Program-made: the position numbers and the translations under genes
NCBI GenBank assembly: GCA_014803435.1
Contig: JACYFD010000001.1
Location: 1,116,001-1,180,000 of the forward strand
Direction of reading: 5' to 3'
Length of the DNA stretch: 64,000 nt
DNA from: Cellulosimicrobium terreum
Lineage (GTDB): Bacteria; Actinomycetota; Actinomycetes; Actinomycetales; Cellulomonadaceae
In this document: in pieces, positions 1 through 64,000 of the stretch
Numbering within the stretch: position 1 is the stretch's first letter
How the letters are laid out: every line of letters starts with the position of its first letter
Notes under the pieces: model-generated
Seen by the model: only the letters and a program-made list of their open reading frames with translations
Databases searched by the model: none
What the model was told of the DNA's origin: nothing

Positions 1-348
1 CTCGGCGCGCTGCACGCGCTGCACGCGCGCCGGGTCGACGTCCCGGGCGACGTCGCGCTCATCGGCTTCGACGACGTCGACGACGTGCGCTACTCCGTGC
101 CCACCATCTCGTCCGTGTCCCCGGGGCGCGAGCAGATCGCCGCCCGAGCGGTCGAGCTCCTCGTCGCGCGGATCGACGCGAGGGGCGCGGGCGAGGCGGC
201 ACCGTTCCGCCGCGTCGTGCCCGACTCGTCGATCGTCGGTCGTGAGTCGACGGGCGACGTGCCCGCCGGCGGTGGTGAGAAGGTCGTCGCGGTCCAGGAG
301 GGCCGTGTCGAGGACGTCGAACCCGTCGCGGTGGGCGTCGCGGGCTGA
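1..348 (+). CDS. LacI-family transcriptional regulator, C-terminal part (5' end outside window)
   Basis: The frame is open from base 1 and carries the end of a periplasmic-binding-like effector domain: VALIGFDDVDDVRYSVPTI followed by the usual S-x-x-P-G-R-E-Q-I helix and a short tail. The IGFDD motif and the PTISSV strand are typical of LacI/GalR regulators. The DNA-binding N-terminus lies left of the window. The gene points toward the arabinan island and stops 6 bp before the end of the leftward transporter operon. It is therefore a good candidate for the repressor of the TACATCGWTG operators at 5762-5933. That link is inferred from position only. The last ~25 residues are a low-complexity extension and may vary between relatives. 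Confidence 0.85.
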   Translation, partial: LGALHALHARRVDVPGDVALIGFDDVDDVRYSVPTISSVSPGREQIAARAVELLVARIDARGAGEAAPFRRVVPDSSIVGRESTGDVPAGGGEKVVAVQEGRVEDVEPVAVGVAG

Positions 349-354
349 CCCGCG

Positions 355-1014
355 CTACCTCGCGGTGGTCGCGGACTCGTCGAGGCGGTCGAACCGACCG
401 TCGGCGAGCAGGCCGGTCGCGAGCAGGGGAGCGCTGAGCCCGACCAGCGGGCCGAGCACGGGGACGTAGACCAGTACGAGGGCGACGACGGCGCAGGTGA
501 CGACCATCGCGACCGCGGTGAGCGGCCCGAGCGCCGGGGTCAGGACGAGGAAGCGCCACGTCGGCGTCCACGGCTCGTCGTAGCGGCGAGTCACCGCGGG
601 CAGGTACGCCGTCACGACGAGGACCCACAGGGTGACCAGCACCCCGCCGGTGCGCAGCGCGGCCCCGGCCGGGCCCTCCATGACGCGCAGCACCTGGGCG
701 TCGAGCAGGAGGACGAGCATCGCGGCGACGACGGGGAGCCCCAGCAGGGTCGTGCGTCGCCACGTGCCGGACCAGGCGCCCCAGAAGTCGCGCCACAGGT
801 GGTCCGACGCGTCGCCGTCGACGAGCCGTGCCAGCAGCAGCCCGCCGGCGTGCAGCGCGGGGACGAACCCCGCGACGACGAGCCCCGCCACCGTCCCGGC
901 GACGATCAGGAGGTTGATGGCGACGAGCTGGGTCACGAAGCGCAGCACCACCATGACGCGGCCGGCCCAGCCCGGCACCTCGTCGCGGGCGGGGCGGCGC
1001 TCGGTGGTGGTCAT
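355..1014 (-). CDS. DUF624 (YesV-like) membrane protein
   Basis: A 219-residue protein with several hydrophobic segments: two near the N-terminus (VVLRFVTQLVAINLLIVAG and the following stretch), a pair in the middle, and a C-terminal pair. This fits the DUF624 family, small membrane proteins found beside CUT1 sugar permeases in Firmicutes and Actinobacteria. Its function is not established; an accessory role in uptake is usually assumed from context. The ATG at 1012-1014 overlaps the stop of the upstream GH43 gene (ATGA), so it is translationally coupled and is the last gene of the leftward operon. The frame stays open much further upstream, but that extension is antisense-like sequence lying over the GH43 and permease genes and is not used. 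Confidence 0.85.
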   Translation of the reverse strand: MTTTERRPARDEVPGWAGRVMVVLRFVTQLVAINLLIVAGTVAGLVVAGFVPALHAGGLLLARLVDGDASDHLWRDFWGAWSGTWRRTTLLGLPVVAAMLVLLLDAQVLRVMEGPAGAALRTGGVLVTLWVLVVTAYLPAVTRRYDEPWTPTWRFLVLTPALGPLTAVAMVVTCAVVALVLVYVPVLGPLVGLSAPLLATGLLADGRFDRLDESATTAR

Positions 1015-2372
1015 GCGTCGATGGTCCCAGGTGCCGTGCGCGTGCCCGTGACGACGCGACCGTCGGCACCGACGGCGACGACGGACGGCGCGGCCCGACG
1101 GCGGACCGCGTCCCACGAGGGGAAGGCGACGGCCGAGACCGGGTTCCCCGCCGTCGTCGTCCAGGTGAAGCGGCCCTGGCCGAGGGCGCGCGCCGACCCG
1201 GGCGCGACGTCCAGAGGTCCCGGCCGCGCGTCCTGCACGAGCTCCGGTCGGTCGCTCAGGTCGAGCAGCTCCCACGTCCCGTCGAGCACGTCGACGCTCG
1301 CGGGCCAGAGCGTGACGTCGTCCACCTCGCGGTCGGGACCGGCCCAGGGCTGCGGTGCGACGAGCGGCCAGCCGTCGTGCGTCCACACGAGGCGGCGGAC
1401 CTGGACGCGGTGCTGCGTCGGGTCCTCGGCGTCGCGCACGTGGTGCACCAGGAGCTGACGGCCGGGCTCGGTCAGGACCGACGCGTGGCCGGGAGCGAGG
1501 AGGCCGGGGCCGCCCGGGAAGCGGTGGCCCGCGAGGACGGCGGTGCCGACGTCCTCGGGCGGGGACCCGAGGTCGCGCAGGTCGTGGCCGGTGCGGTCGC
1601 GGTAGGGCCCGGTGACCTCGTCGGCCACCGCGACCCGCAGGTGGTAGGTGGAGAACAACGACCCGTAGCTCACGAGCATCGCCCAGCCTCCGCCGGGCCG
1701 GGGCAGGACGAACGCGCCCTCGACCGCGCCGTCGACCGACCGGGGTCGGCGCGCGAGCAGCGTGCCGGGCGCCTCGTGCAGGGTCCCGGCGGCGGGCTCG
1801 TCGACGACGAACCCCGTCTCGGGGTCGAGGGGCAGCGCGTGGATCCCGGCGAAGAACGAGCCGTACACGAGCCACTGCTGTCCGTCCGGCTCGGTCACGA
1901 CGTTCGCGTCGATCGCGTTCGGATGACCGAGACCCTCGGGCGCGGGGACGTGCTCGCTCGCGACGACGACGCCCCAGTCGGTCCACGGGCCGCGGGGGTG
2001 CGGGGCGGTCGCGAGGCCGATCGCGGACCGGCGGGAGCCGAAGGTCGACGCAGAGTAGTACATGCGCCACTCGTCGTCGACGTGCACGACGTCGGGCGCC
2101 CACAGGCCCGTCGCGCCCGTCCACTGCCCGGCCGCGGACGGGACGCCCGGCAGCGCCCAGCCCTCGAGCTGCCAGTCGACGAGGTCGGCGGAGCGCCGGA
2201 TCTGCACGCCCCCGCGGACGGGGCCGTCGGCCGACGCGTCCGTGGAGAACAGCCAGTAGGTGCCGTCCTCGTCGACGACGGCCGTCGGGTCGTGCGCGTG
2301 GCGCGCGCCCCAGGCGGACGGGTCGAGCTCGTCGGCGTCGGCTCGGGCCGGCGCCGGGGACGGGGCGGTCAC
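1011..2372 (-). CDS. GH43 family glycoside hydrolase (arabinanase/arabinofuranosidase type), cytosolic
   Basis: A 453-residue protein with no signal peptide and a five-bladed propeller signature. HAHDPTAVV near residue 28 gives the catalytic base Asp. GHPNAIDANVV near residue 160 gives the second Asp. VEGAFVL is the likely Glu acid. WAPDVVHVDDEWRMYYSAS is typical of GH43 arabinan enzymes. The propeller is followed by a ~110-residue beta-rich tail. It lies in the operon of a CUT1 importer, 3 bp after the permease gene, so it probably trims imported arabino-oligosaccharides in the cytoplasm. The start is GTG at 2372, directly after the permease stop. Exact substrate (arabinan versus xylan decorations) cannot be read from sequence; the surrounding arabinan genes favour arabinan. 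Confidence 0.87.
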   Translation of the reverse strand: MTAPSPAPARADADELDPSAWGARHAHDPTAVVDEDGTYWLFSTDASADGPVRGGVQIRRSADLVDWQLEGWALPGVPSAAGQWTGATGLWAPDVVHVDDEWRMYYSASTFGSRRSAIGLATAPHPRGPWTDWGVVVASEHVPAPEGLGHPNAIDANVVTEPDGQQWLVYGSFFAGIHALPLDPETGFVVDEPAAGTLHEAPGTLLARRPRSVDGAVEGAFVLPRPGGGWAMLVSYGSLFSTYHLRVAVADEVTGPYRDRTGHDLRDLGSPPEDVGTAVLAGHRFPGGPGLLAPGHASVLTEPGRQLLVHHVRDAEDPTQHRVQVRRLVWTHDGWPLVAPQPWAGPDREVDDVTLWPASVDVLDGTWELLDLSDRPELVQDARPGPLDVAPGSARALGQGRFTWTTTAGNPVSAVAFPSWDAVRRRAAPSVVAVGADGRVVTGTRTAPGTIDA

Positions 2373-2375
2373 GGC

Positions 2376-3233
2376 TCAGCCCTTCGAGCCGGTGAGCGCG
2401 ACCGACTCGATGATCTGGCGCTGGAAGACCAGGAACACCACGAGGATGGGCAGGAGCGCGACGAAGGACGCGCCCATGATCAGCGGGTAGTCGCGCTGGG
2501 TGGCGAACTCGACGTTGAGGTTCGCGATGACGACCTGGATGGTCTGCTTCTCCGGCGAGTTCAGGTACAGGATCGGCGCGAGGTAGTCGTTCCAGACCGT
2601 CATGAACCAGAGGATGAACTGCGCGGCGATGGCGGGCCGGATCATCGGCATGATCATGACCCGGAAGACCTGGAAGTACGACGCGCCGTCGAGCTTGGCC
2701 GCCTCCACGAGCGAGTCCGGCACGGAGTGCAGGTACTGGCGCAGGAAGAAGATCATGACGATGTTGCCGAACAGCAGCGGCACGATCAGCGGCAGCAGCG
2801 TGTCGACCCAGTGCAGCCGGGAGAACATCACGAACTGCGGGATCATGACCGTCGGGAACGGGATCATGATGCCGGTGAGCAGCGCGATGAAGATCGCGTT
2901 CTTCCCGGGCAGCCGCATCTTGGCGAGCGCGAAGGCGGCGAGCGCCGACGTGAACGACCCGACGACCGTGGCCGTGACGGACACGATGATGCTGTTCTTG
3001 AAGCCGGAGAGGATCGGTGCGTCCGACCACATGCGGACGTACGTGTCCCACTGCGGGTCCGACGGCCACCACACGGGCGGCAGCGCGAAGACCTCGGCCG
3101 TGGTCTTGATCGACGTGGTGAACATCCACAGCAGCGGCGCGATCATCACGATCGCGAAGACGCCCAGCACGACGAGGAGAACGATGTTGGTGACGCGGTA
3201 GCGCGTGGTGCCACCGGCGAGGGGAGTGCTCAT
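2376..3233 (-). CDS. carbohydrate ABC transporter permease, MalG/AraQ type (CUT1)
   Basis: A 285-residue inner-membrane permease. It has an N-terminal membrane helix (YRVTNIVLLVVLGVFAIVMI), six predicted helices, and the conserved EAA loop LVEAAKLDGASYFQVFRVMI near residue 180 that contacts the ATPase. This is the second permease of a CUT1 system, with its partner 16 bp upstream at 3250-4218. No ATPase gene is present in the operon. In actinobacteria CUT1 systems commonly borrow a shared MsiK-type ATPase encoded elsewhere, and that is the likely arrangement here (inference). Confidence 0.93.
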   Translation of the reverse strand: MSTPLAGGTTRYRVTNIVLLVVLGVFAIVMIAPLLWMFTTSIKTTAEVFALPPVWWPSDPQWDTYVRMWSDAPILSGFKNSIIVSVTATVVGSFTSALAAFALAKMRLPGKNAIFIALLTGIMIPFPTVMIPQFVMFSRLHWVDTLLPLIVPLLFGNIVMIFFLRQYLHSVPDSLVEAAKLDGASYFQVFRVMIMPMIRPAIAAQFILWFMTVWNDYLAPILYLNSPEKQTIQVVIANLNVEFATQRDYPLIMGASFVALLPILVVFLVFQRQIIESVALTGSKG

Positions 3234-3249
3234 GGTTTCTCTCCTGCCC

Positions 3250-4218
3250 TCAGTCGATGCTGAAGCTGTTGCGCCGGTTGAGGCGGAACTGGATGAGCGT
3301 GATGACGAGGATGATCAGCCCGAGGACCACGGCCATCGCCGTCGCGTAGCCCATCTGCTGGTACTTGAAGGCCTTGCGCACGATGTACCAGACGACCGTC
3401 GCGGAGCTGAACTCCGGTCCGCCGTTCGGGGTCATGATGTTGACCTCGGTGAAGAGCTGCGCGCCGCCGATGACGTTCGTGACCACGATGAAGAACGTGA
3501 CCGGACGGACCATCGGCAGCGTGATGGAACGGAACTTCTGGAACCCGTTCGCGCCGTCGAGGGCCGCGGCCTCGTAGAGCGACGCGGGCACCGACTGGAT
3601 CGCCGCCAGGTAGAGCAGCATCGAGTATCCGAGGCCCTTCCAGACGGCCATGATGATGATCGCGGGCTTGACGGTCGCGGTGTTCTGGAGCCAGTCCGGC
3701 CCGTCGATCCCGAACCACGACAGCACCTGGTTGACCAGGCCGAAGTCGCCGTTGTAGGCGAACTGCCACACGATCGCGATCGCGGCGAGCGAGGAGATGA
3801 CGGGCACGTAGTAGACGGTGCGGAAGAACGTGCGCCCCGGGATGCGACGGTTCAGAGCGATGGCGAGGAGCAGCGCGAGGACGATCCCGATCGGGATGCC
3901 GATCATGTAGAAGAACGTGTTGAACAGGCTCTTGTGGAAGTACTCGTCGGTCAGGAGCGTCGAGTAGTTCTCGAACCCGACGAACCGCATGGGCCCGAGC
4001 CCATTCCAGCTCGTGAAGGACGCGTAGACCGCGAAGCCGAGCGGGTAGGCCATGAAGGCCAGGAAGCCGAGCATCGGCGCCGCGACGAACGCCAGCGCCC
4101 AGCGGTGCTCCGTGCGGTGCAGGTGCCGGCGCTGCTTCGCAGTGCGCATCGCCGGGGGCGGTGGCTTCACGCCCGGTGGGCTCGTGGCGTCGTCCGCGAC
4201 GTCCGCGATCTGCGTCAT
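3250..4218 (-). CDS. carbohydrate ABC transporter permease, MalF/AraP type (CUT1)
   Basis: A 322-residue permease. A basic cytoplasmic N-terminus (KQRRHLHRTEHR) is followed by a first helix (WALAFVAAPMLGFLAFMAYP) and about five more. The EAA loop is LYEAAALDGANGFQKFRSIT near residue 225. It follows the binding-protein gene in the same operon after a 120-bp gap with two hairpins, and it precedes the MalG-type partner by 16 bp. It is predicted to form the membrane channel with that partner for an oligosaccharide, probably arabino-oligosaccharides given the GH43, GH51 and GH27 neighbours. Confidence 0.93.
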   Translation of the reverse strand: MTQIADVADDATSPPGVKPPPPAMRTAKQRRHLHRTEHRWALAFVAAPMLGFLAFMAYPLGFAVYASFTSWNGLGPMRFVGFENYSTLLTDEYFHKSLFNTFFYMIGIPIGIVLALLLAIALNRRIPGRTFFRTVYYVPVISSLAAIAIVWQFAYNGDFGLVNQVLSWFGIDGPDWLQNTATVKPAIIIMAVWKGLGYSMLLYLAAIQSVPASLYEAAALDGANGFQKFRSITLPMVRPVTFFIVVTNVIGGAQLFTEVNIMTPNGGPEFSSATVVWYIVRKAFKYQQMGYATAMAVVLGLIILVITLIQFRLNRRNSFSID

Positions 4219-4282
4219 CTCGGGGGTTCCTCTCGGTGCTGGATCAGGCGGACCCGGGCCGTGCCGACGGGCGATCGGCGCG

Positions 4283-4320
4283 GCCGGCGGAGCCGGCGCG
4301 GACGCCGGGCGGAGCGCCCG
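4283..4320 (-). terminator. tandem hairpins between binding-protein and permease genes (partial terminator/RNA stabiliser)
   Basis: The 120-bp gap 4219-4338 holds two adjacent GC-rich inverted repeats: GCCGGC-gga-GCCGGC (4283-4297) and CGGGCG-gag-CGCCCG (4306-4320). No T-run follows, as is usual in high-GC genomes. Such a structure behind a binding-protein gene often keeps its message more abundant than that of the permeases. This role is inferred, not shown. Confidence 0.5.
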
Positions 4321-4338
4321 ACGACCGTGCCGACGGGG

Positions 4339-5673
4339 TCAGCTCCCGGCCGCTGCCTGCTCGGCGTTGGCGTTCGACTCGTCGAGCAGCGCCTGCATCT
4401 TCGGCTGGGTCTCAGCGAGGTAGTCGGCGGCCGTCTGCTCCCCGTCGAGGACCGGCTGGATGTTGACCCACAGCTCGTCGTACCACTCGGCGCCGTACGT
4501 GAAGGCGGCGGGCATCGCACGACCGTAGTCCTCGACGACGTCCAGGAACTCCTGGCGGTTGGCCGGCTCGGCGTCGGGCGCGGCGGCCCACTCCTGCGCC
4601 ATGTCCTTGAGGTTCGGGACCTGGATGTTCGCGTCCACGAGCGTCTGCTGCGCGTCGGGGTCCGTCGACAGGTAGGTCGCGAGCTTCACCGCGTTCTCGG
4701 AGTCGGACGTCGTCGCCGACACCCCGATGCCGAGCGAGCCGATCCACGTGGCGCTCTCGTCGCCGCCCATCGACGGCCAGGGGATGAGGCCGTAGTCGAA
4801 CTCGAGGTCGTTGTAGACGCTGACGTCCCAGGGGCCGACGGGGAAGAAGCCGATCTCTCCGGCCATCCAGCGCTGGTAGGTGTCGAGCGTCGCCGCGTCG
4901 GACGCCGACGGCGTCACGCCCTCGACGTTCGTCAGGTCGGCGAACGCCTGGAGCGCCTCGGCGAACTCGGGGGTGTCGACCGTGACCTCGGTGCGGTCGG
5001 CGTTGGTCCAGTCGCCGCCGTTGCTCCACACCATGGACTGCAGGTTCCACTGCACGTTGAGGCCGGTGCCCCACTGGTCCACCGCGCCGTCGCCGTCGGT
5101 GTCCGTGGTCAGCTTCTTCGAGGCGTCGACGAACTCGTCCCACGTGAGCGGGACGTCCTTGTCCGGCAGCGGGATGCCGGCCTCCTCGAGCATCGTCTTG
5201 TTGTACCCGAACGCGAACGGGCCGACGTCCTTGGGCAGGCCGTAGAGGCGGCCGTCGGGCGTGCCCTGGAGCGTGCCGTCGAACCGGTAGGAGTCGACGC
5301 CGTACTCCCAGATGTTGTCGAGGTCGACGCCCTGCTCCTCGACCTGGTCGGTGATGTCCATGAGGACGCCGGAGCCGACGTACGACTGCAGGTTGGCCTG
5401 CTCGATGTAGAAGACGTCCGGCACGTTGTTGCCGGAGACGGCTGCCTGGAGCTTGGTGGCGTACTGGTCGGCGTCGGTGACGATCACCTTCACCTCGACG
5501 CCGGTGTCCTCGGTGAACTTCGCGATCGCGGCCTCGTATGCGGCCTTCTCGTCCGGTCCTCCGCGGAACATGAACGTGAGCCCGTCGTCGCCGCCGGATC
5601 CGCTGCTGCAGGCGGCGGTGCTCGCGACGATGATCCCGGCCATGACGCCGGCCATGAGTCGTGACTTCCTCAT
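4339..5673 (-). CDS. extracellular sugar-binding lipoprotein of a CUT1 ABC importer
   Basis: A 444-residue solute-binding protein. The N-terminus is a lipoprotein signal (RKSRLMAGVMAGIIVASTAAC) with a lipobox cysteine near residue 21. The mature protein has the SBP family 1 fold: LTFMFRGGPDEKAAYEAAIA at the first lobe, then LYGLPKDVGPFAFGYNKTML and MAGEIGFFPVGPWDVSVYND, both typical of maltose/oligosaccharide binders. It is the first gene of the leftward operon. A GTG lies immediately before the ATG used here; the ATG is preferred because AGAGG lies 7 bp before it, against 4 bp for the GTG. The ligand is unknown; arabino-oligosaccharide is favoured by context. Confidence 0.9.
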   Translation of the reverse strand: MRKSRLMAGVMAGIIVASTAACSSGSGGDDGLTFMFRGGPDEKAAYEAAIAKFTEDTGVEVKVIVTDADQYATKLQAAVSGNNVPDVFYIEQANLQSYVGSGVLMDITDQVEEQGVDLDNIWEYGVDSYRFDGTLQGTPDGRLYGLPKDVGPFAFGYNKTMLEEAGIPLPDKDVPLTWDEFVDASKKLTTDTDGDGAVDQWGTGLNVQWNLQSMVWSNGGDWTNADRTEVTVDTPEFAEALQAFADLTNVEGVTPSASDAATLDTYQRWMAGEIGFFPVGPWDVSVYNDLEFDYGLIPWPSMGGDESATWIGSLGIGVSATTSDSENAVKLATYLSTDPDAQQTLVDANIQVPNLKDMAQEWAAAPDAEPANRQEFLDVVEDYGRAMPAAFTYGAEWYDELWVNIQPVLDGEQTAADYLAETQPKMQALLDESNANAEQAAAGS

Positions 5674-5761
5674 CACGGTTCCTCTCGATCCTGGGGGTCG
5701 CGAGTGCGACTACCGGTGGGGCGGGCACGAGCCGCCGCGGACGTCGTCGTCGACCTCGGGG

Positions 5762-5785
5762 TTTACATCGATGAAAACTTCGATG
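5762..5785. promoter_or_regulatory. operator-like site 1 (TTTACATCGATG), near the leftward gene
   Basis: TTTACATCGATG matches the TACATCG(A/T)TG core. The wider sequence also forms the inverted repeat CATCGA-(8 nt)-TCGATG at 5766-5785. It lies about 90 bp upstream of the binding-protein start, a suitable place for repression of the leftward operon. The central CG and palindromic form suit a LacI-family regulator. Confidence 0.55.
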
Positions 5786-5842
5786 GGGAGCACGGTTGCA
5801 CACCGTGCGCCGCAGGGTCAAGCTGCTGCCGTCACGGATTTG

Positions 5843-5862
5843 CAACGATGTAGAAATTCTAC
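5843..5862. promoter_or_regulatory. operator-like site 2 (CAACGATGTAGAA, inverted orientation)
   Basis: CAACGATGTAGAA at 5843-5855 is the exact reverse complement of 13 bases of site 3 (TTCTACATCGTTG). It overlaps a perfect inverted repeat GTAGAA-a-TTCTAC at 5850-5862. It sits midway between the two divergent operons. Confidence 0.55.
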
Positions 5863-5917
5863 CTCCGCGTCGGGTGCCGGGCTTGACGCGGCCCGTCCGC
5901 TGCCTGCACCATCTCGT

Positions 5918-5933
5918 TCTACATCGTTGTAGA
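5918..5933. promoter_or_regulatory. operator-like site 3 (TCTACATCGTTGTAGA)
   Basis: A near-perfect palindrome with 6-bp arms TCTACA / TGTAGA around TCGT. It is the best of the three sites. It lies about 70 bp before the GH27 start and about 30 bp after a TTGACG box, so a bound repressor would block initiation of the rightward operon. Confidence 0.6.
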
Positions 5934-6001
5934 TGATCCTGCCCTGGCCAACGGCCACATCGTCCGGGGGAGGCCAGCCCGCCCGAGAGGGGCCAGCACG
6001 C

Positions 6002-7345
6002 ATGCACCGCACCGCGTCATCGACGCCTCCCATGGGATGGAACTCGTGGGACAGCTTCGGCACCACGGTGACCGAGACCGAGGTACTCGACAACGCCCGC
6101 TTCATGGCCGACCGCATGGCGGGCGCCGGGTGGTCGACGGTCGTCGTGGACATCCAGTGGTACGAGCCGACGGCCCGGGCAGGCGGATACAACCCCGCGG
6201 CACCGGTGCTGCTCGACGAGCTGGGCGTCCAGCGTCCCGCACCTGCCCGCTTCCCCTCGGCCACCGACGGCGCCGGCTTCGCTCCCCTCGCCCGGCAGGT
6301 GCACGACCTCGGTCTGCGGTTCGGCGTCCACCTCATGCGCGGCATCCCGCGCCGTGCCGTCGAGGCGGACCTCGTCGTGCCCGGCACCGCGTACCGCACG
6401 GGCGAGATCGCCGACCGGGCGAGCACGTGCCCCTGGAACTCCGACAACTACGGACTCGACCTCACCCACCCCGGCGCCCGGGCGTGGCTCGACGCCCAGG
6501 TCGGGCGGATCGTGGGCTGGGGCGTGGACCTCCTCAAGGTCGACGACATGCTCGCGCCGTACCACCCGGAGGCGATCGAGGCGCTCGCCGCCGCGGTCGC
6601 CCGCGCGGAGGACCGGCACGGCCGCCAGGTCGTCCTCTCGCTCTCGCCCGGGACGGACCTGTCCCTCGCGCACCTCGACCACCTGCGTCGGCACGCCGAC
6701 ATGTGGCGCGTGAGCGACGACCTGTGGGACCGCTGGGAGGACGTCGAGGCGCAGCTCGCGCGCATGGCCCGCTGGGCACCGCACCAGCGGCCGGGCGCGT
6801 GGGCCGACGCCGACATGCTGCCGCTCGGCCGGATCGGTGTGCGCGCCGAGCGGGGCGAGCCCCGGGACAGCCTGCTCACCGCGGCGGAGCGCCGCACGAT
6901 GCTCTCGCTCTGGAGCCTCGCGCGGTCGCCGCTGTTCGTGGGCGGCCACCTGCCCGAGACCGACGCCGCGACGATCGCCGACCTCACGCGCCCGGACGTC
7001 CTCGACGTGCTGAACCGGTCCACCGGCGGCCGCGAGCTGCAGCGCGAGGGCGACACGGTCGTGTGGGGCGCCGCCGGCGACCGCACCCTCGACGGCGTGC
7101 GCTGGGCCGGGATCTTCTCGACGGCGACCACGTCGCGTCGCGTCGTCGTCCCCGCGGCGTCGGCCGGGCTCGCGCTCGCCACCTCCACGGGCCGTGCGGC
7201 GCAGGGCCGTCCGCCTGCCCTCGTCGACGTCTGGACCGGGGAGCGCGTCCCGCTCGTCCCTCCGAGCGCCGCGACCGGCGGCGACCACCTCGTCGACGTG
7301 GAGGTGCCCGCGCACGGCGTGCGGCTCCTGCGCCTCGACCCCTGA
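6002..7345 (+). CDS. GH27 family glycosidase (alpha-galactosidase / beta-L-arabinopyranosidase type), cytosolic
   Basis: A 447-residue protein. The hallmark TPPMGWNSWDSFG lies at residues 9-20. WGVDLLKVDDMLAPY gives the nucleophile Asp near residue 181, and MWRVSDDLWDRW gives the acid/base Asp near residue 239. A C-terminal beta domain ends the protein. GH27 enzymes cleave alpha-D-galactosides; some actinobacterial members cleave beta-L-arabinopyranosides, which would suit this locus. There is no signal peptide, so it acts on imported sugars. The ATG at 6002 is chosen because it directly precedes the conserved motif; the open frame extends 23 codons upstream into the operator region and that part is not conserved-looking. 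Confidence 0.87.
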   Translation: MHRTASSTPPMGWNSWDSFGTTVTETEVLDNARFMADRMAGAGWSTVVVDIQWYEPTARAGGYNPAAPVLLDELGVQRPAPARFPSATDGAGFAPLARQVHDLGLRFGVHLMRGIPRRAVEADLVVPGTAYRTGEIADRASTCPWNSDNYGLDLTHPGARAWLDAQVGRIVGWGVDLLKVDDMLAPYHPEAIEALAAAVARAEDRHGRQVVLSLSPGTDLSLAHLDHLRRHADMWRVSDDLWDRWEDVEAQLARMARWAPHQRPGAWADADMLPLGRIGVRAERGEPRDSLLTAAERRTMLSLWSLARSPLFVGGHLPETDAATIADLTRPDVLDVLNRSTGGRELQREGDTVVWGAAGDRTLDGVRWAGIFSTATTSRRVVVPAASAGLALATSTGRAAQGRPPALVDVWTGERVPLVPPSAATGGDHLVDVEVPAHGVRLLRLDP

Positions 7346-7413
7346 CCTCAGCCCGTGCCCACGACCGTTCGACGCCGTACCAGGCGACGACCCGCAACAC
7401 CCCGGAGGACCCC

Positions 7414-8925
7414 ATGCACGCCGCCACCGTCACGCTCGACCCGGCCTTCGTCGTCGGGCCCGTCCGGCCCCGGACGTTCGGCTCGTTCGTCGAGCACCTG
7501 GGCCGCTGCGTCTACACCGGCATCCACGACCCCGGTCACCCGACCGCCGACGAGGACGGGTTCCGCGAGGACGTCGTCGACCTGACGCGCGAGCTCGGCG
7601 TGACGACCGTGCGCTACCCGGGCGGCAACTTCGTGTCGGGGTATCGCTGGGAGGACGGCGTCGGTCCGGTCGACGAGCGGCCGACGCGGCTCGACCTCGC
7701 GTGGCACTCGAGCGACCCGAACACCGTGGGCGTGGACGAGTTCATGCGCTGGGCGGCCAAGGCGGGGGTCGAGCCGATGATGGCCGTCAACCTCGGCACG
7801 CGCGGCGTCCAGGAGGCGCTCGACCTGCTCGAGTACTGCAACGTCCCCGGTGGCTCCTACTGGGCGGACCGGCGTCGCGCGAACGGCGTCCCCGACCCGT
7901 ACCGCGTGAAGATGTGGTGCCTCGGCAACGAGATGGACGGCCCGTGGCAGATCGGCCACAAGACGCCGCAGGAGTACGGCCGGCTCGCGGCCGAGACGGC
8001 GCGCGCGATGCGCATGATGGACCCGGGCGTCGAGCTCGTCGTGTGCGGCTCGTCCAGCTCCGACATGCCGACCTTCGGCGAGTGGGAGCGCGTCGTGCTC
8101 ACCGAGACGTACGAGCACGTCGACCACGTCTCGGCGCACGCCTACTACTGGGAGGAGGACGGCGACCTCGCCTCCTTCCTCGCCTCCGCCGTGGACATGG
8201 ACCACTTCGTGGAGTCCGTCGCCGCGACCGCCGACCAGGTGCGCGCCGCGGGCAAGCACGCCAAGCGGATTCACATCTCGTTCGACGAATGGAACGTCTG
8301 GTACCAGAAGCGTGCCGAGTCGAAGCCGCCGTCGGGCGACGACTGGCCCGTCGCGCCCGTCCTCCTCGAGGACCGGTACAACGTCGCCGACGCCGTGGTC
8401 GTGGGCAGCCTGCTCGTGTCGCTCCTGCGCAACACGGACCGGGTGCACGCCGCGTCGCTCGCCCAGCTCGTCAACGTCATCGCGCCGATCATGACCGAGC
8501 CCGGCGGCCGGTCGTGGCGCCAGACGACGTTCCACCCGTTCGCGCTCACCGCGCGGCACGCGGCGGGCGAGGTGCTCCGGGTCGCCGTGCAGTCGCCCGC
8601 GGAGGAGACCGCGCGCTTCGGCGACGTCCCGGTGCTCGACGCCGTCGCGACGCACGACCCCGAGACCGGGGACATCGTGCTGTTCGCCGTGAACCGGTCC
8701 ACGACGCGCGCGGTCGATCTCGACGTCGACCTGCGGGGGTTCCCGGGCCTGCGTCTCGTCGAGGCGCTCACGCTCGCCAACCCCGACCACACGTGGCAGG
8801 CGACGGCCGACGACGCGACGAGCGTCGTGCCGGTCGTGAACACGTCGGCGAAGGTCGCGGACGACCGCGCCCGCGCCGAGCTGCCCGCGGTCTCGTGGAG
8901 CGTGCTGCGGCTGGCCCGCGCGTGA
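7414..8925 (+). CDS. abfA: alpha-L-arabinofuranosidase, GH51, cytosolic
   Basis: A 503-residue (beta/alpha)8 enzyme that removes terminal alpha-L-arabinofuranose from arabino-oligosaccharides. TFGSFVEHLGRCVYTGI opens the barrel and TTVRYPGGNFVSGYRWEDGV is the family strand. WCLGNEMDGPW carries the acid/base Glu (~173), and ISFDEWNVWY carries the nucleophile Glu (~292). A C-terminal beta-sandwich ends in SWSVLRLA. There is no signal peptide and the length is normal for intracellular GH51. GGAGG at 7404-7408 fixes the ATG. Its last bases overlap the next GH43 gene (GTGA), so both are in the GH27 operon. It likely finishes sugars brought in by the adjacent ABC systems. Confidence 0.95.
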   Translation: MHAATVTLDPAFVVGPVRPRTFGSFVEHLGRCVYTGIHDPGHPTADEDGFREDVVDLTRELGVTTVRYPGGNFVSGYRWEDGVGPVDERPTRLDLAWHSSDPNTVGVDEFMRWAAKAGVEPMMAVNLGTRGVQEALDLLEYCNVPGGSYWADRRRANGVPDPYRVKMWCLGNEMDGPWQIGHKTPQEYGRLAAETARAMRMMDPGVELVVCGSSSSDMPTFGEWERVVLTETYEHVDHVSAHAYYWEEDGDLASFLASAVDMDHFVESVAATADQVRAAGKHAKRIHISFDEWNVWYQKRAESKPPSGDDWPVAPVLLEDRYNVADAVVVGSLLVSLLRNTDRVHAASLAQLVNVIAPIMTEPGGRSWRQTTFHPFALTARHAAGEVLRVAVQSPAEETARFGDVPVLDAVATHDPETGDIVLFAVNRSTTRAVDLDVDLRGFPGLRLVEALTLANPDHTWQATADDATSVVPVVNTSAKVADDRARAELPAVSWSVLRLARA

Positions 8926-10004
8926 GCTCCGACGCGGACCCGGTCCGCACGACCCGGCGACGACCGGCCGTCGTCCTCGGGGCGGCGCTCGTCGCGCTCG
9001 TCGTGGTTGCGGTCGGTGGCGTCCTCGCCGTCGCGCGGCCGTGGGAACCGGTGACGGGTACCGAGATCTCCGTGACGGGTGACGTGCGGGTCCACGACCC
9101 GGCGCTCGTCGTCGGGGCCCCGGGCGAGCCGTGGTTCGTCTACTCGACCGGCGACGTGCGCGTGGGCTTCGGCGCACCACAGGTCCGCCGGTCCGACGAC
9201 GGGGGCCGCACCTGGGAGGACGCCGGCACCGCCTGGGACGCGAGCGGGGACCCGGAGTGGGTGCGCGACGAGATCGACGGCGTGGAGAACTACTGGGCGC
9301 CGGCCGTCGTCGAGCACGACGGCACCTGGTACCTCTACTACTCGGCGTCGACGTTCGGGTCGAACGACTCGGGGATCGGCGTCGCCACCGGATCGACGGT
9401 CGACCCCGCCGACCCCGACTACGGCTGGACGGACCAGGGCGTCGTCGTCCGTTCACGCCCGGGCGAGGACAACTTCAACGCGATCGACCCCACCGTCGTC
9501 GAGGACGCGGACGGTGAGCCGTGGCTGTACTTCGGCTCGTTCTGGGGCGGTGTCCAGGCGGTCCGGGTCGAGTGGCCGAGCGGGAAGCCGGTCGCCGGGG
9601 CGGAACCGGTCACGGTCGCCTCCCGCGCGGGCGTCCCGAACAACCCGATCGAGGCGCCCGCGCTGCTCGAGCGCGACGGGTGGTACTACCTCTTCGTGTC
9701 GTGGGACTCGTGCTGCCGCGGCACGGACTCGACGTACCGCATCGCGGTCGGCCGTTCGCGCGACGTCTCCGGTCCGTTCCTCGACGAGGAGGGGGTGGAC
9801 ATGGCGCTCGGTGGTGGGACGGAGCTGCTCGCGTCGGACGAGTGGATGGTCGGGCCCGGCGGGCAGTCCACCGCGCGGGACGAGGGCGGCGACGTCCTCG
9901 CGTTCCACTACTACGACGCGCGCGAGGGCGGCGACTTCAGGCTCGCGCTGCGGGAGCTCGGCTGGACCGAGGACGGCTGGCCCCGCGCCGCGACGACGGG
10001 CTGA
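8922..10004 (+). CDS. GH43 arabinan endo-1,5-alpha-L-arabinanase-like enzyme with N-terminal membrane/secretion segment
   Basis: A 360-residue protein. A basic N-terminus (RTTRRR) precedes a long hydrophobic segment (residues ~15-37) and then a GH43 propeller. VRVHDPALVV carries the base Asp (~59), EDNFNAIDPTVVED the second Asp, and PNNPIEAPALLERDGW the likely acid Glu. The motifs NYWAPAVVEHDGTWYLYYSA and FVSWDSCCRGTDSTY are characteristic of endo-arabinanase-like GH43. The hydrophobic segment lacks a clear cleavage site, so it may stay membrane-anchored facing outward. GTG at 8922 overlaps the GH51 stop. It probably shortens arabinan at the cell surface. It lacks the C-terminal module shared by the four larger secreted enzymes. 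Confidence 0.87.
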   Translation: MSSDADPVRTTRRRPAVVLGAALVALVVVAVGGVLAVARPWEPVTGTEISVTGDVRVHDPALVVGAPGEPWFVYSTGDVRVGFGAPQVRRSDDGGRTWEDAGTAWDASGDPEWVRDEIDGVENYWAPAVVEHDGTWYLYYSASTFGSNDSGIGVATGSTVDPADPDYGWTDQGVVVRSRPGEDNFNAIDPTVVEDADGEPWLYFGSFWGGVQAVRVEWPSGKPVAGAEPVTVASRAGVPNNPIEAPALLERDGWYYLFVSWDSCCRGTDSTYRIAVGRSRDVSGPFLDEEGVDMALGGGTELLASDEWMVGPGGQSTARDEGGDVLAFHYYDAREGGDFRLALRELGWTEDGWPRAATTG

Positions 10005-10329
10005 CCCGCACCCGCCGGGCGGTCGTGATGCAACCGTGACACCAGGTGGCTTCCACTTGCGGCGTGTGAGCGCTAACATCGCATCAGCAGTTGTGAACGC
10101 TCACACGTCGGTCCACGCAGGTGCGGACCGGCACCGGTGCGGACGCTACGGATGAAGTTACCGAACGGTTACCCGTCCGGGCCCGTTCGGGCTTGCTAAA
10201 CAGGGTGTGGCAGCGCTAGACATTGACATATCCGAACACGTACCAACAAGAGTCAACAGCCCCCAGCGACGGGGGCGGTCGACCAGGCGAACCCGGCACG
10301 GCGCCGGGCCGCATCTCAAGGAGGAGAGC
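10005..10329. promoter_or_regulatory. control region of the CUT2 importer operon
   Basis: This 325-bp gene-free stretch lies before the ytfQ-like gene. It contains two operator palindromes (listed separately) and an 8-bp inverted repeat CCGAACGG / CCGTTCGG (10161-10168, 10183-10190) that could form a hairpin in the leader. TTGACA occurs at 10223-10228 but has no convincing -10. TTGCTA (10193) with TAGACA (10217), 18 bp apart, is an alternative weak promoter. AAGGAGGAGA just before 10330 is a strong ribosome-binding site. Confidence 0.6.
10065..10105. promoter_or_regulatory. paired operators TGTGAGCGCTAACA and TGTGAACGCTCACA
   Basis: Two 14-bp imperfect palindromes at 10065-10078 and 10092-10105, spaced 27 bp start to start. 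Both match the perfect palindrome TGTGAGCGCTCACA found at 15356. The same pair arrangement recurs at 15356/15390 and 23858/23872. Form and length suit a LacI-family repressor; its gene is not identifiable here. Confidence 0.72.
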
Positions 10330-11340
10330 ATGTTCAGCACGAAGAAGGCGCGTACGCGTCTGACCGGTGTTCTCGCGGGTGCAGCAGTCCTCGCGCTCGC
10401 CGCGTGCAGCAGCGGTGGCACCGACGGCGGTAGCGACGACGCGAGCGGCGACGGCGGCAGCGGCGACACCATCACCGTGGGCTTCTCGCAGGTCGGCGCC
10501 GAGTCCGGCTGGCGTGCCGCGAACACCAAGTCCATCCAGGACACGCTCACGGCGGAGAACGGGTTCGACCTGAAGTTCTCGGACGCGCAGCAGAAGCAGG
10601 AGAACCAGATCCAGGCGATCCGGTCCTACATCGCGCAGGGCGTGGACGTCATCGCGTTCTCCCCGGTCGTCGAGTCCGGCTGGGACGCCGTGCTCGAGGA
10701 GGCCAAGGACGCCGGCATCCCCGTCATCCTGACCGACCGCGCCGTCGACTCCGAGGACGAGAGCCTGTACGAGTCCTTCATCGGGTCCGACTTCGTCCTC
10801 GAGGGCGAGATGGCCGGTGACTGGGTCTCGGAGAACGTCGCAACCGAGCCGATCAACGTCGTCGAGCTCCAGGGCACGACGGGCGCCGCCCCGGCGATCG
10901 ACCGCAAGACGGGCTTCGAGACCGCCACGGCGGACAACCCCAACGTGAAGATCATCGACTCGCAGACCGGTAACTTCACCCGGGCCGAGGGCAAGACCGT
11001 CATGGAGGGCTTCCTCCAGGCGCACGACGACATCGACCTCGTCTACGCGCACAACGACGACATGGGTCTCGGCGCGATCGAGGCGATCGAGGCCGCCGGT
11101 CTCGTCCCGGGCGAGGACATCAAGATCGTCACCGTCGACGCGGTCAAGGACGGCATGACGGCCCTGGCCGACGGCAAGATCAACTTCATCGTCGAGTGCA
11201 ACCCGCTGCTCGGCCCGGACCTCGCGGACATCATCAAGAAGGTCCTCGCCGGCGAAGAGGTCGAGAAGCGTATCGTCGTGAAGGACGAGTCCTTCGACCA
11301 GGAGCAGGCCATCGAGGCACTGCCCACGCGCGAGTACTGA
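10330..11340 (+). CDS. sugar-binding lipoprotein of a CUT2 ABC importer (YtfQ-like, galactofuranose/arabinofuranose type)
   Basis: A 336-residue periplasmic-binding protein with a lipoprotein signal (VLAGAAVLALAAC, cysteine near residue 26). TITVGFSQVGAESGWRAANT and FDLKFSDAQQKQENQIQAIR are close to the YtfQ pattern of galactofuranose binders. IDLVYAHNDDMGLGAIEAIE and the C-terminal IVVKDESFDQEQAIEALPTR also fit. It heads the four-gene importer operon. In this arabinan locus the ligand may be furanose arabinose rather than galactose (inference). A strong hairpin follows the gene at 11401-11434, which would favour expression of this gene over the rest. Confidence 0.92.
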   Translation: MFSTKKARTRLTGVLAGAAVLALAACSSGGTDGGSDDASGDGGSGDTITVGFSQVGAESGWRAANTKSIQDTLTAENGFDLKFSDAQQKQENQIQAIRSYIAQGVDVIAFSPVVESGWDAVLEEAKDAGIPVILTDRAVDSEDESLYESFIGSDFVLEGEMAGDWVSENVATEPINVVELQGTTGAAPAIDRKTGFETATADNPNVKIIDSQTGNFTRAEGKTVMEGFLQAHDDIDLVYAHNDDMGLGAIEAIEAAGLVPGEDIKIVTVDAVKDGMTALADGKINFIVECNPLLGPDLADIIKKVLAGEEVEKRIVVKDESFDQEQAIEALPTREY

Positions 11341-11400
11341 GCACACGCTCGACTCGCGAGAACGTGACGGGGTGACGTAGCCCCGCCACCGTGCAAGCCC

Positions 11401-11434
11401 CGCGCGCCGGGGACCCCAGGGTCCCCGGCGCGCG
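11401..11434 (+). terminator. 16-bp perfect hairpin between binding-protein and ATPase genes
   Basis: CGCGCGCCGGGGACCC pairs exactly with GGGTCCCCGGCGCGCG around a CA tip. A smaller hairpin CGGGG-(8 nt)-CCCCG lies at 11368-11385. There is no T-tract. Because the ATPase gene downstream belongs to the same system and no clear new promoter is seen, a partial terminator or message-end stabiliser is likely. Confidence 0.7.
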
Positions 11435-11521
11435 ACCCACGAACTCAGCCGGAATCCGGCGCAGCCCGGCCCGGGCGCAGCAGCCCGGACCCGTGCGGCG
11501 TCGCAGCTCGGAAGGCCACCC

Positions 11522-13059
<1,538 letters not shown>

Positions 13060-13063
<4 letters not shown>

Positions 13064-14136
13064 GCACCGCCACCACAGCCACCCCCGCCACGCCCGGGTG
13101 GCAGCGCGCGGTCCAGCACCGCCTCTTCTGGCCGATCGTCGCGCTGGTCGCGCTCATCGTGGTCAACACGATCAACCGACCCAGCTTCCTGTCGATCCGG
13201 CTCCAGGACGGCCACCTGTTCGGCGCGCTGATCAACCTCCTCAAGAACGGCGCCCCGCTGCTCCTCGTGGCTCTCGGGATGACGCTGGTCATCGCGACCC
13301 GGGGCATCGACCTGTCGGTCGGCGCGGTCGTCGCGATCGCAGGCGCCGTCGCGCTGACCTACATCGCGTCGTCGCCCGACCCGGACAGCCTCGTCACCGT
13401 GCTGACCGCCGCGGGCATCGCCCTCGCGCTGTCGTTCGTCCTCGGTCTGTGGAACGGGTTCCTCGTCTCCGTGGTCGGGATCCAGCCGATCATCGCGACG
13501 CTCGTCCTCATGACCGCCGGCCGAGGCGTGGCGATGCTCATCACGGGCGGGCAGATCACGACCGTCACCAGCGCGCCGTTCAAGACGATCGGCTCGGGCT
13601 TCTGGTTCGGCATCCCGGTCGCGGTGGTCCTCGCGGCGATCGTGTTCGTCGCGGTCGCGCTGCTGACCCGCCGCACGGCGCTCGGCATGCTCATCGAGTC
13701 GGTCGGCATCAACCCCGAGGCGAGCCGTCTCGCGGGTGTGCGGGCACGGAGCATCACCTGGACCGTCTACGCGGTGTGCGCCCTGTTCGCCGGCCTCGCC
13801 GGACTGATCATCTCCTCGAGCACGATGGCTGCCGACGCCAACAACGCCGGGCTGTTCATCGAGCTCGACGCGATCCTCGCGGTCGTCATCGGCGGGACGT
13901 CGCTCGCGGGCGGCAAGTTCTCGCTGTCGGGCACGCTCGTCGGCGTCCTCGTCATCCAGACCCTCACCCTCACGGTGACGATGCTCGGCATCTCCCCGTC
14001 GGTGACCCCCTTGTTCAAGGCCATCGTCGTCATCGCGGTCTGCCTCGCGCAGTCTCCGAAGGTGCGCGGCATCGTGGCCGAAAGACGTCGGCGTGCTGCT
14101 CGCACCGCCGCCCAGGCAGCGGAGGTGGCAGCCTGA
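13060..14136 (+). CDS. sugar ABC transporter permease 1 (YtfT-like)
   Basis: A 358-residue permease with about eight to ten membrane segments. The family motif LVIATRGIDLSVGAVVAIAG lies near residues 77-96 and ILAVVIGGTSLAGG near residue 275. A short alanine/arginine-rich cytoplasmic tail ends the protein. It overlaps the ATPase gene by four bases and the second permease by one base (TGATG). CUT2 systems of the YtfQRT-YjfF type carry two different permeases, and that is the layout here. Confidence 0.94.
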
Positions 14137-15191
14137 TGTCCACGGTCAAGACCACGACGGAGACGTCCCCCCGCGAGCCGGGCGACGCACCCTCCGGTAC
14201 GCACGGCTCGGGGACGACGCGTCGTCGAGCTCGGCGCTTCTCCCTGGACCGGCGCTACCTGCCCGTGCTCGGGACGTTCGTCGTCCTCGCACTCATGCTG
14301 GTCATCGGCGGGTCCCGCTACGAGAACTTCCTGTCCGGGCGGGTCATCTCCAACCTGTTCATCAACAACTCGTTCCTCATCGTGCTCGCGGTGGGCATGA
14401 CGTTCGTGATCCTCACGGGCGGCATCGACCTGTCGGTCGGCTCGGTGGTGGCGCTGTCCGGCATCACCGCCGCGTCGTTGCTGCAGACGGGGTGGCCGGC
14501 GTGGGTCGTCATCCCGCTGGTGGTGCTGATCGGCACGGTCCTCGGGTTCGTCGTCGGCATCATGGTCCACGTCTTCGAGATACAACCGTTCATCGCGACG
14601 CTCGCCGCGATGTTCCTCGCCCGCGGCCTCTGCTATGTCATCAGCCTCGAGTCGATCCCCATCACGGACGAGACGTTCGTGTCGATCGCGAGCTGGAGCC
14701 AGAACTTCGGCGAGGAGTGGCGCATCACGACGAGCGTGGTCATCGCGCTCGTGGTCGTGGCCATCGCCTTCTACCTGCTGCACTACACGCAGTTCGGCCG
14801 GACGGTCTACGCGATCGGCGGCGGCGAGCAGTCGGCGATGCTCATGGGTCTTCCCGTGGCTCGGACCAAGGTGCTCGTGTACGTCGTCAGCGGCACCTGC
14901 GCCGGCATCGGCGGGCTGCTGTTCGCGATGTTCTCCCGGTCGGGCTACTCGCTGACCGGTGTGGGCATGGAGCTCGACGCGATCGCCGCCGTCGTCATCG
15001 GCGGAACGATCCTCACCGGCGGTACCGGGTTCGTGCTCGGGTCCGTCCTCGGTGTCCTCGTGCTCGGTCTCATCCAGACGATCATCACCTTCGAGGGCAC
15101 GCTGTCCTCGTGGTGGACCAAGATCGTCATCGGCGGGCTGCTGCTGATCTTCGTGGTCCTGCAGCGCGTGCTCGTCGTCAGACGACGCTGA
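14136..15191 (+). CDS. sugar ABC transporter permease 2 (YjfF-like)
   Basis: A 351-residue permease paralogous to the preceding one. A ~45-residue polar N-terminus rich in Thr and Arg precedes the first helix. The conserved motif FVILTGGIDLSVGSVVALSG sits near residue 90, and AIAAVVIGGTILTGGTGFVL near residue 285. It ends in a basic RRR tail and is followed by a strong terminator, so it closes the importer operon. Presence of the YjfF-like partner supports a furanose-sugar specificity rather than a ribose or xylose system. Confidence 0.94.
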   Translation: MSTVKTTTETSPREPGDAPSGTHGSGTTRRRARRFSLDRRYLPVLGTFVVLALMLVIGGSRYENFLSGRVISNLFINNSFLIVLAVGMTFVILTGGIDLSVGSVVALSGITAASLLQTGWPAWVVIPLVVLIGTVLGFVVGIMVHVFEIQPFIATLAAMFLARGLCYVISLESIPITDETFVSIASWSQNFGEEWRITTSVVIALVVVAIAFYLLHYTQFGRTVYAIGGGEQSAMLMGLPVARTKVLVYVVSGTCAGIGGLLFAMFSRSGYSLTGVGMELDAIAAVVIGGTILTGGTGFVLGSVLGVLVLGLIQTIITFEGTLSSWWTKIVIGGLLLIFVVLQRVLVVRRR

Positions 15192-15196
15192 CCCGG

Positions 15197-15234
15197 GCCC
15201 GGTGGGCGGGCGGACCTCCGCCCGCCCACCGGGC
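15197..15234 (+). terminator. strong terminator of the importer operon
   Basis: A perfect 17-bp stem (15197-15213 with 15218-15234) around the 4-nt loop ACCT begins 6 bases after the permease stop. It has no T-run, as is common for high-GC actinobacterial terminators. Confidence 0.85.
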
Positions 15235-15346
15235 GCCGTAACCCGCGTCTCGGCAGCTCGTCCGACAGCAGCCGTGCCGTGCTCGTCCGCTCGACCGGTC
15301 CTCGTCGAGCGGTGCTCGGTCGTCCGATCTGTCCCGGCCAGTGCCC

Positions 15347-15403
15347 TTGCGTCGATGTGAGCGCTCACACTACTGTGGTGCCGCACGACTGTTAACGCTC
15401 ACA
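15347..15403 (+). promoter_or_regulatory. promoter and paired operators of the secreted GH51 gene
   Basis: TGTGAGCGCTCACA at 15356-15369 is a perfect 14-bp palindrome, and TGTTAACGCTCACA at 15390-15403 is a second copy 34 bp on. A possible promoter, TTGCGT (15347-15352) and TACTGT (15371-15376), has the first operator filling its 18-bp spacer. Binding there would block RNA polymerase. The assignment of -35 and -10 is by eye. Confidence 0.7.
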
Positions 15404-15445
15404 CGGCTGTGTGCGCCCTGGTCTCTCAACGAGGAGAGGTTCTTC

Positions 15446-18400
15446 ATGGAACGTCGTCCCAGCTCACCCCCGCGTACGGGCGCTCGCCGACCCCGGCTGC
15501 GCCCGGCCGCCGCGGGTATGCTGTCCGTCACTCTTGCCGCCGTGGGCGCGCTGGCCGTCGGGGTCCCGACGGCCGGTCCCGCGCTCGCCGCGGAGCCCGA
15601 CCTGCCCGACGGCGCGTGGCTCGACCCGTTCGACGGCACCGCGCTCGGCGCGGACTGGACCGTCGTCAACCCCGCGCCCGAGGCGCTCACGGTCGCGGAC
15701 GGCGAGCTCACGCTCACGTCCCAGACCGGCGACACCTACCAGGACTCGAACACGGCGAAGAACCTCGTCATGCTCGACGTGCCCGACGGCGACTTCACCC
15801 TCGTCACGCACGTCGAGGCACCGGTGACGAAGGTGTTCCAGGGTGCCGGCCTCATCGCCTGGCAGGACATCGACAACTACGTCCGCTCCGGCCTGACCTT
15901 CGTCGGTGACCTCGCCCCCTCCGGGAGGGCGATCGAGAACGACGTCGAGTCCGGCGGGGCGTTCACCGCGAACGCGTTCACCGACCGCCCCGGATCGACG
16001 GCCGAGACGCTGCGCATGCAGCGCACGGGCGACGTGATCGCGACGTCGTACTGGGACGGCGACTCGTGGGAGGGCGCAGGGAGCACCACGATCGACTTCC
16101 CGATCACCCAGGTCGGGGTCTACGCCCTCGCGGCGCAGGACGGCACGACGCACGCCGCCTCGTTCGACTACGTGGCGCTGGACGCGGCCGAGGGCGCGGA
16201 CCAGGTGCCGGACGGAACCTTCACCCTGAGCGGCAGCGGCGACCAGCGGTACCTCGTCGCGACCGACGACGGGCTGGCCCTGGACGACGAGCGGCCGACC
16301 TCGACCGTGGCGCTCGCCGCGACGGCGGTCGACGGTACCGAGGGGACCTCCCCGGTGACGCTCGCGGCGGACGACCGACCGGTCGTCCTCTCCGGCCAGC
16401 GCCTCGCCCTCGCCGACGCGGGCGCGGACCCCGTCGAGCTCCGCATCACCGACGCGGGTGGCGGGAAGGTGTGGCTGCGCAGCGCGGCCGACCCCGAGCT
16501 GTACGTCGGGGTGCGCGCCGAGGACGGCGCCCTGGAGCTCGGCTCGCGCGAGGCCGCGACGAAGCTCACCGTGTCCGCCGTGTCGAGCGCCGACCACGAG
16601 ATCACGGTCGACCTCGCCGGCGAGCGCACCGAGATGAGCGACGAGCTCTACGGCATCTTCTACGAGGACATCAACTACGCCGCGGACGGCGGCCTGTACG
16701 CCGAGCTCGTGCGCAACCGGTCGTTCGAGTTCAACAACCAGGACAACGGGTCGTTCAACGGCCTCACGGCGTGGAGCGCCGCGAACCGGGGCGGCGCGAC
16801 CGCGACGACCCAGGTCGTGAACGACGACGGCCGCCTCAACGCGACCAACCGCAACTACCTGAACCTCACCACTACGGGTGCCGGGGCGGGTGTGCGCAAC
16901 GCCGGCTACAACACCGGCCAGTTCGTCGAGGAGGGGGAGTCGTACGACTTCTCCGTCTGGGCCCGCTCCGCGACGGCGCAGGACCTCACGGTCCGGGTCG
17001 AGGACAACGCCGGGACGACCGCCTACGCGACCGGGACGGTCGCCGTCGACGGCTCGAACACGTGGAAGCAGTACGCGGTCACGATCGAGGCGACCGGGAC
17101 CACGAACGCCGGCCGGCTCGCCCTGCTGTCGGGCGCGGCGGGCACGGTCGCCGTCGACCAGGTCTCGCTGTTCCCGCAGGACACGTGGGTCGGAGCGGTC
17201 AACGGGAAGAGCCCGCTGCGCAAGGACCTCGCCGAGAAGATCGCGGCCCTGAACCCGCAGTTCCTCCGCTTTCCCGGCGGTTGCGTGACGAACGTCGGGA
17301 CGTTCGACACGTACGAGGAGAGCGGCTTCACCGACCGTCGTCGTACCTACCAGTGGAAGGAGACGATCGGGCCGGTCGAGGAGCGTGCGACCAACTGGAA
17401 CTTCTGGGGCTACAACCAGTCGTACGGCATCGGCTACCTCGAGTACTTCGAGTTCGCCGAGGACATGGGCGCGACGCCGCTCCCCGTCGTGTCGGTCGGG
17501 GCCAACGGCTGCGGCAGCACCATCCCCGAGATGACCGACCCCGTGCAGATCCAGCGCTGGGTCGACGACACGGTGGACCTCATCGAGTTCGCCAACGGCG
17601 ACGTGACGACCGAGTGGGGCGCCGTGCGCGCCGGGCTCGGCCACCCCGAGCCGTTCGGCCTGAAGTACATCGGTCTCGGCAACGAGGAGAACACGCACAC
17701 GTTCGAGGCCAACTTCCCGGCCTTCCGTGACGCGATCGCCGAGGCGTACCCGGAGATCGAGATCATCTCCAACTCCGGACCGGACGACACCGGCGCACGC
17801 TTCGACGAGCTCTGGGAGTTCAACCGCGAGCAGGACGTCGACATGGTCGACGAGCACTACTACAACGACCCGTCGTGGTTCCTCGAGAACGACGACCGGT
17901 ACGACTCGTACGACCGCGAGGGCCCTCAGGTCTTCCTCGGGGAGTACGCGTCACGCGGCAACACGTTCGCCAACGCCCTCGCGGAGGCGTCGTTCATGAC
18001 GGGCCTGGAGCGCAACTCGGATGTCGTGCGGCTCGCGTCGTACGCGCCCCTGCTCGCCAACGAGTCCTACGTCCAGTGGTCGCCCGACGCGATCTGGTTC
18101 GACAACGACGAGTCGTGGGGCTCGGTCAACTACTACGTCCAGCAGATGTTCTCCGCGAACGTGGGGGACCAGGTCGTCCCGAGCACGCACACCGGGCCGC
18201 CCGCGGAGGGCGCCACCGTGGACGGCGGGGTCTTCCTGTCGACCTGGAGCACCGCCGCGCAGTACGACAACGTCAGCGTGACGGACAACGCGAGCGGCGA
18301 CGTCCTGTTCTCGGACGACTTCGAGGCCGGAGCCGACCAGTGGGAGCCGCAGTCGGGTACGTGGGCCGCGCAGGACGGCGCGTACGTCCAGTCGGCGACG

Positions 18401-19348
18401 AACGTCACCGACGCCCGCTCGATCATCGAGGGCGCGTACGCGAAGGACTGGTCGAGCTACACGCTCGAGCTCGACGCCCGCAAGACGTCCGGGTCCGAGG
18501 GCTTCCTCGTCGGCTTCGCCGCCGGCGGCCCGAACGACTTCTACTGGTGGAACCTCGGCGGGTGGAACAACACGCGTCAGGCGCTCCAGCGGGCGGACGG
18601 CGGCAGCGCGAACGAGGTCGCCGCGCTCGAGAACAGCAGCATCGAGTCCGGGCAGCCGTACCACGTGAAGGTCGTCGTCGAGGGCTCGACGATCGAGCTC
18701 TACCTCGACGGCGAGCTGCAGATCTCCTACGAGCAGCCGGCCAAGAAGTCGCTCTACCAGGTCGTCACGCGTGACGACGACACGGGCGACGTGGTGGTCA
18801 AGGTCGTCAACCCGACCACGACCGCGGCGCGCACGCAGGTGCACGTCGAGGGCCTGACCGGCGGCGCCGCGATCGGCGCGGAGGCCACCGTCACGGAGAT
18901 GGTGGGTGCACCGTCGGACACGAACACCAAGGCCGACCCCGAGGCGCTCGTCCCGGTGGAGCGGACCCTGACCGGGGTGGGGGACGAGTTCTCCTACGAG
19001 TTCCCGGCGAGCTCGATCACCTTCGTGCGGCTGCACGAGTCGGCGACGCCCGTCGCCGAGCTCGACCTCGAGGTCACGGCGCAGCCGCGCTGCCTCGCGG
19101 GCAAGGCATACGTGGCGGTCCGCGCGACGAACGGTGAGGACGTCCCGGTCGACGTCGAGCTCGCCACGTCGTACGGCACGAAGACCTTCGCGGACGTGGC
19201 TCCCGGCAAGAACGGGTACCAGTCGTTCGCGGTCCGCGCGACCTCCGTCCCGGCGGGCTCGGTGACCGTCACCGGCTCGGGCGTCGTCGACGGTGCGGAG
19301 GTCACGACGCCGTACGACGTCGCGTACGACGCGCTCGACTGCGGCTGA
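15446..19348 (+). CDS. secreted multimodular alpha-L-arabinofuranosidase, GH51 (plant/extracellular type)
   Basis: A 1300-residue secreted enzyme. The order is: signal peptide (cut near ALAA, residue 49); an LamG/3-keto-glycoside-hydrolase-like sandwich (~53-250); a ~130-residue beta domain; the GH51 region (~391-930) with a CBM4_9-like insert (~430-590); a second sandwich domain (~925-1110) inserted before the GH51 C-terminal beta domain; and the two-cysteine module (~1203-1300). KYIGLGNEENTH carries the acid/base Glu (~747) and VFLGEYASRG the nucleophile Glu (~833). FYEDINYAADGGLYAELVRN is typical of extracellular GH51. It is predicted to strip arabinose from polymers outside the cell. GAGGAGAGG before the ATG fixes the start, and the paired operators at 15356/15390 precede it. 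Confidence 0.92.
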   Translation: MERRPSSPPRTGARRPRLRPAAAGMLSVTLAAVGALAVGVPTAGPALAAEPDLPDGAWLDPFDGTALGADWTVVNPAPEALTVADGELTLTSQTGDTYQDSNTAKNLVMLDVPDGDFTLVTHVEAPVTKVFQGAGLIAWQDIDNYVRSGLTFVGDLAPSGRAIENDVESGGAFTANAFTDRPGSTAETLRMQRTGDVIATSYWDGDSWEGAGSTTIDFPITQVGVYALAAQDGTTHAASFDYVALDAAEGADQVPDGTFTLSGSGDQRYLVATDDGLALDDERPTSTVALAATAVDGTEGTSPVTLAADDRPVVLSGQRLALADAGADPVELRITDAGGGKVWLRSAADPELYVGVRAEDGALELGSREAATKLTVSAVSSADHEITVDLAGERTEMSDELYGIFYEDINYAADGGLYAELVRNRSFEFNNQDNGSFNGLTAWSAANRGGATATTQVVNDDGRLNATNRNYLNLTTTGAGAGVRNAGYNTGQFVEEGESYDFSVWARSATAQDLTVRVEDNAGTTAYATGTVAVDGSNTWKQYAVTIEATGTTNAGRLALLSGAAGTVAVDQVSLFPQDTWVGAVNGKSPLRKDLAEKIAALNPQFLRFPGGCVTNVGTFDTYEESGFTDRRRTYQWKETIGPVEERATNWNFWGYNQSYGIGYLEYFEFAEDMGATPLPVVSVGANGCGSTIPEMTDPVQIQRWVDDTVDLIEFANGDVTTEWGAVRAGLGHPEPFGLKYIGLGNEENTHTFEANFPAFRDAIAEAYPEIEIISNSGPDDTGARFDELWEFNREQDVDMVDEHYYNDPSWFLENDDRYDSYDREGPQVFLGEYASRGNTFANALAEASFMTGLERNSDVVRLASYAPLLANESYVQWSPDAIWFDNDESWGSVNYYVQQMFSANVGDQVVPSTHTGPPAEGATVDGGVFLSTWSTAAQYDNVSVTDNASGDVLFSDDFEAGADQWEPQSGTWAAQDGAYVQSATNVTDARSIIEGAYAKDWSSYTLELDARKTSGSEGFLVGFAAGGPNDFYWWNLGGWNNTRQALQRADGGSANEVAALENSSIESGQPYHVKVVVEGSTIELYLDGELQISYEQPAKKSLYQVVTRDDDTGDVVVKVVNPTTTAARTQVHVEGLTGGAAIGAEATVTEMVGAPSDTNTKADPEALVPVERTLTGVGDEFSYEFPASSITFVRLHESATPVAELDLEVTAQPRCLAGKAYVAVRATNGEDVPVDVELATSYGTKTFADVAPGKNGYQSFAVRATSVPAGSVTVTGSGVVDGAEVTTPYDVAYDALDCG

Positions 19349-19355
19349 CCCGCCC

Positions 19356-19416
19356 GCCGAGAAGTGAGGATCCGCCCCTGATCGGACCGATCCGGGGGGG
19401 ATCCTCACTTCTCGGC
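19356..19416 (+). terminator. 61-bp near-perfect palindrome downstream of the GH51 gene
   Basis: An 18-bp perfect stem begins GCCGAGAAGTGAGG (19356-19373) and closes at 19399-19416. It continues inward with CCCC/GGGG and GATCGG-a-CCGATC, broken only by two mismatches. It starts 8 bases after the stop codon. It is long for a terminator and belongs with the related hairpins at 23766 and 28958. Confidence 0.75.
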
Positions 19417-19537
19417 ACCAGCTCGAGCCCTCGTGGCCGGTCCGACGGGCCACGAGGGCAGCTTCCCGACCACCGCACCCCCTGCACCCCGCCTGCACCA
19501 CCTGCACCGCCTGCACGACCTGACCCGAGGAGCAACG

Positions 19538-22500
19538 ATGCACCCGCCGTTCACTGGCCGTCCCGGCCGTCGTACCCGCCGCAGTCCCGGCCCCGGCCGC
19601 AGGCCGGGAGCGACCGCGAGGTTCGCCGCGCTCGCCGCAGCCACCGCCCTGGCCGTGACCGCCTGGGCGCCCACCGCCGTGGCGGCCGACGCGCTCGCCG
19701 ACCCCGTCCTCGACCTGTCGTTCGAGGGTGACGTGTCCGACGCCGGGTCGCTCGCCCACCCGGTGACCTTGCGGGGGCACGCCGGGTCCGCGCCGACCGG
19801 CTACGCCTTCGTCGACGGCGTCACCGACGGGACGCAGGCGCTGCGCCTCACCGGGAACACCTACCTCGACCTCGGGACGTCCACCGCGCTCCAGCCGGAG
19901 GACCTCACGCTCTCGTTCTGGATGGAGCCGAGCGGGAAACTCTCCGGCGAGCACCTCGTCACGTGGAACAAGGGCGCCTACAACTCGGACGGCTGGTACG
20001 TGTCCTCGGAGTCCGACACGGTGCCGCTCTCCATCTCGATCGGCCCTGCGTCGGGTCAGCCCTACAAGGTGCGCGTCGCGAGCTCTGACCGCGCGGCGTT
20101 CTTCCCCGCGGACACGTGGACGCACGTCGTCGTCACGTACGACCACACCACGAAGGACGTCGCCTTCTACCGCAACGGGGAGAAGGTGCCGTCCACCGTC
20201 GCCAACGCGGTCGGCGGCACCGCGACGGGCGTCCTCGGCTCCGACCCCGCGCTCCCCAAGACCATCGGGTTCAACGGCCCGCAGTACAACGGCGGCTACC
20301 TCGTGGCCGCACTCGACGAGTACCGCGTGTACGACGACGTGGCCGGCCTGGCGGACGTCGTCGGGCTCTACGAGGAGTCGGGCCGCGAGATCGACCGCGA
20401 CGCGGTCGCCGAGGACGACGCGGACGGCCTGTCCCTGCCCGAGCGCGCGACCGTCGCGCTCGTGCTGCCGGCCGCCGGGTCGCGCGGGTCGACCGTCACG
20501 TGGCAGTCGTCCGACCCCGGCGTCGTCGACACCGACGGCACCGTCACCCGCCCGGCGCTCGGCGAGGACGACGCCCACGTCACCCTGACCGCAACCGTCC
20601 GCTATCTCGACGGAGACCCTGTGGCCCGCACCTTCGACGTCCTCGTGCCCGCGCTCGTGGACGAGACCCCGCTCGAGGACACCACGCTGCCCTCGGTGCT
20701 CCTCTCCGACGACTTCCTGCAGAACGCCGCGGGCAAGGAGCACGAGTACCTCCTGAGCCTCGACTCGGAGAAGTTCCTCTACGAGTTCTACAAGGTCGGC
20801 GGGCTCACGCCGACGACCCCGACGGGCTACGCCGGCTGGGAGCGGAGCAACGCGGTGAACTTCCGCGGGCACGCGTTCGGCCACTACATGTCGGCGCTCG
20901 CGATGTCGTACTCGTCCACGCCGGACCAGGCGACCAAGGACGCGCTGTTCACCGAGATCGAGGAGGCGGTCGGGGGGCTCGCGCGCGTCCAGGACGCCTA
21001 CGCCACCGCCCATCCCGGCTCGGCGGGCTACGTGTCCGCGTTCCGCGAGTCGATCCTCGACCAGGTGCAGGGCACCGGGACGTCCGACGAGAACGTCATC
21101 GTGCCCTGGTACAACCTGCACAAGGTGCTCGCGGGCCTGCTCGACGTCGCCGAGTACGTCGACGGGCCGGTCGGCGACGAGGCGCTCGCGGTCGCGACCG
21201 ACTTCGGCCTGTACGTGGAGGGTCGCGTCTCGGAGCTCGACGACACGAGCGTCATGCTCGGCACCGAGTACGGCGGCATGAACGAGGCCCTCTACGAGCT
21301 GTTCGACCTCACGGGCGACGTCCGGATCAAGGACGCAGCCCAGGCGTTCGACGAGGTCACGCTCTTCCGTCAGCTCGCGGCCGGGCAGGACGTCCTGCCC
21401 GGCAAGCACGCCAACACGCAGATCCCCAAGCTGCTCGGCGCGCTCAAGCGCTACCGCGTCTTCACCCAGAACCCGGAGTACTACGCGCTCCTCACGCAGG
21501 CCGAGAAGGACGAGCTGCCGATGTACCTCGCGGCGGCGGAGAACTTCTTCGACATCGTCGTGGACGACCACACGTACGTGACCGGGGCGAACAGCCAGGC
21601 GGAGCACTTCCACGAGCCCGGCTCGCTGCACCAGTACGCGGACGAGCAGGGCGCCGCGCGCAACGCCGAGACGGCCGAGACGTGCAACGAGTACAACATG
21701 CTCAAGCTGTCGCGCGAGCTGTTCAAGCTGAGCAAGGACGTGCGGTACGCGGACTACTACGAGAACGCGTTCATCAACACGATCCTGTCGTCGCAGAACC
21801 CGGAGACGGGCACGACCACCTACTTCAACCCCATGGGGTCGGGCTACCACAAGGTGTTCAACCTGCCGTTCACCGAGTTCTGGTGCTGCACGGGGACGGG
21901 CATGGAGAACTTCTCCAAGCTGGGCGACTCGATCTGGTTCACCGGCCAGGGCTCGGTGTGGGTGAACATGTTCTTCTCCTCGACGTTCGACCACGCGGAG
22001 CAGAACCTGCGCGTGACCCAGGAGGCGAACCTGCCGAACGAGGACACCGTGACGTTCAGCGTCGAGGCGCTCGACGGCGGGGCGGTCGCGGAGGGCGCGA
22101 CGCTGCGGCTGCGCGTGCCGTCGTGGGCGGCGGGCGACGTGTCGCTCGAGGTGAACGGGTCCGCGGTCGAGCCCGTGGTGTCGCGCGGGTACGTCGTGCT
22201 GCCCGTCGCCGCGGGAGACGAGATCCGGTACACGATGCCGATGGAGGTGTCCGTCGTCGACACCCCGGACAACCCGTACTTCGTCGCGTTCCGCTACGGC
22301 CCGGTCGTGCTGTCGGCGAACCTGGGCGACGTCCCGGAGCCGGCCTCGCAGGGCACGGGCATCCTCGTGCGCTCCTCCACGCGCGACGAGGACGCGCAGA
22401 CCACGATCACCGCCGCGAACATGGGCGCGGACGAGTGGAAGGAACGTATCGCCGAGAACCTCGTGCGCGTCGAGGACGCTGCCGACGGTCGGGTACAGCT

Positions 22501-23743
22501 CCGGCTGCGCAACACGGCGGACGGCGAGGACCTGGTGTTCACGCCCCACCACACCAACTGGGACGTGACGTACGGGCTCTACCTCAACCTCGACGAGCCC
22601 GACTCCGCGGCATCGCAGGAACGGATCCTGCGGGCCAAGCAGGAGCTGCGCGACGTCGACCGCACCGTGGACGAGCTCACGAGCTTCGACAACAACAACT
22701 TCGAGAACGCGAAGAACCTCAAGCAGAGCGGCTCGTCGGTCGGAGCGTTCAACGGCCGCCAGTTCCGGCACGCGAACGGCACGGGGTGGTTCAGCTACGA
22801 CCTCATGATCGACCCGTCCTCCGCGACCAACCACCTCGGGGTCTCCCTCTACTCGGGGGACCAGGGCCGCACGTTCGACGTGTACGTGAACGACGAGAAG
22901 CTCAAGACCGTCACCACGGTCGCGGACGCCCCGGACAAGGACGCCCAGGGCTTCTACGTCGACTCGACCGAGCTCCCCGCGAAGTACCTGGAGGTCGGGG
23001 ACGGCACGCGCTGGAAGGTCGACAGCGCGGGGGAGCACGTCCTGGACGACGACGGCGAGCGGATCCCCGTCGTCACCGTGCGGTTCCAGGCCACGGGAGG
23101 CTGGGCGGGCGGCGTGTTCGGGCTGCGGCTCGACCGCGCGGCGTCGTACGACGCGACGCCGGGGCTGTCCGCGCTCGCGTTCGACACGGGCACGCTCGCT
23201 CCCGCGTTCGATCCCGCGACGACGGACTACACGCTCACGGTTCCCGAGGGCACGACGAGCGTCGTGCTCGACGCCGACCCGCACGTGCCGAGCGGGCTGG
23301 TCCGTGTCGACGGGGTGCTGGTCGACGACACCCAGGGCCGCGTCGTCGGGCTCCCCGAGGACGGCACGGCGCGGACGGTCGAGGTCGTCGGCGTGGCTCA
23401 GGACCACGAGACGGCGACGACCTACACGGTCGAGCTCGTGCCGGGCGCGGTCGTGCCCGAGCCGGAGGTCCCGCTCGACGTCGTGGTCTCGCCGCGCTGC
23501 ATGGCGGGCAAGGCGTACGTCGCCGTTCGGGCGACGAACGTCGGTGACGTGCCGGCTGACGTGAGCGTCACGACGCCGTTCGGGTCGAAGTCGTTCGCCG
23601 GTGTGGCACCTGGCAAGAACGGCTACCAGTCGTTCGCGGTGCGTGCGACGTCGGTCGCCGCCGGTGAGGTCACGGTGACGGGCACGGCGGGCGACCTCAC
23701 GAGCGCGGTCGAGGTCGCGTTCGACGGGCTCGACTGCGGCTGA
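19538..23743 (+). CDS. secreted GH127/GH146-type beta-L-arabinofuranosidase (DUF1680), multimodular
   Basis: A 1401-residue secreted protein. A signal peptide ends near AVAA (residue ~49). It is followed by an LamG-like sandwich (~55-280) and an atrophied bacterial Ig repeat (~290-385). The (alpha/alpha)6 catalytic domain (~390-800) and beta domains follow, then a cadherin-like sandwich (~1205-1305) and the two-cysteine module (~1310-1401). The zinc/cysteine catalytic set of GH127 is visible: ETCNEYN gives Glu714 and Cys716, and FWCCTGTG gives Cys783-Cys784, one of which should be the nucleophile. Such enzymes remove beta-L-arabinofuranose from plant hydroxyproline-arabinosides or pectin side chains. 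GAGGAG at 19527-19532 supports the ATG. No operator pair precedes it, so it may be read from upstream or an unseen promoter. Confidence 0.9.
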   Translation: MHPPFTGRPGRRTRRSPGPGRRPGATARFAALAAATALAVTAWAPTAVAADALADPVLDLSFEGDVSDAGSLAHPVTLRGHAGSAPTGYAFVDGVTDGTQALRLTGNTYLDLGTSTALQPEDLTLSFWMEPSGKLSGEHLVTWNKGAYNSDGWYVSSESDTVPLSISIGPASGQPYKVRVASSDRAAFFPADTWTHVVVTYDHTTKDVAFYRNGEKVPSTVANAVGGTATGVLGSDPALPKTIGFNGPQYNGGYLVAALDEYRVYDDVAGLADVVGLYEESGREIDRDAVAEDDADGLSLPERATVALVLPAAGSRGSTVTWQSSDPGVVDTDGTVTRPALGEDDAHVTLTATVRYLDGDPVARTFDVLVPALVDETPLEDTTLPSVLLSDDFLQNAAGKEHEYLLSLDSEKFLYEFYKVGGLTPTTPTGYAGWERSNAVNFRGHAFGHYMSALAMSYSSTPDQATKDALFTEIEEAVGGLARVQDAYATAHPGSAGYVSAFRESILDQVQGTGTSDENVIVPWYNLHKVLAGLLDVAEYVDGPVGDEALAVATDFGLYVEGRVSELDDTSVMLGTEYGGMNEALYELFDLTGDVRIKDAAQAFDEVTLFRQLAAGQDVLPGKHANTQIPKLLGALKRYRVFTQNPEYYALLTQAEKDELPMYLAAAENFFDIVVDDHTYVTGANSQAEHFHEPGSLHQYADEQGAARNAETAETCNEYNMLKLSRELFKLSKDVRYADYYENAFINTILSSQNPETGTTTYFNPMGSGYHKVFNLPFTEFWCCTGTGMENFSKLGDSIWFTGQGSVWVNMFFSSTFDHAEQNLRVTQEANLPNEDTVTFSVEALDGGAVAEGATLRLRVPSWAAGDVSLEVNGSAVEPVVSRGYVVLPVAAGDEIRYTMPMEVSVVDTPDNPYFVAFRYGPVVLSANLGDVPEPASQGTGILVRSSTRDEDAQTTITAANMGADEWKERIAENLVRVEDAADGRVQLRLRNTADGEDLVFTPHHTNWDVTYGLYLNLDEPDSAASQERILRAKQELRDVDRTVDELTSFDNNNFENAKNLKQSGSSVGAFNGRQFRHANGTGWFSYDLMIDPSSATNHLGVSLYSGDQGRTFDVYVNDEKLKTVTTVADAPDKDAQGFYVDSTELPAKYLEVGDGTRWKVDSAGEHVLDDDGERIPVVTVRFQATGGWAGGVFGLRLDRAASYDATPGLSALAFDTGTLAPAFDPATTDYTLTVPEGTTSVVLDADPHVPSGLVRVDGVLVDDTQGRVVGLPEDGTARTVEVVGVAQDHETATTYTVELVPGAVVPEPEVPLDVVVSPRCMAGKAYVAVRATNVGDVPADVSVTTPFGSKSFAGVAPGKNGYQSFAVRATSVAAGEVTVTGTAGDLTSAVEVAFDGLDCG

Positions 23744-23765
23744 CCCGTCCCGCGGGGTAGAACCG

Positions 23766-23816
23766 CGGTCCGCGAGGTAGAACCCCGTCATGACCGGGGT
23801 TCTACCTCGCGGACCG
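23766..23816 (+). terminator. 22-bp perfect hairpin downstream of the GH127 gene
   Basis: Arms at 23766-23787 and 23795-23816 pair perfectly around TCATGAC. The arm contains GAGGTAGAACCCC. A partial extra copy (GGGGTAGAACCGCGGTCC) lies just before, at about 23755-23771. It is probably the transcription terminator, and is a member of the repeat family discussed in the findings. Confidence 0.75.
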
Positions 23817-23857
23817 GGCAGCTCTCGCGCGGCATGCCGGCCATCTGGGGCTAGGCG

Positions 23858-23885
23858 TGTTAGCGCACACATGTTAGCGTTCACA
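23858..23885. promoter_or_regulatory. tandem operators TGTTAGCGCACACA and TGTTAGCGTTCACA
   Basis: Two operator copies lie directly end to end (23858-23871 and 23872-23885), about 65 bp before the double-GH43 gene. They match the pairs at 10065/10092 and 15356/15390 but with no spacing between them. Confidence 0.7.
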
Positions 23886-23949
23886 CTGTCGCCCGAGGAC
23901 GGGCGCGGACCCGGCGCTGCCGCCGGGGCACGACGACGAGGAGTCACCG

Positions 23950-26900
23950 ATGACCTCACGCCATGCTCGACTTCCCTCCCGCTCTCCTGACGCCCGACGG
24001 CCGGGCATGCCGGGCGACCGGCCGCTGCGCAACCGCTCCGGCCGCTCCGCGCTCGCCGGCCTGCTCGGTCTCGCGCTGGTCGGTCCGCTCGCGCCGGTGG
24101 CGGCCGCGACGGCGGCGACCGTGCCCGGCGCACCCGTTGCGACCGCACCCGTCGCGACCGCGCCCGTCGCGGCAGCGGCCCCGACGACCGACGGCCTGCA
24201 GCTCTGGCTCCCGCTCGACGAGACGACAGGCTCGACCGCGCACGACGCGTCGGGCAGCGGCCTCGACGCGACGCTCACCGGTTCCGGTGGCGGGTGGCGC
24301 GAGGGCCAGGGCCTGACCTTCGGCGGCGCCAACTACGTCGACCTGCCCGACGACCTGCTCGCCGGCTTCGACGCGGTCACCGTCAGCGCCGACGTCTGGG
24401 TCGACACGTCCCTGAGCGGCAACTACTTCTTCTACAACCTCGGCAACACGGCCGTCGGCAGCCCGCAGACGGGCGACGGCTACCTGTTCTCGTCGGGCAA
24501 CGCGAACTACCGCGCGTCGATCTCCGACCTCGCGTGGGGTCGTGAGCAGAATACCGCGAAGGCGCCCGCGGGCGCGCTCGCGCGCGGCGTCTGGAAGACC
24601 GTCACCTACACGCTGGGCGACGGCACGGGGACGCTCTACGAGGACGGCGCGCAGGTCGGCCAGAACGCGGCGGTCACGATCACGCCCGGCGACATCGGCG
24701 ACGGCACCACCACGGCCAACTCCCTCGGGAAGTCCGCGTACGCCGCGGACAACCTGTTCAAGGGCCGCATGAAGGACTTCCGGCTCTACGACCGCGCGCT
24801 CACCGCGGCGGAGGTCGCGGACATCTCGGCCGACGCCGCGCAGGACGCGGTCGCCGCAGACGCCGCCGCGCTCGACCTCGGCGACACGAGCGCCGTCGTC
24901 ACGGACCTCGTGCTGCCGGCCAAGGGCGTCGGTGGCTCCGCGGTCACGTGGACCACGTCCGACGCGGGCGTCGTCGCCGCCGACGGCACCGTGACCCGGC
25001 CCGCGGGCGAGGAGCCCGCGTCCGCCACGCTCACCGCGACCGTCGCGCTGCGCGGCGCCTCCGAGACCCGCACGTTCGACGTGACGGTGCTCCCGGGCGA
25101 CGGCGACCAGGCCAAGGCCGACGCCGCGGCCGCGGCGCTCGAGGTCGCGAACCTCGACGACGTGCGCGGCAACCTCGACCTGCCCACCACCGGGCTGCAC
25201 GGCGCCGACGTGGCCTGGGCCGCGTCGTCGGGCACGATCACCCCGGCCGGTGACGTCACGCGTCCCGCGCACGGGGAGGACGACGAGGACGTGACCCTCA
25301 CCGCGACGGTCACCGTCGGGGACGCGACCGCGACGCGCGAGCTGGTCGCGCACGTCCCGGCACTGCCGGAGCAGGAGGACCTCGAGGGGTACCTCTTCTC
25401 CTACTTCGTCGGGGAGGGCACGGCGACGGGGGAGCAGGTCTACTTCGGTCTCAGCCAGGGCAACGACGCGCTGAAGTACCAGAACCTCAACGACAACCAG
25501 CCGGTGCTCACGTCCGAGCTGGGGGAGAAGGGCCTGCGCGACCCGTTCATCATCCGCTCGCCCGAGGGCGACAAGTTCTACCAGATCGCGACCGACCTGC
25601 GGATCTACGACGGCAACGGCTGGGACGCCGCGCAGCGCCAGGGCTCACGCTCGATCATGGTGTGGGAGTCCACGGACCTGGTGACCTGGACCGACCAGCG
25701 GCTCGTCGAGGTGTCCCCGGAGACCGCGGGCAACACGTGGGCGCCCGAGGCGTACTACGACGACAGCATCGGCGCGTACGTCGTGTTCTGGGCGTCGAAG
25801 CTCTACGCGGAGGACGACCCGGGCCACACGGGCGACAGCTACAACCGCATGATGTACGCCACGACGCGTGACTTCGTGAACTTCTCCGAGGCGCAGGTCT
25901 GGATCGACCCGGGGTATTCGGTCATCGACTCGACCGTCGCGCAGGACGACGACGGCACGTACTTCCGGTTCACCAAGGACGAGCGGAACAACACCTCGTC
26001 GACGCCGTGCTCGAAGTTCATCCTCTCCGAGAAGGCGACCGAGCTGCGCTCGACCGACTACGACTTCGTCGCCGACTGCATCGGCAAGGCGAACTCCACC
26101 GGCCCGGGGATCAACCAGGGCGAGGGCCCGACGATCTTCCGCTCCAACGAGAACGACACGTGGTACCTGTTCATCGACGAGTTCGGCGGGCGCGGCTACG
26201 TGCCGTTCGAGTCGGACTCGCTCGACGCCGCCGAGTGGACCATGTCCACCGACTACGACATGCCGTCGCGCCCGCGCCACGGCACGGTGCTCCCGGTGAC
26301 GCAGGCCGAGTACGACCGCCTGCTCTCCACGTACCAGCCCGACGCGTTCGTCGAGTCCGTCGACGACGTCGCGGTCACCGTGCAGACCGGCTCGGCGCCG
26401 GTGCTCCCGGCGACCGTCACGGCGCACTTCGCGGACGGCTCCACCGGCCCCGCGGACGTCACGTGGGACGAGGTCGACCCGGCGTCGTACGCCCAGCCCG
26501 GCGAGGTCGTCGTCGAGGGGTCGCTGGCTCCCGGCACGAGCGTGCGCGCCAGGGCGGTCGTCACGGTGACCGACGACGCGGTGCCGGTCGAGGGCGTGAG
26601 CGTCACGCCCGCCTCGCTGGAGGTCGCGGTCGGCGGTGCACGACAGCTCACCGCGACGGTGACGCCCGCCAACGCGAGCGACCGGACCATCACGTGGGCG
26701 TCCGACGACGAGTCGGTCGTCACGGTGTCGGCAACCGGCCTCGTCAGCGCCGTCGCCGCCGGCCACGCCATGGTCACGGCCACGACCGCCGACGGGGAGC
26801 ACACCGCGTACGTCGCGGTCGAGGTGACGCAGGACGTGCCCGGGCTCGTCGTGCGCTACGCGCTCGACGAGACGAGCGGGACCTCGGCGGCCAACTCGGC

Positions 26901-28950
26901 CCCGGGAAGTGCGTTCGGTGCCGCGACCCTGACCGGCGGGGCGGCGTTCAGCGGGGACGAGGGCGTGACCCTCGACGGGACGAACGACTACGTCGACCTG
27001 CCCGACGACCTGCTCGCGGGTCTCGACGACGCCACGGTCAGCCTTGAGGTCAAGGTCGCCTCCGACCAGGCCACGCCGTACTTCATCTACGGCCTGGGCA
27101 ACTCCAGCGGCTCGGCCGGCAACGGCTACCTGTTCACCACGGGCAACGCGTACCGGACGTCCATCGCGACGGGCAACTGGACGACCGAGCAGACGGTCAC
27201 CAAGAACGCCAACCTGGCGCGCGGTGTCTGGAAGACCCTCACCTGGACCCTCGAGGGGACGACCGCGGTGCTCTACGAGGACGGCGTGGAGGTGGCCCGG
27301 CAGGCGAACGTCACGACCGACCCGGGCGACATCGGCGGCGGGACGACGCTCGCGAACTACATCGGCCGGTCGCTCTACTCCGGCGACAGGTACCTCAAGG
27401 GATCCGTGCGCGACTTCCGGGTCTACGACCGGGCGCTCGCGGCCGACGAGGTCTACGGGTTCGGGGCGAACCACACGGCGATCACGGGAGCCGAGCTCGA
27501 CGAGCTCAAGGTCCCGGCGATCGTGGACGACGCGAGCTCGACCGTCACCCTCCCGGTGGTGCCGGGCACGGACCTCACGGCCCTCGCCCCGGAGCTCACC
27601 GTCTCGCCGCTGGCGCGGGTCTCGCCCGAGAGCGGGGCGGTCCAGGACTTCACCGAGCCGGTCGAGTACACCGTGACCGGGCCGGACGGGTCGTCGCGCA
27701 CGTGGACGGTCCAGGCGAAGATCATGAACAGCCCGGCGCTCCCGGGGCTGTACGCCGACCCGAACATCGTGCAGTTCGGCGACATGTTCTACATCTACGC
27801 GACGACCGACGGGTACGCGGGCTGGGGCGGCAAGGACTTCTACGTGTGGAAGTCCGCCGACCTCGTCGACTGGGAGCGCTCGGAGGATCCGTTCCTCACG
27901 CTCGACGGCGCGAACGGGAACGTCCCGTGGGCGTCCGGGAACGCGTGGGCGCCGACGATCATCGAGCGCGACGGGAAGTACTACTTCTACTTCTCCGGTC
28001 ACAACCCGACGTACAACCGCAAGACGATCGGCGTCGCGGTGGCGGACAGCCCCGAGGGCCCGTTCACGGCGCAGCCGACCGCGATGATCACCAACGGTGA
28101 GGCCGTCACGTCGGGTCAGGCGATCGATCCCGCGGCCTTCCAGGACCCGGAGACGGGGACGTACTACCTGTTCTGGGGCAACGGCGGGGGCGGCCCGCTG
28201 TACGCCGAGCTGTCGGACGACATGCTCTCGGTGAAGCAGGACACGATCACCACGATCGAGGGCCTCCCCAGCTTCCGCGAGGGGGTCTTCCTCAACTACC
28301 GCGAGGGTCTGTACCACCTGACGTACTCGATCGACGACACCGGGTCGCCGAACTACAAGGTCGGCTACGCGACGTCGGACAGCATCGACGGACCGTGGAC
28401 CTCCCACGGCGTGATCCTGGAGAAGGACGAGAGCCAGGGGCTCCTCGGGACCGGGCACAGCTCGATCCTCAACGTCGCCGGCACGGACGACTGGTACATC
28501 GCGTACCACCGGTTCGGCATGCCGGGCGGTGACGGCAACCACCGCGAGACGACGATCGACCGCCTGACGTTCGGCGAGGACGGCCTCATGCAGAAGGTGA
28601 CGCCGACGCTCGAGGGCGTCGACCCGGTCGACGTCGCCCCGCAGCCCGAGGTGCAGCTCACCGTGGAGGCGACCCCGCGCTGCCTCGCCGGGAAGGCCTA
28701 TCTCGCGGTCCGCGCGACGAACGCGGGCGACGTGCCCGCCGACGTCACGCTGACGACGCCGTTCGGCGCGAGGGCGTTCGCGGACGTCGCACCGGGGAAG
28801 AACGCCTACCAGTCGTTCTCGGCCCGGGCAGCCTCGATCCCGGCCGGATCGGTCACGGTCACGGGCACGGCGACGCTCGTCGGCACGGACGGGCCCCAGG
28901 AGGTCACGACGTCGTACGACGTCGCGTTCGACGCGCTCGCCTGCGGCTGA
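23950..28950 (+). CDS. secreted double-GH43 enzyme with two LamG domains
   Basis: A 1666-residue secreted protein. The order is: signal peptide (hydrophobic ~34-53); LamG 1 (~80-285); two atrophied Ig-like repeats (~290-470); GH43 module 1 (~477-794); Big_4-like (~798-874) and Big_2-like (~881-961) domains; LamG 2 (~967-1171); an Ig-like linker (~1174-1257); GH43 module 2 (~1261-1557); and the two-cysteine module (~1568-1666). Module 1 has GLRDPFIIRSPEGDKF, SVIDSTVAQD and NQGEGPTIF. Module 2 has LYADPNIVQFGDMFYIYATT and QAIDPAAFQD. Both sets of acidic catalytic residues look intact, so two activities in one chain are likely, probably exo-acting arabinofuranosidases or arabinanases. GAGGAG precedes the ATG. 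Confidence 0.9.
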   Translation: MTSRHARLPSRSPDARRPGMPGDRPLRNRSGRSALAGLLGLALVGPLAPVAAATAATVPGAPVATAPVATAPVAAAAPTTDGLQLWLPLDETTGSTAHDASGSGLDATLTGSGGGWREGQGLTFGGANYVDLPDDLLAGFDAVTVSADVWVDTSLSGNYFFYNLGNTAVGSPQTGDGYLFSSGNANYRASISDLAWGREQNTAKAPAGALARGVWKTVTYTLGDGTGTLYEDGAQVGQNAAVTITPGDIGDGTTTANSLGKSAYAADNLFKGRMKDFRLYDRALTAAEVADISADAAQDAVAADAAALDLGDTSAVVTDLVLPAKGVGGSAVTWTTSDAGVVAADGTVTRPAGEEPASATLTATVALRGASETRTFDVTVLPGDGDQAKADAAAAALEVANLDDVRGNLDLPTTGLHGADVAWAASSGTITPAGDVTRPAHGEDDEDVTLTATVTVGDATATRELVAHVPALPEQEDLEGYLFSYFVGEGTATGEQVYFGLSQGNDALKYQNLNDNQPVLTSELGEKGLRDPFIIRSPEGDKFYQIATDLRIYDGNGWDAAQRQGSRSIMVWESTDLVTWTDQRLVEVSPETAGNTWAPEAYYDDSIGAYVVFWASKLYAEDDPGHTGDSYNRMMYATTRDFVNFSEAQVWIDPGYSVIDSTVAQDDDGTYFRFTKDERNNTSSTPCSKFILSEKATELRSTDYDFVADCIGKANSTGPGINQGEGPTIFRSNENDTWYLFIDEFGGRGYVPFESDSLDAAEWTMSTDYDMPSRPRHGTVLPVTQAEYDRLLSTYQPDAFVESVDDVAVTVQTGSAPVLPATVTAHFADGSTGPADVTWDEVDPASYAQPGEVVVEGSLAPGTSVRARAVVTVTDDAVPVEGVSVTPASLEVAVGGARQLTATVTPANASDRTITWASDDESVVTVSATGLVSAVAAGHAMVTATTADGEHTAYVAVEVTQDVPGLVVRYALDETSGTSAANSAPGSAFGAATLTGGAAFSGDEGVTLDGTNDYVDLPDDLLAGLDDATVSLEVKVASDQATPYFIYGLGNSSGSAGNGYLFTTGNAYRTSIATGNWTTEQTVTKNANLARGVWKTLTWTLEGTTAVLYEDGVEVARQANVTTDPGDIGGGTTLANYIGRSLYSGDRYLKGSVRDFRVYDRALAADEVYGFGANHTAITGAELDELKVPAIVDDASSTVTLPVVPGTDLTALAPELTVSPLARVSPESGAVQDFTEPVEYTVTGPDGSSRTWTVQAKIMNSPALPGLYADPNIVQFGDMFYIYATTDGYAGWGGKDFYVWKSADLVDWERSEDPFLTLDGANGNVPWASGNAWAPTIIERDGKYYFYFSGHNPTYNRKTIGVAVADSPEGPFTAQPTAMITNGEAVTSGQAIDPAAFQDPETGTYYLFWGNGGGGPLYAELSDDMLSVKQDTITTIEGLPSFREGVFLNYREGLYHLTYSIDDTGSPNYKVGYATSDSIDGPWTSHGVILEKDESQGLLGTGHSSILNVAGTDDWYIAYHRFGMPGGDGNHRETTIDRLTFGEDGLMQKVTPTLEGVDPVDVAPQPEVQLTVEATPRCLAGKAYLAVRATNAGDVPADVTLTTPFGARAFADVAPGKNAYQSFSARAASIPAGSVTVTGTATLVGTDGPQEVTTSYDVAFDALACG

Positions 28951-28957
28951 CCCACCC

Positions 28958-29040
28958 GCCGAGGTCGTACCGCAGTCCCCGAGGTAGTACCGGGGTCCGG
29001 ACTGCGGTACGACCTCGGCCGACTGCGGTACTACTTCGGC
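28958..29040. terminator. 21-bp perfect hairpin plus extra half-copy (alternative stems) after the double-GH43 gene
   Basis: Arms 28958-28978 and 28999-29019 pair perfectly. The arm reads GCCGAGGTCGTACCGCAGTC. The 20-base loop is itself another unit, CCGAGGTAGTACCGGGGTCC. A further inverted unit (GACTGCGGTACTACTTCGGC, ending at 29040) can pair with the loop or the first arm. The three-part layout allows two mutually exclusive folds. Confidence 0.7.
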
Positions 29041-29071
29041 ATTCCAGCAGCTCGACGAGGAGACGAACGAC

Positions 29072-31654
29072 ATGACAGCACGAACGACACACGGGCGACC
29101 GCGGGCCCGCGCGCTCGCCGTCGGGCTCGTGGGGGCGCTCACCGCGACCCTGCTGGGCGCCGCCACGGCGGCGCCGGCGTCCGCCGACGTCGGCGGGGCA
29201 GACGACGCCGGGCTGGTGGCCTGGTACCCGCTCGACGCGGCGAGCACGGCCGGCGGCCAGGCGGCGAACCTCGCCGACGGGTCGACGTTCGGACCGGCCA
29301 CGCTGGTCGGCGGGCAGGCGACGGCCGACGGCGCCACGCTCGACGGGACGGACGACTACGTCGACCTGCCCGACCACCTGCTCGCGGGCCTCACCGACGC
29401 CACGGTGAGCCTCGACGTCCTCGTCGCCACGGACCAGGCCACGCCGTACTTCATCTACGGACTGGGCAACAGCAGCGGCTCCAGCGGCAACGGCTACCTG
29501 TTCACGACGGGCAACGCGTACCGGACGTCGATCGCGACGGGGAACTGGTCCACCGAGCAGACCGTCACCAAGGGCTCGAACCTGACGCGCGGCGTCTGGA
29601 AGACGCTGACCTGGACGCTCTCGGGCACCACCGCCTCGCTCTACGAGGACGGCGTCCAGGTCAAGCAGTCCACCACCGTGACGACCGACCCGGGCCAGAT
29701 CGGCGCGGGCCAGACCACCGCGAACTACGTCGGGCGGTCGCTGTACTCGGGCGACAGGTACCTCAAGGGCCAGGTCCGGGACTTCCGGGTCTACGACCGC
29801 GCGGTCACCGCGGCAGAGGCGGCCGAGCTGGCGGCCGAGACCTCGACGTCGGCGGTCGACGCCGACGCCGCGGCACTCGACCTCGGCGACACGAGCGCGG
29901 TCACGGCCGACCTCGTGCTCCCGACGGCGGCGGCGCAGGGATCGCTCGTCACCTGGATGACGTCGGCCCCGGGGGTCGTGTCCGCGGCGGGCAAGGTCAC
30001 GCGCCCCGCTGCGGGCGAGGACGACGCGACGGCGACGCTGACGGCGCTCGTCAGCCGCGGTGCCGTCGCCCGCACGGCGACGTTCGAGGTCACCGTCCTC
30101 GCGCACCTCCTGCCCGGCGAGGCAGCGCAGTGGGACGCGGAGCACGCGTCGATCCCGAACCTCGGCGACGTGCGGGGGAACCTCACGTTCCCGGCGACGG
30201 GCCGGAACGGTTCGTCCCTCACGTGGATCAGCGCGGACCCCGACGTGGTCTCGCCCACCGGCGAGGTGACGCGGCCCGCGCACGGCGCGCCGGCCGCCGT
30301 CGTGCAGCTGACCGTCACGGCGTCCAAGGACGGCGCGACCGCGACGCACACCTATGACGCCACGGTCCGGCCCCTGCCGGCCGAGGCCGACTACGAGGGC
30401 TACTTCTTCCCCTACTTCGAGGGGGAGAGCACGGCCGACGGCGAGTCGATCTACTTCAGCGCGAGCAACGGCAACGACCCGCTCGACTGGATCGAGCTCA
30501 ACGAGGGCGAGCCGGTCCTCACCTCCGGGCTCGGCGAGAAGGGTCTGCGCGACCCGTTCGTCATCCGCTCGCCTGAGGGCGACCGGTTCTTCCTGCTCGC
30601 GACGGACCTGCGCATCTACGGCGGCAACAACTTCGGCAACGCGCAGGAGCGCGGGTCGCTGAGCCTCATGATCTGGGAGTCGACCGACCTGGTGCACTGG
30701 TCGGAGCAGCGCTCGGTCAAGGTGTCGAGCGACTACGCGGGCAACACGTGGGCGCCCGAGGCGTTCTACGACGCCCAGCGCGGCGAGTACATCGTGTACT
30801 GGGCGTCGGCCCTCTACCCGACGACGAGCACCACGGGTCGTCAGATCTCGACCAGCTACCAGCGCATGATGTACGCGACGACGCGCGACTTCGTGACGTT
30901 CAGCGAGCCGCAGGTGTGGATCGACGAGAAGCGCGGCAACGGGCTCGGCATGATCGACTCGTCGATCGTCGAGGACGAGGGCACGTACTACCGGTTCACC
31001 AAGGACGAGGCGTACATGATCCCGCGCCTGGAGAAGTCGACGGACCTGCGCTCGACCGACTGGGACCTCGTCGCCGAGAAGATCGGGTACGGCCAGCCGA
31101 ACCCGTGGGGCGGGACGCTCACGGCGGGCGAGGGCCCGACGGTGTTCAAGTCGAACACCGAGGAGAAGTGGTACCTGTTCGTCGACCAGCCGAGCTACCA
31201 CGGCGGTCAGGGGTACCTTCCGCTCGAGTCGACCGACCTCGACTCCGGCGTCTGGACGTCGGTCGACGCGCACCTGCCGAGCAGCCCGCGGCACGGCACG
31301 GTCCTGCCCGTCACGGCCGCGGAGCACGCCGCCCTGCTTGCCGCGTACGGCGACGAGCCGCCCGCGCCGGAGCTCGACCTCGCGGTCGACGTGACGCCGC
31401 GCTGCCTCGCCGGCAAGGCGTACGTGGCGGTAAGGGCGACCAACGGCGAGGACGTCCCCGTCGACGTCACGCTCTCCACGCCGTACGGCGAGAAGGCGTT
31501 CGCCGCCGTCGCGCCCGGCAAGAACGCCTACCAGTCGTTCGCCGTTCGTGCGGCGACCGTCGAGGCGGGCACCGTCACGGTGACGGGAACCACGGTGCAG
31601 GGCGGGACCGAGGTCCCGGTCGACGTCGCGTACGACGCGCTCGCCTGCGGCTGA
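29072..31654 (+). CDS. secreted GH43 enzyme with LamG and Ig-like domains
   Basis: An 860-residue secreted protein. The signal peptide ends near PASA (residue ~32). LamG (~48-250) is followed by two atrophied Ig-like repeats (~255-435), GH43 (~440-757) and the two-cysteine module (~767-860). The GH43 part has GLRDPFVIRSPEGDRFFLLA, GMIDSSIVEDEGTYY and TAGEGPTVFKSN, closely matching module 1 of the preceding double-GH43 protein. Its LamG, however, is closest to LamG 2 of that protein. It appears built by shuffling pieces of its neighbour. It lacks its own operator pair. GAGGAG lies just before the ATG. Confidence 0.9.
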   Translation: MTARTTHGRPRARALAVGLVGALTATLLGAATAAPASADVGGADDAGLVAWYPLDAASTAGGQAANLADGSTFGPATLVGGQATADGATLDGTDDYVDLPDHLLAGLTDATVSLDVLVATDQATPYFIYGLGNSSGSSGNGYLFTTGNAYRTSIATGNWSTEQTVTKGSNLTRGVWKTLTWTLSGTTASLYEDGVQVKQSTTVTTDPGQIGAGQTTANYVGRSLYSGDRYLKGQVRDFRVYDRAVTAAEAAELAAETSTSAVDADAAALDLGDTSAVTADLVLPTAAAQGSLVTWMTSAPGVVSAAGKVTRPAAGEDDATATLTALVSRGAVARTATFEVTVLAHLLPGEAAQWDAEHASIPNLGDVRGNLTFPATGRNGSSLTWISADPDVVSPTGEVTRPAHGAPAAVVQLTVTASKDGATATHTYDATVRPLPAEADYEGYFFPYFEGESTADGESIYFSASNGNDPLDWIELNEGEPVLTSGLGEKGLRDPFVIRSPEGDRFFLLATDLRIYGGNNFGNAQERGSLSLMIWESTDLVHWSEQRSVKVSSDYAGNTWAPEAFYDAQRGEYIVYWASALYPTTSTTGRQISTSYQRMMYATTRDFVTFSEPQVWIDEKRGNGLGMIDSSIVEDEGTYYRFTKDEAYMIPRLEKSTDLRSTDWDLVAEKIGYGQPNPWGGTLTAGEGPTVFKSNTEEKWYLFVDQPSYHGGQGYLPLESTDLDSGVWTSVDAHLPSSPRHGTVLPVTAAEHAALLAAYGDEPPAPELDLAVDVTPRCLAGKAYVAVRATNGEDVPVDVTLSTPYGEKAFAAVAPGKNAYQSFAVRAATVEAGTVTVTGTTVQGGTEVPVDVAYDALACG

Positions 31655-32248
31655 CACGGGCGGTCCCCGGACCGCCGCCTCGCGACGTCGCGCGATCAGC
31701 GCGAGCGTGTCGTCGTAGAGGCGGCGGGCGACCGCCTCGTCGTGGCTGGCGTCGGAGGACCGCGCGATGCGGCCACGGCTCACGTAGGAGCTGGTCGGCA
31801 CCTGGTGCGTGCCGTCGGCCAGCGCGGCGAGCCGGCGCGCGGACGCGGCCGCCGTGGACACGCGCGGGTGCAGCGCCACCACGGGGCCGATCCCGTGCCA
31901 GAGCAGGCGGAACCACGCGGGCTGGTGGCGGACGAGCCCCGTACCGGGCATGAGGCCCGGGTCGTAGGCGACGACCGTCGTCGCGGGCTCGCGTCGTGCG
32001 ACCTCGTAGGCCGTCAGCACGTTCGCGAGCTTCGACGTCGGGTACCGGCGCAGCGACGCGGCCGCACCGGGGCCGGGGACCCGGACCAGCTCGTCGAGGA
32101 CGACGGGCGGCATGCCGGTGCGCTCCACAGGGTCGTGGGCGCCGGACGACGTGACGACGAGCCGGTCGACGCTCGCCCGCGCCCGCAGCGCCTCCCAGAG
32201 CTGGACGTGCCCCACGTGGTTGACGGCGATCGTCAGCTCGATGCCGTC
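31655..32248 (-). pseudogene. short-chain dehydrogenase/reductase remnant (N-terminus lost, no own stop)
   Basis: On the minus strand the translated text GIELTIAVNHVGHVQLW, then DRLVVTSSGAH and YPTSKLANVLTAYEVARR, is the middle and active-site part of an SDR. The Tyr-x-x-x-Lys pair and the catalytic Ser strand are present. The NAD-binding Rossmann start (TGxxxGIG) is absent upstream of about 32248, where the frame passes into unrelated antisense sequence. Downstream the frame runs without its own stop into the reverse strand of the GH43 gene. Both ends are therefore damaged. It faces the TetR remnant, and the two meet at about 32243-32248. Confidence 0.8.
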
Positions 32249-32724
32249 ATCGTCGCGGACATCGCCGACGCCGCGGGTGTCGCACGGCGCACGGTCCACC
32301 GCTACGTCGCGGTGAAGTCGGACCTCGTGTTCGGCCACGAGCAGGCGGTCGTCGACGTCGTCGAGGAGGTCGTGGAGTCGGCTCCCGCGGACGCACCCCT
32401 GCGCGACGTCGTCCTGGGAGGTCTGCGTGTCCTGGCCGACCGGTGGCCGACGAGCCGTGACGAGGCCGTCGTCCGTGCCGAGGTGGTCGCCGGCTCGGCC
32501 GAGCTCGTGGAGCGGGACCTCGCCAAGCGAGCGCGCATGCGCGACCTCGTGGTCGCGTCGCTCGGACGTCTGCGACCCGACGCCCCGCACCTGGAGGTCG
32601 CGGTCTGGACCGAGGCGGGACTCGCGGCGTTCCACTCGCCCACGACGAGTGGGTCGCCGGGCGTGCGAGCCTCACCCAGGCCCTCGACGAGGCCCTCGGC
32701 TACCTCGGTGGGGCGTCAAATTGA
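32240..32724 (+). pseudogene. TetR-family regulator remnant (N-terminus lost, one frameshift)
   Basis: IVADIADAAGVARRTVHRY at about 32247-32310 is the recognition half of a TetR helix-turn-helix. An all-helical ligand domain follows (DEAVVRAEVVAGSAELVERD). The first ~25 residues expected of such a protein are missing. Near 32636 the coding frame changes: after AAFH the homologous tail AHDEWVAGRASLTQALDEAL continues one base out of frame, ending at TGA 32722-32724. A one-base loss explains this. A GTG at 32216 could start a short product, but without the frameshift repaired it would run on to about 32884 with a nonsense tail. Confidence 0.8.
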
Positions 32725-32891
32725 GCAGATGTGCGGCCCCGGGTGGGTGAACCGTGCCGTCCGGTGGGGGTACGAGCGGACGGAGGTGGCAAGATGGCCC
32801 CGTGCTGGACGCGCGTCCAGCACCGGCCTGCCGACGGGCCGGGACAACGGGTCGGTGCCGAGGGCGGCACCGACCGGACGATGAGGTACGT

Positions 32892-33494
32892 GTGACGACG
32901 ACTGCACGGCGGCTGCTGACCGCCGCACTTCTCGGGGGAGCGCTCGTGCTGCCCGCCACGGCAGCCGTAGCGGCAGACCCGGAACCGGGCAACGACGTGC
33001 GCGTCAACGTGGAGATCGGCGAGCTCGTGCACGACGACGCCCGGCTCGTCGTCGTGGGCGAGGGCCCGTTCACGGTCGGTGACGAGCTCACCGTGCTCGG
33101 GACGGACCTCGAGCCCGACGCGACGTACGAGGTGTGGCTGCACAGCGACCCCGTCCTCCTCGACTCCGTGACCACGGACGCCGACGGAGATGCCGAGCTG
33201 ACGGTCACGATCCCCGCCGGCACGGAGCCGGGGGAGCACCACGTGAGCGCGCTCTCGTCCGCCACGGGCGTCGAGGTCGCGTCCGAACCGTTCACCGTCG
33301 TGGCCGCCAGCACCGAACCGGGCGACGGCGGCAGCGGGTCCGACGGCACGGGCGGCGACGCCCAGGCGGGGTCCGGTTCGGACGGTCTCGCCACGACGGG
33401 TGCCGGGCTGACCGGGCTGGCCGTCCTCGCGGCGGTCGCCGTCGGGACGGGGCTGGTGCTGCGGCGTCGGGCGACGGGTCGCCACACGGCCTGA
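32892..33494 (+). CDS. small cell-wall protein with LAxTG sorting signal
   Basis: A 200-residue secreted protein. Signal peptide: RRLLTAALLGGALVLPATAAVA. It has one Ig-like beta domain (~28-140) rich in Asp and Val, a Gly/Ser/Asp spacer, then LATTGAG, a hydrophobic helix and an RRR tail. LAxTG is the sorting motif used with class E-type sortases of high-GC Gram-positives, so covalent attachment to peptidoglycan is expected. Function is unknown. GTG at 32892 is chosen because GAGG lies five bases upstream and it gives a clean signal peptide; the frame is open further upstream without a plausible signal. Confidence 0.8.
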   Translation: MTTTARRLLTAALLGGALVLPATAAVAADPEPGNDVRVNVEIGELVHDDARLVVVGEGPFTVGDELTVLGTDLEPDATYEVWLHSDPVLLDSVTTDADGDAELTVTIPAGTEPGEHHVSALSSATGVEVASEPFTVVAASTEPGDGGSGSDGTGGDAQAGSGSDGLATTGAGLTGLAVLAAVAVGTGLVLRRRATGRHTA

Positions 33495-33524
33495 GCAGGC
33501 CTGATGAGCCGGCCCGAGGCGTTC

Positions 33525-34283
33525 TCAGGGGCGGGCGGCGAACCGTTCCAGCAGGTCGGCGTGGCCGGAGCAGATGAGCAGGTCGTTGGCGCTGATCCGC
33601 GTCTCCGGCGTCGCGTAGAGGAAGTCCTCGCCCGGTGACTTCACCCCGATCACCGTGACGCCGTAGCGCTCGCGGATCTTGGACTGCGCGAGGGTGAACC
33701 CCTGGACCTCCCGAGGCGGGCGCATCTTGACGATCGTGAACCCGTCCTCGACCTCGATGTAGTCGAGCAGCTTGCCGGACACCAGGTGCGCGACGCGCTT
33801 GCCCGCGTCGGCCTCGGGGAACACGACGTGGTGCGCGCCGATCCGCTGCAGGATGCGTCCGTGCTCGGCGGAGATCGCCTTGGCCCAGATCTGCGGCGTC
33901 CCGAGGTCCACGAGGTTGCCCGTGATGAGCACGCTCGCCTCGAGCGACGTCCCCACGCCGACGACGGCCGCGGGGAAGTCGCGCGCCCCGAGCTGCTCGA
34001 GCGCGACCGGGTTCGACGCGTCCGCCTCGACCAGCGGGAGCTGCCCGCTCCACTGCGCCACGAGGTCGGGATCGCGCTCGACCGCGAGGACGTCCTGACC
34101 GAGACGGTCGAGCGTCGCGGCGATGGCCGTGCCGAACCGGCCGAGGCCGATGACGAGGACGCCGGCGTCCTTCGCGTTGCGGGCACCCTCGCGCCGGGCA
34201 CGCTCGTCGCGACGCTCGGCGATGCGCCGCGCCACGGGGTCGTCCACCGAGCGCGGGTCCGCCTTGGCCTGCTTGTCGATCAC
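33525..34283 (-). CDS. trkA: TrkA-family potassium uptake regulatory subunit (KtrA/TrkA)
   Basis: A 252-residue cytoplasmic protein. A charged N-terminal ~40 residues precedes an RCK_N Rossmann domain (GVLVIGLGRFGTAIAATLDR, ~42-61), with the acid VERDPD for the nucleotide ribose. An RCK_C domain (~165-250) follows. Such subunits bind nucleotide and gate TrkH/KtrB channels. It is the second gene of a two-gene operon with the channel, 26 bp downstream of it. GGGAGG before the GTG at 34283 supports the start. Confidence 0.92.
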   Translation of the reverse strand: MIDKQAKADPRSVDDPVARRIAERRDERARREGARNAKDAGVLVIGLGRFGTAIAATLDRLGQDVLAVERDPDLVAQWSGQLPLVEADASNPVALEQLGARDFPAAVVGVGTSLEASVLITGNLVDLGTPQIWAKAISAEHGRILQRIGAHHVVFPEADAGKRVAHLVSGKLLDYIEVEDGFTIVKMRPPREVQGFTLAQSKIRERYGVTVIGVKSPGEDFLYATPETRISANDLLICSGHADLLERFAARP

Positions 34284-34309
34284 TACGTTCCTCCCGATGG
34301 GGTGGGGGT

Positions 34310-35686
34310 TCACCCGATGATCGGGCGTTCCTCCGGATACCGCACGATACGGCGTCGGTCGCGCAGCGCGAGCGCCGCGGCGAAGGTCATGGTCCCGGTG
34401 CGGCCGACGAACATGAGCGCGACGAGCACGTACTTGCCGGCGTCGGGCAGGCTGGGTGTGATGCCGGTGCTCAGGCCCACGGTCGCGAACGCGGAGATGG
34501 TCTCGAAGAGCACGACGTCGAGCGACTCGCCCGTGATCTCGAGCAGCAGGAGGCTGGCCAGCAGGACCGCCGTGGCACCGACGAACGTCACGGCGACGGC
34601 GAGGCGCAGGGTGTCGCGGGGGATGCGGCGCCCGAACACGTCCATGTCTCGGTCGCCACGAGCCTCGGCGACGATGGCGAGCAGCATGACGGCGAGCGTC
34701 GTGACCTTGATGCCGCCCGCGGTCGACGCGGACCCGCCGCCGACGAACATGAGGGCGTCCGTGAGCAGCCAGCTCGCCTCGCGCATCCCCCCGGTGTCCA
34801 CGGTCGAGAACCCGCCCGAGCGCGGCATGACCCCCGCGAAGAGCGAGGCGAGCACCTTCTCGCCGAACGGCAACGTCCCGAGCGTGCGCTGGTTGCCCCA
34901 CTCGACCGCCGCGAAGAGCAGCGTGCCGACGACGACCAGAGCCGCACTCATGGTCAGCGTGATCTTGGTGTGCAGGCTGAGCTTCGACAGCCGACGGCGC
35001 GTGCGCAGCACGTTGAGGATCACGGGGAACCCGAGCGACCCGATGAAGACGCCGAGGATGATCGGCAGGCACAGCATCCAGTCGCCCACGTACGGCGCGA
35101 GACCCTCGGGGGTCGGCACGAACCCCGCGTTGTTGAACGCGGAGATGCCGTAGAAGATCCCGTGCCAGGCGGCCTCGCCCACGGTCTCCTCGAGCACCAG
35201 GAAGCGGGGGAAGAGCAGGAGCGCGATGAGCAGCTCGAGCGCCGTCGAGGTGATGATGACGACCCGCACGAGGGAGCCGACCTCGCCGAGGCGCGTCGTC
35301 TTGGTCTCCGAGGCCGTCAGGAGCTTCTGGGTCAGGCCGATGCGCCGGGAGACCGCCATGCCGAGGATCGAGGCGAGCGTCATGACGCCCAGGCCGCCCA
35401 CCTTGATGCCGACCAGGATGACGACCTGCCCGTACGTCGACCAGTAGGTCCCGGTCGGCACGACGACGAGCCCGGTCACGCACACCGCCGACGTCGCCGT
35501 GAAGAGCGCGTCGACGAACGGCGCGGACCGGCCGGTCGTCGTCGCCCAGGGCGCGAGCAGGAGCGCGGTGAACAGCGCGATCACCGCTGCGAAGACGGTC
35601 ACGGCGAGGCGGGCGGGGGACTGGCGGGCGAGGCGGTCGACGATCTCACGCCCCCGGAACAGCCGCCCGGTCACGCCCGACGCCAT
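34310..35686 (-). CDS. trkH: TrkH/KtrB-family potassium transporter
   Basis: A 458-residue membrane protein made of four M1-P-M2 repeats. The four filter regions can be seen: SAVCVTGLVVVPTG, SAFNNAGFVPTPEG, PRSGGFSTVDTGGM and SAFATVGLSTGITPS. It forms the K+ channel that works with the TrkA subunit encoded next. ATG at 35686 is preferred over a GTG seven codons upstream because GGGAG lies five bases before it. The gene is divergent from the AcuC-like gene at 35827. Confidence 0.94.
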   Translation of the reverse strand: MASGVTGRLFRGREIVDRLARQSPARLAVTVFAAVIALFTALLLAPWATTTGRSAPFVDALFTATSAVCVTGLVVVPTGTYWSTYGQVVILVGIKVGGLGVMTLASILGMAVSRRIGLTQKLLTASETKTTRLGEVGSLVRVVIITSTALELLIALLLFPRFLVLEETVGEAAWHGIFYGISAFNNAGFVPTPEGLAPYVGDWMLCLPIILGVFIGSLGFPVILNVLRTRRRLSKLSLHTKITLTMSAALVVVGTLLFAAVEWGNQRTLGTLPFGEKVLASLFAGVMPRSGGFSTVDTGGMREASWLLTDALMFVGGGSASTAGGIKVTTLAVMLLAIVAEARGDRDMDVFGRRIPRDTLRLAVAVTFVGATAVLLASLLLLEITGESLDVVLFETISAFATVGLSTGITPSLPDAGKYVLVALMFVGRTGTMTFAAALALRDRRRIVRYPEERPIIG

Positions 35687-35826
35687 CGTGTCTCCCTCGC
35701 CCGGCACGCCACGAGCGCAACTCTGCCACGCGGCAGGGGGTGAGTCATGTCACCACCCGGTCCGGCCGCCGGTCCGGTTCGCGGGCGGAGTGCGCGTGGG
35801 GGCGGCATCGGGCGTTACGGTGACGC

Positions 35827-37002
35827 ATGCCCTCGACCTCGTGTGTCGCGTGGAGCCCGGACCTGCTGCGGTACGACTTCGGCCCGGGGCACCCGATGGC
35901 GCCCACGCGCCTCGACCTGACCATGCGGCTCGTCGGGGCGCTCGGCCTGCTGGACGCGCCCGGCGTGCGGGTCGTCGAGCCCGTGCCCGCCGCCGACGAG
36001 GTGCTCGGCCTGGTGCACGACGCCGACTACGTGGCGGCGGTGCGGGCGGCGTCCGAGCACGGCACCCCCGACCCGCAGCGCGGGCTCGGCACCGAGGACG
36101 ACCCGGTGTTCCCCGGGATGCACGAGGCCGCCGCCCGGATCGTCGACGGGTCCTGGCAGGCAGCCGGCCTGATCGGCTCGGGCGCGGTGACGCACGCGGT
36201 CAACGTCGCGGGCGGCATGCACCACGCGAAGGCGGGCGCGGCGTCGGGCTTCTGCGTCTACAACGACGCGGCGCTCGCGATCCGGCGGCTCCTGGACGAC
36301 GGCGCCGAGCGGGTCGCGTACGTCGACCTCGACGCCCACCACGGCGACGGTGTCGAGGAGATCTTCTGGGACGACCCGCGGGTCCTCACGGTCTCCGTCC
36401 ACCAGAGCGGCACGACGCTCTTCCCGGGCACGGGACACGCGGCCGACGTCGGCGGACCCGCTGCCCAGGGGAGCGCGGTCAACGTGGCGCTCCCGCCCCG
36501 GACGGACGGGGCGCGGTGGCTGCGCGCGGTCGACGCCGTGGTGCTCCCGGTGCTGCGGGCGTTCCGCCCCACGGTCCTCGTGACCCAGCACGGGTGCGAC
36601 GCGCACGGCGACGACCCGCTGTCCGACCTCGACGTCTCCGTCGCGGCCCAGCGCACCGCCGCGGCCTGGATGCACGACGTCGCGCACGAGGTCGCCGACG
36701 GCCGCTGGCTCGCGCTCGGCGGGGGCGGGTACGCGGTCTCGCGCGTCGTGCCGATGGTGTGGTCGTCGGTCGTGGGGGAGGTGGTGCACGCGCCCGTCGC
36801 CGCGGGGACCGTCGTGCCCGCCGACTGGCGCGAGGTCGTGCGGGACCTCGACGACTGCCCGGCGCCCGAGGCGTTCGACGCGCTCCTCGCCCCGCGGCTC
36901 TGGCGGGACGGGTTCGACCCCGACGACGCCGTCGACCGCGCCGTCGCCGCGACCCGGCGCGCGGTCTTCCCGCTCCTCGGCCTCGACGCGCACTTCGACT
37001 GA
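35827..37002 (+). CDS. acuC: AcuC-like histone-deacetylase-family protein
   Basis: A 391-residue zinc-dependent deacylase of the arginase/deacetylase fold. The active-site pair is GGMHHAKAG (His132-His133). Zinc ligands are in DLDAHHGDG (Asp169, His171) and QHGCDAHGDDPL (Asp258). The C-terminal GGGGY supplies the catalytic Tyr. Bacterial AcuC proteins deacetylate acetyl-CoA synthetase and other proteins. All key residues are present. It is monocistronic, between divergent trkH and the ribosomal protein gene. Confidence 0.92.
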   Translation: MPSTSCVAWSPDLLRYDFGPGHPMAPTRLDLTMRLVGALGLLDAPGVRVVEPVPAADEVLGLVHDADYVAAVRAASEHGTPDPQRGLGTEDDPVFPGMHEAAARIVDGSWQAAGLIGSGAVTHAVNVAGGMHHAKAGAASGFCVYNDAALAIRRLLDDGAERVAYVDLDAHHGDGVEEIFWDDPRVLTVSVHQSGTTLFPGTGHAADVGGPAAQGSAVNVALPPRTDGARWLRAVDAVVLPVLRAFRPTVLVTQHGCDAHGDDPLSDLDVSVAAQRTAAAWMHDVAHEVADGRWLALGGGGYAVSRVVPMVWSSVVGEVVHAPVAAGTVVPADWREVVRDLDDCPAPEAFDALLAPRLWRDGFDPDDAVDRAVAATRRAVFPLLGLDAHFD

Positions 37003-37134
37003 GATGTCCGGCGGGTGAGGTGCGGGGTTCCAGGCACCGTCCGGGAGCGGGTAGTCTAGGGGGCGGATTTCTCTCGTGTTGGTCGGCTGTCCTGACCGAC
37101 CGCCACCATCACCCGACGAGCATTGCGAGGACCC

Positions 37135-37233
37135 ATGGGCTCCGTCATCAAGAAGCGCCGCAAGCGTATGGCGAAGAAGAAGCACCGCAAGCTGCTTCGC
37201 AAGACGCGTCACCAGCGCCGCAACAAGAAGTGA
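37135..37233 (+). CDS. small ribosomal protein bS22 (AURKAIP1/COX24-domain protein), 32 residues
   Basis: A 32-residue, extremely basic peptide, [20 protein letters not shown] and onward, ending in RRNKK. More than half of its residues are Lys or Arg. This matches the tiny actinobacterial 30S protein bS22, which binds 16S rRNA in the decoding region. GCGAGG at 37125-37130 provides the ribosome-binding site. A -10-like TAGTCT lies at 37052-37057, and a clear terminator follows at 37269. It is easily missed by automatic callers because of its length. Confidence 0.9.
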
Positions 37234-37268
37234 CGTCCCGCGCGTCCTGACGCGCGCGACACCCGTAC

Positions 37269-37301
37269 GAGCCCGGCACCCCACGAGGGGTGACCGGGCT
37301 C
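37269..37301 (+). terminator. terminator after bS22 gene
   Basis: The stem GAGCCCGG / CCGGGCTC encloses an inner CCCC-acga-GGGG stem. It starts 35 bases after the bS22 stop and 36 bases before the end of the convergent HAD gene, so it may serve both. Confidence 0.75.
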
Positions 37302-37336
37302 GCTGCGTCTGGCGACCCGGTGTCTGGCGGCCAGGG

Positions 37337-38155
37337 TCAGAGGCGGGAGATGCGCCGGTCGACGGCGCGGCGTGCGGAGCGCAGGACGAGCGCGCCGGCC
37401 CAGGCGGCCCCGGCCCAGCTGGCGGTGCGGACGCTGCTGCGGGCGACGCGGCGTCGTCGGCCCCGGAACTCGCGGATGGGCCACCCGACGTCCTGCGCGT
37501 GGCGGCGCAGGCGGGCGTCGGGATTGATGGGGCAGGGGTGTCCGACCTCGCGCATCATCGTGACGTCGTTGAGCGAGTCGCCGTAGGCGTACGACGCGTC
37601 GAGGTCGATGCCCTCGCGCTCGGCGAGGGCACGGACGCCGGCGGCCTTCGCGCGGCCGTGCATCATGTCGCCGACGAGACGGCCGGTGTAGAAGCCGCCC
37701 TCGTGCTCGGCCACGGTGCCCAGTGCGCCGGTGGCGCCGAGGCGTCGTGCGATGAGCTCGCCGATCTCGACAGGTGTCGCGGACACGAGCCACACCTGGT
37801 CCCCGGCCGCGAGGTGCTCGTCGATGAGGCGCCGCGTCCCGGGGTAGATGCGCAGGGAGAGCACCGTGTCGTACACCTCCTCGCCGATCGCGGTGACCTC
37901 GGCGACGGAGCGCCCGGCGATGAGCGACAGCGCGCGCGAGCGGATCCGGTCGATCTGCTTCTTGCTCTCGCCGAGCAGCAGGTAGCGCGACTGGTGGAGC
38001 GCGAAGCGCACCAGGTCGAACGTGGAGAAGAACTGTCGTTCGTAGAGCGCGCGAGCGAGGTGGAAGGCGGACGCGCCGCGGATCACCGTGTTGTCGACGT
38101 CGAAGAATGCCGCCGTGGGACGGGCGGGCAGCTCCGGCCCAGGTGACGTCGGCAT
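37337..38155 (-). CDS. HAD-IB family phosphatase (SerB-like hydrolase)
   Basis: A 272-residue protein of the SerB/HAD subfamily IB. Motif I is FFDVDNTVIRG (Asp19, Asp21). Motif II is the Ser-Ala-Thr in VWLVSATPVEI. The motif III lysine follows, and motif IV is YAYGDSLNDVTMM. A C-terminal basic and hydrophobic tail (from ~residue 225) is typical of membrane-associated actinobacterial members. The substrate is not predictable: phosphoserine, lipid phosphates and nucleotides are all seen in relatives. Confidence 0.9.
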   Translation of the reverse strand: MPTSPGPELPARPTAAFFDVDNTVIRGASAFHLARALYERQFFSTFDLVRFALHQSRYLLLGESKKQIDRIRSRALSLIAGRSVAEVTAIGEEVYDTVLSLRIYPGTRRLIDEHLAAGDQVWLVSATPVEIGELIARRLGATGALGTVAEHEGGFYTGRLVGDMMHGRAKAAGVRALAEREGIDLDASYAYGDSLNDVTMMREVGHPCPINPDARLRRHAQDVGWPIREFRGRRRRVARSSVRTASWAGAAWAGALVLRSARRAVDRRISRL

Positions 38156-38189
38156 ACGGTCACTCTATCCGCGCTCGTAGGGTAGGGAC

Positions 38190-38498
38190 ATGAGCATCCT
38201 GTCGACGTCCGGTGCGGGTCCGCAGGACGCGCACGTCCTGCTCTACGGCCGTGCGGACTGCCACCTGTGCGACGACGCGCGGGCCGTCGTCGGGCAGGTG
38301 TGCGACGCGGCGGGGGTGGCGTGGGCGGAGGTGGACATCGACGCGCCGACGACGGACCCGGCGCTGCGCGAGCAGTACACCGAGTACGTCCCGGTGGTCA
38401 CGGTCGACGGCGTGCAGCAGGGGTTCTGGCGGGTCGACGCGCGGCGGCTCGCCCGCGCGGTGGGCAGGATTTCGGGCGCGAGCGCCGACCTGGGATGA
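38190..38498 (+). CDS. glutaredoxin-family thiol protein
   Basis: A 102-residue thioredoxin-fold protein with the redox motif CHLC near residue 24 (GRADCHLCDDARAVV) and the cis-proline region YVPVVTVDG. It overlaps rex by four bases (ATGA), so the two are made together. The pairing of a thiol protein with an NADH/NAD+ sensor suggests a shared role in redox homeostasis (inference from context). Several actinobacteria carry this gene just before rex. Confidence 0.88.
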   Translation: MSILSTSGAGPQDAHVLLYGRADCHLCDDARAVVGQVCDAAGVAWAEVDIDAPTTDPALREQYTEYVPVVTVDGVQQGFWRVDARRLARAVGRISGASADLG

Positions 38499-39229
38499 TC
38501 GCTGCGGGAACGACCGTCGACGACGACGGTCCCGGACGACGGGTGCGACGGGTGGCAGAGCAGATCATCGGTGAGGTGACGGTCCCGGGCATACCGGCCG
38601 CGACCGTGGCGCGGTTGCCCTCCTACCTGCGCGCGCTGCGCGACCTCGTGGCGCGCGACGTCGAGACGACGTCGTCGGTCGAGCTCGCCGAGCTGTCCGG
38701 CGTCGGCCCGGCCCAGCTGCGCAAGGACCTGTCGTTCCTCGGCTCGTTCGGCACGCGTGGCGTCGGGTACGACGTCGCGTCGCTGGCCCAGTACATCGCC
38801 GACGCGCTCGGGCTCGCCGACGAGCACCGCATCGCGATCGTCGGGATCGGGAGCCTCGGGCACGCGCTCGCGAACTACTCGGGCTACGACCAGCGCGGCT
38901 TCCACCTCGCGGCGCTGCTCGACGCCTCACCCGACGTGGTGGGGCGCGACGTCGCGGGCATCCTCGTCGAGCACGTGGACGCGCTGGAGGACGTCGTCGC
39001 GCGCGAGGGCGTGAGCATCGTCGTGCTCGCGACACCGGCCGCGCACGCGCAGGCCGTCGCCGACCGTGTCGTGGCCGCCGGCGTGCGGGAGATCCTCAAC
39101 TTCGCGCCCCGTGCGCTGCAGGTCCCCGCCGACGTCGACGTGCGTGGCGTGGACGTCGGCAGCGAGCTGCAGATCCTCGCGTTCCACTCGCAGGCGCGCG
39201 CCCTGGCCGGGGCACCCGCGACGAGCTGA
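38495..39229 (+). CDS. rex: redox-sensing transcriptional repressor Rex
   Basis: A 244-residue repressor. An N-terminal winged helix (~20-85) carries SSVELAELSGVGPAQLRKDL, with the conserved Q-x-R-K-D-L and LSFLGSFGTRGVGY. It is followed by an NAD(H)-binding Rossmann domain (IAIVGIGSLGHALANY) and a C-terminal swap helix. Rex releases DNA when NADH is high and controls respiratory genes. Its location a few kb from cytochrome c biogenesis and menaquinone genes fits that. The ATG at 38495 overlaps the glutaredoxin stop. Confidence 0.95.
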   Translation: MIAAGTTVDDDGPGRRVRRVAEQIIGEVTVPGIPAATVARLPSYLRALRDLVARDVETTSSVELAELSGVGPAQLRKDLSFLGSFGTRGVGYDVASLAQYIADALGLADEHRIAIVGIGSLGHALANYSGYDQRGFHLAALLDASPDVVGRDVAGILVEHVDALEDVVAREGVSIVVLATPAAHAQAVADRVVAAGVREILNFAPRALQVPADVDVRGVDVGSELQILAFHSQARALAGAPATS

Positions 39230-39240
39230 GCCGTCATGCA

Positions 39241-39276
39241 CGACGACCCGCCCGGTGGGTACCGGACGGGTCGTCG
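39241..39276. terminator. bidirectional terminator between rex and yceI
   Basis: The stem CGACGACCCG / CGGGTCGTCG is perfect and encloses CCGGT-gggt-ACCGG, with one mismatch between the two parts. It sits between convergent genes. Confidence 0.85.
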
Positions 39277-39312
39277 GAGCAGCGCTGCGGGCGCGCTCGG
39301 TGCTGCGGGGTC

Positions 39313-39864
39313 TCAGCCCTGCTTGATGGTCGACACGTCGAGCGTGATGGTGACCTTGTCGCCGACGAGGACGCCACCGGTCTCGAGCGCGGCGTTCCAC
39401 GTGAGGTCGAACTCCTTGCGGGAGATCTGGACGCTGGCCTCGAACCCGGCGCGCGGGTTGCCGAACGGGTCGGTCGCGGTGCCGGCGAACTCGGTCGCGA
39501 GCTCGACGGGCTTGGTCACGCCGTTGATCGTGAGGTCGCCGGCCACGACGTAGTCGCCACCGTCGTTCCGGATGGCGGTCGAGGCGAAGGTCCAGGTCGG
39601 CTTGCTCTCCGCGTCCCAGAAGTCGGCGCTGCGCAGGTGGTTGTCGCGGTTGTCGTCACCGGTGCTGATCGACGCGGCGTCGAGCACGGCGGTGACGGCG
39701 GAGGACTCGAGGTCGTCGCCGACGGTGACGGCACCCTCGGTGATCGCGAGCGTGCCGCGCACCTTGGAGATCCCGGCGTGGCGGACGGAGAACGCCGCCT
39801 GCGAGTGGGACGCGTCGATGGCGTAGGTGCCTGCGGACAGACCGGCGGGGATCGGCGTAGCCAT
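39313..39864 (-). CDS. YceI family protein
   Basis: A 183-residue protein with the YceI lipocalin-like fold. YAIDASHSQAAFSVRHAGIS opens it; the repeated DNRDNHLRSADFWDAE and DLTINGVTKPVELATEFAG are family hallmarks. Relatives bind polyisoprenoids such as quinone precursors. No signal peptide is present. It is divergent from the MarR gene across a 131-bp region that holds a MarR-type palindrome. Such yceI/marR pairs recur in actinobacteria, so control by that MarR is likely. Confidence 0.92.
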   Translation of the reverse strand: MATPIPAGLSAGTYAIDASHSQAAFSVRHAGISKVRGTLAITEGAVTVGDDLESSAVTAVLDAASISTGDDNRDNHLRSADFWDAESKPTWTFASTAIRNDGGDYVVAGDLTINGVTKPVELATEFAGTATDPFGNPRAGFEASVQISRKEFDLTWNAALETGGVLVGDKVTITLDVSTIKQG

Positions 39865-39916
39865 GATGGTGCTCCTTCGTTCGAGGGGTCGGACGCCGAG
39901 CGGGCGACGTCGTTCA

Positions 39917-39932
39917 TTGAAGATTCAACTTC
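39917..39932. promoter_or_regulatory. MarR-type operator between yceI and marR
   Basis: TTGAAGATTCAA (39917-39928) is a palindrome with 5-bp arms, and the overlapping GAAG-attcaa-CTTC extends it to 39932. It is AT-rich in an otherwise very GC-rich region and lies between divergent starts, as expected for the neighbouring MarR protein. Confidence 0.6.
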
Positions 39933-39995
39933 ATTCGCCCGGCACAACGCAAGGTGATGCACGGAGTATTCCCGGCAGGTGCGAGAATCGTGCCG

Positions 39996-40493
39996 ATGTC
40001 CAGCCAGCACCCAGAGTCGCGGTCTCCCGTCGAGCCCCGTTGGCTCGACGCCGACCAGCAGCGCCTGTGGCGCGCCTACCTCGACGGCAGCGTCCGCTTC
40101 GTCGAGGCGATGTCGCGCGACCACGACGAGCACTCGGCCGTCTCCCTCAACGAGTACGAGCTCCTGGTCCGGCTCTCCGAGAGCCCCGACCGCGCGCTGC
40201 GCATGTCCGCGCTCGCGGACGGCCTCGCGCGCTCGCGCAGCCGCGTCACCCACACGGTGGCGCGCATGGAGACCCGCGGCCTCGTGCGCCGCTCGGCCGC
40301 GACCGGCGACCGTCGCGGCGTGCTCTGCGTCCTGACCGACGAGGGTTACGCCACGCTCGTGGCCACCGCCCCCGCGCACGTCGCGGCCGTCCGCCGCTTC
40401 ATGGTCGACGTGCTGACCCCCGAGCAGTTCCGCGCGCTCGGGGAGTCGATGGCCGCGGTGGCAACCGCGTGCCGTGCCGAGCAGCCCACCTGA
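39996..40493 (+). CDS. MarR-family transcriptional regulator
   Basis: A 165-residue winged-helix protein. The recognition region is LRMSALADGLARSRSRVTHT, followed by the wing TGDRRGVLCVLTDEG, with helices for dimerisation at both ends. ATG at 39996 gives the usual length; an upstream GTG/ATG pair at 39954-39959 would add 13-14 unusual residues. It probably represses itself and yceI through the palindrome at 39917-39932. Confidence 0.9.
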   Translation: MSSQHPESRSPVEPRWLDADQQRLWRAYLDGSVRFVEAMSRDHDEHSAVSLNEYELLVRLSESPDRALRMSALADGLARSRSRVTHTVARMETRGLVRRSAATGDRRGVLCVLTDEGYATLVATAPAHVAAVRRFMVDVLTPEQFRALGESMAAVATACRAEQPT

Positions 40494-40563
40494 CGGCGCG
40501 CATCACCACCTGCGTCGCGGGGCACGCCCCTGTGTGCTCCGGAAGTCTGGGAAACTGGTGCCC

Positions 40564-41235
40564 ATGGTCTCCACCACCGTCCATCTCCTGCGCCACGGCG
40601 AGGTCCACAACCCCGACGGCGTCCTGTACGGACGCATCGCCGGCTACCACCTGTCCGAGCGCGGGCGCGAGATGGCCCGCCGGGTCGCGGCCCACCTCGC
40701 GGGCGAGCCCGGGCCCGACGGCGAGTCCCGCCCCCGTGCGGACCTGACCCTGGTCGTGGCGTCCCCGCTCCAGCGCGCGCAGGAGACCGCGACACCGGCC
40801 GCCGAGGCGTTCGGGCTCGACATCACCACCGACGAGCGCGTCATCGAGGCGGCGAACCACTTCGAGGGCATGACCTTCGGCGTCGGCGACGGTTCGCTCC
40901 GCCACCCCCGGCACTGGCCCTACCTGTGGAACCCGCTCCGCCCGTCCTGGGGAGAGCCGTACGTCGAGCAGGTCGCACGCATGCAGGCCGCGGTCGAATC
41001 GGCGCGCCAGGCGGCTGCCGGTCACGAGGCGCTGATCGTGAGCCACCAGCTGCCCGTCTGGCTCACGCGCCTGGGCTACGAGAACCGTCGCCTGTGGCAC
41101 GACCCGCGCAAGCGTCAGTGCTCGCTCGCGTCGCTCACGTCGCTGCAGTTCGAGGACGACCGCCTCGTCTCGCTCCACTACTCCGAGCCGGTCGCCGACC
41201 TCCTCCCGGGCGCCGCGACGACGCCCGGGGCGTGA
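40564..41235 (+). CDS. histidine phosphatase family protein (phosphoglycerate-mutase-like)
   Basis: A 223-residue protein. The catalytic LLRHGEVHNP (His near residue 10) opens the chain. VVASPLQRAQETA carries the second Arg, and LIVSHQLPVWL the second catalytic His. NHFEGMTFGVGDGSLRHP lies between them. The substrate is unknown. It is commonly found just upstream of resA-ccdA-resB-ccsB in actinobacteria, and it occupies that place here, 107 bp before the thioredoxin gene. Confidence 0.9.
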   Translation: MVSTTVHLLRHGEVHNPDGVLYGRIAGYHLSERGREMARRVAAHLAGEPGPDGESRPRADLTLVVASPLQRAQETATPAAEAFGLDITTDERVIEAANHFEGMTFGVGDGSLRHPRHWPYLWNPLRPSWGEPYVEQVARMQAAVESARQAAAGHEALIVSHQLPVWLTRLGYENRRLWHDPRKRQCSLASLTSLQFEDDRLVSLHYSEPVADLLPGAATTPGA

Positions 41236-41342
41236 CGTTGGTCATGTCGGCCCCGCGTTCCCGCTGCTCACGGCCGGTCGCACGACGTGGCTCTCAGGTC
41301 GCACCCAGGGTCCACGGGCAGGGTGCCCCACGTGATGCTGCC

Positions 41343-41942
41343 GTGACGTCCCCGCGCGCCCGAACCGCCCGTGCCGCCCGGGCCGCCGCCACCCTCGCCG
41401 TCGGCGCCGTCCTGCTCACCGCGTGCACCGCGGAGTCGGGCGCGGGCGACACGGACGTCGTCGGGCAGGGGTACGTGTCCGGGGACGGGTCCGTGCGGAC
41501 GTGGGACGCGGGCGACCGCGGCGACGCCGTGGTCCTGACCGGCACGGACTACGAGGGCGAGGACGTCGACACGAGCGACTGGTCCGGGGACGTCGTCGTG
41601 CTCAACACCTGGTACGCGGCGTGCGCGCCGTGCCGGGCCGAGGCGCCCGACCTCGTCGCCCTCGCGAACGACCGCGCCGCCGACGGCGTGCACGTGCTCG
41701 GCATCAACACCACCGACGAGGCCGGGGCAGCGCAGGCCTTCGAGCGGACCTTCGACGTCCCGTACCCGTCGATCGACGACCGCGACGGCTCCGTCGTCGC
41801 GACCCTGTCCGGGACCGTGCCGCTGCAGGCCGTCCCGTCGACCGTGGTCCTCGACCAGGAGGGCCGGGTCGCGGCGCGCGTCATCGGGATGACCGAGGCC
41901 TCGACGCTCGACGCCCTCGTCGACGACGTCCTGGCCGAGTGA
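41343..41942 (+). CDS. resA: TlpA/ResA-like thiol-disulfide oxidoreductase lipoprotein
   Basis: A 199-residue extracytoplasmic thioredoxin. The lipoprotein signal is AARAAATLAVGAVLLTAC (lipobox Cys near residue 28). The active site is WYAACAPCRAEAPDL. The cis-Pro region is LQAVPSTVVLDQEGRVA. It reduces apocytochrome c cysteines before haem attachment and takes electrons from CcdA, encoded next with a four-base overlap (GTGA). Start GTG 41343 is chosen for the clean signal; the frame is open upstream. Confidence 0.9.
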   Translation: MTSPRARTARAARAAATLAVGAVLLTACTAESGAGDTDVVGQGYVSGDGSVRTWDAGDRGDAVVLTGTDYEGEDVDTSDWSGDVVVLNTWYAACAPCRAEAPDLVALANDRAADGVHVLGINTTDEAGAAQAFERTFDVPYPSIDDRDGSVVATLSGTVPLQAVPSTVVLDQEGRVAARVIGMTEASTLDALVDDVLAE

Positions 41943-42775
41943 GCGTCGTGCCCCTCGCCCCCGCCGCCGCGCTCACGCAGCTGGCCCCGCTGACCCTCGC
42001 GGCCGACGTCGGCGAGTCCTTCGCCACGACGGTCTTCAGTGGCTCCATGCTGCTCGCCGTGCCGGTCGCGATCCTCGCCGGCCTCGTGTCGTTCGCGTCG
42101 CCGTGCGTGCTGCCGCTCGTCCCGGGCTACATCGGCTACGTGAGCGGGATGGCGGCGGCGACCGCGGGCGACGCGAACGGTGTGCGCACGGCGCCCAGCC
42201 GCGGCCGCGTCCTCGCGGGCGTGGGCCTGTTCGTCGCCGGGTTCACGGTCGTGTTCGTCGCGATGGCGGTCGCGGTGGGCGCGGTCGGCTCGACGCTGGT
42301 GCGCTGGGAGGACGTCATCTCGCGCGTGCTCGGCGTCGTCGTGATCCTCATGGGCCTCGCGTTCATGGGCGCCGTGCCGTTCCTCCAGCAGGAGCGTCGC
42401 CTGCACCTCAGCCCGCGTGCAGGGCTGTGGGGCGCGCCGCTGCTCGGGTTCGTCTTCGGTCTCGGCTGGACCCCGTGCCTCGGCCCGACGCTCGTCGCGG
42501 TCCAGGCCCTCGCCCTCGACGAGGCCTCGGCCGGACGGGGCGCCCTGCTCGGCGTCGCGTACTGCCTCGGGCTCGGCGTGCCCTTCCTGCTCATCGCGCT
42601 CGGCCTGCAGAGCTCGCAGCGCATGCTCGGGTTCCTGCGCCGGCACCGGCTCGCCGTCATGCGCATCGGCGGTGGGATGCTCGTCGTCATCGGCCTGGCC
42701 CTCGTGACAGGGCTGTGGACCACGTGGACGACGGCACTGCAGGGTTGGATCGGCGGATTCGTGACGGTGGTGTGA
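41939..42775 (+). CDS. ccdA: cytochrome c biogenesis protein CcdA
   Basis: A 278-residue protein with six membrane helices that passes electrons across the membrane to ResA. The two redox cysteines are in LVSFASPCVLPLVPGYIGY and FGLGWTPCLGPTLVA. GTG 41939 overlaps the resA stop; a second GTG three codons on is an alternative. Its stop overlaps the resB start (TGATG). Confidence 0.94.
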   Translation: MSVVPLAPAAALTQLAPLTLAADVGESFATTVFSGSMLLAVPVAILAGLVSFASPCVLPLVPGYIGYVSGMAAATAGDANGVRTAPSRGRVLAGVGLFVAGFTVVFVAMAVAVGAVGSTLVRWEDVISRVLGVVVILMGLAFMGAVPFLQQERRLHLSPRAGLWGAPLLGFVFGLGWTPCLGPTLVAVQALALDEASAGRGALLGVAYCLGLGVPFLLIALGLQSSQRMLGFLRRHRLAVMRIGGGMLVVIGLALVTGLWTTWTTALQGWIGGFVTVV

Positions 42776-44559
42776 TGACGGAGCAGACGCGCTACCACCC
42801 CGAGGGCATCGACGACGCCTTCGCCGAGGGCCGGTCCGGCGAGGCCGGCGCCTCGCCGGCACGCCCTGCCCTGCCCCGGCTCGGCTGGCGCGGCACGCTG
42901 CGCTGGACGTGGCGGCAGCTCACGAGCATGCGCGTCGCGCTCATGCTGCTCATGCTGCTGGCCGTCGCGGCCGTGCCCGGGTCCGTGTTCCCGCAGCGCC
43001 CGCAGGACCCCGCCGCCGTCCTGCGCTACCTCCAGGAGAACCCGACCGCCGGCGAGTGGCTCGACCGGCTCGGCTTCTTCGACGTGTACATGTCGGTGTG
43101 GTTCTCCGCGATCTACATCCTGCTGTTCGTCTCCCTCGTCGGATGCATCCTGCCGCGCAGCAAGGCCCACCTCCAGGCGCTGCGCGCCCGACCGCCGCGC
43201 ACCCCGCGGCGCTTCGACCGGTTCCCCGCCCAGGGCGACGCCACGACCGACGCCGCGCCCGACGACGTCGTCGCCGCCGCGGCCCGCCACCTGCGCGGGC
43301 GCGTGCGCTGGCTGCCGACCTTCCGGGTCGAGTCGGGCGACGAGGCCGCGGTGACGGCGTCGGGCCGGAACACCGCCCGGCCCGCGGCGCGCACGGTCGC
43401 CGCCGAGCGCGGATACCTGCGCGAGACCGGCAACCTCGTGTTCCACCTGTCGCTCGTCGGGCTGCTCGTCGCCGTCGCCCTCGGCCAGCTCCTGCACTAC
43501 CGCGGGCAGGCGATCGTCACCGAGGAGCGCGGTTTCGCGAACGCCGTCGTCGACTACGACACGTTCGAGAACGGCGCCTGGTTCCGCCCGTCGTCCCTCG
43601 TCCCGTTCTCGATGACGCTCGACTCCTTCGAGGCGGAGTTCGCCCAGGACGCGCTCGCGTTCGCCCAGTCCCGCGACTTCACCGCGAACGTCACCGTGCG
43701 GGACCCGGACGGGACCGCGCACGACGAGACCATCAAGGTCAACCACCCGCTCACCGCGGGCGGAGCGAAGATCTACCTCCAGGGCAACGGCTACGCGCCC
43801 GAGGTCACGGTGCGCGACGCCGACGGCGAGGTCGCGTTCTCCGGCCGTGTCCCGTTCCTGCCCGAGGACACGATGTACACCTCCCAGGGCGTCATCAAGG
43901 TCCCCGACGTCTCGGCCGGGCTGGACCAGATCGGGCTCGTCGGGACGCTCCTGCCGACCGCCGAGGTGAACGACGACGGAACCGCGCAGTCGGTCTACCC
44001 GCAGCCGCTCAACCCGCTGCTCGTCCTCGAGGTGTACAGCGGCGACCTCGGCCTCGACGAGGGCCTGCCGCAGAACGTGTACCGCCTCGACACCGAGAAC
44101 CTCGACGCGGCGGTCGGCGACGACGGGGAGCGCGTCAAGCTTCTCGTCGCGCCCGGCGAGACCGTCGACCTGCCCGACGGCATGGGGTCGATCACGTTCG
44201 AGTCGCTGCCTCGCTACGTCGCGCTCGACCTGCGCCACGACCCGTCCCTCGTGTTCGTGCTCGTCTTCGCGCTCGGGGCGCTCGGCGGGCTCGCCGTGTC
44301 CCTCTTCACGCCGCGTCGGCGGGTCTGGCTGCGCACATGGCGCGAGGAGGCGCCGGGTGAGGGCGACGACGCGTCGACCAGCCGGACCGTCGTGCAGGTC
44401 GCCGGGCTCGCGCGCGGCGACGACGCCGGCCTGCAGGGCGAGGTCGACGCACTGCTCGCCGCGCTCCCCGGCGTGGCACCATCGGGTGAGGGCGACCTCA
44501 CCCCTGCACCCAAGCAGGACCGGACCGCGCGCCAGCGCGCACGAAAGGCTGATCGATGA
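42775..44559 (+). CDS. resB: cytochrome c biogenesis protein ResB (Ccs1)
   Basis: A 594-residue membrane protein. After a ~40-residue polar N-terminus it has helices at RVALMLLMLLAVAAVPGSVF and YMSVWFSAIYILLFVSLVGC. A helix ETGNLVFHLSLVGLLVAVAL follows, then a large outer domain with KVNHPLTAGGAKIYLQGNGY, and a final helix near residue 490. With CcsB it forms the System II synthase that attaches haem to c-type cytochromes. It overlaps ccsB by four bases. Confidence 0.94.
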   Translation: MTEQTRYHPEGIDDAFAEGRSGEAGASPARPALPRLGWRGTLRWTWRQLTSMRVALMLLMLLAVAAVPGSVFPQRPQDPAAVLRYLQENPTAGEWLDRLGFFDVYMSVWFSAIYILLFVSLVGCILPRSKAHLQALRARPPRTPRRFDRFPAQGDATTDAAPDDVVAAAARHLRGRVRWLPTFRVESGDEAAVTASGRNTARPAARTVAAERGYLRETGNLVFHLSLVGLLVAVALGQLLHYRGQAIVTEERGFANAVVDYDTFENGAWFRPSSLVPFSMTLDSFEAEFAQDALAFAQSRDFTANVTVRDPDGTAHDETIKVNHPLTAGGAKIYLQGNGYAPEVTVRDADGEVAFSGRVPFLPEDTMYTSQGVIKVPDVSAGLDQIGLVGTLLPTAEVNDDGTAQSVYPQPLNPLLVLEVYSGDLGLDEGLPQNVYRLDTENLDAAVGDDGERVKLLVAPGETVDLPDGMGSITFESLPRYVALDLRHDPSLVFVLVFALGALGGLAVSLFTPRRRVWLRTWREEAPGEGDDASTSRTVVQVAGLARGDDAGLQGEVDALLAALPGVAPSGEGDLTPAPKQDRTARQRARKADR

Positions 44560-45575
44560 CCGTGGCCGAGCTGAGCCAGGACCTGGTGTGGGCGGCAGCG
44601 ACCGCGCTGACCGTCGCGCTCGTGGCGTTCGCGATCGACCTGTCGCGCCTCGCGGGGCGCCGGGACGACGAGGCGGTGGCCGAACGCGCGGCAGCAGGCG
44701 AGCGTGCGCTCGCGGCCGCGACGAGCGGGACGTCGTCGTCGCCGTACGGTCCCGACGGCGCGACGGACGGGCCGCCCACGGAGGCGGCCGAGCCCCGGCC
44801 GGTGTCGCGCAGGGCCGCCAACATCGGCGTCTCGCTCACGTGGCTCGGCACCGGGCTCCTCCTGCTCGCGATCGTCACCCGCGGCGTCGCGGCCGGGCGC
44901 ACGCCGTGGGCGAACATGTACGAGTTCACGCTCGTCGGGAGCTTCGTCGCGCTCGCCGTGTTCCTGGGCGTCTCGCTGCGGCGCGACGTGCGCTTCCTCG
45001 GGTCGTTCGTGACCGGCCTCGCGGTGCTGTTCCTCGTGCTCGCGCAGAACGCGTTCTTCGTCGTCGCGACGGGCGTCCAGCCCGCGCTGCAGTCGTACTG
45101 GCTCGTGATCCACGTCGGCGTCGCCATCACCGCGACCGGCATCTTCACCGTCTCGTTCGTCACCTCGGTGCTGCAGCTCCTGCGCGACTCGCGCGACGGC
45201 GGCAACGCCTACCTGAACGCGCGCGGCTGGGGATTCCTCGACTCGACGCCCACGCCCACCCAGCTCGAGGCGCTGAGCTTCCGCCTCAACGCGTTCGCGT
45301 TCGTGCTGTGGACCTTCACGCTCATCGGCGGCGCGATCTGGGCCGAGCACGCCTGGGGCCGCTACTGGGGCTGGGACCCCAAGGAGGTCTGGAGCTTCGT
45401 CGTGTGGGTCGTCTACGCGGCCTACCTGCACGCCCGGACGACGCGCGGCTGGTCCGGCCGTCGCGCGGCGTACTTCGTGATCGTCGGCTACGCGTGCGTG
45501 CTGTTCAACTTCACGGGCGTCAACCTGATCTTCAACGGCAAGCACTCGTACTCCGGCCTCGACACCGGCGACTGA
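44556..45575 (+). CDS. ccsB: cytochrome c biogenesis protein CcsB (ResC), haem handling
   Basis: A 339-residue protein with eight predicted helices. The tryptophan-rich haem loop WGRYWGWDPKEVWSFV lies near residue 270. Flanking histidines occur in YWLVIHVGVAIT and YAAYLHARTT. A polar stretch (~35-85) separates the first helix from the rest. It is the last gene of resA-ccdA-resB-ccsB, and is followed by an array of hairpin units. Confidence 0.94.
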   Translation: MTVAELSQDLVWAAATALTVALVAFAIDLSRLAGRRDDEAVAERAAAGERALAAATSGTSSSPYGPDGATDGPPTEAAEPRPVSRRAANIGVSLTWLGTGLLLLAIVTRGVAAGRTPWANMYEFTLVGSFVALAVFLGVSLRRDVRFLGSFVTGLAVLFLVLAQNAFFVVATGVQPALQSYWLVIHVGVAITATGIFTVSFVTSVLQLLRDSRDGGNAYLNARGWGFLDSTPTPTQLEALSFRLNAFAFVLWTFTLIGGAIWAEHAWGRYWGWDPKEVWSFVVWVVYAAYLHARTTRGWSGRRAAYFVIVGYACVLFNFTGVNLIFNGKHSYSGLDTGD

Positions 45576-45590
45576 CGCCCGCACCCGGCC

Positions 45591-45835
45591 GCGACGTAGT
45601 ACCCGGGTCCCGTGGGGTAGTACCGCACTCCCGTTCGTGGGGAGCGTTCACCGCGGCCGGACGGCCGGCGGCGACCCGTCGTGCCCGACGACGGAGCGCG
45701 CGTCCCCGACGCGGGGGCCTCGCCTCGTCGGGCATGGAGGAGACCTGGCGGACCGGGGTACTACCTCGGCGAACCCCGGGACTACCTCGCGGGGCCCGGG
45801 TACTCCGTCGAGAGACCGGGGTGCTGCGTCGGCGG
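45591..45835. repeat. split array of GTAGTACC / GGTACTAC repeat units
   Basis: This 266-bp gene-free stretch between ccsB and the convergent membrane-protein gene contains two forward units (ACGTAGTACCCGGGTCC at ~45594 and GGGGTAGTACCGCACTCC at ~45614). At 45749-45835 there are three or four inverted units (GACCGGGGTACTACCTCGGC, CCCGGGACTACCTCGCG, GCCCGGGTACTCCG and a more divergent GACCGGGGTGCTGCGTCGG). The ~120 bp between are ordinary GC-rich sequence. It probably ends transcription from both sides. It is the same family as the hairpins at 23766 and 28958. Confidence 0.6.
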
Positions 45836-45841
45836 GTCGGG

Positions 45842-46294
45842 TCAGCGGGTTCCAGGCTCGTCGCGGCCCGGGCTGTTGCCCGTCGTGCCGTTGTCGTCCT
45901 CGGTCGTGCCGTCGGTGCCCGGCTGGTCGGCGTCAGGGGCGTCCGCCGGACCGTCCGCGGCCCCGGTCTCGCGCGACTGGCGGCGCTGCTGCTGGTCGAG
46001 GCGCCACAGGAAGTCGGGGTCGTCGTCGGGCGCGACGGGTGCCCCGCGACGTCGTCCGGGACCGGAGCCCGACGGGCCGGACCCACGCCCGACGCCCGAT
46101 CCGCCCGTGCCGCGCGACGCCGCCCGGCTGACGAGGATCCACGCGATCGGGCCGAGGAACGGCAGGAGGATCACGAGGACGACCCACAGGGCCTTCGGCA
46201 CCCCGCCGCGACGCTCGTCGTCGCTCGATGCCAGGTCGACGAGGGCGTAGACGGCGAGGCCGACGGCGAGGAGGACGAGAAGCACGCGGGACAT
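45842..46294 (-). CDS. PLD nuclease N-terminal-domain membrane protein
   Basis: A 150-residue protein. The N-terminal ~55 residues hold two helices: SRVLLVLLAVGLAVYALVDL, and the PLDc_N motif KALWVVLVILLPFLGPIAW. A long Gly/Arg/Asp-rich tail, probably disordered, follows. The function of such short PLDc_N proteins is unknown. It is divergent from the DUF4229 gene, with only 31 bp between starts. Confidence 0.82.
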   Translation of the reverse strand: MSRVLLVLLAVGLAVYALVDLASSDDERRGGVPKALWVVLVILLPFLGPIAWILVSRAASRGTGGSGVGRGSGPSGSGPGRRRGAPVAPDDDPDFLWRLDQQQRRQSRETGAADGPADAPDADQPGTDGTTEDDNGTTGNSPGRDEPGTR

Positions 46295-46325
46295 GGCTCC
46301 ACCCTATGCGCCGTACCCTGGACTC

Positions 46326-46688
46326 GTGCCTCTGCTCGTCTACTCCGTCCTGCGCCTGCTCCTGTTCGTCGTCGCGCTCGGCGCCCTGTGGCTGCTGCAG
46401 ATGCGCGGGTGGCTGCTCGTGCTCGTCGCAGCGGTCCTCGCCCTCATGCTCTCCTACCTGCTGCTGCGCAGGCCGCGCGAGGCCGCCGCGCGCTACCTCG
46501 CGGATCGCGCGGAGCACCGCGCACGGACGGGGGAGCGGTTCTCGCGCGAGATCGAGGACGACGCGGCCACGGAGGACGCCGTGGTCGACGCGGCCGAGCG
46601 GACCTCGTCAGAGCGCGAGACCGACGCCCAGCAGGACACCGTAGGCGAGCTCGAAGAACCCCGTCCCCGCCAGCACCGGGACCAGTAG
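46326..46688 (+). CDS. DUF4229 small membrane protein
   Basis: A 120-residue protein with two adjacent helices (LLFVVALGALWLLQMRGWLL and the next stretch), then PREAAARYLADRAEHRAR and an acidic tail. This is the DUF4229 pattern seen next to menA in actinobacteria; function unknown. GTG 46326 is chosen because it directly precedes the first helix. Its last 81 bases overlap the end of menA on the other strand. Confidence 0.82.
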   Translation: MPLLVYSVLRLLLFVVALGALWLLQMRGWLLVLVAAVLALMLSYLLLRRPREAAARYLADRAEHRARTGERFSREIEDDAATEDAVVDAAERTSSERETDAQQDTVGELEEPRPRQHRDQ

Positions 46689-47477
46689 CGGCCCGCGCGC
46701 CCCGGCGATCACGGGGAGCGTGAGCAGGACCGCCGGGAGCAGCAGCACGAGCACCATCAGCACCCAGGGCGACGCGAACGCGCACACCACCGCGAGCGCG
46801 AGCGGCACCCAGACCATCAGGACGTACACACGCCGTGCGCGCCAGTCCCCGAGCCGCACCGCGAGCGTGCGCTTGCCGGCGACGACGTCGGTGGGGATGT
46901 CACGGATGTTGTTGACCATGAGGATCGCGCACGCCAGGAGGCCGACGGCGACCGCGGCGACGACCGACGGCCACGTCACGACGCCCGCCTGCGTGTAGGT
47001 CGTGCCGAGCGTCGCGACGAGCCCGAAGAACACGAAGACCCCGACCTCGCCGAGCCCGCGGTAGCCGTAGGGGTTGCGTCCGCCGGTGTAGTACCAGGCG
47101 GCGACCTTCGCGAGCGCACCGACGGCGATCAGCCACCACTGACCCGACACCGCGCACAGCGCGAGGCCGAGCACCCCCGCGACCCCGAACGCGGCGAATG
47201 CGGCCGCTCGCACCTCGCCCGGCCGCGCGGCACCGGTCGCGGTGAGGCGCATCGGCCCGACCCGGTCGACGTCGGTGCCACGGATCCCGTCCGAGTAGTC
47301 GTTCGCGTAGTTGACCCCGACCTGCAGCGCCAGGGCGACGCCCAGTGCGAGCAGCGCCGGCCAGAACGTGAAGCCGTCGACCTGTGCCGCGGCGCCGGAC
47401 CCGACGATGACGGGGGTCGCGGCGGCGGGCAGGGTGCGCAGGCGCGCGCCCGCGACCCACTCGGTGGTGCTGGCCAT
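46608..47477 (-). CDS. menA: 1,4-dihydroxy-2-naphthoate polyprenyltransferase MenA
   Basis: A 289-residue UbiA-fold membrane enzyme that attaches the polyprenyl chain to 1,4-dihydroxy-2-naphthoate. The first Asp-rich motif is NYANDYSDGIRGTDVDRVGP (~60-79). The second region is ILMVNNIRDIPTDVVAGKRT (~185-204). About eight or nine helices are expected. ATG at 47477 is preferred to a start ten codons upstream because the conserved part begins WVAGARLRTLPAA. Its C-terminus overlaps the DUF4229 gene tail to tail by 81 bases. Confidence 0.95.
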   Translation of the reverse strand: MASTTEWVAGARLRTLPAAATPVIVGSGAAAQVDGFTFWPALLALGVALALQVGVNYANDYSDGIRGTDVDRVGPMRLTATGAARPGEVRAAAFAAFGVAGVLGLALCAVSGQWWLIAVGALAKVAAWYYTGGRNPYGYRGLGEVGVFVFFGLVATLGTTYTQAGVVTWPSVVAAVAVGLLACAILMVNNIRDIPTDVVAGKRTLAVRLGDWRARRVYVLMVWVPLALAVVCAFASPWVLMVLVLLLPAVLLTLPVIAGARGPLLVPVLAGTGFFELAYGVLLGVGLAL

Positions 47478-47503
47478 GGTGCTCCGTTCTCGTGGGCGAC
47501 CGA

Positions 47504-48700
47504 TCACTCGTGGACGGCCGGCTCGCCGGCGAGACGGGCCACCGCCACGCGATCCACCTTGCCGGGACCGCGCCGGGGCAGGTCCGCCACGACGAGCACG
47601 CGGCGCGGTGCAGCCGCGCGGCCCAGCCTATCCGTGACGTGCGCACGGACCGTCGCGAGCAGGCCGTCCGTGCCGGGTCCGGTCCTGGTGCGGCGCGTCG
47701 TCACGACGGCGACCAGCGCCTGTCCCCACTCGGGGTCCGGGACGCCGACGACGCACACCTCGCCGATCCCGTCCAGCTCCGCGACGGCGGCCTCGACCGC
47801 GGCGGGTGCGACGTTCACACCGCCCGTGACGACGACGTCGTCGGCGCGGCCCAGCACGTCCAGGGCCCCGTCGCGCAGCGTCCCGAGGTCGCTGGTGCGG
47901 AACCAGCGCGTCCCGTCCGCGTCGGACCGGAACGCTGCCGCGGTCGCGGCGGCGTCGTCCACGTAGCCGGCCGCGAGGACGGGTCCGGAGATCTCGACGA
48001 CGCCCGGGCCCGACGGCCCCGACGGCCGGTCGGACCCCGGCCCCGGCGCGAGGCGGACCCGGACCCCGCCCAGCGGGACGCCGTCGTACACGCACCCGCC
48101 GCACGTCTCGGTCATCCCGTAGGTCACGACGACGCGGGCCCCCGCTGCCCGGGCGCGCCGCAGCAGCGTGGGCGACGTCGCGGCACCGCCGACGAGCACC
48201 GCGTCGAGGGCACGCAGGGCGTCGAGGCCGACGGCGTCGCCGCCCTCGGCAGCGGTCACGAGGCGGTGCAGCTGGGTCGGCACGAGCGAGACGTAGCGGC
48301 GCTCCCGTGACGGCGACCGCGCGACCAGGGCGGCGAACGAGGCCGGCGTGAACGGCTCCCCGTCCGGGGCGACCGTCAGACCGAGCCCGGCGGCACGGGA
48401 CCGGGCGACGACCTGGATGCCGGCGACGTGCGTCGCGGGCAGCGTGAGGACCCAGTGCCCGGGTCCGCCGAGGCGCTCGTGCGTCGCGTCCCCGGACGCG
48501 CGCAGGGCCGCGGCGGTGAGGGCGACCTCGCGGGGCTCGCCCGTGGAGCCCGACGTCCGCAGGAGGAGGGCGGTGCCGGGCGGCAGGGGCGGCCCGTCCG
48601 AGGTGGGTGCCGTCGCGACGGGTGGTCCGGAGCCGTCCAGGGCCGCACCCACCGCGGTGACGAGCGACTCGAGATCGGCGGGGACGGCGGCGCGGGTCAC
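47504..48700 (-). CDS. menE: o-succinylbenzoate-CoA ligase MenE
   Basis: A 398-residue adenylate-forming enzyme that activates o-succinylbenzoate. The P-loop is LLLRTSGSTGEPREVAL (~50). TYGMTETCGGCVYDGVPLGG is the A5 motif, RTSDLG the A7 motif, and LPRRGPGKVDRVAVARL carries the catalytic Lys near the end. Compact MenE proteins of about 400 residues are usual in actinobacteria. The GTG at 48700 gives the right N-terminus. It sits 26 bp upstream of menA in the same direction. Confidence 0.93.
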   Translation of the reverse strand: MTRAAVPADLESLVTAVGAALDGSGPPVATAPTSDGPPLPPGTALLLRTSGSTGEPREVALTAAALRASGDATHERLGGPGHWVLTLPATHVAGIQVVARSRAAGLGLTVAPDGEPFTPASFAALVARSPSRERRYVSLVPTQLHRLVTAAEGGDAVGLDALRALDAVLVGGAATSPTLLRRARAAGARVVVTYGMTETCGGCVYDGVPLGGVRVRLAPGPGSDRPSGPSGPGVVEISGPVLAAGYVDDAAATAAAFRSDADGTRWFRTSDLGTLRDGALDVLGRADDVVVTGGVNVAPAAVEAAVAELDGIGEVCVVGVPDPEWGQALVAVVTTRRTRTGPGTDGLLATVRAHVTDRLGRAAAPRRVLVVADLPRRGPGKVDRVAVARLAGEPAVHE

Positions 48701-48796
48701 CCGGTCAGCGTAGGTCGCGGCGTAGGGTGTGCGCGCGCACGCAGGTCGGACGACGTGCGGGAGCGGTGCCGGGGACGGTCGGGACGGGGAGGCTGC

Positions 48797-49897
48797 ATGG
48801 CGGCGATGGCGAGTGGTCGCGGGGCGCACCGATCGACGCGCGCCCGGGTCGTGCGGGGCGTGCTGCCGGTGCTCGTGGCGGCGGCCGCGCTCGCGTGCGC
48901 GTCGTGCACGGGGGAGCCGGCGGACCCGGTGACGCAGACGGTGTCGCCCGACGTCGGTGTCGACAAGGGCGGCGTGCCCTCCCCGGACGTCCCGGTCGTG
49001 TGGCCGCTCACCGGCCTCGAGACCGACGAGGTGGCGCAGCGACCGGCGCTGGCCGTCAAGATCGAGAACTCCCCGCAGGCCCGGCCGCAGACCGGGCTGG
49101 AGCAGGCGGACGTCGTCTGGGAGGAGGTCGTCGAGGGCGGGATCACGCGGTTCGTCGCCGTCTACCACTCCCAGGAGCCGGAGCTGGTCGGTCCCGTGCG
49201 GTCGGTCCGGCCCATGGACCCGTCGATCACGGCGCCGCTGCACGGGGTGCTCGCGTACACGGGCGGCCAGCGGCCGTTCATCGACGCGGTCGGCGCCGCG
49301 GGCGTGCAGTCGGTGATCATGGACGACGGCGACGACGGGTTCGAGAAGACCCCGAACCGGCGTGCCCCCCACAACGTCTACGGCCGCCTCGCGGACTTCT
49401 GGGCCCAGGCCGACGACGACCGGACGTCGCCCCCGCCCGCGGAGCTGGTGCACGCGCGCGAGAAGGGCGAGGGCACGGCGACGACCGACGGTGCCACCGC
49501 GCCGACCCTCGACGTGGCGCTCACGTTCGCGAGCTCGGCCCGCTGGGAGTGGAGCGGTGACGAGGGGGCCTACCTGCGCAGCGAGGGGAGCGTCCCGGCG
49601 GTGTCCTCCGACGGGGTGCGGGTCGGTGCCGAGAACGTGGTCCTCGTGCGCGCGCCGATGGTGAACACGTCGTTCAAGGACCCGGCCGGCGCGCCGGTGC
49701 CGGAGACCAAGATCGTCGGCTCCGGCGAGGGCGTGGTCGCGAGCGGGGGCAAGCAGGTCGCGGTGACATGGTCGAAGCAGGACGTCGACGAGCCGTTGGT
49801 GCTCACCGGGCCGGACGACGAGCCGGTCGAGCTCGAGCCGGGCCGCACGTGGATCGAGCTGGTGCCGGAGGGCTCGGGCAGCTGGGACGTGGGCTGA
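48797..49897 (+). CDS. DUF3048 domain lipoprotein (YerB-like)
   Basis: A 366-residue exported protein. The lipoprotein signal is VVRGVLPVLVAAAALACASC (lipobox Cys near residue 37). DUF3048 then occupies most of the chain: RPALAVKIENSPQARPQTGL, ADVVWEEVVEGGITRFVAVY and ELVGPVRSVRPMD are its hallmarks, and NTSFKDPAGAPVPETKIVGS its second part. Function is unknown. GGGGAGG precedes the ATG. It has no evident operon partner; menE is divergent. Confidence 0.9.
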   Translation: MAAMASGRGAHRSTRARVVRGVLPVLVAAAALACASCTGEPADPVTQTVSPDVGVDKGGVPSPDVPVVWPLTGLETDEVAQRPALAVKIENSPQARPQTGLEQADVVWEEVVEGGITRFVAVYHSQEPELVGPVRSVRPMDPSITAPLHGVLAYTGGQRPFIDAVGAAGVQSVIMDDGDDGFEKTPNRRAPHNVYGRLADFWAQADDDRTSPPPAELVHAREKGEGTATTDGATAPTLDVALTFASSARWEWSGDEGAYLRSEGSVPAVSSDGVRVGAENVVLVRAPMVNTSFKDPAGAPVPETKIVGSGEGVVASGGKQVAVTWSKQDVDEPLVLTGPDDEPVELEPGRTWIELVPEGSGSWDVG

Positions 49898-50017
49898 GGT
49901 CTCACCCCGAGGGCGCACCGCACGGTGCGGCGGGTCCTCCTGAGGGCGGACACGGCGAGCAGAGGTGCAGCCGACGGGCCGATGCGGCGCGGGGCCCCCC
50001 GGAGCGAGGGTGGAGCC

Positions 50018-50269
50018 ATGACGACCTACGACTCCCACGCCGCACCCCGCCACCCCGACGGCGGCGTGCCCGCCGACCACCGCCCCGCCGCTGCTCGGTC
50101 GACCACACAGCCCCCGTCGTTCCCGCCCGCGCAGGGCCGCGAGCCCGGCGCCGCGCGCTCCGCCGTCCCGGTGGTCGTCTCCGTCGGCCTGCTGTTCGGC
50201 CTCGCGGTCGCCGCGGCCTTCGTCGGGCGCGGACTGATCGAGATGCTCTCGGCGCTCGTCGCACCGTGA
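50018..50269 (+). CDS. small single-helix membrane protein, unknown function
   Basis: An 83-residue protein. A proline/alanine-rich N-terminal half of about 48 residues is followed by one helix (SAVPVVVSVGLLFGLAVAAA) and a short amphipathic end. GGAG at 50012-50015 supports the ATG. It ends 13 bp before the convergent menB. I recognise no family. Confidence 0.6.
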   Translation: MTTYDSHAAPRHPDGGVPADHRPAAARSTTQPPSFPPAQGREPGAARSAVPVVVSVGLLFGLAVAAAFVGRGLIEMLSALVAP

Positions 50270-50282
50270 TCCTGCTGCCGGC

Positions 50283-51335
50283 TCAGAACGCGTAGCCGAA
50301 CCCGCTCCAGTCCGGGTCCCGACGCTCGAGGAACGCGTCGCGGCCCTCGACGGCCTCGTCCGTCATGTACGCGAGACGGGTCGCCTCGCCGGCGAACACC
50401 TGCTGGCCCATGAGCCCGTCGTCCGCGAGGTTGAACGCGAACTTGAGCATCCGGATCGCCTGTGGCGACTTCGTCGCGATCGTCCGCGCGTACTCCAGCG
50501 CGAGCGGCTCGAGGTCCGCGTGGTCCGCGACCTCGTTCACCGCGCCCCACGCGTACGCGTCCTGCGCGGAGTACTCGCGTGCGAGGAAGAAGATCTCCCG
50601 CGCCCGCTTCTGCCCGACCTGCCGCGCGAGGTAGGCCGACCCGTACCCGCCGTCGAACGAGCCCACGTTCGCGTCGGTCTGCTTGAACCGCGCGTGCTCG
50701 CGGCTCGCGACGGACAGGTCCGCGACGACGTGCAGCGAGTGCCCGCCACCCGCGGCCCAGCCGTTGACGACGGCGATCACCACCTTGGGCATCGTCCGGA
50801 TGAGGCGCTGGACCTCGAGGATGTGCAGGCGACCGGCGCGCGCCGGGTCGACGGCGTCCGCGGTGACCCCGAGGGTCTCGCCCCCGCCGGCGGGGTCGTC
50901 GACCGCGGTCGTGTACTGGTAGCCGGAGCGCCCGCGGATGCGCTGGTCCCCGCCGGAGCAGAACGCCCAGCCACCGTCCTTGGGGGACGGGCCGTTGCCG
51001 GTGAGCAGGACCGTCCCGACGGCGGACGTCTGGCGTGCGTGGTCGAGGACCCGGTAGAGCTCGTCGACGGTGTGGGGCCGGAACGCATTGCGGACCTCGG
51101 GCCGGTCGAACGCGACGCGCACGACCGGCAGGTCGCGCAGGACCTCTCCGGGCTCGCCGCCGGTGCCGTCGGGAGCACGCTCCACCCCGCGGTGGTACGT
51201 GATGTCCGTGAGGTCATCGAAGCCCGCGACCTCGCGCCACGCGCGTGGGTCGAACGTCTCGGAGACCTGGCGCGGGAGGTCGGGCGTCCGGTCGGCGGGG
51301 GCGGGGACGGCTGGGGTGGGTCCGGTGCTGCTCAC
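50283..51335 (-). CDS. menB: 1,4-dihydroxy-2-naphthoyl-CoA synthase MenB
   Basis: A 350-residue crotonase-fold enzyme that closes the naphthoate ring. WAFCSGGDQRIRGRSGY forms the oxyanion/bicarbonate region; VNGWAAGGGHSLHVVADLSV, TDANVGSFDGGYGSAYLARQ and EYSAQDAYAWGAVNEV are MenB signatures, and the C-terminus ends DWSGFGYAF. A ~25-residue proline-rich N-terminal extension precedes the conserved FDPRAWREV. GTG at 51335 is the start. The upstream EamA gene reads 122 bases into it. Confidence 0.95.
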   Translation of the reverse strand: MSSTGPTPAVPAPADRTPDLPRQVSETFDPRAWREVAGFDDLTDITYHRGVERAPDGTGGEPGEVLRDLPVVRVAFDRPEVRNAFRPHTVDELYRVLDHARQTSAVGTVLLTGNGPSPKDGGWAFCSGGDQRIRGRSGYQYTTAVDDPAGGGETLGVTADAVDPARAGRLHILEVQRLIRTMPKVVIAVVNGWAAGGGHSLHVVADLSVASREHARFKQTDANVGSFDGGYGSAYLARQVGQKRAREIFFLAREYSAQDAYAWGAVNEVADHADLEPLALEYARTIATKSPQAIRMLKFAFNLADDGLMGQQVFAGEATRLAYMTDEAVEGRDAFLERRDPDWSGFGYAF

Positions 51336-52278
51336 GAGGCCACGGTATCCGCGACCCCGCCCGCGGTGCGACGCCGCCGGGCCGCGCGGGCGAGGCCAGC
51401 CCGAGCACGAGCCCGGCGCCGACGACGAGGGCCCCGGCCGCGGATGTCGGCGCGAGCTCCTCGAAGCCGAGCGCGACCGACACGACGAGGGCGGACACGG
51501 GCATCAGGCCCGCGAAGAGCCCGGCGCGCGCGGGGCCGACCGCGGCGAGGCCGGAGTACCAGAGCAGGAACGCGACCGCGGTGACGGCCACGGCCAGGTA
51601 GGCGAGCGCGACCAGCTCGCCGCCGTCGGGCGTGGTGAGGAACGGCCGGTGCGCCACCAGCTGCCCGACGAGCCCGAGCAGCGCGAGCTGCGGGACGGCG
51701 AGCACGCACGCGTACGCCGAGACGCGCAGCGCGCCCAGGGTCGGCAGCAGCGGGACGGCGAGCAGCGAGAAGCACACCTCGCACGCGAGCGCTCCGAGGG
51801 CGATCACGACGCCGACCGGGTCGCCCCCGCCACCGCCCTCGACGAGCACGACGCCGCCCGTGACGACGAGTGCTGCCACGACGGTCCGCGCGGCGACCCG
51901 GCGCGAGCGCAGCGCGGCCGACACGGCCAGCACGACGGGCGTCGCACCGACGACCGCCCCGACGAACGACGGGTCCGCGCGGCCCGCGCCCTCCACGACG
52001 AGCACGCTGAACAGGACGAGCCCTGTCGCCGAGAGGGCGAGCAGCCGGAGCAGGGCGCGCGGCGAGGGGACGACCCACGGCACGCGCCGCCACGCGAGGA
52101 CGGCGAGCAGGACGAGGGCTGCGACCGCGTAGCGCACGGCCTGCCCGCCGAGCACGGGGAAGTCGGCGAGCGCCGCGGACGCGACGAACGACGAGCCGAC
52201 GATCACCATGGCGGCGGCGCAGCGGAGGTCGGCGGTGGCGGTCCGGGGGAGCGGGGGCGTGGGGTCGTCGGTGGGCAC
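51214..52278 (-). CDS. EamA/DMT-family transporter
   Basis: A 354-residue membrane protein with about ten helices in two EamA repeats; VGSSFVASAALADFPVLGGQ opens repeat 1 and VAFLLWYSGLAAVGPARAGL closes repeat 2. Substrate unknown; amino acids or metabolites are likely. After LVLGLASPARP the last ~55 residues are Arg/Pro-rich and overlap menB by 122 bases. In the neighbouring frame a stop would fall at 51332 and overlap the menB GTG (GTGA), so a small indel near the end is possible. GTG 52278 is used; ATG 52209 is an alternative. It is divergent from the MocR regulator. Confidence 0.8.
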   Translation of the reverse strand: MPTDDPTPPLPRTATADLRCAAAMVIVGSSFVASAALADFPVLGGQAVRYAVAALVLLAVLAWRRVPWVVPSPRALLRLLALSATGLVLFSVLVVEGAGRADPSFVGAVVGATPVVLAVSAALRSRRVAARTVVAALVVTGGVVLVEGGGGGDPVGVVIALGALACEVCFSLLAVPLLPTLGALRVSAYACVLAVPQLALLGLVGQLVAHRPFLTTPDGGELVALAYLAVAVTAVAFLLWYSGLAAVGPARAGLFAGLMPVSALVVSVALGFEELAPTSAAGALVVGAGLVLGLASPARPGGVAPRAGSRIPWPREQHRTHPSRPRPRRPDARPPAPGLRDVRPTRVARGRGLR

Positions 52279-52297
52279 ACGTCGACCGTAGGAAACC

Positions 52298-52344
52298 ACT
52301 GGACCAGTCGACAGTGCCAGAGCGGTTCTGCTTGACTGGGCCAG
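52298..52344. promoter_or_regulatory. MocR-type repeats in the EamA/MocR divergent region
   Basis: ACTGGACCAGT (52298-52308) and CTGGGCCAG (52336-52344) are two similar palindromic elements about 37 bp apart in a 66-bp divergent region. MocR regulators commonly bind such repeats next to their own start. The second touches the ATG at 52345. Confidence 0.5.
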
Positions 52345-53823
52345 ATGGTGACGAGGCTGGAACCCGACGCCCTGCTCCTCGTGCTCGGGCCGCGACCGGC
52401 GCGCGGCGTCGGGCGCTGGCTCCACGAGAGCCTGCGGGCGGCGGTCGTCGGGGGCCGGCTCGAGGCGGGTGCCGTGCTCCCGTCGAGCCGCGACGCGGCG
52501 TCGGCCCTCGGCGTCTCGCGTGGGACGGTCACGGCCGCGGTCGACGACCTGGTGGGCGAGGGCCTGCTCGTGCCCCGGCCGCGGTCGGGCGTCGTGGTCG
52601 CTGCACTCCCGGCACCTCTGGCACCTCTGGCACGGTCGGCCCTGCCCGAGGCCTCGGCTCCCGACGGCGCCGCCGTCGTCCGGCGGCTCCCGAGCGTCGG
52701 CACGCCCGACCCGACGCTCTTCCCGCGCGGCGCGTGGACGCGCGCCTCGCGCGATGCCGTCCGCGGGCTCGCCGACGCCGACCTCGGCTATCCGGACCCC
52801 CAGGGTCTGCCCGCGCTGCGCGAGTCGCTCGCCGTGCACCTGCGGCGCAGTCGCGGCGCGCAGGTCTCGGCGCGCGACGTCGTCGTCGTGAGCGGTGTCG
52901 CGCAGGCGCTCGCGCTCCTCGGCCGGCTGCTCGCGGAGGGGACGGTGGGGGGTCGTGGGCCTGCCCCGCTCGCGCCGGACCCAGAGGTCTCGACCGGCGT
53001 CGTCGCGGTGGAGGACCCGTCCTCGCCGGGCGCGCTCGAGGTGCTCCACGACGCCGGGCTGCGCACGCGCGCGGTCCCGGTGGACCGCGACGGCCTGCGC
53101 ACGGACCTGCTGCCCGACGATGCGCGCGCGGTCCTCGTCACGCCGGCGCACCAGTTTCCGCTCGGTGTCGTGCTGGCGCCGGACCGGCGCCGGGACCTGC
53201 TGGCATGGGCGGCGGCGGGGGACCGTCTCGTCCTCGAGGACGACTACGACGCCGAGCTGCGGTACGGCCGTCGTCCCGTGCCCTCGGTGCAGGCGACCGA
53301 CCCGGACCGCGTGGTGCTCCTCGGTTCGGTCTCCAAGCTGCTCTCGCCGGCGCTGCGTCTCGGCTGGGTCGTCGCGCCACCGCACGTCGTGGGTCCGCTC
53401 GTGGACGCCAAGCGGCGCGCCGACCTGGGGTGCTCGGTGCCGGAGCAGGCGGCACTGGCCGAGCTCGTGTCCTGCGGCGCGTACCAGCGGCACCTGCGGC
53501 GGACACGGCTCGTGTACCAGGGTCGGCGGCGCGCGCTCCTCGACGCGATCGGCCGGGAGCTTCCCGGGGCGGAGATCGAGGGGGTGGCCGCGGGGCTGCA
53601 CCTCGTGGTCGGCCTCGGCTCGCACGCCGCGGAGGGGGTGGCGGTCCGGTCGCTGCGTGCGGCGGGGGTGCCGGCTGACGCGCTGAGCGACGCCGCCGCG
53701 CACCGCGACCGGTTCGGGGTCGTCGTGGGGACCGCGCGGGTGCGCGAGGGCGTGGTGCCCGTCGTGGTCAGCGCGCTGCGAGCCGCGCTGGAGTCCGACG
53801 TCCCGGAGGGCCCGGGTCAATAA
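52345..53823 (+). CDS. MocR-family regulator (GntR helix-turn-helix fused to aminotransferase domain)
   Basis: A 492-residue fusion. An N-terminal GntR winged helix (~15-85) carries VLPSSRDAASALGVSRGTVT. A fold-type I aminotransferase domain (~115-480) has LGYPDPQGLPALRESLAVHL, LVLEDDYDAELRYG and the PLP-lysine region VVLLGSVSKLLSPALRLGWV (Lys in SVSKLL). MocR proteins use PLP to sense vitamin B6 or amino acids. It is divergent from an EamA transporter, which it probably controls. Confidence 0.92.
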   Translation: MVTRLEPDALLLVLGPRPARGVGRWLHESLRAAVVGGRLEAGAVLPSSRDAASALGVSRGTVTAAVDDLVGEGLLVPRPRSGVVVAALPAPLAPLARSALPEASAPDGAAVVRRLPSVGTPDPTLFPRGAWTRASRDAVRGLADADLGYPDPQGLPALRESLAVHLRRSRGAQVSARDVVVVSGVAQALALLGRLLAEGTVGGRGPAPLAPDPEVSTGVVAVEDPSSPGALEVLHDAGLRTRAVPVDRDGLRTDLLPDDARAVLVTPAHQFPLGVVLAPDRRRDLLAWAAAGDRLVLEDDYDAELRYGRRPVPSVQATDPDRVVLLGSVSKLLSPALRLGWVVAPPHVVGPLVDAKRRADLGCSVPEQAALAELVSCGAYQRHLRRTRLVYQGRRRALLDAIGRELPGAEIEGVAAGLHLVVGLGSHAAEGVAVRSLRAAGVPADALSDAAAHRDRFGVVVGTARVREGVVPVVVSALRAALESDVPEGPGQ

Positions 53824-53842
53824 GTGGTACAGTAGTACCACT
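53823..53842. promoter_or_regulatory. perfect palindromic operator upstream of the SMR pump
   Basis: AGTGGTAC-agta-GTACCACT is a perfect 8+4+8 inverted repeat. Its first base is the last base of the MocR stop codon, and it lies 54 bp before the SMR start. It is most likely bound by the TetR protein encoded after the pump. Confidence 0.72.
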
Positions 53843-53895
53843 ATGACGCGCGACGGCGGACCTGCCACCCGGCGCGTAGACCCACGGAGCACACC

Positions 53896-54225
53896 ATGGC
53901 CATCGCCTGGATCGTCCTCGTCCTGTCCGGCATGCTGGAGGCCGGCTGGGCGCTCAGCCTCAAGGCCTCGGAGGGGTTCACCAAGCTCTGGCCGAGCGTC
54001 TCGTTCGTCGTCCTGCTCGTCCTGAGCATGGCCGGGCTGAGCTATGCGCTCAAGACCCTGCCCGTCGGCGTCGCGTACGGGGTGTGGGTGGGGATCGGCG
54101 CGTCGCTGACCGCCGTCCTCGCCGTCGCGCTGTTCGGCGAGGCGGTCTCGGTCCTCAAGATCGTCTCGCTCGTGCTGATCATCGCGGGTGTGGTCGGGCT
54201 CAACCTGTCCGGCGGTGGTCACTGA
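53896..54225 (+). CDS. SMR-family multidrug/guanidinium efflux protein
   Basis: A 109-residue four-helix protein of the small multidrug resistance family. The essential membrane Glu is in LVLSGMLEAGWALSLK (Glu15). GVAYGVWVGIGASLTAVLAV is the conserved helix 3, and the end is GLNLSGGG. It works as a dimer driven by protons. Its WALSLKASEGFTKLWPS resembles the SugE/Gdx branch more than EmrE, so guanidinium-type export is possible. It overlaps the TetR gene (TGATG). Confidence 0.9.
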   Translation: MAIAWIVLVLSGMLEAGWALSLKASEGFTKLWPSVSFVVLLVLSMAGLSYALKTLPVGVAYGVWVGIGASLTAVLAVALFGEAVSVLKIVSLVLIIAGVVGLNLSGGGH

Positions 54226-54800
54226 TGACCGAGGTCCCGCGCCGCCAGGCGCGCGGCACCGCCCGCCGCGACGCGATCGTGCGCGGTGCGGCGGACCTCA
54301 TCCTGAGCGAGGGCCCCGCGGCCGTGACGCACCGCGCCGTCGCGGCGCGCGCCGGCGTCCCGCTCGCCGCCACCACCTACTACTTCACGGGGCTCGACGA
54401 GCTCCTCGCCGCCGCCGGTCAGGTGATCGTCGCCGGCTGGGCCGAGCACGCCCGTGCTGCTGGTCGTGGCTCGACCGCGGACCGGGACCGTCCCGACGCG
54501 GCGGACCTCGTCGTCGGCGCCGTGCTGCCGCCGGGCGGTGCCGACGACGTCCGCGGCTTCTACGAGCACCTCGTGAGCGCGGGCCGGCACCCGGCGCTCG
54601 CCCGCGCGTACGCCGACGGCCGCGACCTGATCGACGAGGCCGTCACCGAGCTCCTGCGCGAGCTCGGCCATCCCGACGTGACGGCGTCGCTCGTGGTCGC
54701 CGTCGTCGACGGCGCCGCCGTGTCCGCGCTGAGCGAGGGCCGTGACGTCCGCGCCCACGCCGTCCGGCTGACGGACGAGCTCTTCTCCGCCACGCAGTAG
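54225..54800 (+). CDS. TetR-family repressor, probably of the SMR pump
   Basis: A 191-residue regulator. The helix-turn-helix is AAVTHRAVAARAGVPLAATT followed by YYFTGLDELL (~28-65), and a helical ligand domain follows. Its ATG overlaps the stop of the SMR gene, so pump and repressor are co-transcribed. The perfect palindrome at 53823-53842 is its likely target. Confidence 0.9.
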   Translation: MTEVPRRQARGTARRDAIVRGAADLILSEGPAAVTHRAVAARAGVPLAATTYYFTGLDELLAAAGQVIVAGWAEHARAAGRGSTADRDRPDAADLVVGAVLPPGGADDVRGFYEHLVSAGRHPALARAYADGRDLIDEAVTELLRELGHPDVTASLVVAVVDGAAVSALSEGRDVRAHAVRLTDELFSATQ

Positions 54801-54832
54801 CCCAGTCGAGCATGTGGCATAGCCTGGGACGC

Positions 54833-55870
54833 GTGCCCGACCCCCGCGAGACCGTCGTCTACCGCACCCGCCTCACCACCCGGTTCCGCGGCCTCGACGT
54901 CCGTGACGGCGTGCTCCTGCGCGGTCCTGCGGGCTGGGGCGAGCTGTCGCCCTTCTGGGACTACGACGACGCGGAGTCCGTCGCCTGGCTGCGCGCCGCG
55001 CGCGAGGCGGCCGACGACGGGTGGCCGGCCCCCGTGCGCGACGTCGTCCCCGTGAACGTCACCGTCCCCGCGGTCGGCCCGGAGCGTGCTCGCGAGATCG
55101 TCGCCGCGTCGCGCGGCTGCCGCACCGCCAAGGTCAAGGTCGCCCAGCGGGGGCCTGACGGCACCCCGGAGCCGCTCGCCGCCGAGGTCGCTCGGCTCGA
55201 GGCCGTGCGGGACGCGCTCGGCCCGGGCGGGCGGGTCCGCATCGACGCCAACGGTGCGTGGGAGCCCGACGACGCGCTGCGACGGCTGCCCCACCTCGAC
55301 CGGGCCGCCGGGGGGCTGGAGTACGTCGAGCAGCCGTGCGCGGACGTCGCGGGGCTCGCCGCCGTACGCCGCGGGCAGCGCGGCGACACCGCCGTCCCCG
55401 TCGCCGCCGACGAGTCGATCCGGCGCGCGAGCGACCCGCTCGCCGTCGTGCGCGCCGACGCGGCGGACGTGGTCGTGCTCAAGGTCCAGCCGCTCGGGGG
55501 CGTGCGCGCCTGCCTCGAGCTGGCCGCCCAGGTCGGGCTGCCCGTCGTCGTCTCGTCCGCGCTCGAGTCCTCGGTGGGCATCGCCGCCGGGGTCGCGCTG
55601 GCCGCGGCGCTGCCGGAGCTGCCCTACGCGTGCGGTCTCGCGACCGTCCAGCTCTTCGCCGCGGACGTCACCGACGACCCGCTGCTGCCCGTCGACGGTG
55701 CGCTGGGCGTGCGTCGGCCCGTGCCCACCCCTCGGGCGCTCGCCGCGACCGCGCCCGACCCGGACACCGGTCGCCGATGGCGCGACCGGCTCGCGCGGCT
55801 CGAGGCGCTCGCTGCCGCGGGGTCGGGTGCCGGCCTCGACGCGGGCACCGCGGCCGGGAGGGCGTCGTGA
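54833..55870 (+). CDS. menC: o-succinylbenzoate synthase MenC
   Basis: A 345-residue enolase-superfamily dehydratase. The catalytic lysines are in TAKVKVAQRG (K-x-K). Metal ligands are the Asp of VRIDANGAWEP, the Glu of LEYVEQPCADV and the Asp of VPVAADESIRRAS. The base Lys is in VVVLKVQPLGGVRA. GTG 54833 fits the conserved N-terminus; an ATG at 54812 seven codons upstream is possible. It overlaps menD by four bases (GTGA). Confidence 0.94.
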   Translation: MPDPRETVVYRTRLTTRFRGLDVRDGVLLRGPAGWGELSPFWDYDDAESVAWLRAAREAADDGWPAPVRDVVPVNVTVPAVGPERAREIVAASRGCRTAKVKVAQRGPDGTPEPLAAEVARLEAVRDALGPGGRVRIDANGAWEPDDALRRLPHLDRAAGGLEYVEQPCADVAGLAAVRRGQRGDTAVPVAADESIRRASDPLAVVRADAADVVVLKVQPLGGVRACLELAAQVGLPVVVSSALESSVGIAAGVALAAALPELPYACGLATVQLFAADVTDDPLLPVDGALGVRRPVPTPRALAATAPDPDTGRRWRDRLARLEALAAAGSGAGLDAGTAAGRAS

Positions 55871-57651
55871 CGCAGCCCCCCGCCGTCGTCGCCGCGTGCG
55901 CGCTCGTCGGGCGGCTGGTCGAGGCCGGCGTGCGCGACGTCGTCCTCGCACCCGGGTCGCGCTCCGCACCCCTGGCGTACGCCGTCGCCGCCGCGGCGGA
56001 CGCGGGCCTGCTCACGCTCCACGTGCGGGTCGACGAGCGCACCGCCGGGTTCCTCGCCCTCGGGCTGGCCCGGGGGAGCGAGCCCGTGGAGGTCGCGGGC
56101 ACCCGTGTCCCGCGACCGGTCGCGATGGTCACGACCTCCGGCACCGCGGTCGCCAACCTCCACCCGGCCGTCCTCGAGGCGCACCACGCAGGCGTCCCGC
56201 TCGTGCTGCTCACCGCGGACCGCCCCCACGAGCTGCGCGGCACGGGCGCCAACCAGACGACGGACCAGGTGGGGATCTTCGGGTCCGCCGTCCGCCTCGT
56301 CGTCGACCATCCCGCGCCCGACGGCCGCGACGGCGAGGCCCGCGACCTCCTCTCCGCGGCCACGCGGGCGCTCACCGCCGCGCAGGGGACGCGGACGGGG
56401 GCGCCCGGCCCGGTCCAGCTGAACCTCGCGTTCCGCGAGCCCCTCGTGCCCGCCGGCCCGCTCGGGCCGGGCGACCTCGCCGCCCCGGACGCGACCGGTC
56501 CCGACGCGGTAACCCGCAGCGCCGTCGTCGTGCCCGCCGTCGTCTCGTCGCCTCCGCAGGAGCCACCCGCGGAGCGCGCCGTCGTCGTCGCGGGCGACGG
56601 CGCGGGGCGGGTCGCGCGCGAGCTCGCCGAGGCGCGCGGCTGGCCGCTGCTCGCGGAGCCGTCGTCCGGTGCGGTCGGGGGGCCGAACGCCGTGACGGCG
56701 CACCCCCTCGTCCTCGGTGTCGAGGAGCTCGTGGGTGACGTCGAGGTCGTCGTCGTCGTGGGTCGCCCCACGCTCTCGCGTCCCGTCCAGCGGCTGCTCG
56801 GCCGCCCGGAGGTCTCGGTCGTGGTCGTCGCGCCCGCGGGCGCACCGTGGCCCGACGCGGCACGCAACGCCAGGTCGGTCCTGCCCGCGGTTCCCGAGCA
56901 GTGGCTCGGCCCGGTCCCGGGCGATGGCGGGGCTCAGGCCTGGCTCGCGCGGTGGCGTGCGGCCGGGGCAGCGGCAGCACGCGTCGTCGGCGCCGCGACA
57001 GCGGGCGACGGGGCGCCCACCGGGCCGGCGGTCGCGCGCGCCGTGGCCGCAGCCGCCGCGCCGGGCGACGTGCTCGTCGTCGGGTCCTCGAACCCCGTGC
57101 GCGACCTCGACCTCGTCCTCGGCGCGACGGACACCGCCGAGCCACCGCGCGTCGTCGCCAACCGCGGCCTCGCCGGGATCGACGGGACGGTGTCGACGGC
57201 GCTCGGGGTCGCGCTCGCCGCTGCGCGCCGCGGCGGTCGCACGCGCGCGCTCGTGGGCGACCTGACGTTCCTGCACGACGTCGGGGGCCTCCTGCGCGGC
57301 CCCGGCGAGCCGCCCGTGGACCTGCAGGTGGTCGTCGTCAACGACGACGGCGGCTCCATCTTCGCCGGCCTGGAGCCCGGGGGCCTCGGGACCGCGTCCG
57401 AGGCCGCCGGCCGCACGTTCGAGCGCGTCTTCGCCACCCCCCACGGCGCGGACCTCGCCCACCTGTGCGCGGGCTACGGCGCCGGGCACCGGCTCCTTCG
57501 CGACGTCGCGTCGTTGCGCGCCGCGCTCGGCGACCCCGGTCCCGGGGTGGAGGTGCTCGAGGTGCGGGTCGCGCGCGACTCGCGCCGCGCGGACGGGCTC
57601 GAGCTCGCGTCCCGGGTGCGGGAGGCGGTCCGCGCGGCGCTGGGCGACTGA
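55867..57651 (+). CDS. menD: SEPHCHC synthase MenD
   Basis: A 594-residue ThDP enzyme that condenses isochorismate with 2-oxoglutarate. VVLAPGSRSAPLAYAVAAAA and VRVDERTAGFLALGLAR (catalytic Glu) are in the N-terminal domain. TADRPHELRGTGANQTTDQV is highly conserved. The ThDP/Mg loop is VGDLTFLHDVGGLL with VVVNDDGGSIFAGLE. A long alanine-rich middle domain is usual. The start is GTG, coupled to menC. Confidence 0.95.
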   Translation: MTQPPAVVAACALVGRLVEAGVRDVVLAPGSRSAPLAYAVAAAADAGLLTLHVRVDERTAGFLALGLARGSEPVEVAGTRVPRPVAMVTTSGTAVANLHPAVLEAHHAGVPLVLLTADRPHELRGTGANQTTDQVGIFGSAVRLVVDHPAPDGRDGEARDLLSAATRALTAAQGTRTGAPGPVQLNLAFREPLVPAGPLGPGDLAAPDATGPDAVTRSAVVVPAVVSSPPQEPPAERAVVVAGDGAGRVARELAEARGWPLLAEPSSGAVGGPNAVTAHPLVLGVEELVGDVEVVVVVGRPTLSRPVQRLLGRPEVSVVVVAPAGAPWPDAARNARSVLPAVPEQWLGPVPGDGGAQAWLARWRAAGAAAARVVGAATAGDGAPTGPAVARAVAAAAAPGDVLVVGSSNPVRDLDLVLGATDTAEPPRVVANRGLAGIDGTVSTALGVALAAARRGGRTRALVGDLTFLHDVGGLLRGPGEPPVDLQVVVVNDDGGSIFAGLEPGGLGTASEAAGRTFERVFATPHGADLAHLCAGYGAGHRLLRDVASLRAALGDPGPGVEVLEVRVARDSRRADGLELASRVREAVRAALGD

Positions 57652-57687
57652 CCACGCGTTCGGAACTCGCAGACAACTCCCAGGTTG

Positions 57688-57709
57688 GTTCAAGGGTCGT
57701 TCAAGCGTG
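57688..57709 (+). promoter_or_regulatory. 11-bp direct repeat GTTCAAG(G/C)GT before htrA
   Basis: GTTCAAGGGTC and GTTCAAGCGTG follow each other exactly 11 bp apart. This spacing and the GTTCA start resemble the direct-repeat units bound by PhoP-type response regulators in actinobacteria. It lies about 40-60 bp before the htrA start. Confidence 0.45.
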
Positions 57710-57746
57710 GTGGTGTGAAGTAGTGGGCAGAACCGAGGAGGCCCAC

Positions 57747-59246
57747 ATGAGCACCAACGCCGACCAGACCACCGGCACGACGCCCCAGGCGCCCGCGCAC
57801 CCCAGCGTGCACGAGACGCAGCCGATCCAGGCCCCGCAGCACGTCCAGCAGGTCCAGGCGCCGCAGCCGGCGAACCCCTACGCCTACGCCGGGTCCGCCC
57901 ACGGCGGCATCCCGGTGCCGCCCCCGCCGCCCGTCCAGGGCATTCCGGCCGAGCCGAACCGCAACCGCCGCAAGGGCTGGGTGCCCGTGGTCAGCGCGGC
58001 CGCCATCGCCGCCGTGGTCGCGAGCGTCGGCACAGCCGGGCTCGTCACCGCGCTGGACGACCCGGGCTCGGCGTCGACGTCGCTCGCCGACGTCGCGCAG
58101 CCGGAGCAGTCGACCGCGGCACCGGTGTCGAGCTCCAGCTCGCAGAACCCCGACTGGGAGGCCGTGACCAAGGCGGTCGCGCCGTCCGTCGTCGCGATCC
58201 AGGTGCAGACCGAGCAGGGCGGCGCCGAGGGCTCCGGTGTCATCGTGGACGACCAGGGTCACGTCGTGACCAACAACCACGTCGTGGGCGACGCGGCCGA
58301 CGGCACCGTGCAGGTCACCCTGAGCGACGGTCGGCTCTTCCAGGCGAAGATCGTCGGGACCGACCCGACGACCGACCTCGCCGTCGTGCAGATCCAGGAC
58401 GCGCCGAAGGACCTGACGCCCGCGACGCTGGGCGACTCGGACGCCGTGACGGTCGGCGAGTCCGTCCTCGCGGTCGGCAACCCGCTCGGCCTCGCCAACA
58501 CGGCCACGACCGGGATCGTGTCCGCAGTGGACCGCCCCGTGTCCGCGTCGGGCGAGTCCGGCGGCACCTCCGTCGTGACCAACGCGATCCAGATCGACGC
58601 CGCGGTCAACCCCGGGAACTCGGGCGGTCCGCTGTTCGACGCCCAGGGCCGGGTCATCGGCATCACGTCGTCGATCGCCTCCCTGTCGAGCGGCGGGGGC
58701 CAGGCCGGCTCCATCGGGCTCGGGTTCGCGATCCCCGTGAACCTGGCCAAGAACATCAGCGAGCAGCTGATCGACAACGGCACCGCGGAGCACGCCTTCC
58801 TCGGGGTGACGCTGTCCGACGCGACCGCGACCGCCGACGGCGTCTCGCGCCGTGGCGCCGAGGTCCAGGACGTCACCGAGGGGTCGCCGGCCGCCGAGGC
58901 CGGTATCCAGTCCGGCGACGTGATCGTCGCGATCGACGGGCACTCGGTCGGCGGCGCGGAGTCGCTCACCGCGTTCGTCCGCGAGCGGACCGCCGGTCAG
59001 GAGTCCACCGTGACGGTCGTGCGCGACGGTTCCGCGCAGGACCTGACGGTCACGCTCGCCACGAAGCCCGCGGACGACACGACCGGCTCGCAGGGGTCGC
59101 AGGACGGTCAGGGTCAGCTTCCGGACCAGGACTCGCAGGACGGCCAGGGTCAGCTCCCGGGCCAGGAGGACGGGTCGCAGGGCGACCAGACCGACCCGGG
59201 CAACGTCCCCAACCCGTTCGACTGGTTCTTCGGGGGGAACGGCTGA
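57747..59246 (+). CDS. htrA: HtrA/DegP-like S1C serine protease with PDZ domain
   Basis: A 499-residue membrane-anchored protease. A proline/glutamine-rich cytoplasmic N-terminus (~1-75) precedes one helix (VPVVSAAAIAAVVASVGTAG). The trypsin-like domain (~135-340) has the triad His178 (VVTNNHVVGDA), Asp210 (TTDLAVVQ) and Ser292 (NPGNSGGPLFD). The PDZ domain (~350-450) includes SPAAEAGIQSGDVIVAIDG. A C-terminal tail repeats a DGQGQLP motif twice and ends PFDWFFGGNG. It handles misfolded proteins at the cell surface. GAGGAGG fixes the ATG. Confidence 0.95.
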   Translation: MSTNADQTTGTTPQAPAHPSVHETQPIQAPQHVQQVQAPQPANPYAYAGSAHGGIPVPPPPPVQGIPAEPNRNRRKGWVPVVSAAAIAAVVASVGTAGLVTALDDPGSASTSLADVAQPEQSTAAPVSSSSSQNPDWEAVTKAVAPSVVAIQVQTEQGGAEGSGVIVDDQGHVVTNNHVVGDAADGTVQVTLSDGRLFQAKIVGTDPTTDLAVVQIQDAPKDLTPATLGDSDAVTVGESVLAVGNPLGLANTATTGIVSAVDRPVSASGESGGTSVVTNAIQIDAAVNPGNSGGPLFDAQGRVIGITSSIASLSSGGGQAGSIGLGFAIPVNLAKNISEQLIDNGTAEHAFLGVTLSDATATADGVSRRGAEVQDVTEGSPAAEAGIQSGDVIVAIDGHSVGGAESLTAFVRERTAGQESTVTVVRDGSAQDLTVTLATKPADDTTGSQGSQDGQGQLPDQDSQDGQGQLPGQEDGSQGDQTDPGNVPNPFDWFFGGNG

Positions 59247-59261
59247 CGCGTCGCTGAAGCT

Positions 59262-59293
59262 CCCCGCCGTCGTCCCGCCGGACGGCGGCGGGG
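59262..59293 (+). terminator. terminator after htrA
   Basis: CCCCGCCG-T-CGTCC pairs with GGACG-G-CGGCGGGG around CGCC, with the T·G position as a wobble. Confidence 0.8.
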
Positions 59294-59332
59294 TCGGTGG
59301 TAGCGGGCCCGTCCCCGCCCGCCGCCACCAGG

Positions 59333-59367
59333 CCGGTACGGAGATCTGCAGAGATCCTCCGTGCCGG
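59333..59367 (-). terminator. terminator after menF (leftward)
   Basis: CCGGTACGGAGATC pairs with GATCCTCCGTGCCGG with one mismatch and one bulged base. It lies 33 bases beyond the menF stop between convergent genes. Confidence 0.65.
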
Positions 59368-59399
59368 TCGTCGTCGTCCCGAGGTCGTGCTGGCCCGGC

Positions 59400-60755
59400 T
59401 CAGGAGCCGAGCGCGTAGCGCATGGGCTCCAGCTTCGCGTCGGACTCCGCGACCTCGGCCTGCGGGTCCGACGCGGCGACGATGCCGCACCCGGCGAACA
59501 GGCGCACCGTGCGGGGGTCCTCGGCCGACAGCTCGGCCGAGCGGAGCGCGATGCCCCACTCGCCGTCGCCGTCCGCACCCAGCCAGCCGACCGGGCCGGC
59601 GTACCGGCCCCGGTCCATGCCCTCGATCTCGCGGATGAGCTCGCGGGCGACCCGGGTGGGCGTCCCGCAGACCGCGGCGGACGGGTGGAGCGCGGCGGCG
59701 AGCGCGAGGCTCGTGGGACCGGTGCTCCCGCCCGCGCGCGCGAGGACGCCCGTCACGTCGGACGCGAGGTGCATGACGTTCGGCAGGTGGAGCACGAACG
59801 GGGCGTCCGGCACGTTCATCGACGAGCAGAACGGTGCGAGAGCGTGGGCGACGGACGTGACGGCGTACTCGTGCTCCTCGAGGTCCTTGGACGAGCGAGC
59901 GAGCTGGGCGGCGCGCAGCAGCGCCTCGTCGTCGGACAGGCCCGCGCGGCGGATCGTCCCCGCGAGGACGCGCGACGTGACCAGGCCCTTCTCGCTGCGG
60001 ACCAGCAGCTCCGGCGTCGCCCCGACGAGACCGTCGACGGAGAACGTCCAGCACGCGTCGTAGGCGGCCGCGAGCCGCCGCAGGAGCCAGCGCGGGTCGA
60101 CCGGCTCGCTCGCGTGCGCGACGACGTCGCGCGCGAGCACGACCTTCTCCAGCGATCCCGCGCGGATGCGGCCCACGCCCTCGCGCACGACGTCGGCCCA
60201 GTCGTCCGCCCCGAGCGAACCCTCGCGCCAGGTGATCGCGCCCGGTCCGCGCACGGGCGTGCGCGGGGTGGCGGAGAGCGCGTCGAGGGGGGAGGACGAC
60301 AGGGACCCGGCCGTGTCCACGGTCGTCAACCAGCTCCGCCCGTCCCGCCGACCGACGACGACCCGCGGCACAACGATCACGCCGCCCGCGCGGACCGGCT
60401 CGTGCGCGTCGTCGCCGGGCGCCGAGTCGTCGAACGCGAACGAGCCGAACGCGACCGGTCCGGTTCCCGGCAGACCGACCTCGTCGCGCACGACGGCGTG
60501 CTCGAGCGTCTCGCGCCAGGCGGCCTCGGCGTCGGCGAAACGGCCCGGACCCCAGGTCTCGAGGCGCAGCGCCTCGCCCCAGCCGACGATCCCGTCGCCG
60601 CGGCGGATCCAGGTGAGCGGCCGCGCGTCGGGCAGGAGGTCGACCAGCGCGGCAGGACCGCCGGGCAGGTCGTCGATCGCGGTCGTGCGCACGACGAGGG
60701 GGTGCGGCTGGGCGCCGGGTCGCGGCGTCGGGGGTGCCGAGGGTTCTGCGGTCAT
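59400..60755 (-). CDS. menF: isochorismate synthase MenF
   Basis: A 451-residue chorismate-utilising enzyme that makes isochorismate, the first committed menaquinone precursor. The chorismate-binding core (~190-440) includes [52 protein letters not shown] and [19 protein letters not shown]. It is divergent from menG with 54 bp between starts. EntC-type enzymes share the family, but no siderophore genes are nearby, so MenF is favoured. Confidence 0.93.
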
Positions 60756-60809
60756 CCGTCTCAGCGTAAGCGCGCCGCGGCGGTGCCGCGTCCGTGGAAG
60801 CATGAGGCC

Positions 60810-61508
60810 ATGCCCCGCGCCAGCCTGGACAAGCAGCCCACCGAGGTCGCGTCGATGTTCGACGGGATCGCCGCCCGGTACGACCTGACGAACGACATCC
60901 TCTCCCTCGGGCAGGACCGGGCGTGGCGCCGTGCGACCGTGCGCGCCGTCGGCGCGATGCCGGGGGAGAAGGTGCTCGACCTGGCGGCGGGCACGGGCAC
61001 GTCGTCCGAGCCCTTCGCGGACGACGGCGTGCGCGTCGTGCCGTGCGACTTCTCGATCGGGATGCTGCAGGTCGGCAAGGAGCGTCGACCGGACCTGCCG
61101 TTCGTCGCGGGCGACGCGACGCACCTGCCGTTCGCCGACGCGACGTTCGACGCCGTGACGATCTCGTTCGGGCTGCGCAACGTCGTCGACACCGAGGGTG
61201 CGCTGCGCGAGATGCTGCGCGTCGTCCGGCCCGGCGGGCGGGTCGTGATCTGCGAGTTCTCCACCCCGACGTGGGAGCCGTTCCGCTGGGTCTACCAGGA
61301 GTACCTCGTCCAGGCGCTGCCGAAGATCGCCGCGGCCGTGACGCGCGAGGGCGGGTCGTACGAGTACCTCGCGGAGTCCATCGCGGCGTGGCCCGACCAG
61401 GAAGGCCTCGGGCGCCTGCTGCTGCGCGCGGGCTGGTCGACGGTCGGCTACCGCAACCTGTCCGGCGGCATCGTCGCGCTGCACCGCGGGACCCGCCCGG
61501 CCGCATAG
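60810..61508 (+). CDS. menG: demethylmenaquinone methyltransferase MenG (UbiE)
   Basis: A 232-residue SAM-dependent methyltransferase. [20 protein letters not shown] and [12 protein letters not shown] open the family. The SAM motif is [36 protein letters not shown] and VCEFSTP-like [12 protein letters not shown] are UbiE/MenG signatures. It performs the final ring methylation. The ATG at 60810 follows GAGG very closely; this gives the conserved N-terminus ([14 protein letters not shown]). Confidence 0.95.
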
Positions 61509-61597
61509 CCCCTGCTCGGGAGGGCGGGCTGGACGGCACAGGTCACGGTTTGGTTACACTGGCGCGGTCCCGTCCACCGACCCCCCCGGAGCGCACG

Positions 61598-62638
61598 ATG
61601 TCTCGTGGCCGCCACAGCGCAGCCCCTGCCGCCCCCGCGCGACCGCGGATCCGGGTGCGTCAGCTGCCCACGGCGCGGTCGCTCGTGTCGCCCCGCTCGC
61701 TGAAGATCCCGGCGCTCGCGCTGATCACGCTGCTCGGGGCGGGAGTCATCGGCTCGGGGACCCAGCAGGCGGACGGCAGCGAGGCGCCGGTCGAGCCGGC
61801 CGTCGGGCCGGCGACCGCGGGAGACCGGGCCGCCAGCACCGCGGCCAGCCGGTCGGACGGCCGGCAGCCGCTCGCCACCGGTTCGACGTCTGCCCCGAAG
61901 CAGGGCGCCGCGGCGCAGGGCGCCTCGACGGACGGGGTCACCCACGAGCACGGGCTGCCCACGGTCGTCCCCGCCGGCGCCGCGAAGCCCTCGACGGAGC
62001 CCGACGCGAGCCCCGACCCGGAGGCGGCCCGCGAGACGCTGCCCGAGGTCACCGGTCAGCTGTGGACCACCGACGCCGTCAACGTCCGGACGAAGCCGTC
62101 CGCGGACGCCGCGAAGGTCACGACCGTGTCGTTCGCGACCGCCGTCGAGGTCACCGGCGAGGCCGAGGCCGGGTACAGCCAGGTGGTCTTCGAGGGCGCC
62201 GTCGCCTGGATCAGCTCCGACTTCCTGTCCGAGTCCGAGCCGGAGGCCCAGGAGCAGGCGAGCGGTGCAGCCGGGGTCTCGGGCGCGGCGTGCTCCGTGA
62301 ACCCGGAGATCGAGTCGAGCCTGCAGGGCAACGCGACCGCCGCCTACCGCGCCGTGTGCGCAGCCTTCCCGCAGGTCACCGCCTACGGGGGCATCCGCCC
62401 GGGCGACAGCGGCGACCACGGCACCGGCCGGGCCGTCGACATCATGATCTCCGGCGACACCGGCTGGGAGATCGCGCGCTACCTCCAGGCCAACGCCGGC
62501 GCGCTCGGCGTCACCTACGTCATCTACCAGCAGCAGATGTGGATGGCCGGCGAGCCCACGAGCTCGTGGCGGGCGATGGAGGACCGCGGCGGGACGACCG
62601 CGAACCACTTCGACCACGTGCACGTCAGCACGTCGTAG
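61598..62638 (+). CDS. secreted SH3-domain protein with a C-terminal peptidase-like domain
   Basis: A 346-residue exported protein. A basic N-terminus precedes a helix (IPALALITLLGAGVIGSG). A low-complexity Ala/Ser/Pro region (~60-145) is followed by an SH3 domain (~150-210: LWTTDAVNVRTKPSADAAKV). The C-terminal domain (~230-346) has AAYRAVCAAFPQVTAYGGIR, GDHGTGRAVDIMI and FDHVHVS. Its His/Asp pattern resembles the ARB_07466-like domain of D-Ala-D-Ala-peptidase-like wall proteins. It probably binds and trims peptidoglycan; catalytic activity is not certain. The 89-bp upstream gap holds GGTTTGGTTACACT, a possible promoter. Confidence 0.85.
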   Translation: MSRGRHSAAPAAPARPRIRVRQLPTARSLVSPRSLKIPALALITLLGAGVIGSGTQQADGSEAPVEPAVGPATAGDRAASTAASRSDGRQPLATGSTSAPKQGAAAQGASTDGVTHEHGLPTVVPAGAAKPSTEPDASPDPEAARETLPEVTGQLWTTDAVNVRTKPSADAAKVTTVSFATAVEVTGEAEAGYSQVVFEGAVAWISSDFLSESEPEAQEQASGAAGVSGAACSVNPEIESSLQGNATAAYRAVCAAFPQVTAYGGIRPGDSGDHGTGRAVDIMISGDTGWEIARYLQANAGALGVTYVIYQQQMWMAGEPTSSWRAMEDRGGTTANHFDHVHVSTS

Positions 62639-62665
62639 CACCAGGCGGGAACCCGCCCGGCGTCG

Positions 62666-63217
62666 TCACACCGGCGCGAGCGGCTCGTGCGGCGCGTCAG
62701 GCAGCGTGACGACGACGGCGTCGCCCGTCGAGATGGTCCCGCCCTGCTCGACCACGGACATGACGCCGGCCTTGCGGACGACCCCGCCCGCGCCGTCGGG
62801 CGCCACGACCTCCTTGAGCAGGCCGGGCCGGAAGTCGTTGATCTGCTGGCACGGGTTGCGCAGGCCGGTGACCTCGAGCACGACGTCCGGCCCGATCGCG
62901 AGGCGCGTACCGCGGGGCAGGCCGAGGAGGTCGATCCCGCGCGTCGTGACGTTCTCGCCCAGGTCGCCGGGGCTCACCTCGAACCCGGCATCCGCGAGGT
63001 CGTCGAACAGCTCGGCGTGGATGAGGTGCACCTGTCGCAGGTTGGGTTGCGTGGGGTCGGCGCGGACCCGGCTGCGGTGCTGGACGGTCGTGCCCGCGTG
63101 GGTGTCGCCGACGATCCCGTGACCCGCGACGACCCGCACCGCGGTCGTCGCCTCCTTGCTGAACCGGTGCTCGGCATCGGTGGCGAGGGCGACGACGTGC
63201 GGACGGGGCTCGGTCAT
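62666..63217 (-). CDS. MOSC domain protein
   Basis: A 183-residue single-domain MOSC protein. FEVSPGDLGENVTTRGIDLL and VVLEVTGLRNPCQQINDF, with the conserved Cys, are the molybdenum-cofactor sulfurase C-terminal signature. Stand-alone MOSC proteins may carry sulfur or act on N-hydroxylated compounds; the role here is unknown. It is divergent from the reductase gene at 63369. Confidence 0.9.
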   Translation of the reverse strand: MTEPRPHVVALATDAEHRFSKEATTAVRVVAGHGIVGDTHAGTTVQHRSRVRADPTQPNLRQVHLIHAELFDDLADAGFEVSPGDLGENVTTRGIDLLGLPRGTRLAIGPDVVLEVTGLRNPCQQINDFRPGLLKEVVAPDGAGGVVRKAGVMSVVEQGGTISTGDAVVVTLPDAPHEPLAPV

Positions 63218-63341
63218 GCCGCCATCCTGTCAGAGCGTCCCGCGCGCGCGTGCTGCCGGGTCGGGAGACGGTGGTGGGCACAGGGAAGGGTCACCTTGCT
63301 ACACATCGTTCGGCACGAGTGACTAGAGTGACCACTGCGTT

Positions 63342-63359
63342 TTGTGACCGACTTCACAA
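63342..63359. promoter_or_regulatory. CRP/GlxR-type site TTGTGA-N6-TCACAA
   Basis: TTGTGA-ccgact-TCACAA is a perfect 6+6+6 palindrome of the form bound by Crp/Fnr-family regulators of actinobacteria (TGTGA-N6-TCACA). It lies 10 bp before the first possible start of the reductase gene, so binding would probably repress it or affect the divergent MOSC gene. Confidence 0.7.
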
Positions 63360-63368
63360 GGGGTGTGG

Positions 63369-64000
63369 ATGCACCGTGCCCGTCATGGGGAGACGGTGTG
63401 TACGCAGGCTCCGGAAGTGTTCGACGACGGACGGCGAGGTGAGGACGTGCGCGGCAGCCAGGATGACGCTGACGTCATCGTCGTGGGCGCCGGCCCGGCC
63501 GGGTCGACCGCAGCGCACTACTGCGCCGCCGCAGGCCTGAACGTCCTGCTCCTGGAGAAGTCGGCGTTCCCGCGCGACAAGATCTGCGGGGACGGGCTCA
63601 CCCCCCGGGCCGTGGCCGAGCTCGTGCGCATGGGCGTCCCGACCCGTGCGGAGGACGGCTGGATCCGCAACGAGGGCCTGCGCGTCGTCGCGAGCGGTCG
63701 CTCGTGGGAGCTCGCGTGGCCGGACCTCGCGTCCTACCCGAGCTACGGCATGGCCCGTGCGCGGCACTCGTTCGACCGCACCCTCGCGGAGCACGCGCAG
63801 CGCACCGGCGCCAAGCTGCTCGAGCGCACCGCGGTCACGGGCCCGGTGCTCGACGAGCGGACGGGCCGCGTCGTCGGCGTCACCGCCCGGCCCGTCGACG
63901 ACCGGGGGCGCCGCGCAGGCGGCGACGTGACCTACCGCGCTCCTGTCGTGATCGCCGCCGACGGCGTGAGCTCGCGGTTCGCGCTCGCGCTCGGCCTGTC
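63369..64000 (+). CDS. geranylgeranyl reductase family flavoprotein, 5' part (likely menaquinone side-chain reductase MenJ)
   Basis: An open frame runs to the right edge (about 210 residues seen). The FAD-binding motif DADVIVVGAGPAGSTAAHYC is followed by LEKSAFPRDKICGDGLTPRA, the hallmark of geranylgeranyl reductases. VVIAADGVSSRFALALG closes the visible part. In mycobacteria the MenJ member of this family reduces one isoprene double bond of menaquinone. Its place beside menG and the rest of the men genes supports that role. Start: ATG 63369, or GTG 63396, which has GGGGAG just upstream. A Crp-type palindrome precedes it. Confidence 0.88.
   Translation, partial: MHRARHGETVCTQAPEVFDDGRRGEDVRGSQDDADVIVVGAGPAGSTAAHYCAAAGLNVLLLEKSAFPRDKICGDGLTPRAVAELVRMGVPTRAEDGWIRNEGLRVVASGRSWELAWPDLASYPSYGMARARHSFDRTLAEHAQRTGAKLLERTAVTGPVLDERTGRVVGVTARPVDDRGRRAGGDVTYRAPVVIAADGVSSRFALALGL

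Follow-up and report, generated by a model that had tools for sequence, protein, structure and literature searches.

Arabinan enzymes of the window and their shared module

The window, a stretch of 64,000 nucleotides from the genome of Cellulosimicrobium terreum, possesses on its forward strand four genes for secreted arabinan enzymes which end in the same module. These are a GH51 arabinofuranosidase with an N-terminal signal peptide (15446-19348; ORF start at about 15446, stop at 19348), a GH127 beta-L-arabinofuranosidase-like protein (19538-23743; start at about 19538, stop at 23743), a double GH43 protein (23950-28950) and a further GH43 protein (29072-31654). The module is situated at positions 19055-19345, 23459-23740, 28642-28947 and 31364-31651, respectively. 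In all four copies it comprises about 95 residues with two fixed cysteines, and the stop codon follows immediately. The other copies are 65-75% identical to the first one, and about 50 columns are invariant in the four-copy alignment. A six-frame motif scan of the window revealed no further copies. Gene conversion among the window copies was considered and no clear sign of it was seen, the nearest relatives in other species being 75-83% identical and the paralogues 66-74%.

A complete sugar ABC transporter (10207-15191, forward strand) is positioned directly upstream of the four enzymes. It is composed of a binding protein (10207-11340), an ATPase (11522-13063) and two permeases (frames 12646-14136 and 12834-15191), and none of its proteins contains the module. 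An earlier note on this DNA had described a shared C-terminal module with two cysteines on the four enzymes, and the coordinates and the alignment confirm it; the GH51, GH127, double GH43 and GH43 assignments were likewise recovered by Pfam and NCBIfam. The same note had stated that cytosolic enzymes and a small anchored GH43 lack the module. In agreement with this, it is missing from a GH43 protein with an N-terminal membrane anchor (9177-9983) and from another one with no visible signal peptide (1011-2375).

Copy number, distribution and fold of the module family

A profile built from the four window copies was searched against the whole genome (4.49 Mb), as the earlier note had proposed to do for actinobacterial proteomes. 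It gave 53 matches with E-values down to 2e-54, of which 52 are real. The remaining match (22 bits) ended 148 residues before the stop codon and was discarded as not terminal. All four copies of the earlier note are genuine, but its count of four was thus a large underestimate. More copies were found in the relatives, all 12 Cellulosimicrobium congeners showing 33-64 matches each. Within the same family, the module was matched in 76 of 150 genomes and in 15 of 25 genera (at most 34 candidates per genome were scored, so that high counts are lower bounds). Apart from Cellulosimicrobium only two or three genera of the family are rich in the module, and it is rarer in the rest. No match was found in six genomes from other families of the order. 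Across the phylum, with 12 candidates scored per genome, at least 6 of 396 genomes were matched; one is the present genome, and five come from a single further family of its order. Micromonospora, Phytohabitans, Plantactinospora, Nonomuraea and Acrocarpospora possess 2-12 copies each (one genome per genus). A record titled Sphaerisporangium cinnabarinum ATCC 31213 (QAPD01; L063, L072, L095, L104) is Cellulosimicrobium-like in its size of 4.4 Mb, its 34 module matches and its possession of the same gene cluster, and it looks mislabelled.

Searches with Pfam and NCBIfam on the four full proteins and with Pfam on the 52 single modules gave no convincing match on the module. The most frequent Pfam match was DUF4232, found in 4 of 52 modules with a best E-value of 0.003. 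Sequence search in the PDB returned matches at chance level only, including de novo Ig-like designs, and in the open-access literature no description of the module was found in work on Cellulosimicrobium secretomes or on C-terminal domains. The module is thus a real, very abundant new domain family with no match in Pfam, NCBIfam or the PDB sequences, and the distinct family foreseen in the earlier note is borne out.

The position of the module is highly conserved. Among all the loci collected, 200 distinct copies end in a stop codon; all of them are at the extreme C-terminus and none is internal, and in 158 the profile match reaches the very last residue. The module occurs once per protein, always as the last domain. 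In the C. terreum genome the last or penultimate residue is a cysteine in 50 of the 52 copies, while the other two lack both cysteines. Across the 200 copies both cysteines of the pair are present in 189, neither in 10 and only the first in one, and 188 copies possess exactly two cysteines. The single exception, from Cellulosimicrobium sp. CUA-896 (L083:644-921), is split across two frames by a frameshift or a sequencing error. Among intact copies the association of the two cysteines is complete (Fisher P 5e-17, related copies counted separately). As they are present together or absent together, the two residues probably form one disulfide.

The ten cysteine-free copies represent three protein groups. 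One of them, a GH127 carrier (#34, L162:2308-5145), has a Tat-type signal (DRRRFLQ), which would suit folding before export. Tat export was considered as the cause of cysteine loss and fits this protein. Carrier #33 and a group of GH43 orthologues possess no Tat-type signal, and therefore it does not explain all the losses.

AlphaFold2, run on the 28642 copy with 59 aligned copies, predicted an all-beta, seven-strand Ig-like sandwich (pLDDT 97.1, pTM 0.87). Against this model a structural aligner scored 47 chains with a Z of at least 8, most of which are Ig-like domains. The top match was residues 935-1043 of the lacto-N-biosidase of Trueperella pyogenes (PDB 9fyn), whose Z of 9.5 is tied with others, while Foldseek alone found nothing below E 0.001 (best 0.008). 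The predicted fold is hence of the Ig-like type which the earlier note had suggested, and the disulfide clamp proposed there would fit the strict co-occurrence of the cysteines. The C-terminal region of the Trueperella enzyme resembles the module over 86 residues (rmsd 3.1, 19% identity) and also belongs to an actinobacterial glycosidase. However, it was missed by the sequence profile, and kinship is not shown, since unrelated Ig-like domains reach the same Z. Ig-like spacers (Big_2, aBig_2, PKD) and the Ig-like domains of GH2 share the fold class at Z 8-9.5; unlike them, the module has no Pfam sequence match and is always terminal and single with two fixed cysteines. The fold class is common and tells no function.

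Strand alternation, rather than coordinates, was taken as the basis for presuming which residues are exposed. On this basis strands A, B and E would present one exposed face with R13, K18, Y20, A22, R24, N54, Y56 and S58 (numbered as in the 28642 copy). Conservation is higher there than on the opposite face, with a mean entropy of 1.23 vs 2.17 bits (P 0.002). Ig-like domains of bacteria often serve as spacers or caps, and both the terminal position and a disulfide enclosing the domain would also fit a structural cap which binds no ligand and shields the C-terminus from proteases or aids folding after export; the three protein groups which retain the module without cysteines point the same way. 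Nevertheless, spacers tend to differ in position and number from protein to protein, while the module is always single and last, and the presumed exposed face is nearly as conserved as the core. We consider such a role unlikely.

Carriers and export

The carrier proteins, classified by Pfam, belong to about 14 glycosidase families and also include proteases, phosphatases, a lipase and an asparaginase. Besides the window enzymes, the glycosidase carriers represent GH2, GH3, GH13 (pullulanase), GH26, GH43, GH76, GH81, GH92 (several), GH95, GH97, GH127 and a GH63/65-like protein. The others are ThuA/GSDH proteins, 3-keto-disaccharide hydrolase-like domains, a rhamnogalacturonase-like protein, a subtilase, an M28 peptidase, endonuclease/5'-nucleotidase-like and metallophosphatase proteins, PAP2, GDPD, a GDSL lipase, an alpha/beta hydrolase and an asparaginase. 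Most carriers are exo-acting or finish small substrates, which is a tendency only, as pullulanase, GH26 and GH81 are also carriers.

An N-terminal signal peptide was recognized by inspection in 51 of the 52 carriers. For the remaining one, the GH63/65-like carrier (#48, L155 around 3300-6681), no start codon with a signal peptide lies in frame, and an upstream frameshift or assembly error is likely. Homologues in the same genome were compared for GH43, GH3 and S8, which were selected because each includes a carrier; signal peptides were assigned by visual inspection and a simple script instead of a trained predictor. All six GH43 carriers have a signal peptide, while the four non-carriers consist of three without signal peptide and one membrane-anchored protein. 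Similarly, the single GH3 carrier is exported, and the five non-carriers are four without signal peptide and one membrane-anchored. In S8 there are one exported carrier, one exported non-carrier and one non-exported non-carrier. Pooled over the three families, a cleavable signal peptide occurs in 9 proteins, 8 of which possess the module, vs 0 of the 10 which are unexported or N-terminally membrane-anchored (Fisher P 1e-4). Restriction to secreted enzymes, as foreseen in the earlier note, thus holds in these families, the module being absent from all their non-exported homologues. The one exported subtilase without it indicates that the module is not needed for all exported enzymes. In the non-exported subtilase (L243, G000:C9:33492-34415) the hexapeptide YSTPLP is repeated about eight times ahead of the catalytic domain.

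The diversity of the carriers rules out a single polysaccharide as their common substrate. Binding to pectin or arabinan, as the earlier note had supposed, is unlikely, since the module also ends mannosidases, a pullulanase, proteases, phosphatases, a GDSL lipase, a glycerophosphodiesterase and an asparaginase. A carbohydrate-binding module new to the libraries used may instead bind a widespread environmental polysaccharide and bring the enzymes to plant or fungal biomass. Known modules of this kind show the same size, beta-sandwich fold, position at the C-terminus, terminal disulfide and conserved face of aromatic and arginine residues. Glycosidases form the majority of the carriers, and the fold matches at Z of about 8-9.5 include glycosidase domains as well as a glycan-binding protein. 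Yet the asparaginase, subtilase, M28 peptidase, 5'-nucleotidase-type, GDPD, PAP2, GDSL and ThuA carriers have no common polysaccharide substrate, and the typical cellulases, the xylanase and the LPMO of the genome lack the module. The genome has four CBM13-type and nine CBM2 matches, and none of them overlaps with the 52 carriers. The ten CBM2/CBM13 proteins scanned are a GH26, a GH64, an alpha-lytic-type protease, a GH16, a GH10, two GH6, an LPMO10, a GH48 and a GH9 protein. As the two sets do not overlap, enzymes for insoluble polymers use classical binding modules, in contrast to the mostly exo-acting carriers.

The C-terminal cellulose-binding modules CBM2 (PF00553) of the same genome resemble the module in having about 100 residues and a beta-sandwich, in being often the last domain of secreted glycosidases and in possessing a cysteine near the start and another at or near the C-terminus. 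This likeness is one of architecture only. The module has no tryptophan platform and is carried by other enzymes, and none of its 52 copies matched CBM_2 in Pfam at E 0.01. CBM2 was also rejected as a distant relative, as hhalign against six CBM2 copies of the genome gave a probability of 0.6%, and this missing profile relation further speaks against a polysaccharide-binding role. On the whole, such a role seems about as improbable as that of a cap.

Possible targeting to the cell and comparison with known systems

The function which we favor, tentatively and at somewhat less than even confidence, is that of a C-terminal targeting module of exported proteins, which would hold mostly exo-acting enzymes near the producing cell. 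The considerations behind it are the 52 copies on unrelated enzymes, the C-terminal place in all 200 distinct copies, the restriction to exported proteins in the tested families, the lack of overlap with CBM2/CBM13, the one conserved face and the sugar ABC transporter upstream. The carriers would be exported by Sec, or by Tat in at least one case, after which a bond between the two cysteines would fasten the first strand to the C-terminus. The conserved, putatively exposed face (R13, Y20, R24, N54, Y56) may then recognize the same ligand in every carrier, the likeliest candidate being a surface glycan or polymer of the producing cell, and such retention would keep the product-releasing enzymes near uptake systems. 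The ligand, the retention at the cell, the disulfide and the exposure of the face are inferred. The membrane-anchored GH43 and GH3 homologues without module would be expected if the module replaces another means of retention.

No paper placing any carrier on the cell was found in the open-access literature. The GH49 dextranase of Cellulosimicrobium sp. THN1 has about 100 C-terminal residues without assignment, and in the medium only its 68 kDa catalytic part is found, the C-terminal portion being lost from a 114 kDa precursor (PMC9691899). If this enzyme possesses the module, the truncation would fit proteolytic release from the cell, while ordinary degradation explains it equally well. No GH49 was found in the Cellulosimicrobium congeners by a search which gave no match in a control genome either.

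The libraries searched lack the domain found at the end of about fifty enzymes per genome, and annotation thus misses what may decide where these enzymes work. If the module does hold enzymes at the cell, the released sugars, phosphate and amino acids would be kept without sortase anchoring, and the module would offer a small ready-made fusion tag for displaying proteins on actinobacterial cells. The copies have no LPXTG motif with hydrophobic tail, as had been noted for the window, and end in the cysteine plus 0-8 residues. The genome possesses only one LPXTG-type (Gram_pos_anchor) protein, which is not a carrier, hinting that sortase anchoring is hardly used. That protein (L194, G000:C8:546532) is small and CHRD-like with a sortase-like gene directly downstream, suggesting that this sortase serves one substrate.

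A shared C-terminal module directing many unrelated exported enzymes is known from the dockerins of cellulosomal enzymes, the Type IX C-terminal domains and the WxL wall-binding domains. Targeting by the present module would resemble all three in architecture, and no sequence relation to them was seen. It is a less likely, though possible, extension of the targeting reading that one general C-terminal tag, recognized by a receptor or surface polymer, directs much of the secreted enzyme set of an actinobacterial lineage. Such sorting would need neither sortase nor SLH and would correspond, in Gram-positive bacteria, to dockerin or Type IX sorting. The Type IX system itself requires an outer membrane. 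Dockerins are small calcium-binding helical domains. A dockerin-like module, by which receptor domains on a surface or scaffold protein would gather the enzymes into a multi-enzyme complex, would share with cellulosomes the one small C-terminal module with a conserved exposed face on many unrelated enzymes, but it is the least probable of the alternatives, as a non-decisive search found no receptor, scaffold or sorting protein and none of the 52 modules matched a dockerin in Pfam. The module is predicted to be an all-beta sandwich, in contrast to the duplicated calcium-binding helical motif of dockerins.

Follow-up and report, generated by a model that had tools for sequence, protein, structure and literature searches.

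In the 64,000-nucleotide stretch of the Cellulosimicrobium terreum genome that we analysed (hereafter, the window), part of a short-chain dehydrogenase/reductase (SDR) gene on one strand runs directly into part of a TetR regulator gene on the other. How did two such partial genes come to be joined? The initial annotation of this DNA proposed that a deletion had fused a once-intact divergent pair, removing the promoter region and both N-termini. We compared the locus with its counterparts in the genus (17 genomes, among them the window genome, G000; Cellulosimicrobium sp. Marseille-Q4280, G013; and C. marinum NBRC 110994, G015), and the intact pairs found in congeners bear this proposal out: the window locus is very probably a pseudogene pair derived from an ancestral pair by one ~500-bp deletion and several smaller lesions.

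Two gene remnants and their junction

The SDR remnant (31655..32248, minus strand) is orthologous to residues 109 to ~302 of the intact 304-amino acid SDR of one congener, G005, and corresponds to the C-terminal two thirds of the enzyme; the N-terminal Rossmann half, the start codon and the stop codon are missing. Its similarity to the orthologues (81–82% identity for G005 and G015, 75% for G013; E 1e-90 to 3e-99) is, like that of the TetR fragment (69–71% identity; E 2e-47 to 1e-51), far beyond chance. The remnant keeps the sequence YPTSK, shared with all three orthologues, which corresponds to YxxxK, the active-site motif of short-chain dehydrogenases/reductases. It has no Pfam match and lacks adh_short, the N-terminal Rossmann nucleotide-binding part, which is detected in the intact G005 SDR at residues 19–127 (51 bits). 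A 9-bp in-frame deletion (32108..32109, minus strand) removed bases kept in all three orthologues. As the initial annotation had noticed, the SDR frame has no stop at the end point of its orthologues (n = 3) and continues antisense into the neighbouring GH43 gene; since the third codon positions of the SDR are 91–96% G+C, antisense frames are open anyway and such run-on frames therefore mean little. The spacer between the GH43 and SDR genes, where the SDR stop codon was lost, is shortened to about 28 bp (31655..31682); it measures 170 bp in G005 and, in G013, where it leads to another gene of the sugar-degradation array, about 130 bp.

On the plus strand, homology to TetR starts at 32246-32249. 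The first frame of this remnant (32246..32634) begins at about residue 46 of the intact 200-amino acid TetR and misses the beginning of the domain that binds DNA: the TetR_N profile scores 19.9 bits (cut-off 24) and covers only profile positions 18–43 of 47, versus 42.8 bits in the intact G005 protein, and no complete N-terminal helix-turn-helix domain is found. The C-terminal domain is broken by a one-base frameshift, which had been noted near 32636 and which we place, as a gap relative to all three orthologues, at 32634/32635. The conserved C-terminus continues in another frame (32635..32724, plus strand) up to its own TGA (32722-32724).

Both remnants meet at a deletion junction (32246..32249), where the window lacks about 506 bp that are present in G005 (9031-9536 of locus L039). 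Relative to G005, the lost segment comprises SDR residues 1–108, a 44-bp control region with two palindromes, and TetR residues 1–46; the alignment joins SDR residue 109 straight to TetR residue ~46–47, with a clean gap and good homology on both sides. The deletion may have used 3–4 bases of microhomology at the junction, probably GTC or CGTC. The end of the minus-strand SDR homology at 32248 and the onset of the TetR homology agree with the abrupt starts originally read at about 32248 and 32247. The losses of the Rossmann half and of the promoter were also correctly recognized, as was an antisense overlap of a few bases; the TetR loss amounts to ~46 residues instead of the ~25 supposed, and the overlap is a single codon, 32246-32248, common to both remnants. 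It is almost certain that both genes are dead.

The intact pair and its surroundings in the genus

The intact divergent pair that the initial annotation expected in relatives occurs, in the same slot, in two of the 17 genomes: G005 (304-amino acid SDR and 200-amino acid TetR, 44 bp apart) and G013 (contig NZ_CALPBY010000008.1; 298 and 199 amino acids, 43 bp apart), these distances depending on the chosen start codons. The genes are orthologous to those of the window (75–81% identity for the SDR and 69% for TetR) and have the same orientation, but genes and control region are whole in these two genomes and deleted and frameshifted in the window. Within NCBIfam, the intact SDR comes closest to the subfamily NF004846 (PRK06197, oxidoreductase), at 85 bits far under the curated cut-off of 268; its best solved-structure relatives are light-dependent protochlorophyllide reductases, and its identity to cyanobacterial relatives is about 30–38%. 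The intact TetR best matches MftR (TIGR03968; 70 bits over residues 17–196, under the cut-off of 224.9). A tblastn search with the two intact TetRs found no such regulator beside more distant SDR homologues, at eight whole-genome SDR loci with 1.5-kb flanks and five of 50 contig loci.

The intergenic region of G005 and G013 contains two 14-bp palindromes of the form GTGNCAYRTGNCAC, 17 bp apart, one of the G013 copies having one mismatch; one copy overlaps the chosen SDR start. TetR regulators generally act through operators, and by this analogy the palindromes are putative TetR operators through which the regulator would repress the SDR gene. The window locus has neither the shared intergenic region nor the palindrome, and its whole genome has no exact site, compared with three in G005 (two at the pair), one in G013 (at the pair) and one in G015 (elsewhere). 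We also considered a genome-wide regulon that would have left orphaned operators. It found no support, and a regulator acting only locally is the simplest reading, because in each of the four genomes searched the one-mismatch motif was rarer than its backward control.

The slot is flanked, in the window and in G005, by a GH43 orthologue on one side and on the other by an NPCBM_assoc-type protein, followed by TrkA/KtrB. The GH43-type protein of the window (29072..31654, plus strand; Laminin_G_3, aBig_2 and Glyco_hydro_43) has an intact open frame. The gene to the left of the slot in G013 is a different member of the array, which carries the C-terminal segment of the GH43 gene, and the GH43 orthologue itself is about 4.6 kb more distant; G015 has an unrelated gene on this side. 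The same downstream gene follows in all four genomes that carry the pair or its remnants, and it borders the slot in other congeners too. It was suggested earlier that the loss was perhaps tied to the insertion of the sugar island. This is not supported: the array borders both intact pairs, with the GH43 orthologue itself adjoining that of G005; GH43 homologues occur in 16 of the 17 genomes; and the one genome with none (at E 1e-60), G015, has a deleted pair all the same. This removes a false lead: no connection between the loss and the sugar-degradation genes nearby is apparent.

The downstream protein (32892..33494, plus strand; weak NPCBM_assoc match) evolves fast, as its identity to the G005 protein is 54% beside a TrkA at 93%. 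In the sugar array (19047-31655), C-terminal segments of ~300 bp have 71–80% DNA identity to array genes of relatives, and recombination within the array could act on these common segments. An MFS-type transporter and, divergent from it, an ArsR-like regulator (both named by eye), located in G005 between the NPCBM_assoc-type gene and TrkA (L039, 5787-7759), forms a second variable pair beside the TetR/SDR pair: it is present in 10 genomes of the genus (G001, G002, G004-G007, G009, G011, G012 and G016) and absent from the window, G008, G010, G013 and G015 (it is broken in G003, and G014 was not placed).

Probable repeated loss and a second deletion

Close SDR and TetR orthologues occur in four of the 17 genomes (the window, G005, G013 and G015). 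In 12 congeners (G001-G004, G006-G012 and G016) the pair is absent from the slot, with no clear remnant there; the slot pieces of G003 and G011 come from a contig end but span the slot, and G014 was not placed. Within these empty slots, the strong match was, in 11 of the 12, to the flank of the query, which holds the promoter region of the gene downstream (a match that was weak in G008), and the other matches were short, terminator-like or at chance level. In a tree of KtrB-TrkA (16 genomes, G014 having no match), built from a single 2.2-kb region adjacent to the slot, the four carriers do not group together, with a single clade rejected (p-AU 1.3e-41) and a minimum of four changes, a count that alone cannot tell gain from loss. 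Among the carriers, dS is 0.41–0.72 for the SDR and 0.41–0.54 for the flanking TrkA. An ancestral pair with repeated loss is favoured because of the same slot and this vertical-like divergence.

C. marinum (NZ_JAJBZH010000010.1; locus L038, 9477-10769) has a deletion of its own across this control region, distinct from that of the window. As in the window, one deletion removed both starts and the control region; unlike in the window, it has other breakpoints, measures about 278 bp in G005 coordinates, spares the Rossmann half of the SDR and lies in a genome without a GH43 match. The join connects SDR residue ~17/18 to TetR residue ~62. We examined whether both genomes share an ancestral short form and rejected this: the window keeps TetR residues ~47–61, lost in C. 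marinum, which keeps SDR residues ~18–108, lost in the window, and because each genome retains codons lost in the other, neither of the deletions can have arisen from its counterpart. The TetR remnant of C. marinum has no Pfam match. Its enzyme may still be made, because adh_short is still matched by the SDR (55.5 bits) and an in-frame GTG precedes the first retained codon by 39 bp; the surviving enzyme would then have a new N-terminus encoded by antisense TetR sequence.

The probability that two random deletions (506 and 278 bp) within the 1.56-kb locus both cover both starts is 0.077. A deletion hotspot is consequently not demonstrated, and neither a hotspot nor selection is needed. We find it doubtful that, in Cellulosimicrobium, the divergent control region is a site of recurrent and perhaps selected loss, as it would be if the operator region were a deletion hotspot or if removal of enzyme and regulator in one step were favoured.

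Probable decay of an ancestral pair and its alternatives

The genus ancestor would have had a TetR regulator and a divergent SDR with a shared control region of 43–44 bp, placed between GH43-type genes and the gene for a surface-protein-like product. In the window lineage, one deletion of ~500 bp with both ends inside coding sequences, perhaps at 3–4 bases of microhomology, would have taken not only the control region but also the enzyme's NAD(P)-binding half and the beginning of the regulator's DNA-binding domain. The one-base TetR frameshift, the 9-bp SDR deletion and the losses of the SDR stop and of the spacer on the GH43 side may have come before or after it. By our reconstruction, neither gene would be expected to yield a functional product.

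To the initial annotation, this loss looked recent. Branch dN/dS values for the SDR (three-point arithmetic on the window, G005 and G015; 188 codons) are about 0.28 for the window, 0.21 for C. marinum and 0.11 for G005, which hints at a slightly relaxed window branch with a mostly constrained history and fits, if loosely, a recent decay. TetR gave no sign of relaxation: over 111 codons, pairwise dN/dS is 0.30–0.41 with the window versus 0.30–0.47 among the others (pairwise SDR values with the window are 0.18–0.25). Such protein-like constraint would be explained by recent decay but also by retained function.

This last reading, by which the short forms are kept for a new role, for example as truncated proteins or antisense RNA, could also invoke the long open frames of both remnants across the junction. 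However, antisense frames stay open at this G+C content regardless, the frameshift and the absence of both the nucleotide-binding half and the beginning of the DNA-binding domain speak against working products, and the differing form in C. marinum means that there is no conserved short form; we hold a new role to be extremely improbable. An artefact of assembly or sequencing, with a palindromic control region collapsed and the genes whole in the living strain, is likewise very unlikely. Relatives do have tandem 14-bp palindromes in the stretch missing from the window, the assembly consists of 14 contigs, and a single-base gap is a typical error, which makes the frameshift the lesion most open to it. 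Yet, in G005 coordinates, both ends of the deletion fall within coding sequence, at distances from the palindromes of about 160 bp on the TetR side and 320 bp on the SDR side, the site lies inside a 1.22-Mb contig, two genomes have short forms with different junctions, and the 9-bp deletion and the losses of spacer and stop add to the picture of decay.

It is also very unlikely that the pair was not ancestral but acquired several times, with the short forms as incomplete acquisitions. Its patchy distribution would suit this, as would the minimum of four changes, which may be gains or losses, but in all four carriers it occupies the same slot and adjoins the same gene downstream, the SDR dS is near that of TrkA, and the internally deleted copies resemble remnants, not insertions.

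Decay of an ancestral pair remains our reading of the window locus. Among the listings and abstract openings covered by a literature search, no paper was evidently about this locus. Recurrent loss within the genus is its only slightly unusual point, the cause being otherwise ordinary decay. Since the pair occurs intact, partly lost or wholly lost within a single genus, the locus offers a clear case of the decay of a gene pair and illustrates one route by which an enzyme can be lost together with its local regulator.
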